DNA from: Hoeflea marina
GTDB lineage: Bacteria > Pseudomonadota > Alphaproteobacteria > Rhizobiales > Rhizobiaceae
Assembly (NCBI RefSeq): GCF_003182275.1
Contig: NZ_QGTR01000002.1
Coordinates: 910,237-974,236, forward strand
DNA length: 64,000 bases
Reading direction: 5' to 3'
Every line of letters starts with the position of its first letter. Positions within the stretch are counted from its first letter, which is position 1. The notes under the pieces are model-generated. The model did no database searches and was not told the DNA's origin. It saw only the letters and a program-made list of their open reading frames with translations. The translations under genes were made by a program, and so were the position numbers. Shown here in pieces: positions 1 through 64,000 of the stretch.

Positions 1-1
1 G

Positions 2-82
2 TCCACGGTGATCCATTCGCTGGATTTCGGCGATGCCGCCAAGGTGAGGTGGAAGATCGAATCTGCCGCGGAGCTCGCCTGA
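2..82 (+). CDS. 3' end of an unidentified protein gene (partial)
   Basis: The second frame is open from the window edge to a TGA at 80-82 and gives 26 residues ending KIESAAELA. Codon choice is GC3-rich like the real genes here, and the next gene is convergent, so this is probably the C-terminus of a gene that starts upstream of the window. Too little is visible to name a family. Confidence 0.35.
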   Translation, partial: STVIHSLDFGDAAKVRWKIESAAELA

Positions 83-158
83 GCGGGTCGGCACCTGGTG
101 GACCGCGTGCCGGGCAGGGTGCCTCAGGGGTGACCCAAGGGCAATCCACGCGACCGGT

Positions 159-2720
159 TCAGTCGGCCTTGCGCCAATGGTTGGTGGAGATGAACTCCAC
201 CAGAGCCGCGGCCGGCATCGGCCGGGCAAAGTGAAAGCCCTGCAGGCTGTCGCAGCCAATGTCGCGCAGGATCTCCGCGTGCCGGGCGCTTTCCACGCCC
301 TCCGCGCAGACCTCGATGCCCTGGGACCGGCCGATCTCGACGATCGAACGGATCAGCCGCCTCTGCTGTTCGCTGTGCACGATCGGCGCCACCAGCTGGC
401 GGTCGATCTTGAGCCTGTGCGGGTTGAGCTTGAGGAGGCTGACGATCGAGGCATGGCCCGAGCCAAAATCATCGATGTCGATGTCGATTCCCATCTTCCG
501 GATGCCGTCGATGTTGACCGACATGATGTCGTCGCCATCATCGAGGAAGATCGATTCCAGCAGTTCGAACGACACGCGGCCGGGCTGTATCGGCAGTGAT
601 TTGAGGCTTTCGATCAGTCTTGAATCGCCGAGCCTGCGGGCCGACACATTGACCGAAATCTTGGGGATGCCGAGCACCATCCCGTCCCAGCCGGCCAGGT
701 CGACCAGCGCATGCTCCAGGATGGCCCGGTCGATGCTGCCGACGACGTTGAGGTCCTCGGCGACGGACAGGAACTTGTCGGGTGTGAGAAGTCCGCGTTC
801 GGGGTGATTCCAGCGCGCCAGCGCCTCCACGCCGATGACGTTGAGGCTGGTGGCGTGGAATTGCGGCTGATAGAACGGCACGAATTCGCCCCGCTCCAGA
901 CCCTTGAGGATGTCGTCGGCGCATTTCTTGCCGGCGATGACTTCCGTCTGCAGCCCGTAGGTGAAATAGGCCGCGCAATTGCGCCCGTTGCGTTTGGCGC
1001 GGTAGAGCGCGATGTCGGCATTGACCAGCAGCTGCTTCGGATCGACACTGCCGCTGGCCTTGGCTATGCCGATGCTGGCGCCGGTCCTGCATTCCTGGCC
1101 TTCCCAGCGCATCGGGCGGCTGGCGCGGCTGATGATCCGGTTGACGAGACGCTGCAGCCGGTCTTTGCGCGGCGCCGGACTCAGCACGACGATGAACTCG
1201 TCACCGCCGATCCGCGCCACCATGTCGGTGTCGCGCACGGTGGCCGTCAGCAGGTCGGCGATGTGGCACAGCATGGCGTCGCCGGCGGCGTGACCCATCG
1301 TGTCGTTGATCTGCTTGAACCGGTCGAGATCGATATGCAGCAGGGTCAGGCCATCGGACCCGGCGCCATCGCCGGTGTATTGCGACAGGGTTTCGTCGAG
1401 GCAGCGCCGGTTGGGCAGCCCGGTGAGCGAATCGTGCAGCGACGCGAATTCCATGTTGGCGCGCGCCGTTTCCAGCTCGCGGTTGCGCTCCTCGGCCAAC
1501 TGGTTGGCATGCCTGAGCGCATCGGCGCGCTGGACATCCTCGCTGATGTCCCAGTTCACGCCGAGAATGGTCTCGCGGCCGTCGGGATTGGTCACGAAGC
1601 GGCCATGGCTGCGGACATGACGGCATTCGCCAGTTGGCGTCAGCACCCGGTATTCGCAGGTGTAGTCGGCGCGGCTGGCGATGGCCGCCTGACTGATCTT
1701 CAGCGTGGCTTCTCGATCGTCTGGGTGGAGCAGCTCGCTCCAGGCGTTTGCCGGAAGGCGTTTCATCGGCTCCCCGACGCCGAACATCAGGCAGGTGCGC
1801 TCGTCCCAGACCGGCTGCAGGGTTTCGATGTCGGTTTCCCAGACACCCACCCTTGATGTCGTCAGCGCCATCTCCAGCCGCCGCGACATCGCGGCGAAAT
1901 CGAGTTCGCGCTGCTTGATGTCGGTGATGTCGGTATCTGTGCCGATGATGCGCTTGGGCTTGCCGTCCGCCTGCCATTCGACGCACCGGCCGCGGGCGAG
2001 GATCCAGATCCAGTCACCTTTCCTGGTCTTCTCCCTGTAGGTGTAGATGACCGCGTCCAGTTCGCCGGAATTCTGCTTTCGGATGGTGTCGGCTACCCGC
2101 GCCACGTCGTCGGGATGAATCAGGGTCATCCAGTCGTCATAGTCGCCGCGCACATCCTCATCCACGGGAATGCCGCGCATCCGCTTCCACGTCGAGGAAA
2201 AGAACCAGGTCGAGTCCTCGAAGTCGAAGTCCCAGACGCCCTGGCCGGCGCTGTCGAGGGCGAAGTTCCACCGCTCCAGCGCTTCCGATCTGGCCGCTTC
2301 CGCCTGCTTCTGCTTGTCGATGGCGGTGATCTGCACGGCGTAGGCCGGCATGCCGGGGCGCGGCAGGCCTGGCAGCATCGACACCGAGCCCAGCACCCAG
2401 ACCGTGCGGCCGTCACGATGCACATACCGGCGTTCTGCGGTGTAGGAGCGTTCGCGCGCGGCAAGCAGCGACAACAGCATGGTGTTGGCGTCTGCGCGAT
2501 CGTCCACATGGATGAGACGCTCGACGCCGCTGCCGATCAGTTCCGAGCGGTCATAGCCGAGCAGGTTGCACAATCCGCGACCCGCATCGATGATCTTCAG
2601 TTCGATATCGAGCAGCAGGATGCCTACCGCGGCATTGCTCATGACCGCTTCGAGAAGGCTCTCGGCCGATTGTTCGGCCGGAACGGCAAGTGACGTGCGA
2701 AGTGCGGCGGTCTTTCTCAT
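159..2720 (-). CDS. PAS-PAS-PAS-GGDEF-EAL cyclic-di-GMP signalling protein
   Basis: An 853-residue soluble protein predicted to make and/or break down cyclic di-GMP. Three PAS folds occupy about residues 22-140, 150-275 and 285-400; the last two end in PAC-like DITD/DISE segments. The GGDEF domain (about 430-590) keeps an intact ARIGGDEF near residue 505, so cyclase activity is possible. The EAL domain (about 600-850) keeps VEALARW near residue 632, DIDDFGSG and EVCAEGVES, all typical of active phosphodiesterases. No transmembrane segment or signal peptide is evident, so the input is probably cytoplasmic and sensed by the PAS domains. It starts with ATG and is transcribed alone, convergent with the partial gene at the window edge. 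Which activity dominates cannot be told from sequence. Confidence 0.93.
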
Positions 2721-2875
2721 TGGCGCGAGCGTAACGTCACAATGTTAAAATTTGCCTTGCTTGCGCCCCCATGTTCTTGGGAGTGCCCAATTCTATGATG
2801 CGCCGAAGGGACCGCGGGTGGCGCCGGCTCGGGATCCGCTCCCGCTTGGATCCGGGGATGAGAAGTTCGGGCATG

Positions 2876-2911
2876 AAAAACGCCGCCGGGGGAAGGGCAT
2901 CCCCGGCGGCG
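2876..2911 (-). terminator. Rho-independent terminator after the DUF5330 gene
   Basis: A perfect 10-bp GC stem (2882-2891 pairing with 2901-2910) is followed, reading the minus strand, by a run of five T (2876-2880). It lies about 65 bp past the stop codon of the minus-strand gene at 2977-3315. Confidence 0.75.
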
Positions 2912-2976
2912 GCGTGCCGGGGCACGAAGGAATTGGGAAGGCGTGCGGAGCAGGTCTCCTGGTGAAACCGGCCGGA

Positions 2977-3315
2977 TCAGTTCTTGGCGGTCTCCGTCGC
3001 GACCGGCACCGAAGCCGTGGTGAGTTCCGCCTCGTCGCCGGAGAATTGGGAGTCGAGGAATTCATAGGCCACGCGGGCGCCCTCCTTGGCACGGACGCCG
3101 AGGGCGACGAAGGTCTTGCCTCCGGTCTCGCAGACATCCGGCTTGCGCACGCAGATCTGCTTGATGTCCTCAAAGGCGGATATGGCTGCTGCTACACTGT
3201 CGCCGACTTCCACCGGCGGCGCGCCGTCCAGCTCTGCCTGCGACTGCGGTGACAGCATCGGCAACGCGATCAGCACCAATGAGAACCAGAATGCTCCCTT
3301 GATCATGAACCACAT
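2977..3315 (-). CDS. DUF5330 family small exported protein
   Basis: A 112-residue protein beginning MWFMIKGAFWFSLVLIALP, a hydrophobic N-terminus that is either a signal anchor or a cleaved signal peptide. The mature part has two cysteines (QICVRKPDVCETGG), probably a disulfide, followed by a Ser/Thr/Val-rich tail. This pattern matches the DUF5330 family found mainly in Rhizobiales; its function is unknown. I chose the ATG at 3315 because an AGGAG lies about 10 nt upstream; the in-frame ATG at 3306 is an alternative. It is divergent from the sensor kinase at 3734, and a strong hairpin terminator follows it. Confidence 0.8.
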   Translation of the reverse strand: MWFMIKGAFWFSLVLIALPMLSPQSQAELDGAPPVEVGDSVAAAISAFEDIKQICVRKPDVCETGGKTFVALGVRAKEGARVAYEFLDSQFSGDEAELTTASVPVATETAKN

Positions 3316-3733
3316 GGGCTTGCCCTTCTCCTGTTGCCCGCCGGCTTTGCGGCGGTGACGTCCGTTTTTCGAACTTGGATTGATCCTGACATGAAAAAGC
3401 CAAGGCCGGATTTCGCCGGGCGGGCCAATTTGAGTCAAATTTGAAGACAATTTTACGGAATGCCTGAAAACACCGATTCCGTTCCTCCTGGAGGTGCCGC
3501 GCGGCCGCCGCCGACGGCATTAAGCGAAGCCGGAGTCCCGATATGACCGGGGATTTCACTATCAAAAACCGACTGTTAACCATATTGTTCGAAGGCCTGC
3601 TTCCGACCGCTGCGGGGACTTGCCAGCGGCCCTGATCCAAGCCGAGGCGGCGCTGCCTTATCCTTTCTTTAAGCTCGGAATGGCAGATTGATGGCCAAGA
3701 CAAGAACAAACTGCAGCGTGTTTGGATTCGGCA
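3316..3733. other. Divergent intergenic region, no gene seen
   Basis: About 400 bp separate the divergent DUF5330 and sensor-kinase genes. The stretch 3420-3460 is AT-rich, and there are small inverted repeats, for example CCTCC/GGAGG at 3484-3494. It presumably carries both promoters. I see no open frame with gene-like codon use and no RNA gene that I can name. Confidence 0.5.
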
Positions 3734-5587
3734 GTGAAGCGCAGCCTCAACATCATCAGCGATCTCAGGACCGGCCTCACGGAGGCCGCCGACGGCTGGC
3801 TCGTCGACGGCGCGACCGACAAGGCATCGCGCGCCGCCGCGGTGGAAGCGATGACGGCCTGCCTTGCAGCCTCCGTATGGCTGATGGCCTTCACCGTGCC
3901 CGTGCTGTTGCCCGTGTTTCCGCTTGCACTCGCCCTGTCGGCGGCGCTCGCCGCCGCGGCCCTGCCGCTGGCGGCCGCCGGACTGCTCTCGGCCACCGGC
4001 TCGGTCCGGCTTGCCGGCCATGCCTCGCTCGCGGGCGCAGCCTTCCTTCTCACCGGGCTTGCCATCGTCAGCGGCGGTACGGCCTCGCCGTTTCTTGCCC
4101 TTCTGTCTCTGCTGCCGCTGGAGGCCGTTCGGCTGTCGCGCTCCCGGTATGGCCTGGCCGCAGGTCTCGGCGCCGGCGCCGTGTCGCTGGCGGCGATCTG
4201 GGCGGGCACTGCGGCAGGCATCGGCCAGTTGCCGCTCGCCGGCTCGGGCATGAGCGCCGTGGCTGCCCTGGCCGTCTATGCCGCTGTCCGTGGTCTGATC
4301 GACTGCATGCCAGCGGCGGTGGCCGTGCCGCTGGCGCCGCCTCTGGTGGCGGTGGAGCCTGCCATCGACATTCTCGACCGGCTGCCCGGCCTTGTCACCG
4401 TGCACGGCCCCCGCGGCGAGGTCGGTCGCATCGCCGGCGCCGACCGCGCGAGCTTCCTGTCCTGGATGGGAGATCCGGCTGGCAAGGGCTATCTCAGCCG
4501 CATCCATGTCTCCGACCGCATCGGATTTCTTGAGGCCCTCGACCGTTTGCGGCTCGGCGCCGACCGCGCCGGCGTGGCCCTGCGCATGGAGCGGGCCGGA
4601 ACGGACGGCCAGACGCAGTTCGTCCATCTCGCCGTCGACCTCCTGGCCGAGCGCGATGCCGAGGGTGGCTTCTGCGGCGCCATCGCCCACAGCCGCGACG
4701 TCAGCGAGCAGATCGAATCCAGCGCCCGCGAGATTGAGGTCACGGAAATGGCGGAGACAGCCAACGCGGCCAAAACCCGCTTCCTGGCCGCCGTCAGCCA
4801 TGAATTGCGCACGCCACTCAACGCCATCATCGGATTTTCCGACATCCTGGCGCGCGAATTCTTCGGCACCTTCAATGATGAGCGCCAGCGGGAATATGTC
4901 GACCTCATCCATCAGTCCGGGCTGCATCTGCTGTCGCTGGTCACCACCATGCTGGACATGTCGAAGATCGAGGCCGGACGTTACGAGCTGTTCGCCGAGA
5001 CATTTGCAATCTCCGATGCGGTGCAGACCTGCGACGCCATGCTGGCGCTGCAGGCCTCGACCAAGGGCGTGACGCTGACCCACCGGGTGGCCCGCGGCGC
5101 CGGCGATGTCGTCGCCGACCGGCGCGCCGTGCAGCAGATCCTGATCAACCTCGTCGGCAATGCCATCAAGTTCACCGATGCCGGCGGCGTCATAACCGTG
5201 GACGCCGACCGCTGCGGTGACCGGCTGCGCCTGACCGTCAGCGACACCGGCATCGGCATTCCCGCCGACAAGCTGCTGCTCATCGGCGAACCCTTCATGC
5301 AGCTCCAGAACGATTTGGCGCGCAGCTACGAAGGCACCGGTCTCGGCCTGTCGCTGGTCAAGGGACTGGTCGACCTGCACGGAGGCACGTTCGATATCGT
5401 CAGCGCCGAAGGCGAGGGCACGACGGTGACCATCGACATGCCCGCCGACGGGTCGGGCGTACGGTCCGATGACGCAGGCGCCGGCGCGCCGGAGCCGGTG
5501 GCCTTTCCGCCGCGGTTGCCGGTTTCATCCAGGACACAGCCAGCCACGAGGAGCAAGATCCATGACGCGACAGCGCGCATTGCCTGA
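3734..5587 (+). CDS. Membrane sensor histidine kinase
   Basis: A roughly 617-residue kinase. The first 200 residues are very hydrophobic, with about five or six membrane segments. A PAS-like region follows (about 215-330), then HisKA with VSHELRTPLNAIIGF (His near residue 355) and an HATPase domain with N-box NLVGNAIKF, G1 DTGIGIPADK and G2 GTGLGLSLVKG. The H-box resembles the PleC/DivJ/PdhS group of alphaproteobacterial kinases. No receiver domain is fused and no response regulator lies next to it, so its partner is elsewhere. The start is uncertain: GTG at 3734 is used here, a TTG at 3722 is in frame, and neither has a strong ribosome site. The 3' end overlaps the next gene by 26 nt, so the two are probably co-transcribed. 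Confidence 0.9.
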   Translation: MKRSLNIISDLRTGLTEAADGWLVDGATDKASRAAAVEAMTACLAASVWLMAFTVPVLLPVFPLALALSAALAAAALPLAAAGLLSATGSVRLAGHASLAGAAFLLTGLAIVSGGTASPFLALLSLLPLEAVRLSRSRYGLAAGLGAGAVSLAAIWAGTAAGIGQLPLAGSGMSAVAALAVYAAVRGLIDCMPAAVAVPLAPPLVAVEPAIDILDRLPGLVTVHGPRGEVGRIAGADRASFLSWMGDPAGKGYLSRIHVSDRIGFLEALDRLRLGADRAGVALRMERAGTDGQTQFVHLAVDLLAERDAEGGFCGAIAHSRDVSEQIESSAREIEVTEMAETANAAKTRFLAAVSHELRTPLNAIIGFSDILAREFFGTFNDERQREYVDLIHQSGLHLLSLVTTMLDMSKIEAGRYELFAETFAISDAVQTCDAMLALQASTKGVTLTHRVARGAGDVVADRRAVQQILINLVGNAIKFTDAGGVITVDADRCGDRLRLTVSDTGIGIPADKLLLIGEPFMQLQNDLARSYEGTGLGLSLVKGLVDLHGGTFDIVSAEGEGTTVTIDMPADGSGVRSDDAGAGAPEPVAFPPRLPVSSRTQPATRSKIHDATARIA

Positions 5588-6455
5588 TCCGTATGACGAT
5601 CAGCCCCGTTTCGGCGGTCTGATGGCCGGCGTGGGCAACCTGCTGGCGGCCCACCCGTCGCTGGCCGGAGGCGCCGCGGCCTTCGCGGTGATCTTCGGCT
5701 TCGTGTCCGCCAACGCGCTCTGGTACCAGCCGGGCCGCCACCCGGCGCCGATTCTGAAAACCCGTGAAGTCAGCTCGGCGGCCGCGCCTGAGCTCTCCTC
5801 GGCGGCGCGCAAGGCGATGCAGGAGGCGCTTGCCGACATGGCTGCGCGCCAGGTCACCACCTACCGCATCACGGAGGGCGACAATGCCTCGACGGGCAGC
5901 ATTCCGGTACCGGAGATTGCCGGGCAGGACCAGCCCGAAGCGCTGACGGCAACCGGTTCCGCGCCTGCAAGAAATCCGCTTGTGGCCGACATCCAGGCCG
6001 AGCTCTCCTCCCGGGGACTGTATCCCGGAGACATCGACGGCCTTATGGGGCCGCAGAGCGCCACCGCCATCCGCGCCTATCAGAAACAGGCAGGCCTGCC
6101 GGAGACCGGCGAGCCGACCAGCGGCCTGCTGATGTCGCTGCTTGCCAGGTCAGGGACGACGGCCAAGCCCGTCGATCTGCCCAGCGCGCCACCCAAACCG
6201 GCGCTCAAGACGGATGCGCGCGCCGCGGCGCCTGTGACCATGCCAGCACCCGCGGCAACCGGGGAAAGCGAGCTGGTGCGCCGAATCCAGTCCGGTCTGA
6301 GCAACATCGCCTATGCCGACATCACCGTCGACGGCGTCGCCGGCAGCCAGACCCGCAATGCCATCCGCGCCTTCGAGAAGCACTACCGCTTGCCCGAGAC
6401 CGGCCAGCCCAACAGCAATGTGCTCAAGAAGCTGCTTGAAATTGGCGCGCTCTAG
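5562..6455 (+). CDS. Membrane-anchored protein with two peptidoglycan-binding domains
   Basis: A 297-residue protein. One membrane segment near residues 28-50 is followed by a linker and two PG_binding_1-type domains: about 142-195 (LYPGDIDGLMGPQSATAIRA) and about 230-296 (ADITVDGVAGSQTRNAIRAF), each with the typical DG-x-x-GxxTxxAIRxF pattern. No catalytic domain is present, so it probably binds cell-wall glycan at the periplasmic face of the inner membrane. The start at 5562 has GAGGAG 9 nt upstream and lies inside the end of the sensor kinase gene, which argues for translational coupling. A link between kinase signalling and the cell wall is plausible but is an inference. Confidence 0.82.
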   Translation: MTRQRALPDPYDDQPRFGGLMAGVGNLLAAHPSLAGGAAAFAVIFGFVSANALWYQPGRHPAPILKTREVSSAAAPELSSAARKAMQEALADMAARQVTTYRITEGDNASTGSIPVPEIAGQDQPEALTATGSAPARNPLVADIQAELSSRGLYPGDIDGLMGPQSATAIRAYQKQAGLPETGEPTSGLLMSLLARSGTTAKPVDLPSAPPKPALKTDARAAAPVTMPAPAATGESELVRRIQSGLSNIAYADITVDGVAGSQTRNAIRAFEKHYRLPETGQPNSNVLKKLLEIGAL

Positions 6456-6524
6456 CCGCGTGCGGGCCATCGCTCCGACTGCGGCGGCCAGCATCGGAGC
6501 GGTGACCGCAGACGGGTGCGTGCC

Positions 6525-6866
6525 GTGCGCGTGACCGCATCAATCTTCATCTCGGCGCTGCTCAGGCGGGTGTTCGCGGACGGCGGGGCGGGCGCCATCG
6601 AGCGCCGCGGCGCCGAACAGGCCGGCGCGGTCTTCGTCAGGGTGCACCACCGCGACGGCGCCGAAACGCTGCTGGCGCCGGCGCCGCAGAGTGTCTTCGA
6701 TGCCGATGCGCCCGATGACCGGATTTTCGAGCTGAGGCTGCAAAGGGTTCCGGGGCACGAAGTGTCGGATCTGCTGGTGCGTGAATTGAAGTTCGATTCC
6801 GACATCTGGATCGTGGAAATCGAAACCGAGACGCCTCAAACCTATTTGGAGATCCTCGAGCGCTGA
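6525..6866 (+). CDS. DUF1491 family protein
   Basis: A 113-residue protein beginning VRVTASIFISALLRRVF and containing GAGAIERRGAEQAGAVFVRV and a C-terminal DSDIWIVEIE. This is the profile of DUF1491, a small cytoplasmic alphaproteobacterial family of unknown function. I use the GTG at 6525 because family members begin with a short Met-Arg-hydrophobic segment; GTG codons at 6516 and 6531 are alternatives. It follows the peptidoglycan-binding gene by about 70 bp on the same strand. Its 3' end overlaps the convergent DUF2336 gene by 25 nt. Confidence 0.8.
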   Translation: MRVTASIFISALLRRVFADGGAGAIERRGAEQAGAVFVRVHHRDGAETLLAPAPQSVFDADAPDDRIFELRLQRVPGHEVSDLLVRELKFDSDIWIVEIETETPQTYLEILER

Positions 6867-8017
6867 CCGGGCCGCTGGTCGGGCCGCTCGGCGTCCTGAT
6901 CGTGCAAGCGAGGGACGAGTCGGCCTTCGGGCCGGCGGTCGCGGTCGGGCCTTGTCTCGACCAGCACTGGCACATGCACCGGGCTGGCGCTGGTGTAGCG
7001 GTCGGCGCGCAGCCAGGCATCGAGGCGGGCGGCGCATTCGTCTCGGTCAAGCCCCGCAAGCAGCCTTGCTGCGCGGGTGGTGCCGCCCGAGGCTTCGGCC
7101 AGCGGCGGGAAATGAGCCTCCAGCGCCGCGCGGCCAACGGTCTCGTCGACGCCCAGCGCCACCAGCGTGGCGGCCAGCTGGCGGCCGGAGATGTCGAGCA
7201 TGATCCGTTCCGCCAACGCGAAGCTCGACGCCATCGCGTCGGCCAGTGCCGTGGCGAACCATTCGGTCTGGTCAGGCTTGGCAAAGCGCGCCAGTCGCCC
7301 GGCATGGGCGGCCGACAGACGCGGGGAGACCGGAGCCGGGAGGCGGGCGGCATCCGCTTCCGTCGCCGCCCTGGCGGCCGGACGGCGCAAGACCATCTGC
7401 CTGAGTTCGTCGCGCAGCGCATCGGAGGACTGCCGGGCGGTGTCGGAAACTTCGTCATACATCGGCGGCGTGGCGGCAGTCTCGCGTCGGGCGGAGACCG
7501 GATCGGGATTCCGGGCGGTGTCCGGGTCCTGCGGTGGTCGCGAAGCCGCCGGCAGTTGCTCCCCGATGAGCCCCCGCAGTTGCAGCACCCGGTTGACCGA
7601 AGGTTCGTCCAACGCCCTGAGCGCCACCAGCCCGGCTGCCGAGAGATCGGCGCGGCGGGCCGCGACCCGGGCGTGGCTTGCGCCATGCCGGGCGATGGCG
7701 CGGGCGAGCAATGCCTCGGAGAGATGCGGCGAGTGAGCAATGAACGGCGCGGCGATCTCGATGGGCTGCAGCGTCAGCATCTCGGCGACATCGGCCGGCA
7801 CGGTGGCAAGTCGCGACAAGGCGGCGGATGCGGTGCGGCGGGCTTCCGGGGTGGCCGCCTCGAAAAGCGGCAGGAACAGCTGGGCGAACTGCCTCAGGTC
7901 CCGGCGTCCGGGGCGGGCAAGGCACTCGAAGCCGGAGATGCTGGCCATGAGGACGACGTCCGTGCGCTGTCGCTGATCGGGCTTTTCAAGGTCGCGAAAA
8001 CGATTGGACACGGACAC
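6842..8017 (-). CDS. DUF2336 domain-containing protein
   Basis: A 391-residue, Ala/Arg-rich helical protein with repeated patterns such as PADVAEMLTLQPIEIAAPFI, HSPHLSEALLARAIA and DEPSVNRVLQLRG, typical of the HEAT-like repeats in DUF2336, a family common in Rhizobiales and Caulobacterales with no settled function. No signal peptide or membrane segment is seen. Translation appears to start at a GTG (8015-8017); a second GTG follows two codons later. The gene is monocistronic and convergent with the DUF1491 gene. Confidence 0.8.
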   Translation of the reverse strand: MSVSNRFRDLEKPDQRQRTDVVLMASISGFECLARPGRRDLRQFAQLFLPLFEAATPEARRTASAALSRLATVPADVAEMLTLQPIEIAAPFIAHSPHLSEALLARAIARHGASHARVAARRADLSAAGLVALRALDEPSVNRVLQLRGLIGEQLPAASRPPQDPDTARNPDPVSARRETAATPPMYDEVSDTARQSSDALRDELRQMVLRRPAARAATEADAARLPAPVSPRLSAAHAGRLARFAKPDQTEWFATALADAMASSFALAERIMLDISGRQLAATLVALGVDETVGRAALEAHFPPLAEASGGTTRAARLLAGLDRDECAARLDAWLRADRYTSASPVHVPVLVETRPDRDRRPEGRLVPRLHDQDAERPDQRPGQRSRISK

Positions 8018-8159
8018 ACCTACTCATACTCACAAAGACTATCTGTCAATTTATCGCAAAATAATTAGCAAGCTGTTAACTATCTGATGGCTTGATGCGG
8101 ACTGTCTCTGGGTTTGAAATGTGGTGCGTACGTCCCGTTCGATGAATGTGGAAAGAGCA

Positions 8160-8420
8160 ATGACCAACATCATACCGTTCGTTCCGGCCCCGGGCCGGAA
8201 AGCGCCCCGCGGCGGCGCAACCGAAATGACCGCGACAGTGCTGTTTTTCACCGGCGTGCGCTATGAACGGCGTCCAGAGCCCGCGGCTGCGCCGGAGGTC
8301 CGGATGCTCGCCGGCCCGCCGCGCCAGCTCGCGGTTACCCACAAGCCGGGCAATGCGGCGGGCACGGGCATCCCGTTCCACGATGACACATCGCCGATGG
8401 GCCGCGGTCACCGTCGCTGA
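8160..8420 (+). CDS. Small conserved hypothetical protein
   Basis: An 86-residue protein beginning MTNIIPFVPAPGRKAPRGG, with a central TATVLFFTGVRYERR and a basic, Pro-rich remainder. Short proteins with this NIIPF start and FFTGVRYER core occur in rhizobia, but I know of no assigned function. I chose the ATG at 8160 over an upstream in-frame GTG (8121) because GGAAAGAG precedes it at good spacing. It is divergent from the DUF2336 gene across about 140 bp of AT-richer sequence. Confidence 0.65.
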   Translation: MTNIIPFVPAPGRKAPRGGATEMTATVLFFTGVRYERRPEPAAAPEVRMLAGPPRQLAVTHKPGNAAGTGIPFHDDTSPMGRGHRR

Positions 8421-8549
8421 GCGGGTCGGCCGTGGCGGCCGACAGGGAGCCCGACCTGCGCCGGTCCTTTGTGCATGGGGGAGGCGGCATTCCCGCCCGC
8501 CATTGCCGCCCGCTGGCTCGGGCTACCGATCCTCCTGAAACACACCGCG

Positions 8550-9824
8550 CTATTTCAGCTTGTGCATCGCCAGCATCCGCATCACCGCGTTCTCATAATA
8601 GGTTTCGGTGATCCCCTTGCGGACCTTGCGCAGGAAATACTTCTCGAACGCCACCTTGGCCAGATGCACCCACATGCCTTCGCTGGCCCAGTTGATGTTG
8701 CGCGGCGGGTTCTGCGGCTGCGCCAGGAAGGCCACGCCGCGGTCGCCGAAATCGGCGAGGCAGAACGCGTTCCATGTGGCCTCGTCCGCAGGTTCGCGGC
8801 CCGCAATCAGCGCCTCGATGTTCCTGGCCGTTGCCGCCACCATGCTTTCGATCATATAGCCGGTCTTCGGCACGCCGGTGGGGACCGGAGTCTTTTCCAG
8901 CGGCGCAATCGCGATGCAGACGCCGACGGCGAAGATGTTGGGATAGGCCGGGTTGCGCTGGTGCTTGTCGACGAGAATGAAGCCGCGCGGATTGACCAGG
9001 CCCTCGATGTCGCGGACGGCGGCGATGCCGCGAAACGCGGGCAGCATCATCGAATATTTGAAGCCGAGCTGGTGCTTCTGTTTCTCGGTGCCGTCGTCAT
9101 TGAGTTCGGACACGGTCATGAGCCCGTTTTCGACCTTCTCCACCCTGGCATTGGTGATCCAGCGCACGCTGCGGTCGCGCAGCTCGTGCTCGAGCATGCC
9201 CTTGGTGTCACCAACGCCGCCAAGCCCGAGATGGCCGACATAGGGTTCGGCGGTGACGAAGGTCATCGGCACGCGGTCGCGGATCTTGCGCGACCGCAGT
9301 TCGCGCTCCATGATCATGGCATATTCATAGGCAGGGCCATAGCAGGAGGCACCCTGGACTGCGCCGACGACGATCGGGCCGGGGTCGGCGCAGAAAGCCT
9401 CGAAGGCGACATTGGCCCGTTCGGCGTGCTCGACGGTGCAGACCGACTGGGTGAAGCCGTCGGGGCCGAGCCCCTCGATCTCGTCGAAGGCGAGGTCGGG
9501 TCCTGTGGCGATGACCAGATAATCGTAGGTGACGGAGCTGCCGTCGTCGAGTTCGATGCGGCTGTCGGCCGGATTGAGCCGCCTGGCGCCCGACAGGATG
9601 AGCTCGACGCCGTGCCTGGCCATCAGGGGCTTGAGCTCGATGGTGATGTCGGACTTCTTGCGCCAGCCGACACCGACCCAGGGATTGGACGGGGTGAACT
9701 GAAAGGTCTCGGTCTTGCTGACGAGCACGATCCGGTGGCTCTTGCCCAGGCTGTTCCTGAGGTCGAAGACCATCGAGATTCCACCCAGGCCGGCGCCGAG
9801 GACAACTATGGTTGCTTTTTTCAT
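8550..9824 (-). CDS. Sulfide:quinone reductase-like FAD oxidoreductase
   Basis: A 424-residue flavoprotein of the SQR / flavocytochrome c sulfide dehydrogenase type. The N-terminal Rossmann motif VVLGAGLGGISM binds FAD; TPSNPWVGVGWRK, a second dinucleotide-fold strand (YDYLVIATGPDL) and NIFAVGVCIAIAP follow in the usual order. Cysteines occur in GASCYGP (about residue 190) and GVCIAIAP (about 340), the regions where SQRs carry redox-active cysteines. The probable role is membrane-peripheral transfer of electrons from sulfide or polysulfide to quinone. The ATG at 9824 has AGGGAGA upstream, so the 17-codon longer frame is not needed. It is monocistronic. A general NADH dehydrogenase-like role cannot be excluded. 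Confidence 0.85.
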   Translation of the reverse strand: MKKATIVVLGAGLGGISMVFDLRNSLGKSHRIVLVSKTETFQFTPSNPWVGVGWRKKSDITIELKPLMARHGVELILSGARRLNPADSRIELDDGSSVTYDYLVIATGPDLAFDEIEGLGPDGFTQSVCTVEHAERANVAFEAFCADPGPIVVGAVQGASCYGPAYEYAMIMERELRSRKIRDRVPMTFVTAEPYVGHLGLGGVGDTKGMLEHELRDRSVRWITNARVEKVENGLMTVSELNDDGTEKQKHQLGFKYSMMLPAFRGIAAVRDIEGLVNPRGFILVDKHQRNPAYPNIFAVGVCIAIAPLEKTPVPTGVPKTGYMIESMVAATARNIEALIAGREPADEATWNAFCLADFGDRGVAFLAQPQNPPRNINWASEGMWVHLAKVAFEKYFLRKVRKGITETYYENAVMRMLAMHKLK

Positions 9825-9952
9825 GCGCTGTTCTCCCTGAACGGCCGGAGACCGAGAAACCCCGGCAAGACACATATTAAATTTTATATATAGCAGGAAA
9901 ACAAAAGCCGGCCTTGATTGAAATCAATGGCGGCGGGCGCGGGAGACAACGA

Positions 9953-9981
9953 AAAAGGGGCACGCCGGCGGCGTGCCCCTT
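9953..9981 (-). terminator. Rho-independent terminator after the small secreted protein gene
   Basis: A stem reading AAGGGGCACGCCG and its complement CGGCGTGCCCCTT forms a 13-bp hairpin, followed on the minus strand by a T run. It sits just past the stop codon of the gene at 10004-10198. Confidence 0.8.
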
Positions 9982-10003
9982 GGGGAGAGGTCTTGCGCGG
10001 CGC

Positions 10004-10198
10004 TTACAGGGCGCGGGGCGAGACAGCGAACTTGTTGCCTTCGGTCTCGGTGCCGATTGCGGCGGTCGCGGTGTAGTCGACCATCGACTGGCCGGCAACG
10101 GCGGACGGAGCGTCCTGCACGTCGAGCGCGCTGGAAGCGGCAAAGGCGGAGGTGGAGGCGGCGAGGGTGAGGCCGAGGGCGAAAATGATCTTGGTCAT
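10004..10198 (-). CDS. Small secreted protein, unknown function
   Basis: A 64-residue product with a clear Sec signal peptide (MTKIIFALGLTLAASTSAFA, cleavage after AFA) and a mature part of only about 44 residues containing SMVDYTATAAIGTETEGNKF. It has no cysteine and no known motif. The ATG is preceded by AAGGA at good spacing and a strong terminator follows the stop, so it is a real single-gene transcript despite its size. Periplasmic or secreted location is inferred. Confidence 0.72.
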   Translation of the reverse strand: MTKIIFALGLTLAASTSAFAASSALDVQDAPSAVAGQSMVDYTATAAIGTETEGNKFAVSPRAL

Positions 10199-10844
10199 GG
10201 TGTTGGTCCTTTGGTTGAGGTGAATTCGATGACTTCGTCTGTTCTGGGAGAACCGGGGATGCCGGTTCGTGGCGGTTACAGAGGGGAAGACGGACGCGGC
10301 GGGATTTCAGTTTCAGCTTTTTCGGTCACACTAAATTGATGCGAATGTGTGCAGTGAATTCAAATGGTTGCGTTGGAATATGGTTTTCGTTCGACTCCCC
10401 GCCGGGCGAACGCGGCAGATCGACCGCGATCGCGCCCGGCTCGGACGCCGACCGGCCGGGGCAAGGAACAGCCCAAGAGCCGATGGGCGACCGCGGGCTC
10501 CGCAAAGCCGTAAGCGGCGATGGTCGGTACCGGCCATCCTGTTGCGGCAGACAGTGGGATGCGCCGCCGGTGCGGGCGGGCGGAAATGGCCGGGGGGCGA
10601 GACCGCCCTCCCGGAGGCCGCCGCGCCAGTCAATATGGCGGAGATGAAGAGGCGCTGAGAGCGCCCAGCCCGGCGTGTCGATCCAGCGGCACGAATGCCG
10701 CGCTATCCTGCCATCCCGTGACCGAACGAGCAGCTCTTGCGCTTTCAGCAAGCCCCTTTGCCGCAGCGGAGACTTGCGACCCGCAACGCGGAAGCCGGAC
10801 TTGCCCGGATGAGCGGGCCGCAAGCGCGCCTGATCGGGAAGGGA
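10199..10844. other. 646-bp intergenic stretch, no gene supported
   Basis: Several short frames are open on both strands between 10326 and 10844. They overlap one another, are rich in Arg, Pro and Ser, and have neither ribosome sites nor recognisable motifs, as expected of non-coding GC-rich DNA. The 10310-10390 part is AT-richer. It may be decayed sequence, but I recognise no parent gene. Confidence 0.5.
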
Positions 10845-11489
10845 TCAGCCCTTGGCGAAATGCACAGCCCGAGACTGTTGTGGCGGAGCAGCGGGCGCGG
10901 CGGACGCGACATGGACGCCAGCCGTGGGGTGGAGCGATTTGTTCGCGGCATGTGTCACCTGCCAGTGCGCATTCGATCCGGCCACTTCCAGCACGTAGAC
11001 GGCCTCCTTGCCGTTCCTCACCCGCCGTACCAGCCCCGCCATCGCCATGATCCCGAGCACCCGCGACAGGTTGGCGTCCGCCAGACCCAGTTCACGGGCG
11101 ATCATGGACCGGGGAGCGGAATTGTCGTTGCGGGCGAGCAGCGCCAGAATGGCCCGGACATGCTTGCGTTGCAGGATCTCGTCCTGCGGATGCAGCTTGG
11201 CATGGCGGGCCGATGCCGCCAGCAGTTCCGCCAGCACCAAGACCTTGTCGGCCACCGAGGGCTGCATCTGCTCGCGCAGCAGCGCTTCGGTCTGAGCCAG
11301 GGCCGAGTGCCATTCGCCAAGCTCGCTGCCGAAATCGCGGCCGATCAGCTTCTTCCACACCAGGTCGCGCAACGCTGCATAGACATGGGCCGCGCCGGCG
11401 GACGTCAGCGCGTTGCGGACAAGCATCAGGGCGGCGGCAGGGGTGAGATCGCCATCGGCGATCTTGCGGACTTCGGACAGGGCGGACAT
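10845..11489 (-). CDS. Winged-helix (MarR-like) DNA-binding regulator
   Basis: A 214-residue protein. The N-terminal half is helical. About residues 110-170 form a winged helix: HVRAILALLARNDNSAPRS, MIARELGLADANLSRVLGIM as the recognition helix, and GLVRRVRNGKEAVYVLEVAG as the wing. The C-terminal 40 residues are low-complexity and Ala/Pro-rich. It probably represses or activates nearby genes; the target and ligand are unknown. The ATG at 11489 has GAGG at 7-nt spacing and is preferred to an ATG six codons upstream. The region upstream (11520-11560) is strikingly AT-rich and probably contains the promoter. Confidence 0.75.
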   Translation of the reverse strand: MSALSEVRKIADGDLTPAAALMLVRNALTSAGAAHVYAALRDLVWKKLIGRDFGSELGEWHSALAQTEALLREQMQPSVADKVLVLAELLAASARHAKLHPQDEILQRKHVRAILALLARNDNSAPRSMIARELGLADANLSRVLGIMAMAGLVRRVRNGKEAVYVLEVAGSNAHWQVTHAANKSLHPTAGVHVASAAPAAPPQQSRAVHFAKG

Positions 11490-11689
11490 CGCATGACCTC
11501 GGTTCAATGCCCGGCATGAGGGCGAATCTTCATTTCATTACATTTTATAATGGCGAGTGTAAACAGAAAGTCAATGTGCGGGCGGCAACGAGATAGCCGA
11601 AACCGACCAATTTTGCTTGGTCTTTAGGCCATCCACGGTCTGTTTGTGCGGTTCGCCGTCCGGACCGCGAGCTGTCGGTCTTCGTTGCT

Positions 11690-12238
11690 TCACCCGATAT
11701 CGAAAGCCGTGCAGCGGGCTTCGCCGAGATAGTCGCGGACCTGACGTTCGCTGGAGGGGCCGGGGACGATGGCGCGGAGCACCACGTAGCCCTGCGGTTC
11801 GGCGAGCTCGACGAGCACGGAACGGGCGAGCGCAGGCGGCATGACCTTGCGCAGCTGCAGCATCTGCGCGGGAGTGACGAAGGTGATGTCGACCTCCTCG
11901 CCGATGGCGGAGCGGTCGTTGATCGAGAAGGTCTCGTTGGCGAGCGTGTCGAAGGCCGAGGCCGACCAGATCGGCACGTCGCCGGCACTCGTCACCCGCA
12001 GCGGCCGCTCGGTGATGTCGAAGCGGCACACCGCCGAACGGATATGCGGATCGTCATTGGCAAGGCCGGTCGGGTTGGGCTCGTTGGCAAGGGTGAAGAA
12101 GCGGCCCGGCGCCCCGAGATTGACCACCCGGGTCCAGGCGTCGCGGCCCGTCCAGGCAGGCAGCGACAGGATAATGACGACATGCAGCAGCGCCGCGCCG
12201 ACGATGCCGATGGCGACGGCATGAATCAGGCTACGCAT
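11690..12238 (-). CDS. DUF1254 family membrane-anchored protein
   Basis: A 182-residue protein with an N-terminal membrane anchor (MRSLIHAVAIGIVGAALLHV) and an exported domain containing VNLGAPGRFFTLANEPNPT, NETFSINDRSAIGEEVDITF and LAEPQGYVVLRAIVPG. It matches the short rhizobial proteins annotated DUF1254, which are paired with a DUF1214 protein, as here. Function is unknown. Its start overlaps the end of the upstream DUF1214 gene by 8 nt, so the two are translated as a unit and probably act together at the inner membrane or in the periplasm. Confidence 0.78.
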   Translation of the reverse strand: MRSLIHAVAIGIVGAALLHVVIILSLPAWTGRDAWTRVVNLGAPGRFFTLANEPNPTGLANDDPHIRSAVCRFDITERPLRVTSAGDVPIWSASAFDTLANETFSINDRSAIGEEVDITFVTPAQMLQLRKVMPPALARSVLVELAEPQGYVVLRAIVPGPSSERQVRDYLGEARCTAFDIG

Positions 12239-12833
12239 CGGCGCATCCTTCGAGCGTGATGGCCGGCATGTCGGTGAGGCTCAGCCCCGTTGCGCCGGCC
12301 GTCGGCGTGTCGATCAACGTGAGCACGAACCGCACCGGACCGGGCTCATGCATGGCCAGCCAGTTCCCCGCTTTCGCCCTGGCGCCGACCTGAACCGCAA
12401 AGCTGCCGTCGTCGCGGCGAACCGCCTGCCAGGCGTCGAGGCTCGAGGGCAGGCCGGCGCGCGCCAGCAGCGGCCGGTCATCGGCATCGGTGATGCGCAA
12501 CGTCCAGAACCGCGCCGCCGGCGTGGTGCCGGAAATCTCGTAGCGACAGTCACCGCGCAGCTCCCGGCCATCGGAATCGGTGGCGGCGGTGAAAACCAGA
12601 CCCTCGGCACGCCCGAGCAGCAGCCGGCCGTCATTGGCCCGGTGGGCCTTGGCATAGGGATCGGCGGCGGCCGATTGCAGGTCGGGGAATGCCTGCCAGG
12701 GGCCGAGCCGCAGGGCGCCGAACCCGGACGTCGCCCGAAGCGCCACCCGGGTTGACCAGGTGCCGGCGCCGAAGGCGATCGCAAGCGAGACGAGAACCAG
12801 GAGAGGCAGGCGAAACACGTTTTTCCGCTTCAT
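12231..12833 (-). CDS. DUF1214 domain-containing exported protein
   Basis: A 200-residue protein. An N-terminal hydrophobic segment (about 8-28) acts as signal or anchor. The rest carries the DUF1214 pattern: RFWTLRITDADDRPLLARAG, SFAVQVGARAKAGNWLAMHE, PVRFVLTLIDTP and, near the end, MPAITLEGC. DUF1214 folds are beta-rich and of unknown function. The stop overlaps the start of the DUF1254 gene downstream, giving a two-gene operon on the minus strand. Confidence 0.8.
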   Translation of the reverse strand: MKRKNVFRLPLLVLVSLAIAFGAGTWSTRVALRATSGFGALRLGPWQAFPDLQSAAADPYAKAHRANDGRLLLGRAEGLVFTAATDSDGRELRGDCRYEISGTTPAARFWTLRITDADDRPLLARAGLPSSLDAWQAVRRDDGSFAVQVGARAKAGNWLAMHEPGPVRFVLTLIDTPTAGATGLSLTDMPAITLEGCADA

Positions 12834-12962
12834 TTACCGGGGGCGTGGAGCCTTTCGCCTCTTCGCGGAGCAGCTCAGGCGCCCAAATTGGGGTGGTGTC
12901 GCTTTGTCGCGCGAAAAGCCGTCCGGCCTGGCTCGTGACATTGCTCCGGGAGGATTTCCGTA

Positions 12963-15155
12963 TCACTGATCCATGATGTTGGGAACCGCAACTGTGGCCG
13001 CGGCGATCCTTTCGGGAGCCGCCAGCGGCGCCGCGTTGCGCAGCTTCTCCGCCAGATCGCGCAGGGTCTGGGTCGTCCGCTGGGTGAGCGTGCGCGGTCG
13101 CACCGCCGACGCGCTGCCGTTGGCGCTGTTCTCCTTGGCCTTGGCCGCCAGCAACGCCGCGGCGTTGGGATCGGGCAGCGGATTCTCGACCCCCGGGATC
13201 GGCTTGAGCTCGACGCCCTGGTGGGCGTAATCCATCAGCTTCTTGAAGGTCATGGCGGGCAGAGAGCCGCCGGTCATCCGGTTCGAGGAGGTGTAGTCGT
13301 CATTGCCGAACCAGACGGCGGCGGTGAAATTGCCGGTGAAGCCGCAGAACCAGGCGTCGCGATAGGCCTGGGTGGTGCCGGTCTTGCCGCCGGTGAGCAC
13401 GCCTTCGACGGCGGCGCGGCGCGCGGTGCCGACATAGGGAACGCGGGTGAGCATCTGCGTCATCGAGGCTTCCGCCTGCTCCGAGAGAACCCGCTTGGCC
13501 GGCGGCGCGTCCCGATTGAAGTCGTAGAGCACGTCGCCGTTGTAGTTCATGATCTGCGCGATCCCGTGCCGGCGCGATTCCATGCCGCCGGCGGGGAAGA
13601 CGGCGAACGCCGTCGCCTGGTCGAGCACCGTGACCTCGGACGTGCCGATGGGGATGGTGACATCGTTGCGGATCGGGGTCTCGACGCCGAATTTCTTCGC
13701 CTGGGCGATGATCTTGGGAATGGCGGCCCTGCCGCCCAGAACGTCCTTGGCGAGCCTGACCGGAATCGTGTTGATCGAGCGCGCCAGAGCCGTCTTAATG
13801 TCGATGCGTCCGGCATAGGAATTGCCGTAATTGTGCGGGCTCCAGTTGCCCCAGGAGATCGGCGCGTCGGTGATCGGCGTGTCGGGCGTCATCCCCGCTT
13901 CCATGGCCAGAGAATAGGTGTAGATCTTGAACGACGAGCCCGGCTGGCGGAGAGCCCGGGCGGCGCGGTTGAACTGGCTCTCGCCGTAGTCGCGGCCGCC
14001 GACCATGGCGCGCACGGCGCCGCCGTTCTCGATCAGCACCAGCGCGCCCTGCTTGACATTGTAGCCCTCGCCGAGCTCGCGCAACGTCGATTCCACCGCC
14101 GCATCGGCGGCTTCCTGCATGCCGACATCGATGGTGGTGCGCACGATCAGCGAGTGCGTCGGCAGCGGCCCGGCGATGCGCCTGACCTCGTCGAAGGCCC
14201 AGTCAAGGAAATAGTCGGGCGCCTCGTGGTTGCCCCGGTCAATGACGCTGGCCGGGTTGCGGCGCGCGCCGATGACCTGGCCCTCGGTCATGAAATTGGA
14301 CTGGACCAGATTGGACAGCACCTCGTTGGCGCGCGCGCGCGCCGCCGGCAGGTTGATGTGCGGCGCGTAGCGGGCAGGGGCCTTGAACAGGCCGGCGAGC
14401 ATCGCAGCCTCGGCAAGGCTGACCTCGGTGACGTCCTTGCCGAAATAGAATTGCGCCGCCGCCGCCGCGCCGAACGTGCCGCCGCCCATATAGGCGCGGT
14501 CGAGATAGAGCCGGAGGATCTCCTTCTTGGAGACATTGGCCTCGAGCCACAGGGCGAGAAAGGCTTCCTTGACCTTGCGCTCGATGGTGCGCTCGTTGGA
14601 GAGAAAGAGGTTCTTGGCCAGCTGCTGGGTGATGGTGGAGCCGCCCTGGACGACCGAGTTGGCGCGCACATTCTCGGTCATGGCGCGGGCGAGGCCCAGC
14701 AGGTCGATGCCGAAGTGCTCGAAGAAGCGCCGGTCCTCGGTGGCCAGCACTGCCTTGACCAGATGGTCGGGCAACTGGTCGATGGGGGCGGAGTCCTCGT
14801 GGATGATGCCGCGATGGCCGATCTCGTTGCCGTAGCGGTCGAGAAAGGTGACGGCGAAATCGTCCTGCGCCCGCCAGTTGCCGGCGGTCTCCTCGAAGGC
14901 GGGCAACGCCAGCGCCAGCATCAGCACGAAACCGGCGGTGCCGACATTCATGGCTTCGCCGGCGACCTCGAAGACTGCCTTCCAGACGCCGCGGGTGCGG
15001 AACCGGCGGAAGAAGATGGTGATCTCCTCCCAGGTCTCGCCGACGGAGAAGCCGGCGTTCCAGATCGTCGAATCGATCCAGGAATCGATCCGGAGCAGAA
15101 TGTTGGACCGCTTGCGCGGCCGGTTTTCCTGGTTGAACGGGTCTTGCACGGACAC
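12963..15155 (-). CDS. Class A penicillin-binding protein (PBP1A family)
   Basis: A 730-residue bifunctional peptidoglycan synthase. It has a basic cytoplasmic N-terminus, one membrane segment (about 72-90), a glycosyltransferase domain (about 110-300) with catalytic EDRRFFEHFGID and GGSTITQQLAKN, and a transpeptidase domain (about 360-640) with the nucleophile motif SSFK in RQPGSSFKIYTY, the SxN motif ARSINT and TGGKTGTTQ. The C-terminal tail is Ala-rich and probably disordered. It acts in the periplasm in lateral or polar wall growth. The predicted ATG lies 156 bp from the divergent YcgN-like gene. All catalytic motifs are intact. Confidence 0.95.
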   Translation of the reverse strand: MSVQDPFNQENRPRKRSNILLRIDSWIDSTIWNAGFSVGETWEEITIFFRRFRTRGVWKAVFEVAGEAMNVGTAGFVLMLALALPAFEETAGNWRAQDDFAVTFLDRYGNEIGHRGIIHEDSAPIDQLPDHLVKAVLATEDRRFFEHFGIDLLGLARAMTENVRANSVVQGGSTITQQLAKNLFLSNERTIERKVKEAFLALWLEANVSKKEILRLYLDRAYMGGGTFGAAAAAQFYFGKDVTEVSLAEAAMLAGLFKAPARYAPHINLPAARARANEVLSNLVQSNFMTEGQVIGARRNPASVIDRGNHEAPDYFLDWAFDEVRRIAGPLPTHSLIVRTTIDVGMQEAADAAVESTLRELGEGYNVKQGALVLIENGGAVRAMVGGRDYGESQFNRAARALRQPGSSFKIYTYSLAMEAGMTPDTPITDAPISWGNWSPHNYGNSYAGRIDIKTALARSINTIPVRLAKDVLGGRAAIPKIIAQAKKFGVETPIRNDVTIPIGTSEVTVLDQATAFAVFPAGGMESRRHGIAQIMNYNGDVLYDFNRDAPPAKRVLSEQAEASMTQMLTRVPYVGTARRAAVEGVLTGGKTGTTQAYRDAWFCGFTGNFTAAVWFGNDDYTSSNRMTGGSLPAMTFKKLMDYAHQGVELKPIPGVENPLPDPNAAALLAAKAKENSANGSASAVRPRTLTQRTTQTLRDLAEKLRNAAPLAAPERIAAATVAVPNIMDQ

Positions 15156-15310
15156 ACTTTTCCTGCGGGCGGCGCTGGTTCAGGCCGCATTGCTGCTGCG
15201 GCACGGCTGCCCGCGCCCGATTTGCCCCTTGAGACTATGCTTTTGACTTATTTTCAGTCAAAGGACAAGGGATTCGAGCGGGCGCGCCGTCGCCCGGCCA
15301 GGAGAATTCG

Positions 15311-15763
15311 ATGATCGAGACGCCGTTCTGGAAGACCAAGTCGCTGGCTCAGATGAGCGGTGACGAATGGGAGAGCCTGTGCGACGGCTGCGGCCGCTGC
15401 TGCCTCAACAAGCTCGAGGATTGGGACACCGGCGAGATCGCCTGGACCAACATCGCCTGCACGCTGCTCGACGGCCATTCCTGCCGCTGCAAGGACTACG
15501 GCAACCGCCAGGCCACGGTGCCCGACTGCATCAGCCTGACGGTCAAGGCGGTGGGCGAGATCTCCTGGCTGCCGCCCACCTGCGCCTACCGGCTGGTGGC
15601 CGAGGGCGCCGATCTCTACTGGTGGCATCCGCTGGTGTCCGGCGATCCGGAAACGGTGCACCAGGCCGGCGTCTCGGTGCGCGGCCGCAGCGTTCCCGAG
15701 GACGGGCTCGACGTCGACGACTACGAGGATTTTCTGGTGGACTGGCCGGCCGAGGGGGTGTGA
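15311..15763 (+). CDS. YcgN/UPF0260 family cysteine-cluster protein
   Basis: A 150-residue protein with cysteines in [29 protein letters not shown] and PPTCAYR, the full set characteristic of the YcgN (UPF0260) family, thought to bind a metal or iron-sulfur centre. The N-terminal [20 protein letters not shown] is also typical. Length is normal for the family. An AGGAG lies just upstream of the ATG. The cellular function is not established. It is the last ordinary gene before the GTA region. Confidence 0.88.
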
Positions 15764-15819
15764 AGGGGGCTCCGGTAGGTCAGGTGCTTGCCACGGCAGT
15801 ACTTCGATTGTTGCGAAGG

Positions 15820-15945
15820 CCCCCTCTGTCGGCTGCGTGTCCGGGCACCCCCTCTGTCGGCTGCGCCGACACCTCCCGTCGTTGGGTGGAGGAAAGGCAT
15901 TGTGCCCGGCGGCGCTCCCCCGGTAGGTGGAGGAAGGCATTGTGG
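15820..15945. repeat. Clustered palindromic intergenic repeats
   Basis: Partial copies of the rhizobial repeat with core CCCCCTCTGTCGG...CCGACA lie at about 15820 and 15846. Two copies of a GGTGGAGGAAGGCATTGTG-like string lie at about 15885 and 15926. The pieces are degenerate and together fill the space behind the YcgN-like gene. Confidence 0.7.
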
Positions 15946-15983
15946 CGTGCCGCAGAAATCTTCGTCAAATAGGAAAATAATCC

Positions 15984-16012
15984 TTGACGGCGTGACGGTG
16001 GTTTGGTAGGGT
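15984..16012 (+). promoter_or_regulatory. Candidate sigma-70 type promoter ahead of the GTA cluster
   Basis: TTGACG (15984-15989) and TAGGGT (16007-16012) are separated by 17 bp. The -35 hexamer is one base off consensus and the -10 is weaker. It points toward the GTA genes, but the terminator-like hairpin at about 16073-16098 comes first, so its direct product may be a short RNA. Confidence 0.4.
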
Positions 16013-16017
16013 TTGGT

Positions 16018-16098
16018 CATCGTCAAAGATTTGCGCCCGCACGGGCCGCGGATCGGGACACTGGAGACCTGAAGCGGCGCCTGTGTGGCGTCTTTTTT
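16018..16098 (+). ncRNA. Possible ~80-nt small RNA or attenuated leader
   Basis: A promoter-like site ends 6 bp upstream. A GC stem (GGCGCC pairing with GGCGTC, one G-U pair) followed by TTTTTT closes the stretch near 16098. Between them is a small GCCC-GCAC-GGGC hairpin and no open frame. This could be an independent sRNA or an attenuator controlling the GTA operon. I could not assign it to a known family. Confidence 0.33.
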
Positions 16099-16133
16099 GT
16101 GCCCGGGTTTTGGGGGCGCGAAATTGCGTGGTT

Positions 16134-16180
16134 TACCCCCTCTGTCGGCTTCGCCGACATATCCCCCACAAGGGGGGTGA
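16134..16180. repeat. Palindromic intergenic repeat (CTCTGTCGG family)
   Basis: A near-complete copy: a CCCCCTCTGTCGG arm, a small TCGGCTTCGCCGA hairpin, then a CCCCCACAAGGGGGG hairpin. The same element recurs at 16899, 21058, 23976 and 24065. Confidence 0.75.
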
Positions 16181-16291
16181 GTGGGGATCGCGCCTGGTCC
16201 GTTGGTTCGAGGCACGGGACTCGCCCTTCGGCCTCGTTGCCGGGCAGGGCGGTCAGAGCGCCGTTTGCGGCGTGTTTCACTGGAGGCAATC

Positions 16292-16948
16292 ATGCATTCG
16301 GGGATGGGTCCTGACCGGCGCTCGCCGGATTTTCGGGTGCGGATGGCGGCGATGCGTGGTCTGAAGCGGGCGCTGGACCGGCTTGAGGGGTGCGGCATCG
16401 AGAGGAAATCGGCGCCGGGCAAGGTTTCGGCGTCTGCGCGCGCCGCGAGCCGGACCGCGCCATCCGGCGCTCCGGCCGATCTGCCGGGGGCGACCGACAC
16501 GCCCGAAATGTCCGAATCGCGCGGGACGCCCGACATGTCCTGGACGTCGCCGACATCGGACACGCCCGAAATGTCGGGGACGAGTGCGATGCTCAGGCGC
16601 ATGCGCGCCGTTCTGGCGCGCGAGCTCGACCGCTTCTGCGGCGCCGATGCCGGGCCGGGTGAGGCGGCGGCTGGCGAGGCGGGAGGCAAGGCTGCCGTCG
16701 ACCTGATGTCGCTGATCGTGCGCACGCTGGAAAAGATCGACCTCCTGGAGCGGACGCTGGCCGCGGGCGAGAGCGATGCCGCTCCGCGGGAGATGGGCCC
16801 GGACGAGCGCGAGGCGCTCAGGGGGCGGGTGCGCGGCATCGTCGAGCGGCTGGCACGCGAGCGGCTGGCGGAGCTGGTCGCGGCGGGCGCGGCACCCGTT
16901 CTCCCCCCTTGCGGGGGAGATGTCACCGAAGGTGACAGAGGGGGGTAG
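16292..16948 (+). CDS. GTA gp1-like protein, probable small terminase subunit
   Basis: A 218-residue protein at the position of RcGTA gene 1, directly ahead of TerL. In Rhodobacter gp1 is the small terminase (TerS), which binds DNA and feeds it to TerL. The recognisable part is about residues 100-200: AVDLMSLIVRTLEKIDLLER followed by a helix ending RLARERLAELVAAG. The N-terminal 90 residues are Pro/Ser/Thr-rich with DTPEMS-type repeats and look disordered. The ATG at 16292 has GGAGG at 5-nt spacing. The last 17 residues (VLPPCGGDVTEGDRGG and neighbours) are encoded by a palindromic intergenic repeat that also supplies the stop codon, so the native C-terminus has been replaced. The assignment rests on position and helix pattern. 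Confidence 0.65.
   Translation: MHSGMGPDRRSPDFRVRMAAMRGLKRALDRLEGCGIERKSAPGKVSASARAASRTAPSGAPADLPGATDTPEMSESRGTPDMSWTSPTSDTPEMSGTSAMLRRMRAVLARELDRFCGADAGPGEAAAGEAGGKAAVDLMSLIVRTLEKIDLLERTLAAGESDAAPREMGPDEREALRGRVRGIVERLARERLAELVAAGAAPVLPPCGGDVTEGDRGG
16899..16948. repeat. Palindromic repeat forming the 3' end of the gp1 gene
   Basis: A full copy of the family: a CTCCCCCCTTGCGGGGGAG hairpin, ATGTC, a CACCGAAGGTG hairpin, then ACAGAGGGGGG. It lies inside the gp1 reading frame, and the TAG stop is at its outer edge. Confidence 0.8.
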
Positions 16949-17133
16949 GTTTCGACCATGCTCTTGCACCGGGGATGGCTAGGCGTCACCCCCTCTGTCG
17001 GCGTTGCCTTTGGGCGAGCCACGTGTCTCGCCTGTCCTGCGGACCCCGCCGCAAGGGTGAGAGTGGGCTCAGCGCAAGCGGCGATCTCTGCGGTGCGCCG
17101 CTCGACCCTCCCGATCTCCCTGGAGCCGCCTGG

Positions 17134-18618
17134 ATGACCCATTTCAAGCATGGCCATCAGGCGGACTGGTCGAAGCGGCGCGAAGCCGAGCGGGAGGGTG
17201 TGCTGAGGGCGAAGGCGGCGCCGGAGAGCGAGGCCCAAGGCAAGGTTGAAAGCGAAGCCCAAGACAGGGTTGAAAGCAATGCCGCAGACAAGGTTGCGTG
17301 CAAGGCCAGTAAGACGGTCGCGTGCAAGCCCGGCAGCACCGTTCCGGCGCTTGAGACGGAGCTGGATGCGTTCGGTGACGCGGCGTGGCGGGAGGTGGAC
17401 ACCGACTGGCACTTCAACGGCCGGCCGCAGCAGAAGCCGCCGCCGGGGGATTGGCGAACCTGGCTGCTGATGGGCGGCCGCGGCTCGGGCAAGACCCGGG
17501 CAGGCGCGGAATGGATCCAGGGTCTTGCGAGCGGTGAGATCCCCGGGCTCGCTCACGACGGCCGCATCGCGCTGGTGGCCGAGACGCTGGGCGATGCGCG
17601 CGAGGTGATGGTCGACGGCGTCTCGGGTATACTGGCGGTGGCCAGGAGCCAGCGGCCGGCCTTCGAGGTGACGCGGCGGCGGCTGGTCTGGTCGTCGGGC
17701 GCGGTGGCGCAGCTGTATTCCTCGGAGGATCCCGAGAGCCTGCGCGGACCGCAATTCCACTGCGCCTGGTGCGACGAGCTCGGCAAGTGGCGCCACCAGC
17801 GTGAAAGCTGGGACATGCTGCAGTTCGCGCTCAGGCTTGGGCGGCAGCCGCGGCAACTGGTGACGACGACTCCGAGGGCGACGCCGCTGTTGCTGGCGCT
17901 GGTGAAAGACGAGGCAACGGTTCTGCGCCGCATCCGCTCGGCGGACAACGCGGCCAATCTGGCGCCGGGGTTTCTTGCGGGGCTCGGCGAGCGCTATGGC
18001 GGCACGCGGCTTGGGCGGCAGGAACTCGACGGCGAACTGATCGCCGACCGGGAGGACGGACTGTGGCGGCGCGAGCAGCTGGAAGCACTGGTGGTGCGCC
18101 AGCCGGGACCGATGCGGCGCATCGTGGTGGCGGTGGACCCGCCGGTGGCGGGCGAGGCGAGAGGCTCCTGCTGCGGCATCATTGCCGCCGGCCTGGACGA
18201 GACGGGCCGCGCCGTGGTGCTGGCCGACGCCTCGGTCGAGGGCGCGAGCCCCGCGGGCTGGGCCGGGGCGGTGGTGCGGCTCTACCGGCGTTTCGACGCC
18301 GACTGCGTGGTGGCCGAGATCAACCAGGGCGGCGACATGGTGGCAAGCGTGCTGCGCACGGTGGAGCCGGCACTGCCGGTCAGGCAGGTGCGGGCGACGC
18401 GCGGCAAGTGGCTGCGCGCCGAGCCGGTGGCGGCGCTGTATGAGCAGGGCCGGGTGCTGCACGCCGGGCATTTCGGCGCGCTCGAAGACCAGATGTGCGA
18501 CTTTGGCCCTGACGGCTTGAGTTCCGGCCGCTCCCCGGACCGGCTCGACGCGCTGGTCTGGGCGCTGACCGACCTGGTGCTGGTCCGCAGGAGCGAGCCG
18601 GCGATAAGGCATCTGTGA
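17134..18618 (+). CDS. GTA terminase large subunit (TerL)
   Basis: A 494-residue DNA-packaging motor corresponding to RcGTA gp2. The ATPase domain has Walker A LLMGGRGSGKTRAGAEWI (about residue 112) and a Walker B/coupling segment FHCAWCDELGKW. The C-terminal nuclease domain has acidic residues in VVAVDPPV, CVVAEINQGGD and DRLDALVWALTDL. All look intact. The ATG at 17134 is the start of the conserved MTHFKHGHQADWSKR segment; the 53 codons open upstream are not gene-like. Unusually, residues 32-71 are five copies of an 8-residue unit encoded by 24-bp tandem repeats. About 290 bp of repeats separate it from the next gene, unlike the tight spacing normal in GTA operons. Confidence 0.92.
   Translation: MTHFKHGHQADWSKRREAEREGVLRAKAAPESEAQGKVESEAQDRVESNAADKVACKASKTVACKPGSTVPALETELDAFGDAAWREVDTDWHFNGRPQQKPPPGDWRTWLLMGGRGSGKTRAGAEWIQGLASGEIPGLAHDGRIALVAETLGDAREVMVDGVSGILAVARSQRPAFEVTRRRLVWSSGAVAQLYSSEDPESLRGPQFHCAWCDELGKWRHQRESWDMLQFALRLGRQPRQLVTTTPRATPLLLALVKDEATVLRRIRSADNAANLAPGFLAGLGERYGGTRLGRQELDGELIADREDGLWRREQLEALVVRQPGPMRRIVVAVDPPVAGEARGSCCGIIAAGLDETGRAVVLADASVEGASPAGWAGAVVRLYRRFDADCVVAEINQGGDMVASVLRTVEPALPVRQVRATRGKWLRAEPVAALYEQGRVLHAGHFGALEDQMCDFGPDGLSSGRSPDRLDALVWALTDLVLVRRSEPAIRHL
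17227..17346 (+). repeat. Five 24-bp tandem repeats inside TerL
   Basis: Units at 17227, 17251, 17275, 17299 and 17323, each 24 bp, encode SEAQGKVE, SEAQDRVE, SNAADKVA, CKASKTVA and CKPGSTVP. Units 1-2 are most alike and similarity fades toward the 3' end. They are in frame and add about 40 residues before the ATPase domain. Confidence 0.8.
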
Positions 18619-18911
18619 GGGTATCGGCGGGCAGTCTCCGAGTCCGTCATGCCGGACTCGATGCGGCATCCAGTCACCGCGCGTCCACGCGGTGAAAGAT
18701 CTGGTCGCTTCGGCGAACGCGGAAGTCTGCCGCGCCGCGGAGGCGGCGCCGCTGGGCCCCGGCTCGGGGGCCGGGGTGACGGAGGCCGGGGGCGGGTCTG
18801 AGATACTGCGACCTCGGCGCAGGCAGGGATGGACAGGTCGCACCCGCGAGACTTGCCGACGCTCCGGCAATGCGCGATGACACGCGCACGCAACTCAACG
18901 AGGCAGACAGA

Positions 18912-19199
18912 ATGATCCGGCACATCGTGTTTTTCAGCAGCAAGAGTCCCGAGGACTACGAAACTGTCGGCGCGGGGCTCGACCTGTTGACCGGCACCGG
19001 CATACCCCGCGTGCTGGAGATCGGCCGCAACACCAACACCGATGCGTTGTCGGAGCGGGTGGATTTCGTCGTCTACGGCGAATTCGACGACGAGGCGGCG
19101 CTGGCCGCCTACAAGGCGCATCCACTCTACCAGCGCTCGATCGAGATCGTCCGGCCGCTGCGCGACATGCGCATCGCCGCGGATTTCGCCGCGGGGTGA
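18912..19199 (+). CDS. Dabb family (stress-responsive A/B barrel) protein
   Basis: A 95-residue single-domain protein: MIRHIVFFSSKSPEDYETVG, RVLEIGRNTNTDALSERVDF, GEFDDEAALAAYKAHPLY. This is the dimeric alpha/beta barrel (Dabb) fold seen in stress-responsive and small catalytic proteins; the substrate is unknown. It sits between TerL and portal, where the Rhodobacter GTA has nothing, with about 230-290 bp of degenerate repeat sequence on each side. It therefore looks like an inserted passenger gene, not a structural component. The ATG at 18912 is chosen because the fold begins there; an upstream in-frame ATG at 18870 adds only a polar tail. Confidence 0.82.
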   Translation: MIRHIVFFSSKSPEDYETVGAGLDLLTGTGIPRVLEIGRNTNTDALSERVDFVVYGEFDDEAALAAYKAHPLYQRSIEIVRPLRDMRIAADFAAG

Positions 19200-19433
19200 A
19201 GGGCTGCCAGGCAGAGTCTCGTGTGGCGCGATCCCACGGGTTTCCGTCATGCGCCCGCGCCGCGGACGCGGCGCTGCTGGACCCCGGCTGGGGGGCGGTG
19301 GGGCCTGATGATGATGATGACGGAATGCGCGGTTTGCATCCGTCCGCCGTCCTGCCGGCTCGACCGCAGGCCGACCCTGCCCGACCAGCCACGACCGGCG
19401 GGCTCTTGACGTCAAGATCCTGAGGAGACGCTC

Positions 19434-20618
19434 ATGGCCTGGTCCCTGCGCAACCTGGTGCGGCCGGCGCGCCGGCAGCCGGTCGATGACACCGGCAGGA
19501 AGGCGACGCTGCCGCAAGCCCTGGCGGCGCTGTCCGCCGCTCCCGGCGCTCATTGGTCGGTCCGCTCCTATTCCGCGCTGGCGCGCGAAGGCTTCATGCG
19601 CAACCCGGTCGCGCACCGGGCCGTCAGGATGATCACCGAGGCGGCCGCGTCGGTTCCCTTTGTGCTGTTCGAGGACGGTCGCGAACTCGACAGCCATCCG
19701 CTGCTCGACCTGCTCGACCGGCCGGGCGGATGCGGGTCCGGCACGGAGTTCCTCGAGGCGCTCTACGGCCATCTGCTCATTTCGGGCAATGCCTGGGTCG
19801 AGGCGGTGCCGGGCAGCGAAGGGCTGGCGGGCCTGCATCTGCTCCGGCCGGACCGGGTGCGGGTGATCGAGGATGCCGAGGGCTGGCCGCTGGCTCATGA
19901 ATATGCCGCCGGCGCGGCGCGCCGGCGCTTCGCCGTCGATCCGCGCGCCGGCCACGGATTGCTGCATCTCAAGCTGTTTCACCCGCTCGACGACCACCGA
20001 GGCTTCGCGCCGCTGGAGGCGGCGCAGATGGCGCTGGATCTGCACAATGCCGCCAGCACCTGGAACAAGGCGCTGCTGGACAATTCGGCCCGGCCCTCGG
20101 GCGCGCTGGTCTACCAGCCCAAGGAGGGCGGCAATCTCACCGAGGAGCAATATGCGCGGCTCAAGGCCGAACTCGAGGAAGGGTATCAGGGAGCGCGGCG
20201 TGCCGGGCGACCGATGCTGCTCGAGGGCGGGCTCGACTGGAAGGCAATGGGGCTGACGCCGCGCGACATGGATTTCGTCGCCGCCCGCGATGGCGCCGCC
20301 CGCGACATCGCGCTGGCGCTGGGCGTGCCGCCGATGCTCATCGGCATCCCAGGCGATCTGACCTATTCCAACTACCAGGAGGCCAACCGCGCCTTCTGCC
20401 GGCTCACCGTGCTGCCGCTGATCGCGCGCACGACGCTGGCGCTGAGCAACTGGTTCCGCCCGGTCTACGGCGCCCGGATTCGGCTCGATTTCGATGCCGA
20501 CCGGCTTCCGGGACTGGCTGCCGAGCGCGAGGCACTGTGGACAAGAGTTGGCGCGGCCGATTTCCTCAGTGACGCGGAGAAGCGGGAAGCCGTTGGATAT
20601 CAGCGCGATAGGGATTGA
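19434..20618 (+). CDS. GTA portal protein (HK97 family)
   Basis: A 394-residue protein corresponding to RcGTA gp3. It contains AREGFMRNPVAHRAVRMITE, LLDLLDRPGG, EALYGHLLISGNAWVEAVPG and LALGVPPMLIGIPGDLTYSN, the conserved blocks of phage_portal (HK97-type) proteins. It would form the dodecameric ring through which DNA enters and leaves the head and on which the tail assembles. The length is normal and no frame break is seen. GAGGAG lies 7 nt before the ATG. Confidence 0.93.
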   Translation: MAWSLRNLVRPARRQPVDDTGRKATLPQALAALSAAPGAHWSVRSYSALAREGFMRNPVAHRAVRMITEAAASVPFVLFEDGRELDSHPLLDLLDRPGGCGSGTEFLEALYGHLLISGNAWVEAVPGSEGLAGLHLLRPDRVRVIEDAEGWPLAHEYAAGAARRRFAVDPRAGHGLLHLKLFHPLDDHRGFAPLEAAQMALDLHNAASTWNKALLDNSARPSGALVYQPKEGGNLTEEQYARLKAELEEGYQGARRAGRPMLLEGGLDWKAMGLTPRDMDFVAARDGAARDIALALGVPPMLIGIPGDLTYSNYQEANRAFCRLTVLPLIARTTLALSNWFRPVYGARIRLDFDADRLPGLAAEREALWTRVGAADFLSDAEKREAVGYQRDRD

Positions 20619-20725
20619 ACCGGACTCACCGCGCAAGGAATTTGATTCAGTCTCTCAGCTGCCGGCCGGCTGACGAGTACGTCCGAATGCCTTCTGATTG
20701 CCGCACCGTTTCGAAAGGACAGGTC

Positions 20726-21046
20726 ATGAACCCTCTCGGTTTTGACCCGACGATGATCGCCGCGCGGATTGCCGGCGCGGTGGCCGGCGCGCTGGTGTCC
20801 CTTGCCTACATGCTGCCCAAGGGCCGCAGGGAGGCCGCCACACGGGGCTTCGCCGGCCTGGCCTCCGGTCTGGTGTTCGGCGGGCCTGCCGGGGTGGTGC
20901 TTGCGCAACGGCTGGGCGTGGTCGAGGACCTCAGCCGGCCCGAGATCCTGATGATGGGGGCGGCGGCAGCCAGCATGAGCGCCTGGTGGAGCCTCGGCGT
21001 GCTGGCGCGGATCGCCGACCGATTGGGGCGCGGCAAGGGCGGATAG
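20726..21046 (+). CDS. DUF6107-like small membrane protein of GTA clusters (gp3.5 position)
   Basis: A 106-residue protein between portal and prohead protease. Two hydrophobic segments (about 15-32 and 40-60: ARIAGAVAGALVSLAYMLP, GFAGLASGLVFGGPAGVVLA) and a third weaker one (about 73-95) suggest a small membrane protein. It matches rhizobial DUF6107 proteins found at this position. The role is unknown; a holin-like or head-assembly function would be a guess. The ATG at 20726 is preceded by AAGGA. Confidence 0.72.
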   Translation: MNPLGFDPTMIAARIAGAVAGALVSLAYMLPKGRREAATRGFAGLASGLVFGGPAGVVLAQRLGVVEDLSRPEILMMGAAAASMSAWWSLGVLARIADRLGRGKGG

Positions 21047-21057
21047 GGCTTGGGCCT

Positions 21058-21082
21058 TTCTCCCCCGCAAGGGGGGAGAGCG
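21058..21082. repeat. Partial palindromic intergenic repeat
   Basis: Only the hairpin arm TTTCTCCCCCGCAAGGGGGGAGAG of the repeat family is present. It lies between gp3.5 and the prohead protease. Confidence 0.65.
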
Positions 21083-21141
21083 GCGGCCGTGCAAGCCCGC
21101 CCCCGAAAAACCAAGCAGATTATTCCACGAAAGGACACCCC

Positions 21142-21807
21142 ATGGCTGAGAAAGCGATGGACCGGCGGCAGGAGAAGCGCGTCGACCTGGCGCTTGAGGA
21201 TGTGAGCGGCGACGGGCGGTTTTCAGGCTATGCCAGCCTGTTCGGAACGATGGATCTGGGCCGCGACATCATCGAGCCCGGAGCCTTCGCGCGGTCGCTG
21301 GCAAGCCGCGGACCGGGCGAGGTGCGCATGCTCTACCAGCACGATCCGGAGCAGCCCATCGGCCGCTGGACCACGATCCGCGAGGACACGCGCGGCCTGC
21401 ACGTCGAGGGACGGCTGGCGCTGGGCGTGACGCGCGCCCGCGAGGTGCATGAGCTGATGAAATCCGGCGCGCTCGACGGCCTGTCGATCGGCTTCCAGAC
21501 GGTGAAGTCGCGCGCCGACCGGAAGACCGGGGCCCGGCGCATCCTTGCCGCCGACCTCTGGGAGATCTCGGTGGTCACCTTCCCGATGCAGCCCGGCGCC
21601 CGCGTGACCCAGGTCAAGCAGGCCTCCGCCCGGCGCGATCCTCAAGCCGGGCCTCAAAGCGCGATCCGCCGCGCGACCCGTTCCATCGCTCCGCTCGCAG
21701 GCAGCCGGTCCGGAGCCGACAGGATCTTAATTGCCATGCGGATGCTCCGTGATGCCGGTCGCCGCGCGCCGCGGACCAGATCCTGCAGCGCTTCGGCTTT
21801 CGATTGA
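21142..21807 (+). CDS. GTA prohead protease (HK97 family), altered C-terminus
   Basis: A 221-residue reading frame corresponding to RcGTA gp4. Residues 1-155 show the HK97 prohead protease fold: GRFSGYASLFGTMDLGRDII, PGAFARSL, VRMLYQHDPEQPIGRW (catalytic His), GALDGLSIGFQTV (catalytic Ser) and LWEISVVTFPMQPGA. After about residue 165 the sequence becomes Arg/Ser/Ala-rich with no family resemblance and runs into the degraded region where the capsid gene should begin. The original C-terminus has probably been lost together with the capsid gene. The protease normally cleaves the capsid delta domain, so its substrate is missing here. Confidence 0.85.
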   Translation: MAEKAMDRRQEKRVDLALEDVSGDGRFSGYASLFGTMDLGRDIIEPGAFARSLASRGPGEVRMLYQHDPEQPIGRWTTIREDTRGLHVEGRLALGVTRAREVHELMKSGALDGLSIGFQTVKSRADRKTGARRILAADLWEISVVTFPMQPGARVTQVKQASARRDPQAGPQSAIRRATRSIAPLAGSRSGADRILIAMRMLRDAGRRAPRTRSCSASAFD

Positions 21808-21824
21808 ATCGCAGAAGCGCCGCC

Positions 21825-21945
21825 GGTTCCTGATTTGCCGCATCGTCCTACGACGACGTGAAATTCACTTCGTCTGGAAATGCTTGGTTCCTGATTTGCC
21901 GCATTGTCCTGCGACGAAGTGAAATTCACTTCGTCTGGAAATGCT
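21825..21945. repeat. Two tandem 61-bp palindromic repeats at the missing-capsid site
   Basis: Copies at 21825-21885 and 21886-21945 differ at only a few positions. Each contains the near-perfect palindrome ACGAAGTGAA-A-TTCACTTCGT and begins GGTTCCTGATTTGCCGCAT. Read in reverse, it starts AGCATTTCC, like dispersed intergenic repeats common in Rhizobiales genomes. They lie exactly where the major capsid gene is expected. Confidence 0.85.
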
Positions 21946-22006
21946 CTGGCCCGCCATCGCCATCGAGGCCGGCCCGGCCCCTTCGACCCCGCTGCAGGAG
22001 ATCGCC

Positions 22007-22573
22007 ATGAGCCTGATTTCAACCGAGCCGCCGCTGGTGGAGCCGCTGTCGCTTGCCGACCTGAAGACGCATCTGAGGCTTGAGACGGCCGAAGAGGACG
22101 CGCTGCTGGGCGACCTGATCGCCGCCGCCCGCGGCCATCTCGAGGCCGTGACCGGGCTGGCGCTGATCAGCCAGGGATTCCGGCTGTCGCTCGACGACTG
22201 GCCGGCGGCGAAGGTGATTCACCTGCCGAGGTTTCCGGTGCAGAGCATTGACGGGATTCGGATTTTCGATGCGGCGGGGCTGGCACAGCCGGTGCCGCTT
22301 GCGGGCATGCTGCTCGATTCCGAGTCCCGCCCGGCCCGGCTGGTGCTGGCCCGGATGCCCTTGCCGGGCCAGGCGATCAACGGCATCGAGATCGACTTTT
22401 CCGCCGGCTTCGGCATGGCCACGGAGGTGCCGCCGGAGCTCCGGCGCGCGCTGCTGCTGCACGCGGCGCTGATGTACGAGTTCCGCGGCTCGGTGCCGGT
22501 CGCGATGCAGCCGGCGGCAGTGCCGGCCGGCTACGAGCGGCTGATCTCGCCCTGGACGCGGAGGGCGCTGTGA
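22007..22573 (+). CDS. GTA head-tail connector gp6
   Basis: A 188-residue protein of the phage gp6-like head-tail connector type: LSLADLKTHLRLETAEEDALLGDLIAAARGHLEAVTG, then a middle beta region with RFPVQSIDGIRIFD and a C-terminal ELRRALLLHAALMYEFRG. It corresponds to RcGTA gp6, the adaptor below the portal. CAGGAG precedes the ATG. The stop overlaps the next start (TGATG), and from here the operon is tight through gp8. The upstream neighbour should be the capsid gene but is not. Confidence 0.9.
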   Translation: MSLISTEPPLVEPLSLADLKTHLRLETAEEDALLGDLIAAARGHLEAVTGLALISQGFRLSLDDWPAAKVIHLPRFPVQSIDGIRIFDAAGLAQPVPLAGMLLDSESRPARLVLARMPLPGQAINGIEIDFSAGFGMATEVPPELRRALLLHAALMYEFRGSVPVAMQPAAVPAGYERLISPWTRRAL

Positions 22574-22908
22574 TGGGATGGACCACGCTCGATCCCGGCC
22601 GCCTGACCGCAAGGCTGGTGCTGGAGGCCCCCGACGATCTCGATGACGGCCAGGGCGGCGCCGTGCCCGGCTGGGCAACGGTCGCGAGCCTGTGGGGACT
22701 GGTCGAGCCGCTGGCGGTCCGGCCCGGCGAGGAGGCGAACGCCTTCATCGCGACGGCGACGCACCGGGTGACGATCCGCTTCCGCAACGGCGTGGCGAGC
22801 GGCATGCGCTTCGGGCTCGGCGCCCGCCGGCTCGCGATCCGCACGCTGCGCGATCCCGACGAGGGCCGGCGCTATCTCGTCTGCGATTGCGAGGAGGAAG
22901 GTCGATGA
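22573..22908 (+). CDS. GTA head-tail adaptor (stopper) gp7
   Basis: A 111-residue beta-rich protein: RLTARLVLEAPDDLDDGQGG, WATVASLWGLVEPL, ATHRVTIRFRNGVASGMRF. This is the phage head closure/stopper pattern (SPP1 gp16-like), equivalent to RcGTA gp7. It starts with ATG at 22573, overlapping the gp6 stop, and overlaps the gp8 start by 4 nt. Confidence 0.88.
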   Translation: MGWTTLDPGRLTARLVLEAPDDLDDGQGGAVPGWATVASLWGLVEPLAVRPGEEANAFIATATHRVTIRFRNGVASGMRFGLGARRLAIRTLRDPDEGRRYLVCDCEEEGR

Positions 22909-23303
22909 GCGCCAATCCCCTGCAGAAGGCGGTGGTGGCGCGGCTTGCGGGCGACGCCGCGATCCTCGCCATCGCCGGCCCCGGCCGGGTGCTCGACCGC
23001 GGCGCCACGCGCCGGCTCCTGCCCTGCCTGGTGGTCGGCGACTGGAGTGTCAGCGACTGGTCGACGGGCACCGAGACGGGCGCCGAGCACCGTTTCGAAA
23101 TCGAGATCTGGTCGGAGCACAACGGCCGCCGGCAGGCGATGGATCTGGCGCTGGCCACAGGCGTGGCGCTGCACGACGCGGCGCTGGCGCTCGACGCCGG
23201 ACGGCTCGTCAATCTCAGGCTGGAGCGGACGCGGTCCAGGCGCGAGCCGAGGAGCAACCTCAACACTGCGCGGCTCGAGTTTCGGGCGGTGGTGGAGGGG
23301 TGA
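22905..23303 (+). CDS. GTA tail terminator gp8 (DUF3168)
   Basis: A 132-residue protein with NPLQKAVVARLAGDAAILAI, the DUF3168 beta strands EHRFEIEIWSEHNGRRQAMD and the C-terminal LNTARLEFRAVVEG. It corresponds to RcGTA gp8, which caps the tail tube. GAGGAAGG precedes the ATG. The last 34 bp of the gene recur 649 bp downstream, beyond an inserted two-gene cassette. Confidence 0.9.
   Translation: MSANPLQKAVVARLAGDAAILAIAGPGRVLDRGATRRLLPCLVVGDWSVSDWSTGTETGAEHRFEIEIWSEHNGRRQAMDLALATGVALHDAALALDAGRLVNLRLERTRSRREPRSNLNTARLEFRAVVEG
23270..23303 (+). repeat. Direct repeat: left copy of the gp8 3' end
   Basis: A 34-bp sequence GCGGCTCGAGTTTCGGGC... ending in the gp8 stop codon. It matches 23919-23952 with one mismatch (G at 23288, A at 23937). 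The two copies bracket the inserted cassette. Confidence 0.85.
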
Positions 23304-23320
23304 GATTAGGAGAAATGGCA

Positions 23321-23515
23321 ATGAAAAGAGATGCTGCTGATGCTCGTGGAAATAACGACATCGACATAGAAGTCGTCGAGAGACAAACTGAAAAAGGCGT
23401 GTGGTCAGTTGAGGTGATTGACCACACGGATGGCGGAGCCATCTATCTGACAAAATTTCATGGCGCTTGCTCAAGGGCGCGCGCAACTCAATACGCTGAG
23501 TGGCTTAGAACTTAA
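23321..23515 (+). CDS. Small hypothetical protein in the GTA insertion
   Basis: A 64-residue acidic-then-basic protein beginning MKRDAADARGNNDIDIEVVE and ending QYAEWLRT, with the core GVWSVEVIDHTDGGAIYLTKF. No family recognised. AGGAG lies 8 nt before the ATG at 23321; an ATG two codons earlier is possible. Base composition is clearly lower in GC than the GTA genes around it, a sign of separate origin. Its stop overlaps the stop of the convergent next gene by 2 nt. Confidence 0.65.
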   Translation: MKRDAADARGNNDIDIEVVERQTEKGVWSVEVIDHTDGGAIYLTKFHGACSRARATQYAEWLRT

Positions 23516-23820
23516 TATACGACCTCTGCAGCGATTTTGTCGACACAGGTCTGGGGTCTGGAATGGTTATCCTGTGTATGCCAGCTTCCATCTTTGAGAA
23601 GAACGTCTGTCACTTGTGAAAGAGCCATGCAGCGCCATTCACCTCCTGGTGAAAGTCCTTTCGAGCTTTCACCCGCAAATTGAAATGCTAGCGCTTGTTC
23701 CTTTCCGTTCTTCCAGCCGACAGCATGCACGCAGAGCTCTCGATGTCGCCCCTGGTATGAACAATGCAATTGTTTCTTTTTGTTCACAGATTCGACGAAA
23801 AGTTCAAATACATCAGACAT
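23512..23820 (-). CDS. Small WYL-like hypothetical protein in the GTA insertion
   Basis: A 102-residue protein: MSDVFELFVESVNKKKQLHC, SYQGRHRELCVHAVGWKNGK, ALAFQFAGESSKGLSPGGEW, RCMALSQVTDVLLKDGSWHT. The order Tyr-x-Gly...Arg-x-Leu-x-Val-His-x-x-Gly...Gly-x-Trp-Arg...Leu-Ser-x-Val resembles the SH3-like core of WYL domains, which bind nucleic acids or ligands in bacterial regulators and defence-associated proteins. This is a fold-level guess. The ATG at 23820 has GGAGG at 6-nt spacing, so the longer minus-strand frame is not the gene. It is convergent with the 64-residue gene, on the opposite strand to the GTA operon and less GC-rich. Confidence 0.62.
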   Translation of the reverse strand: MSDVFELFVESVNKKKQLHCSYQGRHRELCVHAVGWKNGKEQALAFQFAGESSKGLSPGGEWRCMALSQVTDVLLKDGSWHTQDNHSRPQTCVDKIAAEVVY

Positions 23821-23918
23821 TCTCATCCTCCAATATTGCTTAGACCAGCTTCGCACTATTTTCGCGTTTCTACCAGCGCACTTCGCAATCGTTGGAACCC
23901 CGGAGTGCTGCACACGGT

Positions 23919-23952
23919 GCGGCTCGAGTTTCGGGCAGTGGTGGAGGGGTGA
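23919..23952 (+). repeat. Direct repeat: right copy of the gp8 3' end
   Basis: It matches the last 34 bp of gp8 with one mismatch. At the protein level similarity extends further upstream: VLHTVRLEFRAVVEG here against NLNTARLEFRAVVEG in gp8, with synonymous changes (CTC/CTG, ACT/ACG). The right copy therefore looks like a diverged gp8 end and not a fresh target-site duplication. Confidence 0.82.
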
Positions 23953-23975
23953 AGGCGGCATCGATCGCGATGCCT

Positions 23976-24024
23976 TTCTCCCCGCTTGCGGGGGAGATGT
24001 CACCGAAGGTGACAGAGGGGGGCA
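23976..24024. repeat. Palindromic intergenic repeat
   Basis: A full copy in the same orientation as that at 16899: a CTCCCCGCTTGCGGGGGAG hairpin, a CACCGAAGGTG hairpin, then ACAGAGGGGGG. An inverted copy follows about 40 bp later. Confidence 0.8.
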
Positions 24025-24064
24025 TGGATCGGCAAAAGCCGCATGTTCGGCGAGAGTGGAGGGT

Positions 24065-24117
24065 TCACCCCCCATCTGTCGGCTGCGCCGACATCTCCCC
24101 CGCAAGGGGGGAGAGTG
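24065..24117. repeat. Palindromic intergenic repeat, opposite orientation
   Basis: CCCCCCATCTGTCGG, a TCGGCTGCGCCGA hairpin and a CTCCCCCGCAAGGGGGGAG hairpin. With the copy at 23976 it forms an inverted pair that could fold into one long hairpin just ahead of the tail-tube gene. Confidence 0.8.
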
Positions 24118-24170
24118 GCCTCCGCGCGTGTGGCTTGCTCCGTTCAAACAACTATTCCAAGGAGATCCCC

Positions 24171-24578
24171 ATGGGTGCGCAGAAGGGCAAGGACCTGTTG
24201 CTGAAGGTCGAGGGCGGGGGCGGGTTTGTCACCGTGGCGGGGCTGAGGGCGCGGCGGCTGGCGTTCAATGCGGAAGCCGTCGACATCACCGACGCGGAAT
24301 CGGCGGGGCGCTGGCGCGAGCTGCTTTCGGGCGCCGGCGTGCAACGGGCCTCGATCTCGGGCGGCGGCATCTTCAAGGATGCCGAGAGCGACGGGCTGGC
24401 GCGAGCTGCGTTCTTCGCCGGCGAGATCCGCACCTGGCAGGCGCTGATCCCGGATTTCGGCACGGTGACCGGACCGTTCCAGATCGTGGCGCTCGACTAT
24501 TCCGGTCGCCACGACGGCGAGGTCGCCTTCGAGATGGCGCTCGAATCGGCCGGCGAACTTGTCTTCGGTGCACTTTGA
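24171..24578 (+). CDS. GTA major tail (tube) protein gp9
   Basis: A 135-residue protein of the TP901-1-like major tail family: MGAQKGKDLLLKVEGGGGFV, TVAGLRARRLAFNAEAVDIT, ESAGRWRELLSGAGVQRASI, SGGGIFKD, GRHDGEVAFEMALESAGELV. It corresponds to RcGTA gp9, stacked hexamers of which form the short tail tube. AAGGAG precedes the ATG at 24171; the longer open frame upstream is repeat sequence. Its stop and the next start share a base, and from here the operon is compact to its end. Confidence 0.93.
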   Translation: MGAQKGKDLLLKVEGGGGFVTVAGLRARRLAFNAEAVDITDAESAGRWRELLSGAGVQRASISGGGIFKDAESDGLARAAFFAGEIRTWQALIPDFGTVTGPFQIVALDYSGRHDGEVAFEMALESAGELVFGAL

Positions 24579-25021
24579 TGCACGCGCCGCCCGCCATCCC
24601 CAACCGCCGTCGCGGCGAGATCGCCGCCCGGCTCGACGGCGAAAGCCGGGTGCTGTGCCTGACGCTGGGCGCGCTGGCGGAGCTCGAAAGCGCCTTCGGC
24701 GTCGACAACCTCGCCGATCTCGGCGCCCGCTTCGGTTCCGGCAAGCTCTCGGCGCGCGACATCATCCGCATCGTCGGCGCGGGCCTGCGCGGCGCCGGCA
24801 ACCGGATCTGCGACGAGGACGTGGCCTGCATGTCGGCCGAGGGCGGGGCGGCCGGATTTGCCAGGATTGCTGCCGAACTGCTGCTCGCTAGCTTCGGCGG
24901 CGAGGCGGAAAGTGCTGCTTCGCCAGATGCTTCCGGCGCAGGCGTGAATCAGTTTCGAGAATCCCGGAAAGGCGCGGAGGTGTCCGCTGCTCCGCGCCCC
25001 CGGCAGCCGCAGGCGGAGTGA
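24578..25021 (+). CDS. GTA gp10 family tail assembly protein
   Basis: A 147-residue protein. Residues 8-105 match the GTA-gp10 (phage_TAC-type) domain: RRRGEIAARLDGESRVLCLT, LGALAELESAFGVDNLADLG and RDIIRIVGAGLRGAGNRI. It is a likely chaperone that coats the tape measure during tail assembly. The Ala/Pro-rich C-terminal 40 residues are variable. The start overlaps the gp9 stop, and the stop overlaps the next GTG start (GTGA). Confidence 0.88.
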   Translation: MHAPPAIPNRRRGEIAARLDGESRVLCLTLGALAELESAFGVDNLADLGARFGSGKLSARDIIRIVGAGLRGAGNRICDEDVACMSAEGGAAGFARIAAELLLASFGGEAESAASPDASGAGVNQFRESRKGAEVSAAPRPRQPQAE

Positions 25022-25287
25022 CCGGATCCGGAGCCTCGACGGAGGCGGCTTTTCCCTGGGCCGCCATCCTCGGCTTCGGCCTCGGCCGCCTGCGGCTGCC
25101 ACCCACGCAATTCTGGGCATTGAGCCTGCCGGAACTGGCAGCCCTCGCCGGACCGCCCGTGGCGGCGCCGGCGGTGACCGGACGGGCGGACCTGGCCCGG
25201 CTGATGCGGCAATTCCCCGACCGGGACGCGACCCCGCAGGAATGCGTCCGCGATACCCGGGAAGAAGGAGAGACCCATGGCCGATGA
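25018..25287 (+). CDS. GTA phage tail assembly chaperone (rcc01693-like)
   Basis: An 89-residue protein with FPWAAILGFGLGRLRLPPTQ and FWALSLPELAAL, the signature of the small rcc01693-type proteins encoded between gp10 and the tape measure in GTAs. Gp10 followed by this overlapping small frame resembles the two-part tail chaperones of siphophages. It starts with GTG inside the gp10 stop and overlaps the tape measure gene by 11 nt. Confidence 0.8.
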   Translation: MTGSGASTEAAFPWAAILGFGLGRLRLPPTQFWALSLPELAALAGPPVAAPAVTGRADLARLMRQFPDRDATPQECVRDTREEGETHGR

Positions 25288-25861
25288 CGGCAATATCGAC
25301 GTGCGCGTCGATCTCGATCTGGGGGGCGCCGAGGAGGCGCTGGCGGAGCTCGAGAAGCGGGCGCAATCCTTCGGGGCTGCACTCGGTGGGGCTCTGAAAT
25401 CGGCGGTCATCGACGGCCGCAGCCTCGACGACGTGCTGCGTCAGCTCGCCACCCGGATGTCGGCCATCGCGCTCAATGCCGGGCTGGCGCCGCTGGAGCG
25501 GCTCATCGGCCAGACCGTGACCGGCCTGATCGGCAGCCTTGGGGCGGTCGCGCCCTTCGCCAAGGGCGGCGTGCCCGGGCGGCTTACGGCCTTTGCCGAG
25601 GGCGGCGTGGTCGGCGCGCCGACGCTGTTTTCCATGCCCGGCGGCGACACCGGCCTGATGGGCGAGGCGGGAGCGGAGGCGATCCTGCCGCTCCGGCGCG
25701 GGCCGGACGGCCGGCTCGGCGTGGCGGCCGGCGGTGGGCAGGCGCCGATGCAGATCACGTTTCAGGTGACGACGCCGGACGCCGCGAGTTTCCGCAAGTC
25801 GGAGGCGCAGATCACCGCCCTGCTGGCCCGCGCCGTCGGTCGCGGCTCACGCGGATTGTAG
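25277..25861 (+). CDS. GTA tail tape measure protein gp11
   Basis: A 194-residue protein: a helical N-terminal part (EEALAELEKRAQSFGAALGG), then the Gly-rich stretch characteristic of tape measures (PFAKGGVPGRLTAFAEGGVV and GEAGAEAILPLRRGPDGRLG) and a helical C-terminus. It matches RcGTA gp11, which is also short (about 220 residues) because GTA tails are short. It would set tail length and help DNA ejection. Confidence 0.9.
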   Translation: MADDGNIDVRVDLDLGGAEEALAELEKRAQSFGAALGGALKSAVIDGRSLDDVLRQLATRMSAIALNAGLAPLERLIGQTVTGLIGSLGAVAPFAKGGVPGRLTAFAEGGVVGAPTLFSMPGGDTGLMGEAGAEAILPLRRGPDGRLGVAAGGGQAPMQITFQVTTPDAASFRKSEAQITALLARAVGRGSRGL

Positions 25862-25870
25862 GAGGCTTGC

Positions 25871-26503
25871 ATGCAGGGCTTTCACGAGGTGCGGCTGCCG
25901 CTGAGGCTGGCGCTCGGCGCCAGCGGCGGACCGGCGCGGCGCACCGACATCGTGGCGCTGTCCAATGGCGGCGAGCACCGCAATGCCCGCTGGGCCGACG
26001 CGCGGCGGCGCTACGATGTCGGCACCGGCCTGCGGGCGGTGGAGGATCTCTATGCGCTCATCGCCTTCTTCGAGGCGCGGCGCGGGCAGTTGTTCGGCTT
26101 CCGCTTCCGCGATCCGATCGACCACGCTTCGGCGGGCTACGGCCAGGCCATCGCGGCCGGCGACCAGGCAATAGGCACCGGCGACGGGGCGAGGACAGTG
26201 TTCGAGCTCCTGAAAGCCTATGGCGACCCCGGCGGTTCGACGGTGCGGCGCATCGCCAAGCCGGTGGCGGGCTCGGTTCGCGTGGCGGTCGGCGGCCTGG
26301 CGCTGCCCGACGGGGCCTATGCGGTGGATGCCGCAAGCGGCCTGGTGACGCTCGCCGAGGCACCCGCGCCGGGGGTGGGGGTCAGCGCCGGCTACGAGTT
26401 CGACATTCCGGTGCGCTTCGACACCGACCGCGTCGAGATCAATCTGGCGGCTTTCCGCGCCGGTTCGGCGCCGAGCGTGCCGCTCGTGGAGATCAGGCCA
26501 TGA
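25871..26503 (+). CDS. GTA distal tail protein gp12 (DUF2460)
   Basis: A 210-residue protein with FHEVRLPLRLALGASGGPAR, TDIVALSNGGEHRNARWADA, DVGTGLRAVEDLYALIAFFE and QLFGFRFRDPIDH, the DUF2460 signature. It corresponds to RcGTA gp12, the distal tail ring joining tube and baseplate. AGGAGG lies upstream of the ATG. The stop overlaps the gp13 start (ATGA). Confidence 0.93.
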   Translation: MQGFHEVRLPLRLALGASGGPARRTDIVALSNGGEHRNARWADARRRYDVGTGLRAVEDLYALIAFFEARRGQLFGFRFRDPIDHASAGYGQAIAAGDQAIGTGDGARTVFELLKAYGDPGGSTVRRIAKPVAGSVRVAVGGLALPDGAYAVDAASGLVTLAEAPAPGVGVSAGYEFDIPVRFDTDRVEINLAAFRAGSAPSVPLVEIRP

Positions 26504-27390
26504 GACAGCTTCCCGACGATCTCGCAGTCCATCTCGAGGGCGAGGCGACGACGACGTGCCACGCCTGGCGGCTCACCCGCAGCGACGGGCTGGTGCTGGG
26601 CTTCACCGACCATGACCGCGACCTCGATTTCGCCGGCTGTCATTTTGCCGCCGAAAGCGGTTTTGTCGGCAGCGAGGTGGAGACGGGATTGGGGCTTGGC
26701 GCCGACTCGGCCGACGTGACGGGCGCGTTTTCCGCTGCCGCCATCACCACGGAGGATCTCACCGACGGCCGCTATGACAGCGCCCGGGTCGAGACCTTCC
26801 TGGTCAACTGGCAGAGCCCGGAGGCGCATCTGCTTGTCTCGACCCGCGAACTGGGCGAGGTGCGGGCCTCGGGCGACGCCTACCGGGCCGAGCTGCGCAG
26901 CCTGGCATCCCGCCTCGACCGGCCGCAGGGCCGCGTCTATGCCAGGCGCTGCGACGCCGATCTCGGCGACCATCGCTGCCGGGTGGCGCTCGACGATCCG
27001 GCCTTTGGCGGCGCGGGCACTGTGAGTGCTGTGCTCGACGAGAGCCGGCTCGCGGTGGCAGGCTTCGAAGGCTTTGCCGACGGCTGGTTCCGACACGGCC
27101 GGCTGCGGTTCGACACCGGGCGCTTTGCCGGGCTCAGCTTCGAGATTTCGGAGCATCGCGCCGGTCCGGGCGGAGTGACGCTGGAGCTGTGGTCGCCGCT
27201 GGCGGCTCTGCCGGAGCCCGAGTCGGCGGTGACGCTGACGGCAGGCTGCGACAAGCTGTTTGCCACCTGCTCCGAAAAGTTTGCCAATATACTGAACTTC
27301 CAGGGCTTTCCCTATCTGCCCGGCAGCGACTTCGCCTATGGCTACGCCGATGGCGACACCGTGCATGACGGCCGGCCGATCGTGCCATGA
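26500..27390 (+). CDS. GTA baseplate hub protein gp13 (DUF2163)
   Basis: A 296-residue protein with TCHAWRLTRSDGLVLGFTDH, GLGADSADVTGAFSAAAITT and DGRYDSARVETFLVNW (DUF2163). The C-terminal domain has four cysteines in YARRCDADLGDHRC and TAGCDKLFATCSEKF, followed by NILNFQGFPYLPG. In RcGTA the hub protein uses this cysteine set to hold an iron centre, and all four are present here. It starts at ATG 26500, overlapping gp12. Confidence 0.93.
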   Translation: MRQLPDDLAVHLEGEATTTCHAWRLTRSDGLVLGFTDHDRDLDFAGCHFAAESGFVGSEVETGLGLGADSADVTGAFSAAAITTEDLTDGRYDSARVETFLVNWQSPEAHLLVSTRELGEVRASGDAYRAELRSLASRLDRPQGRVYARRCDADLGDHRCRVALDDPAFGGAGTVSAVLDESRLAVAGFEGFADGWFRHGRLRFDTGRFAGLSFEISEHRAGPGGVTLELWSPLAALPEPESAVTLTAGCDKLFATCSEKFANILNFQGFPYLPGSDFAYGYADGDTVHDGRPIVP

Positions 27391-27851
27391 GCGGCGGGGC
27401 CGGGATGGAGGGCGTGGGCGGTCAGGGCGAGCGCGTGGTGGCGATCGCGCGCCTCTGGCTCGGCACGCCCTACCGCCACCAGGCGAGCCTCAGGAGCGTG
27501 GGCTGCGACTGCCTCGGCCTGATCCGCGGCGTCTGGGCCGAAGTCACAGGCACGCCCGCCGCCGAGCCGGGACCCTATGCGCCGGACTGGGCCGAGCGTG
27601 CCGGGCGCGAGCGGCTGATCGAGGCGGCGCGGGCCCATTGTGGCGAGGATTTGCCCCGGAGCGAGGCGCTGCCCGGCGACATCCTCGTCTTCCGCTGGCG
27701 CTCCGGATGCGCCGCCAAGCACGCAGGCATTCTCTCCGCGCCGGGCCGCTTCATCCACGCCTACGAGCAGGCGGGGGTTGTCGACTCGCCGCTGACGCCG
27801 GCGTGGAGCAGGCGGGTGGCCGCCGTGTTCCGGTTTCCGCCGGCGGCGTGA
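27387..27851 (+). CDS. GTA cell-wall peptidase gp14 (NlpC/P60)
   Basis: A 154-residue protein: AIARLWLGTPYRHQASLRSV, then GCDCLGLIRGVW with the catalytic Cys, GDILVFRWRSG, and the His in AKHAGIL. These are the NlpC/P60 motifs of RcGTA gp14, a baseplate enzyme that opens the recipient's peptidoglycan. The active-site residues are intact. The start overlaps the gp13 stop (ATGA). Confidence 0.92.
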   Translation: MSGGAGMEGVGGQGERVVAIARLWLGTPYRHQASLRSVGCDCLGLIRGVWAEVTGTPAAEPGPYAPDWAERAGRERLIEAARAHCGEDLPRSEALPGDILVFRWRSGCAAKHAGILSAPGRFIHAYEQAGVVDSPLTPAWSRRVAAVFRFPPAA

Positions 27852-27893
27852 CATCGCAGGGGTTCTCGAATTCTCCGGTGAGACGAGGCTGTC

Positions 27894-30800
27894 ATGGCTG
27901 TCATTCTCCTGCAGGCGGCGGGCGCCGCGCTGGGCGGCATTTTCGGGCCCGTGGGGGCGGCGATCGGCCAGGCGGCGGGCGCGCTCGCCGGCTCTCTGAT
28001 CGACCAGAGCCTGATCGCCTCCACCCGCACCATCCGCGGCCGCGGACTGTCCGGCGCCCGCATTCCGTCCGCCGACGAGGGCGCGCCGATCGCGCGCGTC
28101 TACGGCACCATGCGCATCGCCGGCACGCTGATCTGGGCGACGCGGTTCGAGGAGACGGTCAGCCGCGAGCGGCAGGGCGGCAAGGGCGGGCCGAAGGTGG
28201 AGACCTATCACTATCACGGCAATTTTGCCGTCGGGCTGTGCGAAGGCCCGATAGGACTGGTGCGCCGCGTCTGGGCCGACGGCCGCGAACTCGACCTCAC
28301 CACCATCGAGATGCGCATTCATCGCGGCGAGGCGTCGCAGATGCCCGATCCGCTGATCGAGGCCAAGCAGGGCGCGGGCCGGGCTCCGGCGTGGCGCGGG
28401 CTCGCCTATGCGGTGTTCGAGCGCCTGCCGCTTGACGATTTCGGCAACCGCATCCCGATGCTGCAGTTCGAGGTGGTGCGCGCCGTGGGCGGGCTGGAAC
28501 AGCGCATCGAGGCGGTGGCCGTCATCCCCGGCGCCACCGAGCACGGCTATGCGCCGACCCCGGTGTCGGAGCGGCCGCGCGCCGGCGAGAAGCGCTGGCT
28601 CAACCGCAATTCGAAGCGCGCCGACACGGACTGGACGGCCTCCATCGACGAGGTGCAGGCGCTGTGTCCGAATCTGAAATCGGTGGCGCTGGTCACCGCC
28701 TGGATGGGCACCGACTTGCGCGCCGGGCATTGCGAATTTCATCCTTCGGTCGAGGTGTCGTCGCGGCCGCGCGAGAGCCGGACCTGGCGGGTGGGCAACC
28801 TGACGCGCGCCACCGCGCGGCGGGTCGGCCGCATCGACGGCTCGCCCGCCTATGGCGGCACGCCCGACGACCGCGCCGTCATCGAGGCGATCACCGATCT
28901 GAAGGCACGCGGCCTCGAGGTGGTGCTGTATCCCTTCGTGCTGATGGACATCGTGCCCGGCAACGGCCTGCCGGATCCATATGGCGGGGCCGAACAGGCG
29001 GCATTGCCCTGGCGCGGACGGCTGACATGCATTCCGGCGCCCGGGCGGCCGGGCAGCCCCGACGGCACGGTGGCGATCGACGCCGGGATCGCCGCCCTCT
29101 GCGGCACTGCCGCGCCCGACGACATCCATGTCGCGGACGGCGCGGTCGGCTGGCGCGCCGGGATCGATGCCGGCTACCGGCGGATGATCCTGCACCATGC
29201 CGGGCTGGCGCAGGCCGCGGGCGGCGTCGACGGGTTCCTCATCGGCTCGGAGATGGTTGGCCTGACCCGGCTCAGGAACGCCGAGGGCGGTTTTCCCTTT
29301 GTCGACGCGCTGGCGGCACTCGCCGCCGACGTCAAGGCGATGCTGGGACCTGCGACCACGGTGACCTACGCGGCCGACTGGAGCGAGTATTCCGGCTTCC
29401 GGCCCGACGACGGTTCGGGCGACGTGCATTTCCATCTCGATCCGCTGTGGGCGAACCCCGCCATCGGCGCGGTCGGCATCGACAACTACATGCCGCTGTC
29501 GGACTGGCGCGACGGCGACCTCGACGCGGGCAACCCGGACGGCGCGGTGCACGCCAACGACCGGGCGGCGCTCAGGGCGGCGATCGAAGGCGGCGAGGGA
29601 TTCGACTGGTCCTACCGCGACGCGGGAGAGCGCGCCGACCGGCTGCGCACGCCGATCGGCGACGGCCTTGCCGGCAAGGACTGGGTCTACCGGGTCAAGG
29701 ACATCCGCGGCTGGTGGCAGAACCCGCATTTCGACCGGGTCGGCGGCGCGGAACGGACCGAACCGACCGCCTGGGTCCCGCGGTCGAAGCCGGTCTGGTT
29801 CACCGAACTCGGCTGCCCGGCCGTCGACAAGGCGGCGGGCCAGCCAAATGTGTTTCCGGATCCGAAATCGGCGGAGGGCGGGCTGCCGCATTTTTCCACC
29901 GGCGCCCACGACGACGCGGCGCAGCGCGGCTTTCTCTCCGCCCATCTCGACCACTGTGCTGGGCCCGCCAATGCCGACGGCATGGTCGAGACCGGCCGCA
30001 TCCATCTCTGGGCCTGGGACGCGCGGCCCTATCCGGCGTTTCCGGCGCGCGCCGACCTCTGGGCCGACGGCGGCCACTGGCGCACCGGCCACTGGCTTAA
30101 CGGCCGGCTCGGCACGGCCGATCTCGGCGAACTGATCGGCGCCATCCTCGCCGACGCGGGATTCGCCGATTTCGACGTCAGTGGCGTCGACGGCGCCGTG
30201 TCCGGCTATGTGGCGGGCGACGCCAGTTCGGCGCGTGCGCTGCTCGCCCCGCTCATCGACGCCTTCGCCATCGACGTCCATGAGGGGCCGGGGGGCCTGG
30301 TCTTCGTCTCGCGGCTTCGCGGCGGACGGGCGGCCGAGGCGCTCGCGGTCATCGCCGACCCGGTTGATGGACCGCTCGCCGAGGAGACGCGGGCGCAGGA
30401 GAGCGAGCTCGCCAACGAGGCGGTGATCGGCTTCATCGATCCCGACATCGACCACGGTCCGGCCAGCGCGCGCTCGCGGCGGCTGTCGGGGCCGCCCAAT
30501 CTCCGGCAGTGGGCGTTGCCGGCGGCGCTTGATGCCGGACTGGCGCGACGGACGGCGGACGACTGGTTGCGCGACCACTGGGCCGGACGACGGCGGTTGA
30601 GCTTCGCGCTGCCGCCGAGCAGGCCGGACATCGAGGCAGGTGACATCGTCCGGCTGACGCTCGCTGGCGCCCCCGGCGGGCGCTTCCGGGTGCTCCGCGT
30701 CGAGGACGGCGTGAGCCGCCGGGTGGAGGCGGTGGGCCACGTGGCCCTGCCGGCGCGCGACGACGGCGCGGCGATCGATGCCCGCGCCTCCGACGCGGCG

Positions 30801-31739
30801 AGCTTCGGCTTTGCCCCGGACCTGGTGCTGATGGACCTGCCGCTGATCACCGGCCAAGACGAGACCGGATGGGCCTGCGCCGCCGGCCATGTCCGGCCCT
30901 GGCGTCCGCTGGTGGTCTCGAGTTCGGTCGAGACCGAAGGCTTCGTCGAGCGTGTGCGGCTCGACATACCGGCGCGCATGGGGACACTGGCCGAAGCCTT
31001 GCCGCCGGGCAGGCTGGAGGGCGTCGTCGACCGCAGCCATGCGCTCGAGCTCGATCTCGATTTCGGCGGGCTGTCGAGCGTGTCGCGCGCGGCGCTGCTC
31101 GATGGCGGCAATGCGGCGGCGGTGCTTTCGGCCACCGGGACCTGGGAGGTGCTGCAGTTCGAGGCGGCCACGGAGACGGCGCCGGGCCGCTGGCGGCTGG
31201 AACGGCTGCTGCGCGGCCAGGCCGGCAGCGGCGACGCCATGCGGGCGGGCGCCGAGATGGGCGCGCGCTTCGTGCTCCTCGACGCCGCGGTGCGGCCGCT
31301 GGGGCTGGCCGCCGACGCGGCGGGGCTTGCCCGCAACTATGTCGTCGATGCTGCCGGGCAGCCGCCGGGCGAGGCGGAGCCGCAGCTCTTTGCCGGCGGG
31401 CTGAGAGCGCTGATGCCGCTGGCGCCGGCGCATCCGCGGGCCCGCCGCGACGCGGCGGGCATTCGCGTGAGCTGGGTGCGGCGCGACCGCATCGGCGCCG
31501 ACAGCTGGACGCCGGTGGAGATCGGCAACGCCGAGGGCTTCGAGCGCTACCGTATCGAGATTCTCTCGGGCGGCGCGGTGGTCCGCAGCGCGGAAACCGA
31601 GGCGCCGGAATGGCTCTACCAGACGGTCGACGAACTCGCCGATGCCGGCGACGGCCTCACCGAGCTGACGTTCCGCGTCAGCCAGGCGGGGCGGCATGTG
31701 CCGTGGGGGATCGCCCGCACGGCGACTGTTTCACTGTGA
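27894..31739 (+). CDS. GTA megatron / tail fibre hub protein gp15
   Basis: A 1281-residue protein close in length to RcGTA gp15. The N-terminus is hydrophobic and Gly/Ala-rich (AALGGIFGPVGAAIGQAAGA). Then come the beta-rich baseplate segments (IPSADEGAPIARVYGTMRIA, YHYHGNFAVGLCEGPIGLVR), a TIM-barrel-like domain about residues 430-800 (PFVLMDIVPGNGLPDPYGG, GVDGFLIGSEMVGLTR, KPVWFTELGCPAVDK), a phage-tail-type domain and a C-terminal fibronectin-like region. It is the central fibre and tip that contacts the recipient cell. No frame break was seen over 3.8 kb, so the largest tail gene is fully preserved. Confidence 0.93.
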   Translation: MAVILLQAAGAALGGIFGPVGAAIGQAAGALAGSLIDQSLIASTRTIRGRGLSGARIPSADEGAPIARVYGTMRIAGTLIWATRFEETVSRERQGGKGGPKVETYHYHGNFAVGLCEGPIGLVRRVWADGRELDLTTIEMRIHRGEASQMPDPLIEAKQGAGRAPAWRGLAYAVFERLPLDDFGNRIPMLQFEVVRAVGGLEQRIEAVAVIPGATEHGYAPTPVSERPRAGEKRWLNRNSKRADTDWTASIDEVQALCPNLKSVALVTAWMGTDLRAGHCEFHPSVEVSSRPRESRTWRVGNLTRATARRVGRIDGSPAYGGTPDDRAVIEAITDLKARGLEVVLYPFVLMDIVPGNGLPDPYGGAEQAALPWRGRLTCIPAPGRPGSPDGTVAIDAGIAALCGTAAPDDIHVADGAVGWRAGIDAGYRRMILHHAGLAQAAGGVDGFLIGSEMVGLTRLRNAEGGFPFVDALAALAADVKAMLGPATTVTYAADWSEYSGFRPDDGSGDVHFHLDPLWANPAIGAVGIDNYMPLSDWRDGDLDAGNPDGAVHANDRAALRAAIEGGEGFDWSYRDAGERADRLRTPIGDGLAGKDWVYRVKDIRGWWQNPHFDRVGGAERTEPTAWVPRSKPVWFTELGCPAVDKAAGQPNVFPDPKSAEGGLPHFSTGAHDDAAQRGFLSAHLDHCAGPANADGMVETGRIHLWAWDARPYPAFPARADLWADGGHWRTGHWLNGRLGTADLGELIGAILADAGFADFDVSGVDGAVSGYVAGDASSARALLAPLIDAFAIDVHEGPGGLVFVSRLRGGRAAEALAVIADPVDGPLAEETRAQESELANEAVIGFIDPDIDHGPASARSRRLSGPPNLRQWALPAALDAGLARRTADDWLRDHWAGRRRLSFALPPSRPDIEAGDIVRLTLAGAPGGRFRVLRVEDGVSRRVEAVGHVALPARDDGAAIDARASDAASFGFAPDLVLMDLPLITGQDETGWACAAGHVRPWRPLVVSSSVETEGFVERVRLDIPARMGTLAEALPPGRLEGVVDRSHALELDLDFGGLSSVSRAALLDGGNAAAVLSATGTWEVLQFEAATETAPGRWRLERLLRGQAGSGDAMRAGAEMGARFVLLDAAVRPLGLAADAAGLARNYVVDAAGQPPGEAEPQLFAGGLRALMPLAPAHPRARRDAAGIRVSWVRRDRIGADSWTPVEIGNAEGFERYRIEILSGGAVVRSAETEAPEWLYQTVDELADAGDGLTELTFRVSQAGRHVPWGIARTATVSL

Positions 31740-31756
31740 ACCGAAGGAGAGACGAC

Positions 31757-31963
31757 ATGAACGAGATCAAGCCATGGTACCAGTCGAAGGCCGTGTGGGG
31801 CGCGCTGATCGCGGTGGCCGCGTCGGCCGTGCGCGTCGGCGGCATCGAGCTGGGCCTCGAGGATCAGGGCCAGCTGGCCGACGCGGCGGTCAGCCTCGCC
31901 GGCACGATCGGCGGGCTGCTGGCGCTCTACGGCCGGGTGTCGGCGAAGAACCGCATCGGGTGA
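31757..31963 (+). CDS. Small holin-like membrane protein at the end of the GTA operon
   Basis: A 68-residue protein beginning MNEIKPWYQSKAVWGALIAV, with two hydrophobic stretches (about 13-30 and 42-58) separated by a short acidic loop (ELGLEDQGQ) and a basic C-terminus. Small proteins beginning KPWYxSKxxWG occur near phage tail and lysis genes and are often holin-like. GGAGA precedes the ATG, 17 bp after the gp15 stop. A role in cell release is an inference. Confidence 0.7.
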   Translation: MNEIKPWYQSKAVWGALIAVAASAVRVGGIELGLEDQGQLADAAVSLAGTIGGLLALYGRVSAKNRIG

Positions 31964-32091
31964 GGGTGCGCCGCGCCTCCCATGTGGCATGGCTGGAAAT
32001 CGGCGACCTCCTGCCTTATACTGATGCGCAAGCCGGGCGCATGACGACTTCAGCGTCGCGCGGCATGCCTCAGCTAGGCAGGGGGTGACTT

Positions 32092-32346
32092 TTGCAACGG
32101 ACATTCTCGGTCAAGGCCCTTTGGGATGCGGAGGCGAAGGTCTTCGTCTCGGAGAGCGATATTGAAGGACTTCACATTGAGGCGGAGACCATCGAGGCCT
32201 TCGAGGCCGTGATGCATGACGCAGCGATTGATCTGATTGTTGCCAATCATGTGTCAGAGGAGGATCTGGCATCGCGTCCTCTCCGCGATCTGATCCCGGC
32301 CATCCTCTGGGAGCGGCCAGATGCCACAAAGCTGGCTGTCGCCTGA
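32092..32346 (+). CDS. DUF1902 (HicB-like) antitoxin
   Basis: An 84-residue protein: FSVKALWDAEAKVFVSESDI, EGLHIEAETIEAFEAVMHDA, then a polar tail. This is the DUF1902 relative of the HicB partial RNase H fold, found paired with HicA toxins. It begins with TTG, preceded by AGGGGGTGAC. It overlaps the toxin gene by 26 nt, and the antitoxin-first order differs from classical hicAB. No DNA-binding domain is visible, so autoregulation is uncertain. Confidence 0.78.
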   Translation: MQRTFSVKALWDAEAKVFVSESDIEGLHIEAETIEAFEAVMHDAAIDLIVANHVSEEDLASRPLRDLIPAILWERPDATKLAVA

Positions 32347-32545
32347 GGTGGCTCCTGGCTACTATCTGTCCGTATGCCAGGCACTTGCCGAAGCGGGTTT
32401 TCGATATGTTCAGAATGCCAAGGGTTCGCATGAGAAATGGAAACACACGGGCACCGGCAAGATCATCTTGGTGCCGCACAATCTGAAAAGCCGACACACG
32501 GCCAATGCGATCCTGAAGGACGCAGGTCTTCCCAAGAAGTTCTGA
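32321..32545 (+). CDS. hicA: HicA family mRNA interferase toxin
   Basis: A 74-residue protein with the HicA double-stranded-RNA-binding-like fold: VCQALAEAGFRYVQNAKGSH, catalytic His in GSHEKWKH, then GKIILVPHNLKSRHTANAIL and KDAGL. It would cleave mRNA when free of its DUF1902 partner, whose gene it overlaps. The N-terminus is about 10 residues longer than minimal HicA proteins. The pair lies directly behind the GTA operon on the same strand. Confidence 0.82.
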   Translation: MPQSWLSPEVAPGYYLSVCQALAEAGFRYVQNAKGSHEKWKHTGTGKIILVPHNLKSRHTANAILKDAGLPKKF

Positions 32546-32673
32546 GCGACAGCACATTCGGTATATGCGGGCCTGCTGCTCCGCCGAATTCCCCTTTCCA
32601 TTCATGCCTCGTTCAGGCAGGTTTCGCTATTGAGACAGTCATGCTCGATCACGCAATGCCCAAAGGCCCGACA

Positions 32674-32922
32674 ATGACCCGGACGTTCCTCCATTCCGCC
32701 CTGCTGGCGCTCCTGTTGGCGCTGTCGCCGCTGGCCGCCCACCCGGCGCTCGCGGGCGACTGTTCGGGCGCGGCAAGCCAGGTCGCGGCGCAGACCGGCG
32801 GCCAGGTGCTCTCGGTCTCCGCCAAGAGCCAGGGCGGCGGCACCGTCTGCCAGGTGACCGTGCTCATTCCGGGAAACGGCAACGAGCGGCCGAAGAAGAA
32901 GACCGTGACCGTTCGAGAATGA
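32674..32922 (+). CDS. feuN: FeuN-like small periplasmic protein
   Basis: An 82-residue protein with a Sec signal peptide (MTRTFLHSALLALLLALSPL, cleavage near ALAGD) and a mature domain with two cysteines (GDCSGAAS, GTVCQVTV) and a PepSY-like strand pattern (GGQVLSVSAKSQGGGTVCQV). In Sinorhizobium the small periplasmic FeuN is encoded just upstream of feuPQ and restrains the FeuQ sensor; size, export signal and position all fit. The ATG at 32674 has AAAGG at good spacing; a longer frame starts at 32641. The call rests mainly on gene order. An imperfect inverted repeat, TGCCTCGTTCAGGCA, lies about 70 bp upstream. Confidence 0.62.
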   Translation: MTRTFLHSALLALLLALSPLAAHPALAGDCSGAASQVAAQTGGQVLSVSAKSQGGGTVCQVTVLIPGNGNERPKKKTVTVRE

Positions 32923-32967
32923 ACTGCGGCCTGCCCGCCGCCCGAACCCCCATACGGAGATCCGACC

Positions 32968-33639
32968 TTGCGCATACTGGTAGTCGAGGACGACAAGGAC
33001 CTGAACCGGCAGCTCTGCGAGGCGCTGGTGGAGCAGGGCTATGTGGTCGATCGCGCCTTCGACGGCGAGGAGGGGCATTTCCTCGGCGACACCGAACCCT
33101 ATGACGCGGCCATTCTCGATATCGGTCTTCCGGAGATGGACGGCATCACGGTGCTGGAGAAATGGCGCGCCGAGGGCCGGCTGATGCCGGTGCTGATCCT
33201 GACGGCGCGCGACCGCTGGAGCGACAAGGTGTCGGGCATCGACGCCGGCGCCGACGACTATGTCACCAAGCCGTTCCATGTCGAGGAGGTGCTGGCCCGC
33301 ATCCGCGCCCTGATCCGCCGCGCCTCCGGCCTGGCTTCGTCCGAAATCGCCTGCGGCCCGGTCCGACTCGACACCAAGGCGTCAAAGGCCAGCGTCAACG
33401 GCACCACGCTGAAGCTGACCTCGCACGAGTTCCGGCTGCTCTCCTATCTGATGCATCATCTGGGCGAGGTGGTCTCGCGCACCGAACTGGTCGAGCACAT
33501 GTACGACCAGGATTTCGACCGGGATTCGAACACCATCGAGGTGTTTGTCGGCCGGCTGCGCAAGAAGATCGGCGTCGATCTGATCGAGACGGTGCGCGGC
33601 CTCGGCTACCGGATGCAGGCGCCGGACAATGCGGGCTAG
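32968..33639 (+). CDS. feuP: FeuP-like OmpR-family response regulator
   Basis: A 223-residue protein. The receiver domain (1-115) has the acidic pair EDD, phospho-acceptor Asp51 in ILDIGLPEMDG and Lys in YVTKPFHVEE. A winged helix follows (about 128-220) with LTSHEFRLLSYLMHH and NTIEVFVGRLRKKIG. The start codon is TTG, preceded by GGAG. In Sinorhizobium FeuP controls ndvA (cyclic glucan export) and an intact FeuN-FeuP-FeuQ balance is essential. The 3' end overlaps the sensor gene by 11 nt. Confidence 0.82.
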   Translation: MRILVVEDDKDLNRQLCEALVEQGYVVDRAFDGEEGHFLGDTEPYDAAILDIGLPEMDGITVLEKWRAEGRLMPVLILTARDRWSDKVSGIDAGADDYVTKPFHVEEVLARIRALIRRASGLASSEIACGPVRLDTKASKASVNGTTLKLTSHEFRLLSYLMHHLGEVVSRTELVEHMYDQDFDRDSNTIEVFVGRLRKKIGVDLIETVRGLGYRMQAPDNAG

Positions 33640-35017
33640 CTCGCTTACCGCCCGGGTTCTCGTCATTGCCACGGTCTGGGCGGTCATCGCGCTGGTGGTG
33701 ATCGCGCTGGTGATCCAGGCGCTCTACCGCACCGGCAGCGAGCGCGCCTTCCGCGATCTGCTGCGCGCCCAGCTCAACAGCGTCATCAACGCGGTCTCGA
33801 TGGATCCTGAGGGCCGGCTCAGCGGCGACCCCGAACTGGGCGATCTCGCCTTCGCTCGACCCGGGAGCGGCTGGATCTGGATTGTCGATCCGCTGCCTGC
33901 CGTCGGCGGCAAGACCGCCGCGCGGCTTGCCTCGGTATCGATCGGCAATGACGACATTGCCTCCCCCAGCCTGGCCGCCGTTCCCTTCGACTCGCGCTAC
34001 ATCCGCGCCTATTCGGCCAGCGACGCCTCCGGCAACGCCCTCGAGGTGGTGGAGACGGAGGTCGACCTGGTCAACGGCGCCGCCCGGTTTCGAGTCGCCG
34101 GCAACCGCGAAGTGCTGGAGGACGACGTGGCGGCCTTCTCGGGCCGGCTCTTCCTTGCGCTCGCCCTCTTCGGCATCGGCAGCGTCGTCATCAACGCGCT
34201 CGCCATCCTTTACGGACTCAAGCCTCTCGACGATGTCAGCCGCGCGCTCGGCCGCATCCGGGCGGGGGAGGCCGACGCGCTCACCGGCGCGTTCCCGCGC
34301 GAGATCGCGCCGCTGGCAGGCGAGGTCAATGCGCTCATCGAGATGAACCGGCGCGTCGTCGACCGAGCCCGCATGCAGGTCGGCAACCTCGCCCATTCGC
34401 TAAAAACCCCGATCGCCGTCCTGCTCAACGAATCCAAGGACATGACAGAGGCTCACGGCAAGCTGGTGCGCATCCAAGCCGACACCATGCAGGCCCAGGT
34501 GCAGACCTATCTCGACCGCGCCCGGATCGCCGCGCAGCGCGGCAGCGTGCTGGCCCGCACCGAGGCCCGGCCGTCGATCGAACGGCTGGTGCGGGTGATG
34601 CGCAAGCTCAATCCGGAACTGGAGTTCGTGGCCGACATTGCCCCCGGCAACGCGATCGTCTCGATGGAGCAGCAGGATTTCGAGGAAATCCTCGGCAACC
34701 TTGTGGAAAATGCCGCCAAGTTTGCCCGCGGCAGGGTCGAGGTGCGACTGCGTCCCGCCCCGGCTCCCGACGGCGCGGCGGCCGACCGCGGCTGGATTTC
34801 GCTGTCCATCGACGACGACGGTCCGGGCCTGACCGAACCGCAGATGGCCGAGGCCATGAAGCGCGGCAGGCGCCTCGACGAGAGCAAGCCGGGCACCGGG
34901 CTCGGCCTGTCCATCGTCTCGGAAATCTCGGCCGAATACCACGGACGCATCCGCCTCGACCGCAGCGCGTCCGGTGGCCTGTCGGCGCAGTTGCTGCTGC
35001 CCTCGCTCCTCTCCTGA
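33629..35017 (+). CDS. feuQ: FeuQ-like sensor histidine kinase
   Basis: A 462-residue inner-membrane kinase: membrane segments at about 10-31 and 171-193 around a periplasmic sensor domain, a HAMP-like linker, HisKA with NLAHSLKTPIAVL (His255), and an HATPase with NLVENAAKF, DDDGPGL and GTGLGLSIV. The periplasmic domain would be where FeuN acts. The gene overlaps feuP, so both are made from one transcript. Confidence 0.82.
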   Translation: MRASSLTARVLVIATVWAVIALVVIALVIQALYRTGSERAFRDLLRAQLNSVINAVSMDPEGRLSGDPELGDLAFARPGSGWIWIVDPLPAVGGKTAARLASVSIGNDDIASPSLAAVPFDSRYIRAYSASDASGNALEVVETEVDLVNGAARFRVAGNREVLEDDVAAFSGRLFLALALFGIGSVVINALAILYGLKPLDDVSRALGRIRAGEADALTGAFPREIAPLAGEVNALIEMNRRVVDRARMQVGNLAHSLKTPIAVLLNESKDMTEAHGKLVRIQADTMQAQVQTYLDRARIAAQRGSVLARTEARPSIERLVRVMRKLNPELEFVADIAPGNAIVSMEQQDFEEILGNLVENAAKFARGRVEVRLRPAPAPDGAAADRGWISLSIDDDGPGLTEPQMAEAMKRGRRLDESKPGTGLGLSIVSEISAEYHGRIRLDRSASGGLSAQLLLPSLLS

Positions 35018-35146
35018 TCGTGATGACGGCGATGGATCCCGGCGGTTGCAGCGTGGGTGCCGCGTTGCCATATTGACGCCACAGCAGGGTGGAACATCGA
35101 TCTTGGCCGGACCGCGACTGTCGGAGGCCGACGAAGGAGTGGAACA

Positions 35147-35605
35147 ATGACAATCCCCAGGGCTCGACAGGCCGGGCTGACGGCCGTGCTGCTGGCTCTT
35201 GCCATCCCTGCCGGCTGCTCGACCGGTCCGACTTCGGTTTCGCCCCTGTCCTTCGGACCTCTCGGCGGCGGTGTTTCGCAAAACCAGCAGTCCGAGTCGA
35301 TTCTCGCCCAGCTCAACGGCGGGGTGCTGCCTCCCGTTGCCCTCGGCGGCCTGCCCAATGCCGACAGGACCCGCGCGCTGGAAGCCGAATATCGCGCGCT
35401 GGAAGCCACGCCGAGCGGCCAGTCTGTTGCCTGGAAGAGTCCGGACGGCCGGGCGTCGGGCAAGGTGACTGCGGCCACCCCCTATCAGGTCGGTCAGCAG
35501 AATTGCCGTCAGTATTCCCATTCCGCGGTGCTCAACGGCGCGAGCGTGGCTGGCCAGGGTGCGGCATGCCGCAACGAAGATGGCAGTTGGACGCCGCTCA
35601 CCTGA
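35147..35605 (+). CDS. 17-kDa surface-antigen-like lipoprotein (RT0821/Lpp0805 type)
   Basis: A 152-residue protein with a hydrophobic leader ending in a lipobox-like IPAGC (Cys about 24). The mature part ends in the conserved module AWKSPDGRASGKVTAATPYQ and QNCRQYSHSAVLNGASVAGQ with GAACRNEDGSWTPL, seen in rickettsial 17-kDa antigen and RT0821/Lpp0805 surface proteins. It is probably outer-membrane anchored. GGAGTGG precedes the ATG at 35147. It is monocistronic between feuQ and the cytochrome c genes. Confidence 0.75.
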   Translation: MTIPRARQAGLTAVLLALAIPAGCSTGPTSVSPLSFGPLGGGVSQNQQSESILAQLNGGVLPPVALGGLPNADRTRALEAEYRALEATPSGQSVAWKSPDGRASGKVTAATPYQVGQQNCRQYSHSAVLNGASVAGQGAACRNEDGSWTPLT

Positions 35606-35777
35606 CCGTTCCGTCCGGTTGATTCGATATCCCGATCTCCTGGACAATTGTCCGGCGCCGGGCTCGTGTTGCTGGATCCTCGCTCTTGAACGCCCGTTTC
35701 GCGACCAAACGCCCCATGGCCGCGCCATATGGCCGAATGCTGTTGGAAAACAGCCGACGCTCGGATATTGAAGCCTC

Positions 35778-37310
35778 ATGTTGTTTTGGGTTCTCGCCGC
35801 CGCCATGACCGCCGTCGCCACGCTGGCCCTCCTGGGGCCGCTCATGCGCGCGCGCGCCACCGTCACCGCTCCCGCCAGCCATGACGCCGAAGTCTATCGC
35901 GACCAGCTGGCCGAGGTGGAGCGGGATCTGGCCGCCGGCACCATCGAACCGTCCCAGGCGGATGTCGCCAGGACAGAAATCAGCCGCCGCCTGCTCGCCG
36001 CCGCCCGCAAGGCCGAGGCTGAGGAGGGGGCCGCGCCTGCCTCGCGGCGGGGCGCGACGCGGCTGGCGATGGCCGCCGTTGTCATTCTCATTCCGGCCAT
36101 CGCGCTTTCGGCCTATCTGCGGCTCGGCAGTCCCGGCAATGGCGGCGAGCCGCTGGCGGCGCGGATGGCCAATCCGACGGCCAGCGACGATATCGGCGTC
36201 CTGATCGCCAAGGCCGAGCAGCATCTTGCAGAAAACCCAGATGACGGCCGCGGCTGGGACGTGCTGGGTCCGATCTATCTGCGCACCGGCAGGCTCGAAG
36301 ACGCCGCCCATGCCTATCGCAGGGCGATCTCGCTGCTGGGTCCGACCTCGGACCGCCAGGCGGGTCTCGGCGAAGCGCTGGTCTCGGCCTCTGACGGCGT
36401 CGTCACCGACGAGGCGCGGCTGGTGTTCCAGAGCGCGCGCGAGCTCGATCCCGGCGATCCGCGTCCGTCCTTCTACCTGGCCGTGGCCATTGCCCAGGAA
36501 GGTCGCAAGGCCGAAGCCATCGCCGCCTTCCAGGCGCTCGCCGACCGCTCGCCGCCCGACGCGCCCTGGCTGTCGGCCATCGAACGCCAGATCGCCGCCA
36601 TCGGACGGCCTGACGCGGCCACCGGGCCGCAACTGGCATTGCGCGGTCCCTCCGAGGCCGACATCGCCGCAGCCGCAGACATGGCGCCCTCCGATCGCCT
36701 GGCGATGATCCGCTCGATGGTCACCGGGCTTGAAGCGCGGCTCAAGGAAAATCCGGACGACATCGAGGGCTGGCTGAGGCTGATCCGCAGCCAGCAGGTG
36801 CTGGGCGATACGTCGGCCGCCCAGGCGGCGCTGGCGCGCGGCTTCGCCGCTTTCCCCGACGACAGCGAGCAGAAGACCTCCCTGTCCAGGCTTGCCGATG
36901 AACTGGCGCCCAACGCCAATGCCACGCTTGGCGGAGTGATGATCCCGCAGGCCGCTCAGCCGGCGCCCGATACCGCCCCCGCGCCGTTCATCGTGCCCGA
37001 TGCGTCCGCCCTGCCCAGCGCGCAGCCGCCCGGCAACCCGAGCCAGGCCGACATGGCTGCGGCCGCGGACATGACTCCGGCCGACAGGATGGAGATGGTC
37101 CGCTCGATGGTCGCCACCCTCGATGCCCGGCTCACGGACAATCCCGACAATATCGAGGGCTGGCTGCGGCTGGTCCGCTCCTACACGGTGCTCGGCGACC
37201 CTGCTGCGGCGAAAACCGCGCTGGCGCGCGCCAGGTCCGCTTTCGCCGATGACGCCGCCAAAACAGCGCAGTTGTCTGATCTGGCCGCCGAACTGAAGCT
37301 CGAGCAGTGA
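35778..37310 (+). CDS. ccmI: Cytochrome c maturation protein CcmI (CycH)
   Basis: A 510-residue protein with two membrane segments (about 1-22 and 97-116) around a cytoplasmic loop with [20 protein letters not shown], then a periplasmic TPR region (about 140-270). CcmI holds apocytochrome c for the heme lyase CcmF/H. Family members usually have about 370-400 residues; here a module near 291-376 ([32 protein letters not shown]) is repeated near 421-507 ([32 protein letters not shown]), which explains the extra length. First gene of a ccmI-E-F-H operon. Confidence 0.9.
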
Positions 37311-37320
37311 CGGAGAGCCC

Positions 37321-37794
37321 ATGACCCGCAAGCAGAAACGCCTGTCCATCATTGCCGCAGGTGCAGTCTTCATCGTCGCCGCGGTCGCCCTGGTGACGAG
37401 TGCGCTGCGCGAGCAGATCGTGTTCTTCAATTCACCCACCGACGTGCTGGCCCAGACGGTCACGCCCGGCGCGCGCGTGCGGCTGGGCGGGCTGGTGGAG
37501 GAGGGCTCGGTGATCCGCGGCCAGGACACGACGGTGACCTTCAAGGTGACAGATACCACCAATGCCGTGCATGTGAGCTACAAGGGCATTCTTCCCGACC
37601 TGTTCCGCGAGGGCCAGGGGGTGGTCACCGAAGGCGTGTTCGACCAGACGACCGGCGAGTTCATCGCCGATTCGGTGCTGGCCAAGCACGACGAGAACTA
37701 CATGCCCAAGGAGGTCGCCGATGCGCTCAAGGCGCAGGGCGTCTGGAAAGAGGGCGATGCGACGCCGGGCGTGACGCCTCAGGGCAGCAACTGA
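37321..37794 (+). CDS. ccmE: Heme chaperone CcmE (CycJ)
   Basis: A 157-residue protein with an N-terminal membrane anchor (about 9-29), a periplasmic OB-fold ([38 protein letters not shown]) and the heme-attachment motif KHDENYMP, whose His covalently binds heme. It carries heme from CcmC to the CcmF/H lyase. It begins 10 bp after ccmI with GAGAG upstream. Confidence 0.95.
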
Positions 37795-37834
37795 CCGAGC
37801 AATCGACAAGGGCCGATGGCCGAGGGAAACGGGC

Positions 37835-39826
37835 ATGATCACCGAACTGGGCCATTTCGCATTGATCCTGGCGCTGGCGGCCTGCATCATCCAGTCGACG
37901 GTGCCGTTCGTCGGCGCCAGGCGCAGGGACACGTCGATGATGGCGGTGGGCCCGGTCGCCGCCGTGACCTCCTTCGTGCTGGTGCTGATCTCCTTCTTCG
38001 CCCTCGTTCACGCCTATGTCGTGTCCGATTTCTCGGTCATCAACGTGGTCGAGAACTCGCATTCGCTCAAGCCGCTGATCTACAAGATCAGCGGCGTGTG
38101 GGGGAACCACGAGGGCTCGATGTTGTTGTGGATCACCATCCTGGTGCTGTTTTCGGCGCTGGTGGCGACGTTCGGCGGCAATCTTCCGGAGTCGCTGAAG
38201 GCCAATGTGCTCTCGGTGCAGGCCTGGGTCACCACCGCCTTCCTGCTGTTCGTGCTCCTGACGTCGAACCCGTTCCTGCGCGCGAGCCCGGCGCCGCTCG
38301 AGGGCAATGACCTCAATCCGGTGCTGCAGGACATCGGTCTCGCCATTCATCCGCCGCTGCTCTATCTCGGCTATGTCGGTTTCTCGATCTCGTTCTCCTT
38401 TGCCATCGCCGCGCTGATCGAAGGGCGCATCGACGCGGCCTGGGCGCGCTGGGTGCGGCCCTGGACCCTGGCCGCCTGGTCGTTTCTGACCGCCGGCATC
38501 GCCATGGGCTCCTACTGGGCCTATTACGAACTGGGCTGGGGCGGCTGGTGGTTCTGGGATCCGGTCGAGAACGCCTCCTTCATGCCGTGGCTCGCCGGCA
38601 CGGCGCTGCTGCATTCGGCGCTGGTGATGGAAAAGCGCGAGGCGCTCAAGATCTGGACGGTGCTTCTGGCCATCCTGACCTTCTCGTTCTCGCTGCTCGG
38701 CACCTTCCTGGTGCGGTCCGGCGTGCTCACCTCGGTGCACGCCTTCGCCACCGACCCGGCGCGCGGCGTGTTCATTCTCGGCATCCTGATCCTGTTCATC
38801 GGCGGCGCGCTGGCGCTGTTCGGCTTTCGCGCCGCGGCGCTCAAGTCGGGGGGGATGTTCGCGCCGGTTTCGCGCGAGGGCGCGCTGGTGCTCAACAACC
38901 TGTTCCTCACCACCGCGGCGGCAACCGTGCTCGTCGGCACGCTTTATCCGCTGCTGCTCGAAGCCACCACCGGCACCAAGATCTCGGTGGGGGCGCCGTT
39001 CTTCAATCTGACTTTCGGGCCGCTGATGGTGCCGCTGCTCATCGCCGCCCCCTTCGGGCCGCTGCTTGCCTGGAAGCGCGCCGATCTGGCCGGCGTGGCC
39101 CAGCGGCTCTATCTCGCCGTCGGTGCCGCCCTTCTGGTTGGTCTCGCGGTGCTTTACATGCACACCGGCGCGCCGGTGCTGGCCGCGCTCGGCATCGCGC
39201 TCGGCGTCTTCGTCATCGGCGGCGCGCTCACCGATCTCGGCGGCCGCATCGGCATCGGGCGCGTATCCGCGGCCATCGCCTGGAGTCGGTTCAAGGGCCT
39301 TCCGCGCGCCGCCTTCGGCACCGCGCTGGCCCATGCCGGCCTCGGAATCACCGTCATCGGCGTGGTGGCAGCCTCCGTCTTCTCGACCGAACTGGTCACG
39401 GCGATGAAGCCGGGCGACACCGCCGAGGCGGGCGGCTATGCGGTGCGATTCGAGGGCATGCGCGACGTCAACGGTCCGAACTACACCTCCCAGGCCGGCG
39501 AATTCTCGATCCGCCGGGGCGGCGTCGAGGTGGCGCGGCTGTCGAGCGCCAAGCGCTTCTATCCGGCCCGGCGCATGCCGACCACCGAAGCGGGCATCGT
39601 CACCTTCGGCCTCAGCCAGCTCTACATCTCGCTCGGCGACCCCGAGTCCAATGGCGGCCTCGTGGTGCGGATCTGGTGGAAGTCCTGGATCACCTGCATC
39701 TGGTACGGCGCCATCCTGATGATGCTGGGCGGCGTGCTGTCGCTGAGCGACCGCAGGCTCCGGGTCGGCGCGCCGAACCGGGCCCGGACACCGCGGCGCG
39801 CAAGCACGGTCGAGGCGGGCGCATGA
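37835..39826 (+). CDS. ccmF: Heme lyase subunit CcmF (CycK)
   Basis: A 663-residue polytopic membrane protein with about 15 hydrophobic segments, the early motif [12 protein letters not shown] and the tryptophan-rich heme-handling WWD motif in [20 protein letters not shown]. Conserved His residues flank it. It receives heme from CcmE and attaches it to apocytochrome c together with CcmH/I. The stop overlaps the ccmH start (ATGA). Confidence 0.95.
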
Positions 39827-40311
39827 TCCGGTCGCTCCGGCCGCTGGGTCTCGCACTGCTGCTGCTGCTGGGTTCGCTCGCCGCCGCCGGCGCGGTGACG
39901 CCCGATGAAATGCTCGACAATCCGGTGCTCGAGCAGCGCGCCCGCGCGCTTTCCGCCGAGTTGCGCTGCCTTGTCTGCCAGAACCAGTCGATCGATGATT
40001 CCAACGCCGAGCTCGCCCGCGATCTCAGGCTGCTGGTGCGCGAGAGGCTGGTCGACGGAGACAGCGACCGCGAGGTGCTTGATTACGTGGTCTCTCGCTA
40101 CGGTGAATTCGTGCTGCTCAAGCCGCGGCTTTCGGTCCGCACCTGGCTGCTGTGGGGCACGCCGGTCATGATGCTGCTGGCGGGCGCGCTGGCGCTGCTG
40201 GCCGGCGCGCGCGGCCGATCCAGGGCGGTCGATGCCGGGGCCGCGCGGTTGAGCGAGGCCGAGCAGCAGGAACTCGCCCGACTGCTGGCCGACCGCAATC
40301 CGGACACCTGA
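39823..40311 (+). CDS. ccmH: Cytochrome c maturation protein CcmH (CycL)
   Basis: A 162-residue protein with a signal peptide (about 1-24), the redox motif [20 protein letters not shown] and a C-terminal membrane segment (about 104-123). The CxxC reduces the apocytochrome heme-binding cysteines. It completes the ccmI-E-F-H operon; the ccmABC genes are not in this window. Confidence 0.95.
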
Positions 40312-40341
40312 CGGCCAGCCGTCAAAAGATGTGAAGATGCC

Positions 40342-41568
40342 ATGACCGCAGTCACGCAGCGCGCAGAGTTTTCCGGCCATTCCGGAGCCCGACTCGCCGC
40401 CCGGCTGGACATCCCCGATGGCGCCGTTCGCGCCTGGGCGCTGTTTGCCCATTGCTTCACCTGTTCCAAGGACAGTCTGGCGGCGCGGCGGATTTCCGCC
40501 GAACTGGCCAGGGCCGGCATCGCCGTCATGCGGTTCGATTTCACCGGCCTGGGATCCAGCGAAGGCGATTTCGCCTCGACGAACTTCTCCTCCAATGTCG
40601 AGGATCTGGTCGCGGCGGCTGAGTGGCTGGCCGAGCACCGCGGGGCGCCGGAAATCCTCATCGGTCATTCGCTCGGCGGCGCCGCGGTGCTGGCCGCCGC
40701 TTCGGCTCTGCCCGGAGTCAAGGCCGTCGCCACCATCGGCGCGCCGGCCGATGTCAGCCATGTGCTGCACAATTTCGGCCATCAGGCCGAGGCGATCGAG
40801 CGCCATGGCGAGGCCGAGGTTTCCCTCGCTGGCCGCCCCTTCACGATCCGCCGGCAATTCATCGAGGACGCCCGAAGCACCGATCTGGCCGCCCGCATCG
40901 CTGAGCTGCGGGTGCCCTTGCTGATCCTGCATGCGCCGCTCGACGAGGCGGTGGGCATCGACAACGCCGCGCAGATATTCGCCGCCGCCCGCCATCCCAA
41001 GAGCTTCGTCTCGCTCGATGGCGCCGACCACCTGCTCACCTCGCCCGCCGACGCCGCCTTCGCGGCCGGGCTAATCGGTGCCTGGGCCACGCGCTACCTG
41101 GCGCCCGACGAGGCCCAGGACGCCAAGCCGGTCGAGGACGTTCGAGTCGCGGAGACCGGGCAGGGGCGTTTTCAGGTCGTCGTCCAGGCGGGGATCCACC
41201 GCTTCATGGCCGATGAGCCCGAAGCGGTCGGCGGCTCCGACACCGGACCCTCGCCCTACGATCTCATGGCCGCGGCACTTGGCGCCTGCACGGCGATGAC
41301 GCTGCGCATGTATGCCGGAGCCAAGAAGCTTGAGCTCGGCCTGATCAGCGTCGAGGTCCGGCACGCCCGGATTCACATGGCCGACTGCCTTGAATGCACC
41401 GAAGAGCAGCGGGCCGGCACGGGGAAGATAGACCGGTTCGAGCGGATCATCTCGGTCGATGGCGGGACGGACCCGGAGTTGGCCCGCAAGCTGGTCGAGA
41501 TTGCGGGGAAATGCCCGGTCCACCGCACCCTCGAAGCGCGGTCGACGATCGTCACCCGGGTGCAGTGA
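40342..41568 (+). CDS. Fused alpha/beta hydrolase - OsmC family protein
   Basis: A 408-residue fusion. Residues 1-255 are an alpha/beta hydrolase with nucleophile elbow IGHSLGGAA and a late His in DGADHLLTSP. Residues 270-405 are OsmC-like, with PSPYDLMAAALGACTAMTLR and the second cysteine in AGKCPVHRTL. OsmC proteins reduce organic hydroperoxides; the Cys pair (ALGACT and GKCPVH) is present. This fusion is widespread in proteobacteria. It follows the ccm operon by 30 bp but is not functionally tied to it. Confidence 0.92.
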   Translation: MTAVTQRAEFSGHSGARLAARLDIPDGAVRAWALFAHCFTCSKDSLAARRISAELARAGIAVMRFDFTGLGSSEGDFASTNFSSNVEDLVAAAEWLAEHRGAPEILIGHSLGGAAVLAAASALPGVKAVATIGAPADVSHVLHNFGHQAEAIERHGEAEVSLAGRPFTIRRQFIEDARSTDLAARIAELRVPLLILHAPLDEAVGIDNAAQIFAAARHPKSFVSLDGADHLLTSPADAAFAAGLIGAWATRYLAPDEAQDAKPVEDVRVAETGQGRFQVVVQAGIHRFMADEPEAVGGSDTGPSPYDLMAAALGACTAMTLRMYAGAKKLELGLISVEVRHARIHMADCLECTEEQRAGTGKIDRFERIISVDGGTDPELARKLVEIAGKCPVHRTLEARSTIVTRVQ

Positions 41569-41690
41569 CAGCCGCAGCCCGGCGAACATTACCAAGGTTT
41601 AATGATCCGGAAAGGTTGCCGTAACCGCCCACCCTCTATCTGTTTCTGGACGCCGGTATTCCGGTGAACCAATTGAAAAGAGGATGACAG

Positions 41691-43268
41691 ATGTCAAAGA
41701 CCTTCCGGATTTCCCCCAAGCGCCTCCTGACCACCACTGCCATTGCCGGCATGGCTGCAGCGATGCTTGCCACCGGCATGCCGGTCACGACGGCTCCTGC
41801 GCTCGCCGACGCTGTGCGGGTCGAGGCGCCTCAGGCCCCGAGCTTCGCCGATGTCGTCGCAGGCGTGTCGCCGGCCGTGGTTTCCGTCCGCGTCCAGGCC
41901 GAAGTCAAGCCGGTTTCCGACAGCGGCTTCAATTTCGAATTCAACGGCAAGGGTCTCGAAGACCTGCCGGACGACAACCCGATGAAGCGCTTCTTCGACC
42001 AGTTCAACAAGGGCTTCGGCGGTCCCGAGGGCCGGGGCCGCGACCATGACAGGCGCGCCGAGCGTGACCACGGCCCCAAGGGCCCGGGCATGGACCGCCC
42101 CGGTCGCGTGCGTCCGGTCAGCCAGGGTTCGGGCTTCTTCATCTCCGAGGACGGCTACCTGGTCACCAACAACCACGTGGTTGAAGACGGCTCCGCCTTC
42201 ACCGTGATCATGGACGACGGCACAGAGCTTGATGCCAAGCTCATCGGCCGCGACTCGCGCACCGACCTCGCCGTGCTCAAGGTCGAGGAAGCCCGCAAGT
42301 TCACCTATGTCGGCTTTGCCGACGACAAGTCGGTCCGCGTCGGCGACTGGGTGGTGGCCGTCGGCAACCCCTTCGGTCTCGGCGGCTCGGTGACGGCGGG
42401 CATCGTCTCGGCCCGCGGCCGTGACATCGGCGCCGGCCCGTATGACGACTTCATCCAAGTGGATGCCGCCGTCAACCGCGGCAATTCCGGCGGCCCGACC
42501 TTCAACCTCAACGGCGAAGTCATCGGCGTCAACACCGCCATCTTCTCGCCGTCGGGCGGCAATGTCGGCATCGCGTTCGCCATTCCGGCGTCCACGGTGA
42601 AGGCTGTCGTGCAGGATCTGGTCAAGAGCGGTTCGGTCGAGCGCGGCTGGCTCGGTGTCCAGATCCAGCCGGTGACCAAGGACATCGCCGAATCGCTCGG
42701 CTTGGCCGAAGCCACCGGAGCGCTGGTCACCGCGCCGCAGGATGATGCCCCCGCCGCCAAGGCCGGCATCAAGGCCGGCGACGTGGTCACCGCCGTCAAC
42801 GGTGACACGGTCAAGGACCCCCGCGACCTCGCCAAGCGCATCGCCGCCTTCAATCCCGGCGAGTCGGTCGACGTGACCGTCTGGCGCGACGGCAAGAGCA
42901 GCGACGTCAAGGTGGATCTCGGCTCGCTTCCCGCCGAAATGGCCGCGGCGACGCCTGACCAGCCAGCCGAGCCGGATGCGCCGGCCGCCGCCGACACCAC
43001 GCTCGACCGCTTCGGTCTGACCGTGACGCCGGCGGAAGACGGCAATGGCCTGGTGATCACCGATGTCGCCACCGACTCGGCCGCCGAGGATCGCGGCCTG
43101 CAGGCCGGTGATGTCATCCTCGCCGTCAACAACGAGGAGGTGAAGGACGCCAAGGACGTCGTCCGCATCATCACCGCCGCGGCCAAGGACGGTCGCAAGG
43201 CCGCGCTGTTCCAGGTGGAAAACGAAAACCGCTCGCGCTTCGTCGCCCTGCCCATCGACCAGGGCTGA
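41691..43268 (+). CDS. degP: Periplasmic Do-type serine protease DegP
   Basis: A 525-residue protein with a signal peptide (about 1-40), a trypsin-like domain with catalytic His162 (TNNHVVED), Asp192 (SRTDLAVLK) and Ser266 (RGNSGGPTF), and two PDZ domains (about 300-395 and 435-520). A charged insert of about 40 residues (GRGRDHDRRAERDHGP) stands in the LA-loop position. It degrades or holds misfolded envelope proteins. The location upstream of a two-component system and glnE matches degP1 of rhizobia. A strong terminator follows. Confidence 0.94.
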   Translation: MSKTFRISPKRLLTTTAIAGMAAAMLATGMPVTTAPALADAVRVEAPQAPSFADVVAGVSPAVVSVRVQAEVKPVSDSGFNFEFNGKGLEDLPDDNPMKRFFDQFNKGFGGPEGRGRDHDRRAERDHGPKGPGMDRPGRVRPVSQGSGFFISEDGYLVTNNHVVEDGSAFTVIMDDGTELDAKLIGRDSRTDLAVLKVEEARKFTYVGFADDKSVRVGDWVVAVGNPFGLGGSVTAGIVSARGRDIGAGPYDDFIQVDAAVNRGNSGGPTFNLNGEVIGVNTAIFSPSGGNVGIAFAIPASTVKAVVQDLVKSGSVERGWLGVQIQPVTKDIAESLGLAEATGALVTAPQDDAPAAKAGIKAGDVVTAVNGDTVKDPRDLAKRIAAFNPGESVDVTVWRDGKSSDVKVDLGSLPAEMAAATPDQPAEPDAPAAADTTLDRFGLTVTPAEDGNGLVITDVATDSAAEDRGLQAGDVILAVNNEEVKDAKDVVRIITAAAKDGRKAALFQVENENRSRFVALPIDQG

Positions 43269-43334
43269 TCCCACTGCCCGCGGGATTGCCGGTCGAACGA
43301 TCTGTCGCCCCCCGGCCGGCATAACGCGTGCAAA

Positions 43335-43370
43335 GACAGCGGGTCGCCCCATCGGCCCGCTGTCGCTTTT
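43335..43370 (+). terminator. Rho-independent terminator after degP
   Basis: A perfect 9-bp stem GACAGCGGG / CCCGCTGTC (43335-43343 with 43356-43364), a 12-nt loop, then GCTTTT. Confidence 0.8.
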
Positions 43371-43464
43371 CCAGGAGACCGTCGCGATGACCCAGGCTTT
43401 CCATGGCCGCGCTGCCGATCTGAGCACTTGTGAGGCCGTCACCGAAGCGGCTAGGATCGACGGC

Positions 43465-44142
43465 ATGAAGATTCTCATCATCGAAGACGACCTCGAGACC
43501 GCCGCCTACCTGACCAAGGCGTTTCGCGAGGCGGGCATCACCGTCGATCACGCCAGCGACGGCGACAGCGGCTATTTTCTCGCATCCGAAAATCCCTATG
43601 ACGTGCTGGTGGTCGACCGCATGCTGCCGCGCCGCGACGGGCTGTCGATCATTTCGGCCCTGCGCGCCAAGGGCGACGACACGCCGGCCCTGATCCTCTC
43701 CGCGCTGGGCCAGGTCGACGACCGGGTGACCGGGCTGAGGGCCGGCGGCGACGACTATCTCACCAAACCCTATGCCTTTTCCGAGCTGCTCGCCCGGGTC
43801 GAAATTCTCGGCCGTCGCAAGGGATTTCGCGACACCGAGACGAGCTACCGTGTCGGCGACCTGGAACTCGACCGGCTCAGTCATGAAGTCAGACGTGCCG
43901 GCCAGACCATATCGCTGCAGCCGCGCGAGTATCGGCTTCTCGAATATCTGATGAAGAACGCCGGCCAGGTGGTCACGCGCACCATGCTGCTTGAGCATGT
44001 CTGGGATTACCATTTCGACCCGCAGACCAATGTCATCGACGTGCATGTCTCCCGCCTCAGGGGCAAGATCGAGAAGGACTTCGGCGAACCGCTGCTGCGC
44101 ACCGTTCGCGGCGCCGGCTACATGATGAAAGCCGAGGGCTGA
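43465..44142 (+). CDS. OmpR-family response regulator
   Basis: A 225-residue protein. The receiver has EDD, phospho-acceptor Asp51 in VVDRMLPRRDG and Lys in YLTKPYAFSE. The winged helix contains LQPREYRLLEYLMKN and NVIDVHVSRLRGKI. The ATG at 43465 begins the receiver fold; the 26 codons open upstream are unlikely to be translated. It is followed 6 bp later by its probable kinase. The pair lies between degP and glnE as in other rhizobia; the signal is not known. Confidence 0.9.
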   Translation: MKILIIEDDLETAAYLTKAFREAGITVDHASDGDSGYFLASENPYDVLVVDRMLPRRDGLSIISALRAKGDDTPALILSALGQVDDRVTGLRAGGDDYLTKPYAFSELLARVEILGRRKGFRDTETSYRVGDLELDRLSHEVRRAGQTISLQPREYRLLEYLMKNAGQVVTRTMLLEHVWDYHFDPQTNVIDVHVSRLRGKIEKDFGEPLLRTVRGAGYMMKAEG

Positions 44143-44148
44143 ATTCGC

Positions 44149-45555
44149 ATGGGGCGTCTGCGCGCCATGCTGGGAACGACGGCTGTCAGGTTGTCCGCGC
44201 TGTATCTGGCGCTGTTTGCCATCTGCGCCGTGGCCCTGGTTTTCTACGTCACCGCGATTTCCGAACGGATGCTGCGCGACCAGACCCGCCGCGCCGTCGC
44301 GGTGGAGCTGTCGGCGATTTCCGAAGTCTACGAGAACGCCGGCGTCGTCGGCCTCGTCCGCGCTGTTGATCGCCGCTCGCGCCAACCCGGCGCCAATCTC
44401 TATATCGTGGCCATGCCGGCGGGGGAGATCATTGCCGGCAATGTCGCCTCGCTGCAGCCCGGCGTCCTCGACACCGACGGCTGGACGGCGCTGCCCTTCC
44501 GCTACCAGCGTTACGGCAGCGGCGAGACGCGCAACCACCGCGCCCTGGCGCAGATCGTCCTGCTTCCCAACGGGATGCGGCTGATGGTCGGCCGCGACAT
44601 CGGCGAACCCGAGCAGGTGCGCGGTCTGGTGCGACAGGCGCTGATGATGGCGCTGGCGATCATGTTCGTCGGCGCCGTCGCCATCTGGTTCTTCGTCGGC
44701 CGGCGTGCGCTCAAGCGGATCGACCACATGTCGGAGGCGAGCAAGAAGATCCTGGCGGGCGATCTCAGCCAGCGCCTGCCGGTGGCGGGATCGGGCGACG
44801 AATTCGACCGGCTGAGCCTGTCGCTCAACACCATGCTCGGCCGCATCGAGCGGCTCAACGAAGGCCTGCGCCAGGTCTCCGACAACATCGCCCACGATCT
44901 CAAGACGCCGCTGACCCGTCTGCGCAACCGCGCCGAGGCGGCGCTCACAGACTCCCATGACGGGCCCAGTCACCGCAAGGTGCTCGAGGAGATGATCGCC
45001 GAAAGCGACCAGCTCATCCGCACCTTCAACGCGCTGCTGATGATCAGCCGCGTCGAGGCCGGCTCGGCGGCGGCCGAGATGAGCCAGGTCGATCTCACAG
45101 GCATCGCCATCGACGCCGCCGAGCTCTACGAGCCGGTCGCCGAGGAGGCGGGCGTCAGCCTTACCCATGCCATCGCGCCCGGCATCCGGGTTACCGGCAA
45201 CCGTGAACTGCTGTCGCAGTCGCTGTCCAACCTGATCGAGAACGCCATCAAATATGTCGATGGCGCCAGCCCGGCCCGCATCGAGGTGCGGCTCGAGACC
45301 GACAAGGCCGGCGTGCATCTGAGCGTGATCGACAACGGTCCCGGCATCGCCGGCGACAAGCGCGAGGATGTGGTCAAGCGGTTCGTCCGGCTCGATGAAA
45401 GCCGCTCCAAACCCGGCATCGGGCTGGGGCTGAGCCTGGTGGAGGCGGTGGCGGCGCTGCATGGCGGCCGACTGGAGCTGGCCGATGCGGCAGCGGAAAA
45501 TGCCGCCATGCCGGGCCTCAAGGCGACCATGCATCTGCCGGGGCCGATCGCATGA
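44149..45555 (+). CDS. HAMP-domain sensor histidine kinase
   Basis: A 468-residue inner-membrane kinase: membrane segments about 15-36 and 165-186, a periplasmic domain between them, HAMP (ALKRIDHMSEASKKILAGDL), HisKA with NIAHDLKTPLTRLRN (His about 249), and an HATPase with NLIENAIKY, DNGPGIAG and GIGLGLSLVEA. It is the partner of the response regulator directly upstream. The stop overlaps the glnE start (ATGA), so kinase and glnE are translationally coupled. Confidence 0.9.
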   Translation: MGRLRAMLGTTAVRLSALYLALFAICAVALVFYVTAISERMLRDQTRRAVAVELSAISEVYENAGVVGLVRAVDRRSRQPGANLYIVAMPAGEIIAGNVASLQPGVLDTDGWTALPFRYQRYGSGETRNHRALAQIVLLPNGMRLMVGRDIGEPEQVRGLVRQALMMALAIMFVGAVAIWFFVGRRALKRIDHMSEASKKILAGDLSQRLPVAGSGDEFDRLSLSLNTMLGRIERLNEGLRQVSDNIAHDLKTPLTRLRNRAEAALTDSHDGPSHRKVLEEMIAESDQLIRTFNALLMISRVEAGSAAAEMSQVDLTGIAIDAAELYEPVAEEAGVSLTHAIAPGIRVTGNRELLSQSLSNLIENAIKYVDGASPARIEVRLETDKAGVHLSVIDNGPGIAGDKREDVVKRFVRLDESRSKPGIGLGLSLVEAVAALHGGRLELADAAAENAAMPGLKATMHLPGPIA

Positions 45556-48500
45556 CGCAAGAGCAGCCGCCCGTCAGCCCGCCCGCGCAGTGCCTCGTCT
45601 CCAGCGATCCCGCTGGCGCGCGACTGCTCGATCTGCAGGCCTCTCCGATATCTCCTCCCTCGGCCGCCGCGGCGAAGGCTGTGCTGGCCGATCTCAGGCA
45701 ACTCAGCGGCGAGCATGCGGCGCTTGCAGCCCTCATTGCCGGGGATACACCGGCGCGCAGCTTCGTGCTGTCGGCGCTGGCGCTGTCTCCCTATCTGCGC
45801 GAGACCGTGATGGCTGCCCCGGCCTGCCTGTGCGAGGCGCTCGAATGCCCGGTGGCGGAGGTGCTGGAGCGGGCGCTTGCCGACGCGCGCGGCGCCTGGA
45901 AGACCGGCGAGGGCGCTCTCGCCCCCGAGGCTGAGCTGATGGCTGACCTGCGCCGGGCCAAGCGGCGCGTGGCGCTGACGCTGGCGCTCAACGATCTCGC
46001 CCGTCTGATCACCGCGCGCGAAACCACGGCCGGGCTCAGTGCACTGGCCGATGCCTGCCTTTCCGCAGCCTTCGACCACCTGCTGCGCGGCGCCCATGAT
46101 GCGGGCAAGCTGGTTCTACCCGATCCCGACCGGCCCGGTGAGAAGTCCGGCCTCATTGTCCTCGGCATGGGCAAGCACGGCGCAGGCGAGCTCAACTATT
46201 CGTCCGACATCGACATCGTCGTCTTCTTCGATCCCGATGCGGGCATTCTCGAGGACCCCGACGAGGCCACCGACACCTTTGCGCGGCTGGTGCGGCGGCT
46301 GGTCCGGATCATGCAGGAGCGCACTGGCGACGGCTATGTCTTCCGCACCGATCTCAGACTGCGGCCCGATCCCGGCTCGACGCCGCTGGCCTTTCCGGTC
46401 GAGGCGGCGATGCATTACTATGAGAGCCGCGGTCAGAACTGGGAGCGTGCCGCCTTCATCAAGGCGCGGCCGGTGGCCGGCGACATCGAAGCGGGTGAGC
46501 GCTTCCTCAAGGAGCTCACGCCCTTCGTCTTCCGCAAGTATCTCGACTATGCGGCGATCGCCGACGTGCACTCGATCAAACGCCAGATCCACGCCCATCG
46601 CGGCTTCGGCGCCATCGCGGTCAAGGGCCACAATGTCAAGCTCGGCCGCGGCGGCATCCGCGAGATCGAGTTCTTTGTCCAGACCCAGCAGCTGATCGCC
46701 GGCGGACGCATGCCGCAACTGCGCAAGCGCCGCACCGACGAGATGCTGGTGGCGCTGGCCCGCGCCCGCTGGATCGATCCGTCCACCGCCCGCACGCTGG
46801 CGGAGGCCTACTGGTACCTGCGCGATGTCGAGCACCGTATCCAGATGCTGCGCGACGAGCAGAGCCATACCCTTCCCGAGACGGAAGCCGAGCTCGCCCG
46901 CATCGCGCTGATGATGGGCGCGGCCAGTTCCAAGGCCTTCGGCGAGACCTTTGTCGGCCACCTGCAGGCGGTCGAGCGCTGTTATGCCGGGCTGTTCGAG
47001 AACGAGGAACGCTTGTCGCTGGCATCAGGCAACCTGGTCTTCACCGGCGAGGACGATGACCCCGGCACGCTCAAGACGCTGAGCCAGCTGGGCTTCGAGC
47101 GGCCTTCCGACATTTCCCGCATCATCCGCACCTGGCATTACGGCCGCTACCGCGCCACCCAGTCTGCGGAGGCGCGCGAGCGGCTGACCGCGCTGACGCC
47201 ACAACTGCTCACCGTCTTCGGCGCCACCAAGCGCGCCGACGAGGCGCTGATCCGCTTCGATGCCTTCATCTCGGGCCTGCCGGCGGGCATTCAGCTGTTT
47301 TCGCTGCTCGGCAACAATCCGGGGCTGTTGACCCTGATGGTGACGATCATGGCTTCGGCACCGCGCCTGGCCGAACTGATCGCCCGCAAGCCGCATGTCT
47401 TCGACGGCATGCTCGATCCGGCGCTGATGGCGGAACTGCCGACGCGCGACTATCTCGCCGAGCGCATCGACACTTTGCTCATCGGTGCCAACGCCTATGA
47501 GGAATGCCTCGACCGGTTGCGCATCGTGGCGCTGGAGCAGAAATTCCTCATCGGCGTGCGGCTGCTGACGGGGGCCATCTCCGGCGCCCGTGCCGGCGAG
47601 GCATTCACCGATCTCGCCGACCTCATCATTGCCGCGGCCCTCGACGCCGTGCTCGACGGCATGGTGGAGGCGCATGGCCGCATCCCGGGCGGGCGGGCCT
47701 GCGTCATCGGCATGGGCAAGCTCGGCAGCCACGAACTCACCGCCGGCTCCGACATCGACATCATCCTGCTCTACGATCACGAGGCCGGCGCCGAGGAGTC
47801 CGACGGTCCCAAGCCGCTCGACCCGGTGCGCTACTACGCCCGCGCCACCCAGCGGCTGATGGCCGCGCTGTCGGCGCCGACCGCCGAAGGCATCCTCTAT
47901 GAAGTCGACCTGCGGCTCCGGCCTTCGGGCAACAAGGGTCCGATCGCCACCTCGGTCGCCGCCTTCGCCAAGTACCAGGCCGAGGAGGCCTGGACCTGGG
48001 AGCATCTGGCTCTGACCAGGGCCCGGCCGGTGGCGGGCGACCCGAGCCTGATGCGCGACGCCCGCGACGTCGTCGACCGGGTACTGGCGGAGCCCCGCGA
48101 TCCGGCAAAGCTGGTCGCCGATCTCGTCGAGATGCGCGATCTGATCGACACGGAGAAGCCGCCGCGCGACATCTGGGATGTCAAGCTGATCCCGGGCGGC
48201 CTCATCGACATCGAGTTCATCGCCCAGTACCTGTCGCTGAAGGCGCGCGGCGAGGGTTCGCTTTCATTGCAGAAAATTAATGAAAAACAATCGCTTGTCT
48301 CCAATTCGAAGCAAAAAGGTCCGCTTGTCGCCGCATTTGCCTGCGATGAAGGATGCACGGCAACCGGCGAGGTGCTGGCCCTGCTCGGACCTGAGATGAT
48401 CGGTGTCGAGGAGACGGAACTGCTGCGCCGGGCGCTGGAATTGTGGTCGAACCAGGCGCAGATCGTGCGGTTGTGCGTCGAGGGCGGATTTGATCCGAAG

Positions 48501-48632
48501 CAGGCGCCGGCGGGGCTGATCGACCTGGTCGTGCGCGCCGGCGAGGCGCCGGACCTCAAATCGCTGGAGACCGAGATGAAGGCCACATCGAAGCGGATAC
48601 GCCAGCTGTTCCGCAGGATCATGGCCGCCTGA
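45552..48632 (+). CDS. glnE: Bifunctional glutamine synthetase adenylyltransferase/deadenylylase
   Basis: A 1026-residue enzyme that adenylylates and deadenylylates glutamine synthetase under PII control. Two nucleotidyltransferase domains carry the paired acidic motifs: GKHGAGELNYSSDIDIVVFF (about 205) and GKLGSHELTAGSDIDIILLY (about 720), each followed by a GlnD/PII-uridylyltransferase-like helical domain. The total is somewhat longer than the usual 950-1000 residues. Residues about 900-940 (LSLQKINEKQSLVSNSKQKG) are encoded by an AT-rich stretch absent from relatives as I recall them. It is co-translated with the upstream kinase. Confidence 0.95.
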   Translation: MTQEQPPVSPPAQCLVSSDPAGARLLDLQASPISPPSAAAAKAVLADLRQLSGEHAALAALIAGDTPARSFVLSALALSPYLRETVMAAPACLCEALECPVAEVLERALADARGAWKTGEGALAPEAELMADLRRAKRRVALTLALNDLARLITARETTAGLSALADACLSAAFDHLLRGAHDAGKLVLPDPDRPGEKSGLIVLGMGKHGAGELNYSSDIDIVVFFDPDAGILEDPDEATDTFARLVRRLVRIMQERTGDGYVFRTDLRLRPDPGSTPLAFPVEAAMHYYESRGQNWERAAFIKARPVAGDIEAGERFLKELTPFVFRKYLDYAAIADVHSIKRQIHAHRGFGAIAVKGHNVKLGRGGIREIEFFVQTQQLIAGGRMPQLRKRRTDEMLVALARARWIDPSTARTLAEAYWYLRDVEHRIQMLRDEQSHTLPETEAELARIALMMGAASSKAFGETFVGHLQAVERCYAGLFENEERLSLASGNLVFTGEDDDPGTLKTLSQLGFERPSDISRIIRTWHYGRYRATQSAEARERLTALTPQLLTVFGATKRADEALIRFDAFISGLPAGIQLFSLLGNNPGLLTLMVTIMASAPRLAELIARKPHVFDGMLDPALMAELPTRDYLAERIDTLLIGANAYEECLDRLRIVALEQKFLIGVRLLTGAISGARAGEAFTDLADLIIAAALDAVLDGMVEAHGRIPGGRACVIGMGKLGSHELTAGSDIDIILLYDHEAGAEESDGPKPLDPVRYYARATQRLMAALSAPTAEGILYEVDLRLRPSGNKGPIATSVAAFAKYQAEEAWTWEHLALTRARPVAGDPSLMRDARDVVDRVLAEPRDPAKLVADLVEMRDLIDTEKPPRDIWDVKLIPGGLIDIEFIAQYLSLKARGEGSLSLQKINEKQSLVSNSKQKGPLVAAFACDEGCTATGEVLALLGPEMIGVEETELLRRALELWSNQAQIVRLCVEGGFDPKQAPAGLIDLVVRAGEAPDLKSLETEMKATSKRIRQLFRRIMAA

Positions 48633-48753
48633 GTGGCGGCAAGAGATTCCACTGCCTCGGGGCAGGGGAGCACCGGATGGAGAGCGGGCCATGGGAAGCC
48701 TGCCTGCCATCCTCCACGCATCGGGGGTGACACTTGATGCACAGGAGAACGAC

Positions 48754-49326
48754 ATGAACAGGACTCTGATAGCAATGGCCGGCATAGCCGGCATGATGAT
48801 CGCAGCGCCGGCCCTGGCCCAGGACGCGACAGCGCCCGCCACGCCGTCCGCGGAAGCGGGTGCAAATCCGGATGCGACAGCACCCATTCCGGGCAAGATG
48901 GGCAAGATGGGCCATGGCGGGATGATGGCCCGCCTGGACGCCGACAAGTCCGGCGACATCTCCTCGGACGAGTTTGCCGACATCGGCGTCGGCCGGCTCG
49001 TCAAGGCCGACAGCAACGGCGACGGCGAACTCAGCATCGACGAGATCCAGACGGCGATGGAGGCGCAGCGCAAGGAACGCATGGCCGAGATGTACAAGCG
49101 CCGGTTCGATATCAACGGCGATGGAAAGATCACGGTGAGCGAACTGACCAGCCAGCAGGACAAGCGCTTCGCCCTGCTCGACAGCAACGACGACGGCTCG
49201 ATCTCGCCGAAGGAGTTCCGCAAGATGCGCCACATGATGGCGCGGGGCGGAATGGATGGCGATTTCGACGGTCGCGGCGGTCGCGGCGGCGGTCGCAAGC
49301 ACCACGGCGGCGCGCACGACTGGTAG
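48754..49326 (+). CDS. Exported four-EF-hand calcium-binding protein
   Basis: A 190-residue protein with a signal peptide (MNRTLIAMAGIAGMMIAAPA, cleavage after ALAQ), a short Ala/Pro linker and four EF-hand loops: DADKSGDISSDE, DSNGDGELSIDE, DINGDGKITVSE and DSNDDGSISPKE, all with the expected acidic ligands. It ends in a Gly/His-rich tail (GGRGGGRKHHGGAHDW) that might bind metal. It is probably a periplasmic calcium sensor or buffer. The ATG at 48754 follows CAGGAG. Confidence 0.88.
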   Translation: MNRTLIAMAGIAGMMIAAPALAQDATAPATPSAEAGANPDATAPIPGKMGKMGHGGMMARLDADKSGDISSDEFADIGVGRLVKADSNGDGELSIDEIQTAMEAQRKERMAEMYKRRFDINGDGKITVSELTSQQDKRFALLDSNDDGSISPKEFRKMRHMMARGGMDGDFDGRGGRGGGRKHHGGAHDW

Positions 49327-49339
49327 AACCTCGCAACAG

Positions 49340-49371
49340 GCCGCGGCGGATCGTCTGCGATCCGCCGCGGC
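49340..49371 (+). terminator. Strong hairpin after the EF-hand gene
   Basis: A perfect 13-bp stem GCCGCGGCGGATC / GATCCGCCGCGGC with a 6-nt loop, 13 bp past the stop codon. No T run follows, so termination may need Rho, or the hairpin may only protect the mRNA end. Confidence 0.55.
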
Positions 49372-49594
49372 AATCCTCCCATTCGGCAGCGAGACAAAGC
49401 CGCGCCGGTTCCGAGCAATCAGGACGAGCGTCGCTGCCCTGGTCGCAGCCGAGCAGCGACCGCAAATTCCTCCCGGTACTGACCGGAAAGCCGACGAAAA
49501 CCTCGGTGCCTGTGCCGGGGCGCTTTATCTTTTCGGATTTGGATGGTCGTTCAAAGGGCTGCGGCGGCCGCAGCTTTTCGGATTTGAAACGCCT

Positions 49595-50710
49595 TCACGC
49601 CGTTTCCGCAAGGAATTCGTCTATCGTGCGCACGTGAATTCGGCTGCCGTCCAGACCCGGCTCTTCGAGGAGGTAGTCCATGACCCTGAAAAAACTGTCG
49701 ATCATGCTCTTCTCAAGCTTGTCCTTGCGCTTTCGCAGCTCGCTCCCCTCGGAACTGTCTCCGAACGGGCTCCGCGGGATGATCCGGCGTGCTTTGCGGT
49801 AGCGTGGAGAATGCGCAAGGGAACTGATCGGCGTCGGGATATCAATCAGCGACGAGCCGACATGCTTCAATGTCAGCTTGCGGGAATGCAGGGGGGCTTC
49901 AAACAGCAGCGTTTCGACGGGCGGGGCTCCGCGCCGGCCGAGTTCGTTGTTGAGCCTCGCGTTCATTCCCTCGACCTCGCCGATCGTCTCGGGCCGGAAG
50001 ATCACCAGGCGGCTCAATTCCACAGCGAAATCGGCGTTCGGATACCGGAGGAAGGGCGAATCGCGGGTGTCGAGCACATAACGCAGAAAGTTGTGATAGT
50101 ATCCCGTGGCGAGCCCGTTGGACGAGGCGATGTCGACGATCGAAAGGTTGTAGAATTTTGAAATCGGGTTCCGATGCGGATCGGCCGCCGGGTTGTCGCT
50201 GTCGCCGTGCACAAGATAGCGGATCTGGGTTCTGAGCATGCCGACCAGCGTGTCAACCGTGTAATCGGGAACAGGTCGGGCATAGAGCTGGCTCAGATAG
50301 AATTCGGAGTTCTGCTCCTCGGGGATAACCGGAATTGTCGGAGTACCCAGCGCGTGAAGCCACGTCAGTTCGTACATCACGTTCGGACTGACCCGACCGT
50401 GGACCGGCGCGCCGCCGGTGGCAATTACCGGTCCTGACATGTCGAATATTCCCGCGTCCGCATTGTCGAGCATCTCGAAGATCGTTTCATCGATGAGGCC
50501 GGTCGCATTGCGGGGCGGAAAGGTGACCTGAACGAACCGCGCGCCGAGTTCCTCGTTGATCTCCTCGGCGATAATCTGCGTCGCACTGATCAGGTTTTGC
50601 AATTGCGCAGCCAGACTGAGGCCGGACGGCCCATTGCTGCTGGGTGACATGCCTCCACCCACAAATATTTCAAACACCGGGCTGCGCGTGCTCAATACGC
50701 CAGAGGTCAT
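49595..50710 (-). CDS. Protein with deoxyribosyltransferase/TIR-like N-terminal domain
   Basis: A 371-residue protein. Residues about 10-160 follow the Rossmann-like layout of nucleoside 2-deoxyribosyltransferase and TIR-type domains: VFEIFVGGG, a helix, LIDETIFEMLDNADAGIFDM and the key segment SPNVMYELTWLHALGTPTIP, where the Glu corresponds to the catalytic glutamate of those enzymes. The remaining 200 residues (RLVIFRPETIGEVEGMNARL, SMIDSFFRVMDYLLEEPGLD) match nothing I know. Such domains act as NAD- or nucleotide-consuming effectors in some phage-defence systems, but no sensor partner is adjacent. Composition is visibly less GC-rich than the flanks, suggesting transfer. The ATG at 50710 is used; a TTG lies four codons upstream. 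Confidence 0.6.
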   Translation of the reverse strand: MTSGVLSTRSPVFEIFVGGGMSPSSNGPSGLSLAAQLQNLISATQIIAEEINEELGARFVQVTFPPRNATGLIDETIFEMLDNADAGIFDMSGPVIATGGAPVHGRVSPNVMYELTWLHALGTPTIPVIPEEQNSEFYLSQLYARPVPDYTVDTLVGMLRTQIRYLVHGDSDNPAADPHRNPISKFYNLSIVDIASSNGLATGYYHNFLRYVLDTRDSPFLRYPNADFAVELSRLVIFRPETIGEVEGMNARLNNELGRRGAPPVETLLFEAPLHSRKLTLKHVGSSLIDIPTPISSLAHSPRYRKARRIIPRSPFGDSSEGSELRKRKDKLEKSMIDSFFRVMDYLLEEPGLDGSRIHVRTIDEFLAETA

Positions 50711-50852
50711 TGCTACACCCAAGCAAGAATACTATTAAAGTTGTAACTAAATTCAAAATGCAAAGCCAGTTCATAACTGTCAAGGAAAATTAACCAGCTG
50801 TTAACCATGATTTACTAGCGTCGGCATATTCCAGAATCAAAGGATTGCTTCG

Positions 50853-51284
50853 ATGCACAACGAGGATACGGCGACGTTCCATCTGCCGGAAGGTATTGAT
50901 TGGACGCAGGATTTCGATTGGGTGCAGGATTACGGTCAGGTCCGCGCGACGGAGGCGGAGGGTGGTGGCGTCACGATCATCGACGGCCTGGGAGTGACGT
51001 GGACGATGAACTCTGCCGCCTTCACGCAGCGCTACATGGCGACCGGCAGCCGGGATCGCTACAAGCGCCGGTTTCAGCCCGTCAAGGCGTTCTGTTTCGC
51101 CTCATCGACACGGGTCCGTCTCCATGGTGCGTTGATGACCATGGAAGCGGGTGACGCCGTATGCTTGTCTCCCGAAGGCGCGCTCGAGATCGTCCGGGGC
51201 GCCGAATTCGCCGCCAACTACCTTATCGTGGCGTGGGCGCCGACGGAAAAGGCGCCGGTTCTTGCCTTTGAACATGCGGCTTAG
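50853..51284 (+). CDS. Hypothetical protein, possibly cupin-like
   Basis: A 143-residue soluble protein: FHLPEGIDWTQDFDWVQDYG, VTIIDGLGVTWTMNSAAFTQ, RRFQPVKAFCFASSTRVRLH, MEAGDAVCLSPEGALEIVRG. The last part alternates short strands and a GD turn like a cupin barrel, but no metal-binding His set is visible. No function can be named. AAAGGA precedes the ATG. It is divergent from the deoxyribosyltransferase/TIR-like gene across about 140 bp of AT-rich DNA that probably holds both promoters. Confidence 0.6.
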   Translation: MHNEDTATFHLPEGIDWTQDFDWVQDYGQVRATEAEGGGVTIIDGLGVTWTMNSAAFTQRYMATGSRDRYKRRFQPVKAFCFASSTRVRLHGALMTMEAGDAVCLSPEGALEIVRGAEFAANYLIVAWAPTEKAPVLAFEHAA

Positions 51285-51616
51285 CTGAAGAATTCAGGCG
51301 CGGACTGCCGAACCATGAATCTGTCTTTCCGCCGGACTTCGGCCAACCGGCGCGGGGGAGGCGACTTCAACCCGCCAAGCCGTCGGCTTGGCGGGATACT
51401 GGCGCAAGCAGCCGGGTTACGGGGGCGGATTGCCGGCCGCGACAAAATTGACTGTTGGATGGTTTCTTCCAGAAGAGCGCGCGTCTGCCGGAACGAAAGT
51501 CCGCCATTGGCGTTACAGAGCCGGCAATGCCGTCATGAGGGCTCCGCAGGCGGGATGCTTTCGTCCCCGGCATGCCGTTCCGCCGCTGTCCTTGCGCCCT
51601 TGATCGAAAGCTCCTT
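51285..51616. other. Intergenic region with one perfect hairpin
   Basis: The only clear structure is an 11-bp perfect stem CCCGCCAAGCC / GGCTTGGCGGG with a 3-nt loop (51371-51395) and no T run. Short frames on both strands lack gene-like features. I see no gene here. Confidence 0.5.
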
Positions 51617-52675
51617 ATGCGCCGTTATGCATGTCCCAACTGTTCCAACGAAGTCCACTTCCGCAACAGCGAGTGCGTCAGCTGTCATTCGCGGCTGGGC
51701 TATGTTCCGGTGCGCGACCAGATCTTCTCCACCAGGCCAGACGAGGTCCAATGGCACGACGGCCCCACGGCCTACAATGCCTGCGCCAATCGCCAGCTGA
51801 TCTCCTGCAACTGGCTGGTGGAGGATGGCGCGGGGCACGACCACTGCCTGAGCTGCCGCCATACGCTGGTGATCCCGAATCTGTCGTCTCCCGAAAATCG
51901 CGGTCACTGGACGGCGCTGGAGGAGTCAAAGCGCCGGCTGTTCTATTCGATCCAGAAATTCCGGCTCGGCGTCGGCGACCTCGAAAATCAGCCGGAGACG
52001 GCCCTGCGCTTCGAGTTCAAAGCCGACGTGCTCACGCCCGACGGCAAGACCAAGAAGGTTCTGACCGGCCATGAGCACGGACTGATCACCATCAATGTCG
52101 CGGAGGCCGACGATCCGACGCGCGAGAAGCACCGCAAGGCGATGGGCGAGCCCTACCGCACGCTGATCGGGCATTTCCGTCACGAGGTTGGCCATTACTA
52201 CTGGGACCAGCTTGTTGACAATTCACCCAGGCTTGAGGCCTATCGCGCCATCTTCGGCGACGAGCGCGAGGATTATGCCGAGGCACTCAAGCGCCACTAT
52301 CACCATGGCGCACCTCAGGGCTGGGACCAGACCCATGTCAGCTCCTATGCCTGTGCCCATTCCTGGGAGGATTTCGCCGAGACGTGGGCGCACTACTTCC
52401 ACATTGTCGATGGGCTCGAGACGGCCGGATGGTACGGGCTCGACGGCCACACGCCGGACACCGGGCTCAACCGGACGCCGGGCGGCTGGTCCGATGCCGG
52501 GCCTTACGGAGCGGTCGAGTTCCGCCCGCTGATGGATGCCTGGGTGCCGCTGACGGTGGCTATGAATGCGATGAATCGCTCGATCGGGCTCAGCGACTTC
52601 TACCCCTTCGTGCTGTCGGACACGATTTTCACCAAGCTTGAATTCATTCATGAACTGATTCACGACCGCGGCTGA
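51617..52675 (+). CDS. Zinc-ribbon putative metallopeptidase
   Basis: A 352-residue protein. The N-terminal zinc ribbon has CPNC and CVSC (YACPNCSNEVHFRNSECVSC), and a second cysteine group includes NACANRQLISCNW and HDHCLSCRH. The catalytic region carries HFRHEVGHYYWDQ, the HExxH motif, with SWEDFAETWAHYFHIVDGLE further on. This is the profile of the zinc_ribbon_6 / putative zinc-binding metallopeptidase family (about 350 residues). Substrate unknown; probably cytoplasmic. Starts at ATG 51617, with only a weak ribosome site. Confidence 0.85.
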   Translation: MRRYACPNCSNEVHFRNSECVSCHSRLGYVPVRDQIFSTRPDEVQWHDGPTAYNACANRQLISCNWLVEDGAGHDHCLSCRHTLVIPNLSSPENRGHWTALEESKRRLFYSIQKFRLGVGDLENQPETALRFEFKADVLTPDGKTKKVLTGHEHGLITINVAEADDPTREKHRKAMGEPYRTLIGHFRHEVGHYYWDQLVDNSPRLEAYRAIFGDEREDYAEALKRHYHHGAPQGWDQTHVSSYACAHSWEDFAETWAHYFHIVDGLETAGWYGLDGHTPDTGLNRTPGGWSDAGPYGAVEFRPLMDAWVPLTVAMNAMNRSIGLSDFYPFVLSDTIFTKLEFIHELIHDRG

Positions 52676-52879
52676 CGGGCGAGTGACCCGGAGGCGGGAT
52701 TGCCCGCCACGCCGCCGGGCTTCTGTCCCAAAGCCCTCGTGGGGTCAATCATGCATGTGATGATCCTTAAGCCGCTGCACACTCCCGGGCCCGTGCGGGT
52801 CTTCGAGGTCGCGCGGCAGAGCCGGCCTGATGCGGTCCCGCCACCCGCGTCGACGTGATTTCCGGCGGCTCCGGATACC

Positions 52880-55225
52880 CTATTCGGCAGCGATCAACTG
52901 CGGCTCGCCGCTGTGCAGCGGGATGCGCACGCTGACGATGGTGCCGACGCCCTCGATGGAGCGGACCTTCATGGCGCCGTTGTGCAGTTCGGTGAGCGAG
53001 CGCGAGATGGCGAGACCCAGCCCGGATCCGCCCTTCGACTTCGAGAACTGGTTCTGCACCTGCTCGAACGGCTGGCCGATCTTCTTCAGGGCTGCCTTGG
53101 GAATGCCGATGCCGGTGTCTTCGATGGTCAGCGTGACGGCCGTCGAGGTCTTGCGGGCCCGCACATAGATGCGGCCCTCATCGCCGGTGAACTTGACGGC
53201 ATTTGACAAGAGGTTGAGCAGGATCTGCTTCATGGCGCGGCGGTCGGCGATCATCGACAGGCCGCTGGAAATCCTCTGCTCGACAAGAATGTGCTTCTTC
53301 TCGGCGTTCGGGGAAATCAGCCGCAGCGTCTCCTCGATCAACGGCGCGAGGTCCACTTCCTCGGTGTCGAGCTGCATCTTGCCGGCCTCGATCTTCGACA
53401 TGTCGAGGATGTCGTTGATGACGCCGAGCAGGTGGATGCCTGAATCATGGATGTCGTCGGAATATTCCTCGTACTTCTCCGAGCCGAGCGGGCCGAACAT
53501 GCGGGTCTGCAGGATTTCCGAGAAGCCGATGATGGCATTGAGCGGGGTGCGCAGTTCGTGGCTCATATTGGCGAGAAACTCGGACTTGGCGAGGTTGGCG
53601 GCCTGGGCGCGCTCCTTCTCCAGCTGGTAATCGCGGTTGAGCGCGGAGAGTTCGGTGGCCTTCCGATTGAGTTCCGCCTGGCTCATGGACAGATCACCGA
53701 TGGTGGCCATCAGCCGCTTCTCGGAATCGCGGAGCCTCTCCTGGTTGCGCTTGAGCTGGGTGATGTCGGTGCCGACCGAAACCTGGCCGCCGTCGCGCGT
53801 CATGCGCTCGTTGATCTGCAGCCATCGGCCGTCGCCGAGCTGCACTTCGAAGGTCTGGGCATTCCCCTTGGCAAACGGTGTCGCAAGCCGCCGCTCGATC
53901 ACCGGCCGGGTCGCCGACGCCTCCACATGGCTGCGCAGGGCGCCCGGGGACAGCGCCTCGTCGGCAAGGCCGTGGATCGACTGGTAGTGCTTGTTCCACA
54001 GCACCAGGCGGTCATGGCGGTCCCACAGCACGAAGGCCTCCGAGGTGCTCTCGATGGCGTCGAACAGCCGCTGGTCGGCCTCGGCGGTCCGCTGCTGCAG
54101 GCGGTACTGCTCGGACACGTCCATGGCGATGCCGATGAGGTGCGTCTGGGTCGCCGACGGATCGACCACCTGCGCCCGGGCCCGCATCCAGACATAGTGG
54201 CCCTGGGCATGTCGCATGCGGAAGAGATGGTCGACCTGCTTGAGGTCGCCGCGCGCCACCTGCTGGGCGATTTCATAGAGGTTGCCGTCTTCGGGATGGA
54301 TCAGCGCCGAGGCTTCGCCGAACGATATCACCGAGTCGCGTGGCGCCAGGCCCAGCAGCTCGTACATCGAGCGCGACCAGTAAAGCCGGCCGCGCGCCAT
54401 GTCCCAGTCCCACAGGCCGCAATGGCCGCGTGATAGCGCCATCTCCACTCGGCGGTGCGATTCCATGTAGATTTCATCGGATTCGCGCGCCCGCCCGGCC
54501 TGTGAGAAATAGGCATAGAGGATGACCAGCAGGATTGCGGCGGTGGCAATGAAAAGTGTGGTGTTGACCGAAACGGTCTGGCGCCAGGCCTCCAGCATGT
54601 CGGTGATGGGAGTGAGCACCAGGATTGAGCCGCCATTGTCCGTCAGATTGACCATCGAGGCGAGGACGGCCTCGCCCGCGAAGATGATTTCGCGCACGCC
54701 GGCACGGTCCCCGAACTGGCGCAGTGGCGACCAGTCGGCCAGCAGATCGTCAAGCGCCATGCCGACCAGCCGGCTGCCGCCGGCGGTGGCGGCGAAGATG
54801 CGGCCCGACCCGTCGGTGACCACGACATAACGGCCTGAATCTCCCTGCAGTGCGCCCAGCACGCGATTGATCCGCACCTCGGTGTCCCAGCGACGGGAGT
54901 TCTCGAACAGGGTGGAGTCCTGCGTGAGCGTCGACGCCACGGCCATCAAGGTCAGCGCCGTGGTCTCCTCGGCGGCATGATAGAGCCGTTCACGACCGTC
55001 CATCATGTTGAGAAAGCGAGCGCAGGCGACGACCACGAGGAAGGCGACGATGAGGACGGGGATGAGGCGCTTGAGGAAAGGCTCTACGCCCTTCAGTCCT
55101 TCATAGGTCGGCTTGGCGAACAGTCTTGCATGTCCGGACATGGTCCAATCACGCGCCTGCAAAACTGGTTTATTTTCGGCAAGCCGCGACCCTTCGGCCG
55201 CAGATATCCTCTGCGAATCCGCCAT
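52880..55225 (-). CDS. Multi-PAS membrane sensor histidine kinase
   Basis: A 781-residue kinase. Membrane segments lie near 52-70 and 225-243, with a periplasmic sensor domain between them (GRYVVVTDGSGRIFAATAGG). Two or three PAS domains follow (about 265-385 and 400-510), then HisKA with NMSHELRTPLNAIIGFSEIL (His about 555) and an HATPase with LLNLLSNAVKFTG, EDTGIGIPK and GSGLGLAIS. The H-box is of the PleC/DivJ/PdhS type, which in related bacteria acts on DivK/PleD in polarity and cell-cycle control; that specific role is not shown here. The gene is monocistronic with no regulator adjacent. Confidence 0.9.
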   Translation of the reverse strand: MADSQRISAAEGSRLAENKPVLQARDWTMSGHARLFAKPTYEGLKGVEPFLKRLIPVLIVAFLVVVACARFLNMMDGRERLYHAAEETTALTLMAVASTLTQDSTLFENSRRWDTEVRINRVLGALQGDSGRYVVVTDGSGRIFAATAGGSRLVGMALDDLLADWSPLRQFGDRAGVREIIFAGEAVLASMVNLTDNGGSILVLTPITDMLEAWRQTVSVNTTLFIATAAILLVILYAYFSQAGRARESDEIYMESHRRVEMALSRGHCGLWDWDMARGRLYWSRSMYELLGLAPRDSVISFGEASALIHPEDGNLYEIAQQVARGDLKQVDHLFRMRHAQGHYVWMRARAQVVDPSATQTHLIGIAMDVSEQYRLQQRTAEADQRLFDAIESTSEAFVLWDRHDRLVLWNKHYQSIHGLADEALSPGALRSHVEASATRPVIERRLATPFAKGNAQTFEVQLGDGRWLQINERMTRDGGQVSVGTDITQLKRNQERLRDSEKRLMATIGDLSMSQAELNRKATELSALNRDYQLEKERAQAANLAKSEFLANMSHELRTPLNAIIGFSEILQTRMFGPLGSEKYEEYSDDIHDSGIHLLGVINDILDMSKIEAGKMQLDTEEVDLAPLIEETLRLISPNAEKKHILVEQRISSGLSMIADRRAMKQILLNLLSNAVKFTGDEGRIYVRARKTSTAVTLTIEDTGIGIPKAALKKIGQPFEQVQNQFSKSKGGSGLGLAISRSLTELHNGAMKVRSIEGVGTIVSVRIPLHSGEPQLIAAE

Positions 55226-55456
55226 GATTCTGAATTTCCCCGTTGGGACCCGGACTACCGCATCTCCGAATCTACCCTAATGAATCAAAGGTGATTCGCC
55301 TTGTCCAGTGGCAAGATGAACTCTTTTTTAAGGGTTTGTTATGACTCGGTTTTGTGGGACCCGCCACAGCTCGCCAAGGGGCCATTGAGTCGACGTCGCG
55401 GCAAAAGCCGGACAGTTCTCACTGCCCGGCCTGACTTGCGCCGCGGTTTCCCCTGC

Positions 55457-58108
55457 TCAGCCGGCCAGCGTGCGCTGGACGATGTCGCTGACGTCGGTGG
55501 AGAGCTGGGCGGCGCCGAGGATTGCCACCAGCGCCAGTCGGGCCTCTTCCTGCCTGACCGGTTCGAGCGACCGCCAGGACCGCATGGCCGTCAGCAGCCG
55601 GGCAGCCAGCTGCGGGTTGCGCTTGTCGATGGCGGTGACCTCGTCGGCGAGAAGGCGGAAGCCCGCGCCGTCGGCGCGGTTGAACCCGGTGGGGTTGCCG
55701 GCGGAGAAGGATCCGATCAGCGCCCGCACGCGGTTCGGATTCATGCGATCGAAATGCCGGCTGGTCATCAGCTCGCGGACCCGGTCAAGCGTGGCAGCTC
55801 CCGGCGCCATGGCCTGGATGGCGAACCACTTGTCGATCACCAGCGGATTGTCGGCGAAGCGAGCCTCGAAGGCTGCCAGCGCATCTGTTGCCGCGCCGGT
55901 TCCGGGAAAATGATGCGCCAGCACCTGCAGCGCCTGCGCCATCACTGTCATGTTGTCCGCGGCAGCGAAGACTGCTGCCGCCCGCGCCGGGCTTGCCTCG
56001 GCGATCGACGCATAGGACAGGGCGATGCCGGCCAGCGCCCTCAGACCCGCGCTGCCGGCATCGGGCGAATAGGGGCCGCCGGGGGCCTGGTTCGCCAGGG
56101 TGGAGAACAGCTCCCGTCCGGCGCGCGCCACATCGGCGATCACCGCCTCGCGGGCGGCCCGAATGGAATCGGGCTCGATGTTGGAGCCGATTTCGCGGGC
56201 GATGTCGGATTCGGCCGGCAGCGTCAGCGCCTGGGCGCGGAATGCCGGCTCCAGGCTCTCGTCGCCGGCGACGGCTGTCAGGATGGCGCAGAGCTCATCG
56301 CTGGCGGGCAGGGGGCGACCGTCGCGCGCCAGCCGCGCCGCGGCCACCAGGTGGCGGGTGGCATGGTCGTTGATCGCCTGCCAGCGGGCAACTCCGTCGG
56401 CGTCATGGCGGGCGATATGGGCGAGATCGGCAGAGCTTTGCTCCATGGCCAGGTTGACCGGAGCGGAAAAGCCGCGGTTGATCGACAGCACCGGCCGGGA
56501 GGCGACATCCGCGAACGTGACGCTCTGCTTGCGCCGGGTCAGGTGCAGCACGCCGGCGGCGGCCGAGCTGGCACCTGCACCGGAAGGCGAGCCCTTGTGT
56601 TCGCTGCCGTCCTCGAGCAGCAGGCCGTAGGCCAGCGGGATGTGCATGACCTCCTTGCGCGGCTGTCCCGGCGTCGGCTGCAGCGATTGTTCCAGCGTGA
56701 CGGTGAAGGTGGATTTCGCCTCGTCCCAGGAAGTGGACACCGAAACCGACGGCGTGCCGGCCTGGCTGTACCAGAGCGAGAACTGCATCAGGTCGCGGCT
56801 GCTGGCCTCGGCGAAACAGGCCAGGAAATCCTCGATCGTCACCGCCTGGCCGTCATGGCGCTCGAAATAGAGATCCATGCCCTGGCGGAACGCGTCGGCT
56901 CCGACGATGGTGCGCAGCATGCCGACGACTTCCGAGCCCTTCTCATAGACCGTCGCCGTGTAGAAATTGTTGATCTCGCGGTAGCTTTCCGGCCGCACCG
57001 GATGGGCCAGCGGCCCGGCGTCCTCGGGAAACTGATGCGCCTTCAGGAGCCGGATCTCGGCAATGCGCTTGACCGGCGCGGAGCGCTGGTCGGCGGAGAA
57101 GGCGTGGTCGCGGAAGACCGTCAGCCCTTCCTTGAGGCAGAGCTGGAACCAGTCGCGGCAGGTGATGCGATTGCCGGTCCAGTTGTGGAAGTATTCGTGG
57201 GCGATGATCGCCTCGATATTGGCGTAGTCGGCATCGGTGGCAGTCTCGGGATCGGCGAGCACGTATTTGTCGTTGAAGACGTTGAGCCCCTTGTTCTCCA
57301 TGGCTCCCATGTTGAAGTCGGAGACCGCGACGATCATGAAGATGTCGAGATCATAGGCGCGGCCGAACGTCTCCTCGTCCCAGCGCATCGAGCGCTTGAG
57401 CGCGTCCATGGCATAGGCGGCGCGTTTCTCCTTGCCGTGCTCGACATAGATCCTGAGCGCCACCTCGCGCTCATCCATGGTGGTGAATGTGTCCTCGATG
57501 ACTCCCAGGTCGCCGGCCACGAGCGCAAAGAGATAGCTTGGCTTGGGATGCGGATCGAACCAGGCGGCAAAGTGCCGGCCCTCATCGTAATTGCCGCCGC
57601 CGAGATAGTTGCCGTTGGACAGCATCAGTCTGGCGTCGTCCTTGCGGGAGATGATGGTCACCGTGTAGACGGCAAGCACGTCGGGCCGGTCGTAGAAATA
57701 GGTGATGCGCCGGAAACCCTCCGCCTCGCACTGGGTGCAGTAGATGTTCCCGGTCCGGTAGAGACCCATGAGGCTGGTATTGGCCTCAGGCGCGATCGTC
57801 GTATTGACCGTGATTTCGAATGTGGCTTCCGCCGGCAGGTTGCGGATGGTCAGATTTTCGGGCGTGACGTCGAAATCGGCGGGATCGATGTCATTGCCGT
57901 CCAGCTGGACGCTGTCGAGTGTGAGCTCATCGCCGTCGAAGACCAGCGGAGCGCTGCGGCTGACGCCGGCGCGGCGTTTCATGAGGACACGGGAAATCAC
58001 CTTCGTCTCGGCCGGATCCAGCTCGAACGTGAGGTCGATGCGGTCAACGACGAAGTCGGTCGGCGCGTAGTCCTTCAGGTGAAAAACCTGCCCAGTGTCA
58101 GTCCGCAT
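55457..58108 (-). CDS. pepN: Aminopeptidase N
   Basis: An 883-residue M1-family zinc aminopeptidase. It has the substrate-anchoring GAMENKGLNVF (near 266), the zinc motif HEYFHNWTGNRITCRDWFQL (near 302) with the downstream Glu in LCLKEGLTVF, and the conserved FRDHAFSADQRSAPVKRI. The C-terminal half is helical, as in gamma-proteobacterial PepN. It acts in the cytoplasm in peptide turnover. The ATG at 58108 has GAGG at 7-nt spacing. Length and motifs are normal. Confidence 0.95.
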   Translation of the reverse strand: MRTDTGQVFHLKDYAPTDFVVDRIDLTFELDPAETKVISRVLMKRRAGVSRSAPLVFDGDELTLDSVQLDGNDIDPADFDVTPENLTIRNLPAEATFEITVNTTIAPEANTSLMGLYRTGNIYCTQCEAEGFRRITYFYDRPDVLAVYTVTIISRKDDARLMLSNGNYLGGGNYDEGRHFAAWFDPHPKPSYLFALVAGDLGVIEDTFTTMDEREVALRIYVEHGKEKRAAYAMDALKRSMRWDEETFGRAYDLDIFMIVAVSDFNMGAMENKGLNVFNDKYVLADPETATDADYANIEAIIAHEYFHNWTGNRITCRDWFQLCLKEGLTVFRDHAFSADQRSAPVKRIAEIRLLKAHQFPEDAGPLAHPVRPESYREINNFYTATVYEKGSEVVGMLRTIVGADAFRQGMDLYFERHDGQAVTIEDFLACFAEASSRDLMQFSLWYSQAGTPSVSVSTSWDEAKSTFTVTLEQSLQPTPGQPRKEVMHIPLAYGLLLEDGSEHKGSPSGAGASSAAAGVLHLTRRKQSVTFADVASRPVLSINRGFSAPVNLAMEQSSADLAHIARHDADGVARWQAINDHATRHLVAAARLARDGRPLPASDELCAILTAVAGDESLEPAFRAQALTLPAESDIAREIGSNIEPDSIRAAREAVIADVARAGRELFSTLANQAPGGPYSPDAGSAGLRALAGIALSYASIAEASPARAAAVFAAADNMTVMAQALQVLAHHFPGTGAATDALAAFEARFADNPLVIDKWFAIQAMAPGAATLDRVRELMTSRHFDRMNPNRVRALIGSFSAGNPTGFNRADGAGFRLLADEVTAIDKRNPQLAARLLTAMRSWRSLEPVRQEEARLALVAILGAAQLSTDVSDIVQRTLAG

Positions 58109-58357
58109 ACGCAAGCCTCATTTAGCAATTCGTTTTGGTCGATTCGATCGATAGCAAAGAGATATCGCAATCCGGTTAATTCGCGAAATCCCGGGGAACC
58201 GCCGGATTGGCGCCTCTCGCGGAGCGAAACAACCCCATGCCCTGCAGCCGCCTCCGGTTGCCCGATCACGGATTGCCCCTCGACATTCCCTCTCTCTGCC
58301 TTAAATATACGGCACGCCGTTCGGCAACTGGTCCAAACTCCACCTCCGGGAATTGAC

Positions 58358-60655
58358 ATGAACATTGCGACACCGAAATTCGGAGTGGGCGCATCCGCGC
58401 TTCGCAAGGAAGACACCAAGCTCATCCGGGGTGAGGGCTGCTTCACCGACGACGTCAGGGCCGAGGGCGAACTGCGCGGCTTTGTCGTCCGCTCCCCCTA
58501 TGCGGCGGCAAGCTTCAGCTTCACCGATCTTGACGCCGCCCGCCAGTCCGAAGGTGTCCATCTGGTGCTCACTGCCGCCGATCTCGCCCATCTCGGCCCG
58601 GTGGTCTGCCAGACGCCGGTCAAGCAGCCGGATGGTGCCAGGCATGCGATGAAGCATGTGCCGCTCCTGTGCGACGGCGAAGTCCGCTATGTCGGCGACG
58701 CGGTGGCCTTCGTGGTGGCCGACACGCTGGAACAGGCGCAGGAAGCCGCCGACCTCATCGGCATCGACTGGGACACCGGCGACGCCCACGCCGATCTCGG
58801 TACTGCACTTGATTCCGGCTCTCCGGTGGTCTGGCCGGATCTCGGCTCCAACCAGGCATTCCTCTACAAGCTCGGCGATGCGGGCAGGACCGAAGCGGCC
58901 TTCGCGGGCGCCCATCACGTCACAACGATCAAGTTCGTCAACAACCGGCTGGTCTGCAACTACATGGAGCCGCGCGCCTGCCTGGCGGAGTGGGATTCAT
59001 CTGCGGGCAAGTTCACGGTGACGCTCGGCTCGCAGGGCGTCCACAACATGCGCAACACGCTGGCCAAAGACGTCTTCAAGATCGGCAACGACGATATCCG
59101 CGTCATCACCCGCGATGTCGGCGGCGGCTTCGGCACCAAGAGCTTCAACTATCGCGAATATCCGCTGGCCATGGAGGCCGCGCGCCAGCTCGACCGCCCG
59201 GTCAAGTGGGTGGGCGACCGCACCGAGCATTTTCTCGCCGACGCCCACGGCCGCGACAATGTCGTCGAGGCCTCGATGGCGCTCGCCAGCGACGGCCGCT
59301 TCCTCGGCCTCAGGATCAGCATTCTCGCCAATATGGGCGCCTATCTGCACCAGTACGGTCCCTATATCCCGGTGCTTGGGGCATCGATGGCGACCGGCGT
59401 CTACGACATCACCAATCTCGACCTGACGATTACCGGCGTCTACACCCACACCGTGCCGCTCGACGCCTATCGCGGCGCCGGACGCCCGGAAGCCGCCTTC
59501 CTGCTCGAGCGTCTGGTGGATGCCTGCGCCCGCGACACCGGCATTCCGCTGGCGGATCTGCGCCGCAGGAACTTCATCAAGCCCGAGCAGTTCCCCTACA
59601 CCACGCCCTACGGCCGGACCTATGACGTCGGCGAGTTCGATGGACACATGACGCGCGCGCTGGAAAAGACCGATGCCGCAGGCTTCGAGGCTCGGGCGGC
59701 CGAAGCCGTCTCGCGCGGCAGGATCCGCGGCTACGGCACCGCCGTCTATGTCGAGGCTTGCGCCTTCGCCGGCTCGGAGGCCGCCAAGGTGGAACTGACG
59801 CCGGACGGCGAAGTGGTGCTCTACATCGGCACCCAGACCAACGGCCAGGGCCATGCCACCGCCTACAGCCAGTTTATCGCCGACAAGATCGGCATCGATT
59901 TCGACAGGATCATCGTCCGCCAGGGGGACACCAGCGAACTGCCCAAGGGCGGAGGCACCGGGGGCTCGCGGTCCATTCCGCTCGGCGGCGTCTCGGTGGC
60001 GGCTGCCGCCGAGGTGCTGGCCGAGAAGATGAAGAAGATCGCCGCCGACGAACTGGAGGCCTCGCCGGCCGACATCGAACTGGTCGACGGCTCGGCCCGC
60101 ATCGTCGGCACCGACCGGGTGATGAGCTATGGCGACCTGGCGCGCGCCGCCAAGTCCGAGGAGGACCGCCGCGGCGACGCGGAGATCGTTCAGGACGAGG
60201 CGACCTATCCCAACGGCACCCACATCTGCGAGATCGAGATCGATCCCGACACCGGCGCCACCGAGATCGTCCGCTATTCGATCGTCGATGATTTCGGCGT
60301 CACGGTGAACCCGATCCTGCTGCTCGGCCAGATCCATGGCGGCGTGGTGCAGGGCATCGGCCAGTGCCTCAACGAGGGCGCGGTCTATTCCGACGACGGC
60401 CAGCTCTTGACGGCGAGCTTCATGGACTACGCCGTGCCGCGCGCCGACGAGCTGCCGTTCTTCGAGTTCGAGACCCGCAACGTGCCCTCGACCACCAACG
60501 CGCTCGGCATCAAGGGCGCGGGCGAGGCCGGCACCATCGGCTCCTGCCCGGCGGTGGCCAACGCCGTCATCGATGCGCTCGATCGCTCCCGCGGCATCCG
60601 CCATCTCGACATGCCGATGACGCCGCTGAAGATCTGGCAGGCGCTCAACGGATAG
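58358..60655 (+). CDS. Molybdenum hydroxylase large subunit (CoxL/XdhB-like)
   Basis: A 765-residue protein of the xanthine dehydrogenase family molybdopterin-binding subunit: VGASALRKEDTKLIRGEGCF at the N-terminus, DVGGGFGTKSFNYREYPLAM, the form-II signature DAYRGAGRPEAAFLLERLVD, GTQTNGQGHATAYSQFIADK and the active-site Glu in IKGAGEAGTIGSCP. It lacks the AYRCSFR loop of true CO dehydrogenase, so CO oxidation is unlikely; an aldehyde or N-heterocycle substrate is more probable. The FAD (CoxM) and iron-sulfur (CoxS) partner genes are not adjacent. The ATG at 58358 is chosen because homology begins there. Confidence 0.88.
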   Translation: MNIATPKFGVGASALRKEDTKLIRGEGCFTDDVRAEGELRGFVVRSPYAAASFSFTDLDAARQSEGVHLVLTAADLAHLGPVVCQTPVKQPDGARHAMKHVPLLCDGEVRYVGDAVAFVVADTLEQAQEAADLIGIDWDTGDAHADLGTALDSGSPVVWPDLGSNQAFLYKLGDAGRTEAAFAGAHHVTTIKFVNNRLVCNYMEPRACLAEWDSSAGKFTVTLGSQGVHNMRNTLAKDVFKIGNDDIRVITRDVGGGFGTKSFNYREYPLAMEAARQLDRPVKWVGDRTEHFLADAHGRDNVVEASMALASDGRFLGLRISILANMGAYLHQYGPYIPVLGASMATGVYDITNLDLTITGVYTHTVPLDAYRGAGRPEAAFLLERLVDACARDTGIPLADLRRRNFIKPEQFPYTTPYGRTYDVGEFDGHMTRALEKTDAAGFEARAAEAVSRGRIRGYGTAVYVEACAFAGSEAAKVELTPDGEVVLYIGTQTNGQGHATAYSQFIADKIGIDFDRIIVRQGDTSELPKGGGTGGSRSIPLGGVSVAAAAEVLAEKMKKIAADELEASPADIELVDGSARIVGTDRVMSYGDLARAAKSEEDRRGDAEIVQDEATYPNGTHICEIEIDPDTGATEIVRYSIVDDFGVTVNPILLLGQIHGGVVQGIGQCLNEGAVYSDDGQLLTASFMDYAVPRADELPFFEFETRNVPSTTNALGIKGAGEAGTIGSCPAVANAVIDALDRSRGIRHLDMPMTPLKIWQALNG

Positions 60656-60784
60656 GGCGCGGCCGGATGAGAGGGCGCGCGATTCACCCATTTCGAAGGG
60701 CCATCCGTGTTCCTCCCATCGCCGCTGATGGGTCGGGACAGCGATGTGCGGATGCCCCGGCACCGGCCCCTCCCGTCTCGCTCA

Positions 60785-60845
60785 CCCCACCCTCATCCTG
60801 AAGTGCTCGCGCATCGAGCCGCCCTCGAAGGGCGAGGGTCCAGAG
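60785..60845. repeat. Degenerate intergenic repeat (ACCCTCATCCTGA family)
   Basis: ACCCTCATCCTGAAGTGCTC, then GCGCATCGAGCC and CCTCGAAGGGCGAGGGT, an imperfect palindrome resembling dispersed repeats common in rhizobial intergenic DNA. Confidence 0.6.
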
Positions 60846-60952
60846 ACCCGGGTGTCTGCGCGGTGAGAGACTCCCGTGCTGCGGATGGTCCGGTCTCTTG
60901 GCGCCTGATCGCAAGAACGTTGCGCGCTGGCCGCGCGGCGTCGAACGGCAAC

Positions 60953-61054
60953 GGGCATCGCGCTGAACATCGCCCCGGTGGTCGCTTCGTCGGCATGTCG
61001 AGCGCCGTCGAGGCGGCCACCGAAGCGCTCAAGGCAGGCGAAGTCGTCTTTTTC
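60953..61054 (+). pseudogene. Remnant of a DMT transporter gene
   Basis: About 100 bp resemble 62147-62248 of the intact transporter downstream. The second half reads GMSSAVEAATEALKAGEVVF against GMATAIKAAGEALPAGEIVF. A one-base deletion near the middle shifts the frame, and the similarity stops at 61054, exactly where the minus-strand toxin remnant ends. At roughly three-quarters identity this is an old paralogous fragment, not a recent duplication. Confidence 0.7.
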
Positions 61055-61055
61055 G

Positions 61056-61396
61056 CTAGGTCCTCGTCTTGGGTGAACCTGCCAGACCGAGAAAGACAAG
61101 GACCGCTTGATTGAGCCGCACTATATCCTCGTCGTCGAGCCGACCGACCCGGGTCCCGACCTTGGTTTTCGGAATTGTCGTGATCTTGTCGACCATCAGC
61201 CGGCATGGCGAGTTGAGGCCATTGCGGCTGTTCGGCTCCACCGGCAAGCGGAACAGCGGCGCTTCGGTCTCATCCGTGGTAAAGGCGCAGACCGTGATGG
61301 AATCCGTCGCGTCGAACGCTTCGTCCTGCACGACGACAACCGGGCGAGGCCTGCCAGCGGAATCCTTGCCGCCGGAGACGGTCCAGATGTCCCCGC
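61056..61396 (-). pseudogene. MazF/PemK-type toxin without a start codon
   Basis: The frame reads RRGDIWTVSGGKDSAGRPRP, then VVVVQDEAFDATDSITVCAF, PCRLMVDKITTIPKTKVGTR and VGRLDDEDIVRLNQAVLVFL, a near-complete MazF/PemK endoribonuclease. The codon before RRGDIW, where relatives have the initiating Met, is CAT, and no ATG, GTG or TTG occurs upstream in this frame for many codons. A GTG at 61331 could only make a protein lacking the first 20 or so residues, which include catalytic elements. It is therefore probably inactive. Confidence 0.72.
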
Positions 61397-61594
61397 GTCG
61401 ATGAACGCCTGATCGCTCGGCGCATCGTTGCTTGTTGCCACGGCGAGCGACTGCCGACGCGCTTCCGTCCTCAACGAAGGTGCACGAACATCCGGCACCC
61501 AGATCTGGATTGGCCGCAAGCCCTGCGCCCGCAGGCGGGCACGATGTTCGCTGACCTTCACGCGGGACGGCCTGGGATTGGAAGCAGAGGGCAT
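61394..61594 (-). pseudogene. MazE-like antitoxin with its C-terminus lost
   Basis: It begins at ATG 61594 (GGAG at 6-nt spacing) and reads MPSASNPRPSRVKVSEHRAR, LRAQGLRPIQIWVPDVRAPS, LRTEARRQSLAVATSNDAPS, DQAFIDA, the small antitoxin that accompanies this MazF type in rhizobia. After FIDA the frame passes directly into out-of-frame toxin sequence, with no stop for about 66 codons (to 61196), so the toxin-binding C-terminus and the gene boundary are missing. The N-terminal DNA-binding part may still be made. Confidence 0.7.
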
Positions 61595-61612
61595 GGGGGG
61601 CTCCATCACGAT

Positions 61613-61626
61613 GGTTACATGTAACC
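61613..61626. promoter_or_regulatory. Perfect palindrome upstream of the antitoxin remnant
   Basis: GGTTACATGTAACC is a perfect 14-bp palindrome 19 bp upstream of the antitoxin ATG. Position and symmetry suit an operator for autoregulation by the MazE-like protein. Confidence 0.5.
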
Positions 61627-62086
61627 TACCATGAGCCGGCGCTGATCGCGAGTCTCTCCGTTGAGAGAAAAAGGTCAGGATGCCTACGAATCCGGCCGCG
61701 CAACGGCGATGGAGCGATAACAAAGACCGGTCCGATACGGTCATCGGCGGCATCACACAGCGCAGAAGCTGAATATGGTCGCGTGAATTCTGCAGAGCCC
61801 CGTCAGAACGGGGATCCTGCGCCAGAGCCCTGTTTTCAGGCAGAGACACTGCCGGTTGAGAGGGCAGGGCGCTTCGCTCCTGATCCTCGGGATCCTCGCG
61901 CCCCGGCCGCACCGTATCGAACGGCAATCATCCGGCGATCACCACATCTCTCTGGTCCATCAGGATTTTTGACCGGACAAAGCCGCGTCGGCAGGCTATG
62001 AGAGGATGTCTTCTCATGCCCCGTTCCCGCCCGTGGCGCTTCCGCCGCGTCGCCCGCGCCGGGCCGCCACCGGAACCGCTCCCGAC
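61627..62086. other. Intergenic stretch with no gene seen
   Basis: About 460 bp between the antitoxin remnant and the transporter start. No frame shows gene-like codon use and no RNA gene or strong hairpin was recognised. Part of it may belong to a longer N-terminus of the transporter (an in-frame ATG at 62006). Confidence 0.45.
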
Positions 62087-63052
62087 ATGACGTCTGCCGA
62101 CCCCGCCGCCAAGCTGATCCCCCCGGACTATTCCGCGCCGATGACCGGCATCGCCCTGAAGATCGCCTCGGTGGCCGTGTTCGTGGGCATGGCGACGGCG
62201 ATCAAGGCGGCCGGCGAAGCGCTGCCTGCCGGCGAGATCGTCTTCTTCCGCTCCGCCTTCGCCATCGTCCCCGTGTTGCTGTTCCTTGCCATGCGCGGCC
62301 AGCTCAGGGGTGCCTGGCGCACGTCGCAGCCGATGTCGCACGTGCTGCGCGGCCTGCTCGGCGTCTCCGCCATGGGGCTGAGCTTCTACGGGCTCATCCA
62401 TCTGCCGCTGCCCGATGCGATCGCCATCGGCTATGCCATGCCGCTGCTGGCGGTGGTGTCGGCAGCGGTGCTTCTGCGCGAGACGGTGCGCATCTATCGC
62501 TGGACGGCGGTGCTGGTCGGGCTCGGTGGGGTGATGATCATCTCCTGGCCGCGCATGAGTCTGGTCAATGGCGGCCTCGAATCGGGCCAGACGCTGGGCG
62601 TGCTCGCCGTGCTCGGCTCGGCGGCACTCGCCGCCGTGGCGATGATCCAGGTGCGCAACCTGGTGCAGACCGAAAAGACGCCGACGATCGTGCTCTATTT
62701 CTCGCTCACCGCCTCGCTGCTTGGCCTCCTGACCATGCCCTTCGGCTGGGTGGTGCCCGATGCACGGACCATGACGCTGATGGTGACGGCAGGCTTTCTC
62801 GGCGGCGTGGCGCAGATCCTGCTCACCGAAAGCTACCGCCATGCCGATGTCTCGACGATCGCGCCGTTCGAATACACCTCGATCCTGCTCGGCATCGCCA
62901 TCGGCTATCTGGTTTTCGGCGACGTGCCGACCTGGTCGATGCTGATCGGCACGGCCATCGTTGCCGGCGCCGGCATCTTCATCATCCTGCGCGAGCACGC
63001 GCTCGGCCTCGAACGCAAGGCGCAACGCAAGCTGGTCACGCCGCAGGGGTGA
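62087..63052 (+). CDS. DMT family (EamA) transporter
   Basis: A roughly 321-residue inner-membrane protein with ten hydrophobic segments in two EamA halves: ALKIASVAVFVGMATAIKAA, EIVFFRSAFAIVPVLLFLAM, LGVSAMGLSFYGLIHLPLPD (first half), then VTAGFLGGVAQILLTESYRH and TSILLGIAIGYLVFGDVPTW (second half). These are drug/metabolite transporter features; the substrate is unknown. Start choice: the ATG at 62087 fits family N-termini; the ATG at 62006 would add a Pro/Arg-rich tail. A frameshifted fragment of a related gene lies 1.1 kb upstream. Confidence 0.85.
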   Translation: MTSADPAAKLIPPDYSAPMTGIALKIASVAVFVGMATAIKAAGEALPAGEIVFFRSAFAIVPVLLFLAMRGQLRGAWRTSQPMSHVLRGLLGVSAMGLSFYGLIHLPLPDAIAIGYAMPLLAVVSAAVLLRETVRIYRWTAVLVGLGGVMIISWPRMSLVNGGLESGQTLGVLAVLGSAALAAVAMIQVRNLVQTEKTPTIVLYFSLTASLLGLLTMPFGWVVPDARTMTLMVTAGFLGGVAQILLTESYRHADVSTIAPFEYTSILLGIAIGYLVFGDVPTWSMLIGTAIVAGAGIFIILREHALGLERKAQRKLVTPQG

Positions 63053-63070
63053 TTCTCGCCGCTACGGCCT

Positions 63071-64000
63071 TTAACTTCCCATCGCAAAGCCGAGACGGGT
63101 GAGCGCTGCCCGGATGGTCCCAAGGAGAGCCGGGTCGCGGAACGTGAATGTCGTGGTGAAATCGGCGATGGAATAGCGGGGATTGAGGCTGCGAGTGTGG
63201 CGCGCATAGGCCATGGCCTTTTCCCGTTCGCCGATGAGTTCATTGGCAAACGCCGCGATGGCGAAGATCTGGGCATGGGCATTGGGCGACTGTGCGGCCC
63301 GATCGGCCCACAGGGCTGCCTCCTCATGGTTGCCGCGCACCGAACGGGTGAGCGCCCGGGTGGCAAGCATTGCATAATTCAAAGGGTCTATCGGACTGAG
63401 CTCGATGGCGCGGACCACTTTTTCATCATTCGCCTCACCGTCGCCGAAAAGCGTGCCGATGAGCGCGCTGTTGTAGATGGCAAATGCGTAGTTCGGGTTC
63501 AGCGAAATGGCGCGGTCGATCCAGGAAAGCGCCGTCTCGGGCTGTCCCGAGAGCCACTCCGACCTGCCCATGGTGAGGTTGACGAAGGGATCGAGCGGAT
63601 CGAGTTCTAGGCTGCGTTCGGCGTGCCGCCGCACCCTCCGGACCTCCTCGTCGCTGTTGCGGGTGAAGCCGAGAAACGCGTTCTGGAAATGAGTGAACGA
63701 CAGCCCCGCATGCGCCCGGGCGAATGCCGGATCGAGCTTGGCGGCCTGGCCAAACATCCGTGCTGCCTGCTCGTTGTCCTGCGCCGTGAACCGGTACATA
63801 TGCCACAGGCCGCGGTGATAGGCAGACCAGGCGTCGAGATGTTCGGTCGGAATGCGGATGGCCCGGGTCGCCTCGAAACTCTGGATCCGCGGCTCGAGCG
63901 CGGTGGCGATCTGGCCGGCGAGGCTGGCGCGGACATGCATGAGGTCGCGGGTCGGCAGCGAGAACCTCTCGGCCCAGACCACCTGCGCCTGGCCGACATG
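63071..64000 (-). CDS. TPR-repeat protein, C-terminal part of a larger regulator (partial)
   Basis: The frame is open to the window edge, so the gene starts beyond 64000. The visible 310 residues begin HVGQAQVVWAERFSLPTRDL and carry about five TPR-like repeats: ARMFGQAAKLDPAFARAHAG, HAERSLELDPLDPFVNLTMG, SWIDRAISLNPNYAFAIYNS and ALWADRAAQSPNAHAQIF among others. This is the usual C-terminal part of rhizobial adenylate-cyclase-like or winged-helix regulators with a TolB-like segment followed by TPRs. The N-terminal catalytic or DNA-binding domain is outside the window. Confidence 0.75.
   Translation of the reverse strand, partial: HVGQAQVVWAERFSLPTRDLMHVRASLAGQIATALEPRIQSFEATRAIRIPTEHLDAWSAYHRGLWHMYRFTAQDNEQAARMFGQAAKLDPAFARAHAGLSFTHFQNAFLGFTRNSDEEVRRVRRHAERSLELDPLDPFVNLTMGRSEWLSGQPETALSWIDRAISLNPNYAFAIYNSALIGTLFGDGEANDEKVVRAIELSPIDPLNYAMLATRALTRSVRGNHEEAALWADRAAQSPNAHAQIFAIAAFANELIGEREKAMAYARHTRSLNPRYSIADFTTTFTFRDPALLGTIRAALTRLGFAMGS

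Follow-up and report, generated by a model that had tools for sequence, protein, structure and literature searches.

The genes of RcGTA, the GTA of R. capsulatus, are described as spread over five loci, of which the head-tail cluster holds 17 genes (PMC10883770), and its capsid, the product of g5, is named Rcc01687 (PMC7296036). RcGTA head-spike genes are reported to adjoin capsule genes in R. capsulatus (PMC10218006), and their position sets a precedent for a link of GTA surface parts with sugar loci. A further described group against which the present locus can be set is that of the family 3 (natural product) encapsulins, which have the HK97 fold, carry the annotation PF05065 and are encoded inside biosynthetic gene clusters (PMC8346489). 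A literature search of titles and abstract openings, conducted mostly outside subscription journals, returned no paper on GTA capsids that are encoded among polysaccharide genes or otherwise away from the head-tail cluster.

The head-tail cluster and the scar at its capsid site

The window analysed here, a stretch of 64,000 nt from Hoeflea marina (assembly GCF_003182275.1, contig NZ_QGTR01000002.1, positions 910,237-974,236 of the forward strand), carries an RcGTA-type head-tail cluster at 16975-31739. Pfam, PHROG and tblastn searches revealed the gene order and families of RcGTA from the terminase large subunit (TerL) to the GTA_TIM megatron, with the terminase, portal, protease, adaptor and tail genes all present and the major capsid gene between protease and gp6 missing. 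Thus, the statement in the first-pass annotation that the remaining structural genes stand in canonical order is borne out by the Pfam and PHROG assignments. Unlike RcGTA, H. marina encodes its capsid outside the head-tail cluster; the only capsid found, a homologue of Rcc01687, lies on a different contig (C3) and is of another capsid lineage.

All genes of the cluster are on the plus strand. TerL (16975-18618; Pfam Terminase_6N/6C) is followed by the portal (gp3; 19434-20618; PF04860, 8e-80), a DUF6107 protein whose true start may be later (20615-21046; PF19602) and the prohead protease (gp4; 21142-21807; PF04586, Peptidase_S78). A Dabb-domain gene is situated at 18870-19199, between TerL and portal. 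Beyond the expected capsid site lie the head-tail adaptor (gp6; 22007-22573; PF05135, phrog_442), the head completion or closure protein (gp7; 22570-22908; PF05521), the tail terminator (gp8; 22905-23303; phrog_176) and, with estimated starts, the major tail protein (gp9; 24168-24578; PF06199) and a gp10-type protein (24578-25021). The latter was recognised from tblastn matches to the equivalent position in relatives (query o23780, from about residue 270 onwards), as was the small protein that separates it from the tape measure (25018-25287; query o25018) and that we take to be of the gp10.1 type. The cluster concludes with a short tape measure protein (25277-25861; PHROG tape-measure matches), a DUF2460 distal tail protein (25871-26503; PF09343, 7e-82), a baseplate hub protein (26500-27390; PF09931/PF09356), an NlpC/P60 tail peptidase (27387-27851; PF00877) and the Rcc01698-like megatron (27894-31739; PF13547, 9e-130; PF23666). 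Every one of these genes is an open frame, and the head-tail frames other than the capsid are open over approximately 15 kb. An insert at 23304-24167, between gp8 and the major tail gene, holds ORFs at 23300-23515 (plus) and 23512-24147 (minus), and the end of gp8 (LEFRAVVEG) is duplicated within it, just before position 23952.

Only 199 bp separate the protease stop (21807) from the gp6 start (22007), in agreement with the gap of about 200 bp first remarked on, and six-frame translation of 21601-22010, judged by eye, contained no capsid-like sequence in any frame; the reported absence of an HK97 capsid between the two genes therefore holds. A blastn search of 21641-22030 against 17 related loci returned the gp6 leader as top matches (E 6e-7 and 2e-6), one 52-base match elsewhere (E 3e-4) and otherwise short, scattered matches. 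The end of the protease frame, previously flagged as abnormal, has lost its natural stop: the protein aligns with four neighbouring-genus proteases, of 183 to 187 residues, to approximately residue 183 (AIRRATR occupies residues 174-180), and its frame continues for some 38 residues further. Since protease homology ceases at about 21690 and gp6-leader homology resumes at about 21984, the capsid gene and the protease stop have been replaced by about 300 bp, a scar that we place, with approximate boundaries, at 21691-21984. The two tandem palindromic repeats noted at the site are present at 21825-21945 and are, in addition, copies of a dispersed genome repeat; the 61-bp copies are 95% matching and differ at 4 of 61 positions, with related sequence extending upstream to about 21782. 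At least 41 matches to this repeat occur in the genome with the scar site counted (40 of 72 first-look candidates scored). A role of the palindromes as regulatory RNA found no match in Rfam. Upstream of the repeats, approximately 90 bp of the scar are unexplained. In the assembly, the native capsid gene is deleted from the cluster.

A search for the portal in 18 same-genus genomes (that of the window included) gave 15 matches. When the locus was compared in relatives, as had been proposed at the outset for sister strains, a capsid was found directly after the protease in 13 of 13 fetched same-genus loci; gp6 then follows in 12, the thirteenth (L069) being cut by the end of the fetched stretch, which stops inside the capsid. 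Likewise, the protease lies just upstream of a related capsid in 66 of 66 loci from a titled genome collection. Identity to the counterparts in the 13 same-genus loci is 72-83% for TerL, portal and protease of the window (portal 72-77%). Portal and capsid positions were also compared genome by genome, by eye, among the matches listed. G646 was discarded as a candidate split cluster, its capsid lying only 0.6 kb from a contig end.

Two relatives resemble the window in having lost the capsid. The cluster of G553 (L131, G553:C1:580000-596000) is broken, passing from portal to gp7 without protease, capsid or gp6, and its genome gave no capsid match at 1e-60. In G709 (L132, G709:C60), which is of the same genus as G600, TerL, portal and DUF6107 are present; the 2.2 kb that remain before the contig end, which interrupts the cluster, hold neither protease nor capsid, and the genome is without a PF05065 match. 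As a replacement was found in neither, capsid loss alone does not imply substitution.

To assess the rate of change of the remaining genes, identity to outgroups was compared between the window and the genus. The values were 63.1% for the window versus 62.7% for the genus in the portal, 60.5 versus 61.0% in the protease, 60.4 versus 62.4% in TerL, 45.7 versus 47.3% in gp6, 44.3 versus 43.4% in gp7 and 38.0 versus 38.5% in gp8. There is thus no general acceleration of the window cluster relative to its relatives, with TerL and gp6 lower by 2.0 and 1.6 points, respectively.

The capsid gene on contig C3

The H. marina genome contains a single PF05065 match, at C3:464993-466237 on the minus strand (E 1.6e-84). 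Its reading frame comprises 426 codons without a stop and encodes 415 amino acids from its ATG. The protein aligns over residues 99-415 with Rcc01687, the RcGTA capsid of solved structure (E 4.6e-86), and in comparison with relatives its N-terminal region resembles the pro-domain of GTA capsids; the gene has the features of a GTA major capsid (g5, HK97 fold). A whole-genome search for an HK97 capsid, recommended in the first-pass annotation, therefore succeeded in part: a capsid was found, but a divergent, stand-alone one instead of a gene close to rhizobial GTA gp5. Against 14 same-genus capsids (G005 and G008 among them, whose contexts lie outside the fetched loci) its identity is 51.7-53.8%, whereas those 14 share 82.4-97.1% with one another. 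An identity of about 52-54%, set against the 72-83% of the window's TerL, portal and protease, argues that the C3 gene is not the missing gene relocated. The gene does not descend from the genus's own GTA capsid according to identity, tree and AU test, the last of which (35 rows) rejected a grouping with four genus capsids at p 7e-81.

Searches with TerL, portal, DUF6107, protease, gp6 and gp7 gave no match in the 19.9 kb around the C3 capsid, and with 0 of 6 other GTA head-region proteins matched in this stretch, a prophage origin was rejected. All 457 matched phage records were, in addition, less than 60% identical (the best-ranked 50.5%), and a plasmid source was likewise rejected (all 195 matched records below 60%, the best-ranked 53.0%). 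The two best phage records fall among GTA capsids in the 69-row tree described below. Pfam analysis of six neighbours on C3 identified three sugar- or methyl-transfer genes, two genes without a match and one DUF2793 fibre-type protein. Defence models left the capsid unmatched and gave weak matches for the neighbouring methyltransferase and Sel1 proteins.

A lineage of stand-alone capsids and its surroundings

The nearest relatives found for the C3 capsid are also solitary, namely those of G600 (57% identity), G803 (60%) and G1114, G1074 and G1075 (61-62%), the last three of which were reached via G803. In stretches of 14-20 kb around these five, the window's GTA proteins match only the capsid. 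Each of the five genomes also carries a native capsid inside a GTA cluster. We use the term stand-alone GTA-like capsid lineage for a class defined in the present analysis, whose members group with solitary capsids and have polysaccharide genes, and no portal or protease, nearby; the C3 capsid shows all of these features.

In a tree of 69 rows, the six solitary capsids formed one clade (support 100/99), within which the C3 capsid and four capsids of another family were united at 100/100. The clade belongs to a larger group (100/96) whose capsids are mainly from the same order, with weakly supported nearest neighbours (83/88), and the native capsids of the same genomes are placed elsewhere, with their own relatives. 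Rows L122, L124, L125 and L126 were excluded from all trees after the first, and the pairing of the C3 capsid with the distant long branch L125 in that first tree was not used for its placing. The 69-row tree also omits eleven further rows, namely L110 and ten of the genus, and the AU test drew its 35 rows from those 69. A larger tree of 224 rows, 80 of them from viral contigs, added no further sequence to the clade (local support 1.0). In each of the best 80 of 593 IMG/VR loci among the matches listed, the capsid is accompanied by another GTA gene, and none of these capsids falls inside the solitary clade; earlier scans of titled genomes and IMG/VR with the C3 capsid alone returned no relative. 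G600 is the loosest member, its shell being 57.5% identical to the other five and 57.5% to GTA capsids. Identity thus does not place it closer to the other five than to GTA capsids, and it is the trees that make it a member.

The lineage is rare among the genomes searched. A search with the C3 capsid at 1e-134 matched 5 of 394 family genomes, two with solitary capsids (H. marina and G600) and three within GTA clusters. Among 397 order genomes 19 matched at 1e-132 (H. marina included), and eight further contexts fetched from the order comprised one solitary capsid (G803) and seven in GTA clusters. At least 4 of the 87 genomes searched in G803's family carry a stand-alone capsid. This patchy distribution suggests horizontal transfer, to which an old duplication followed by many losses is the alternative.

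The domains of the C3 capsid differ in their affinities. Its shell (residues 116-415) is 66.9% identical to the other solitary capsids versus 55.5% to 212 other capsid rows. The pro-domain region (residues 26-115) is 43.6% identical to the 212 rows, 49.6% to four genus rows and 39.3% to the other solitary capsids, making it narrowly the most GTA-like of the six (the others show 33.1-42.5% to the 212 rows, with G600 at 42.5%). A tree of this region of 90 residues did not recover the stand-alone clade, and its GTA-likeness is consequently only suggestive. With regard to selection, the stand-alone capsids of G1074 and G1075 yielded dS 0.143, dN 0.009 and dN/dS 0.064, comparable values being 0.063 for the native capsids of this pair and 0.050 for the portal. 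The stand-alone capsid is thus under purifying selection in this one pair. For the C3 capsid, which has no close pair, distant ratios ranged from 0.34 to 0.67 and were judged unreliable at such distance in GC-rich genes.

Pfam scans placed polysaccharide-type genes near all six stand-alone capsids. On C3 the neighbours are of the RmlA, RmlB and glycosyltransferase types. G600 has four glycosyltransferases, three of group 1 and one of family 2, together with a phage integrase; in G803 a polysaccharide flippase-type protein accompanies a glycosyltransferase and an epimerase; and G1114 has genes of the RmlA, RmlB and RmlC types. G1074 has a family-2 glycosyltransferase as well as a UDP-glucose dehydrogenase, and G1075 has an epimerase by Pfam together with a UDP-glucose dehydrogenase by 98% identity to that of G1074 (the Rml names being our interpretation of Pfam families). 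Polysaccharide baits, searched over 15 kb, had no match in any of 72 GTA-cluster loci, nor did they match the window. This control is weak because nearly all baits came from the stand-alone loci and the matches there are partly self-hits (essentially so in G1074 and G1075); independent support for the polysaccharide context is the Pfam scans. A Sel1-repeat gene lies upstream in G803, G1074 and G1075 (by Pfam in two, by similarity in the third), and an RmlB-type protein is common to the C3 locus and G1114. As G1074 and G1075 represent one event, and neighbours such as Sel1 and the RmlB-type protein are shared, the six loci are not independent. Within 5.5 kb, crude gene calls gave no neighbour other than the capsid common to all six, and the 350 bases preceding each of the six capsids contained no CtrA-like box.

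A DUF2793 protein is encoded 1.3 kb upstream of the C3 capsid on the same strand (L056:12058-13458, G000:C3); DUF2793 is described as the GTA tail-fibre family (PMC10883770). In G600 the phage integrase gene (L127:13794-14741) lies about 4 kb from the stand-alone capsid, and the region that bears it is perhaps a genomic island. Pfam analysis of the C3 neighbours identified neither a head-spike base nor a spike-fibre gene, only the DUF2793 protein of tail-fibre type; unlike the head-spike locus, the gene that lies among polysaccharide genes in H. marina is the capsid itself.

Encapsulins are not known to possess a pro-domain, and a dedicated cargo gene lies beside the shell gene. The stand-alone capsids are PF05065 proteins, like the family 3 encapsulins. 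Unlike these, they are nested among GTA capsids, retain the GTA N-terminal region and occur in polysaccharide regions, and no cargo gene was recognised beside them. The C3 capsid accordingly does not fit the description of an encapsulin, possessing a GTA-type N-terminal region and, by the crude gene calls, no neighbour common to the six loci.

Proposed origin of a GTA head in H. marina

The first-pass annotation offered three possibilities: a dead GTA, a capsid encoded elsewhere or a tail structure kept for another use. A capsid encoded elsewhere has the best support of the three, given the full-length GTA-type gene on C3. Our preferred explanation, to which we assign a probability of roughly 0.5, is that the native capsid became redundant and was then lost, and that the stand-alone capsid from C3 now builds the GTA head in trans. 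We infer both this head-building and the horizontal transfer, together with the following order of events. An ancestor would have acquired a second, stand-alone capsid; the two would have coexisted; the native copy, having become dispensable, would have been lost at the repeat-rich site; and the cluster-encoded portal, protease and adaptor would now assemble with the capsid from C3. This reading is the most economical because it explains both the tolerated loss and the retention of the remaining genes, and the five genomes with a stand-alone and a native capsid represent the expected intermediate state. It is favoured by the sole PF05065 gene of the genome being full-length, open and of GTA type, by the open cluster with outgroup distances about as in the genus, by the pro-domain region (narrowly the most GTA-like of the six), by the tail-fibre-family gene 1.3 kb away, and by the 100/99 clade with purifying selection in G1074 and G1075. 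Against it stand the capsid losses without a replacement in G553 and G709, the absence of a CtrA-like box from the 350 bases before the C3 capsid, a shell domain only about 55% identical to genus capsids, the pro-domain tree without the stand-alone clade and the tree-based membership of G600. Furthermore, as the other five hosts keep their native capsid, the stand-alone protein may be unable to replace it.

The loss of the capsid and its leader together with the protease stop could also belong to a dead or dying GTA, in which loss of the native capsid is recent, DNA-filled heads do not form, the C3 capsid does not serve the GTA and the other genes are open through recency only. We regard this as possible, if rather unlikely. 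G553 and G709 (the latter with its cluster cut by a contig end) demonstrate that capsids are lost without a replacement being found, the extra insert between gp8 and the major tail gene fits with decay, and a recently dead GTA would look alike in most respects and leave no trace. TerL and gp6 are slightly further from outgroups than in the genus. Conversely, the other head-tail frames are open over some 15 kb without general acceleration, and H. marina, in contrast to G553 and G709, has a full-length GTA-type capsid gene. A doubtful alternative is that the stand-alone lineage was recruited to a non-GTA job, for example as a protein shell or decoy in surface-polysaccharide synthesis, unrelated to the deletion in the GTA cluster. 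All six capsids lie near polysaccharide genes, five hosts also keep the native GTA capsid and three have a Sel1-repeat gene upstream; retention of the pro-domain-like N-terminal region and the lack of a further neighbour common to all six (crude gene calls, 5.5 kb) speak against such a job.

An error or omission of assembly, with the native capsid at the site or in unassembled sequence after collapse at the tandem repeats, appears improbable. The site does hold a repeat with at least 41 genome matches, in an assembly that is 96.6% complete in 20 contigs. A collapse would, however, have left the protease stop and the capsid leader, about 90 bp of unexplained sequence precede the repeats, the two copies differ at 4 of 61 positions and the contig is continuous across the site. 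Finally, the view that the native capsid was relocated to C3 and evolved fast thereafter is strongly rejected by identity, tree and AU test, and we consider it highly improbable; it could draw on the long branch in the first tree, but the C3 protein clusters with stand-alone capsids from other genera and from another family, the AU test opposes the genus grouping (p 7e-81) and the five other hosts of the lineage hold native copies too.

By analogy with the RcGTA head-spike genes beside capsule genes, we tentatively offer a broader proposal that we consider unlikely: GTA capsids may have left the cluster as a mobile lineage of spare coats that travels in surface-polysaccharide loci, the shell being inherited with the sugar coat that it must meet. 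Most hosts would keep both coats, and H. marina would rely wholly on the spare.

The capsid serves as a marker of GTA clusters, and one GTA survey selected and reoriented genomes by this gene (PMC9836097). In H. marina this marker and the cluster lie on different contigs, and a genome of this kind might be recorded as being without a complete cluster. If supply in trans is true, the main structural protein of a GTA has been swapped for one of a foreign lineage, and the interchangeability of GTA parts, as well as GTA loss and repair, become testable. The occurrence of the lineage near polysaccharide genes suggests a testable link between GTA shells and cell-surface sugars.
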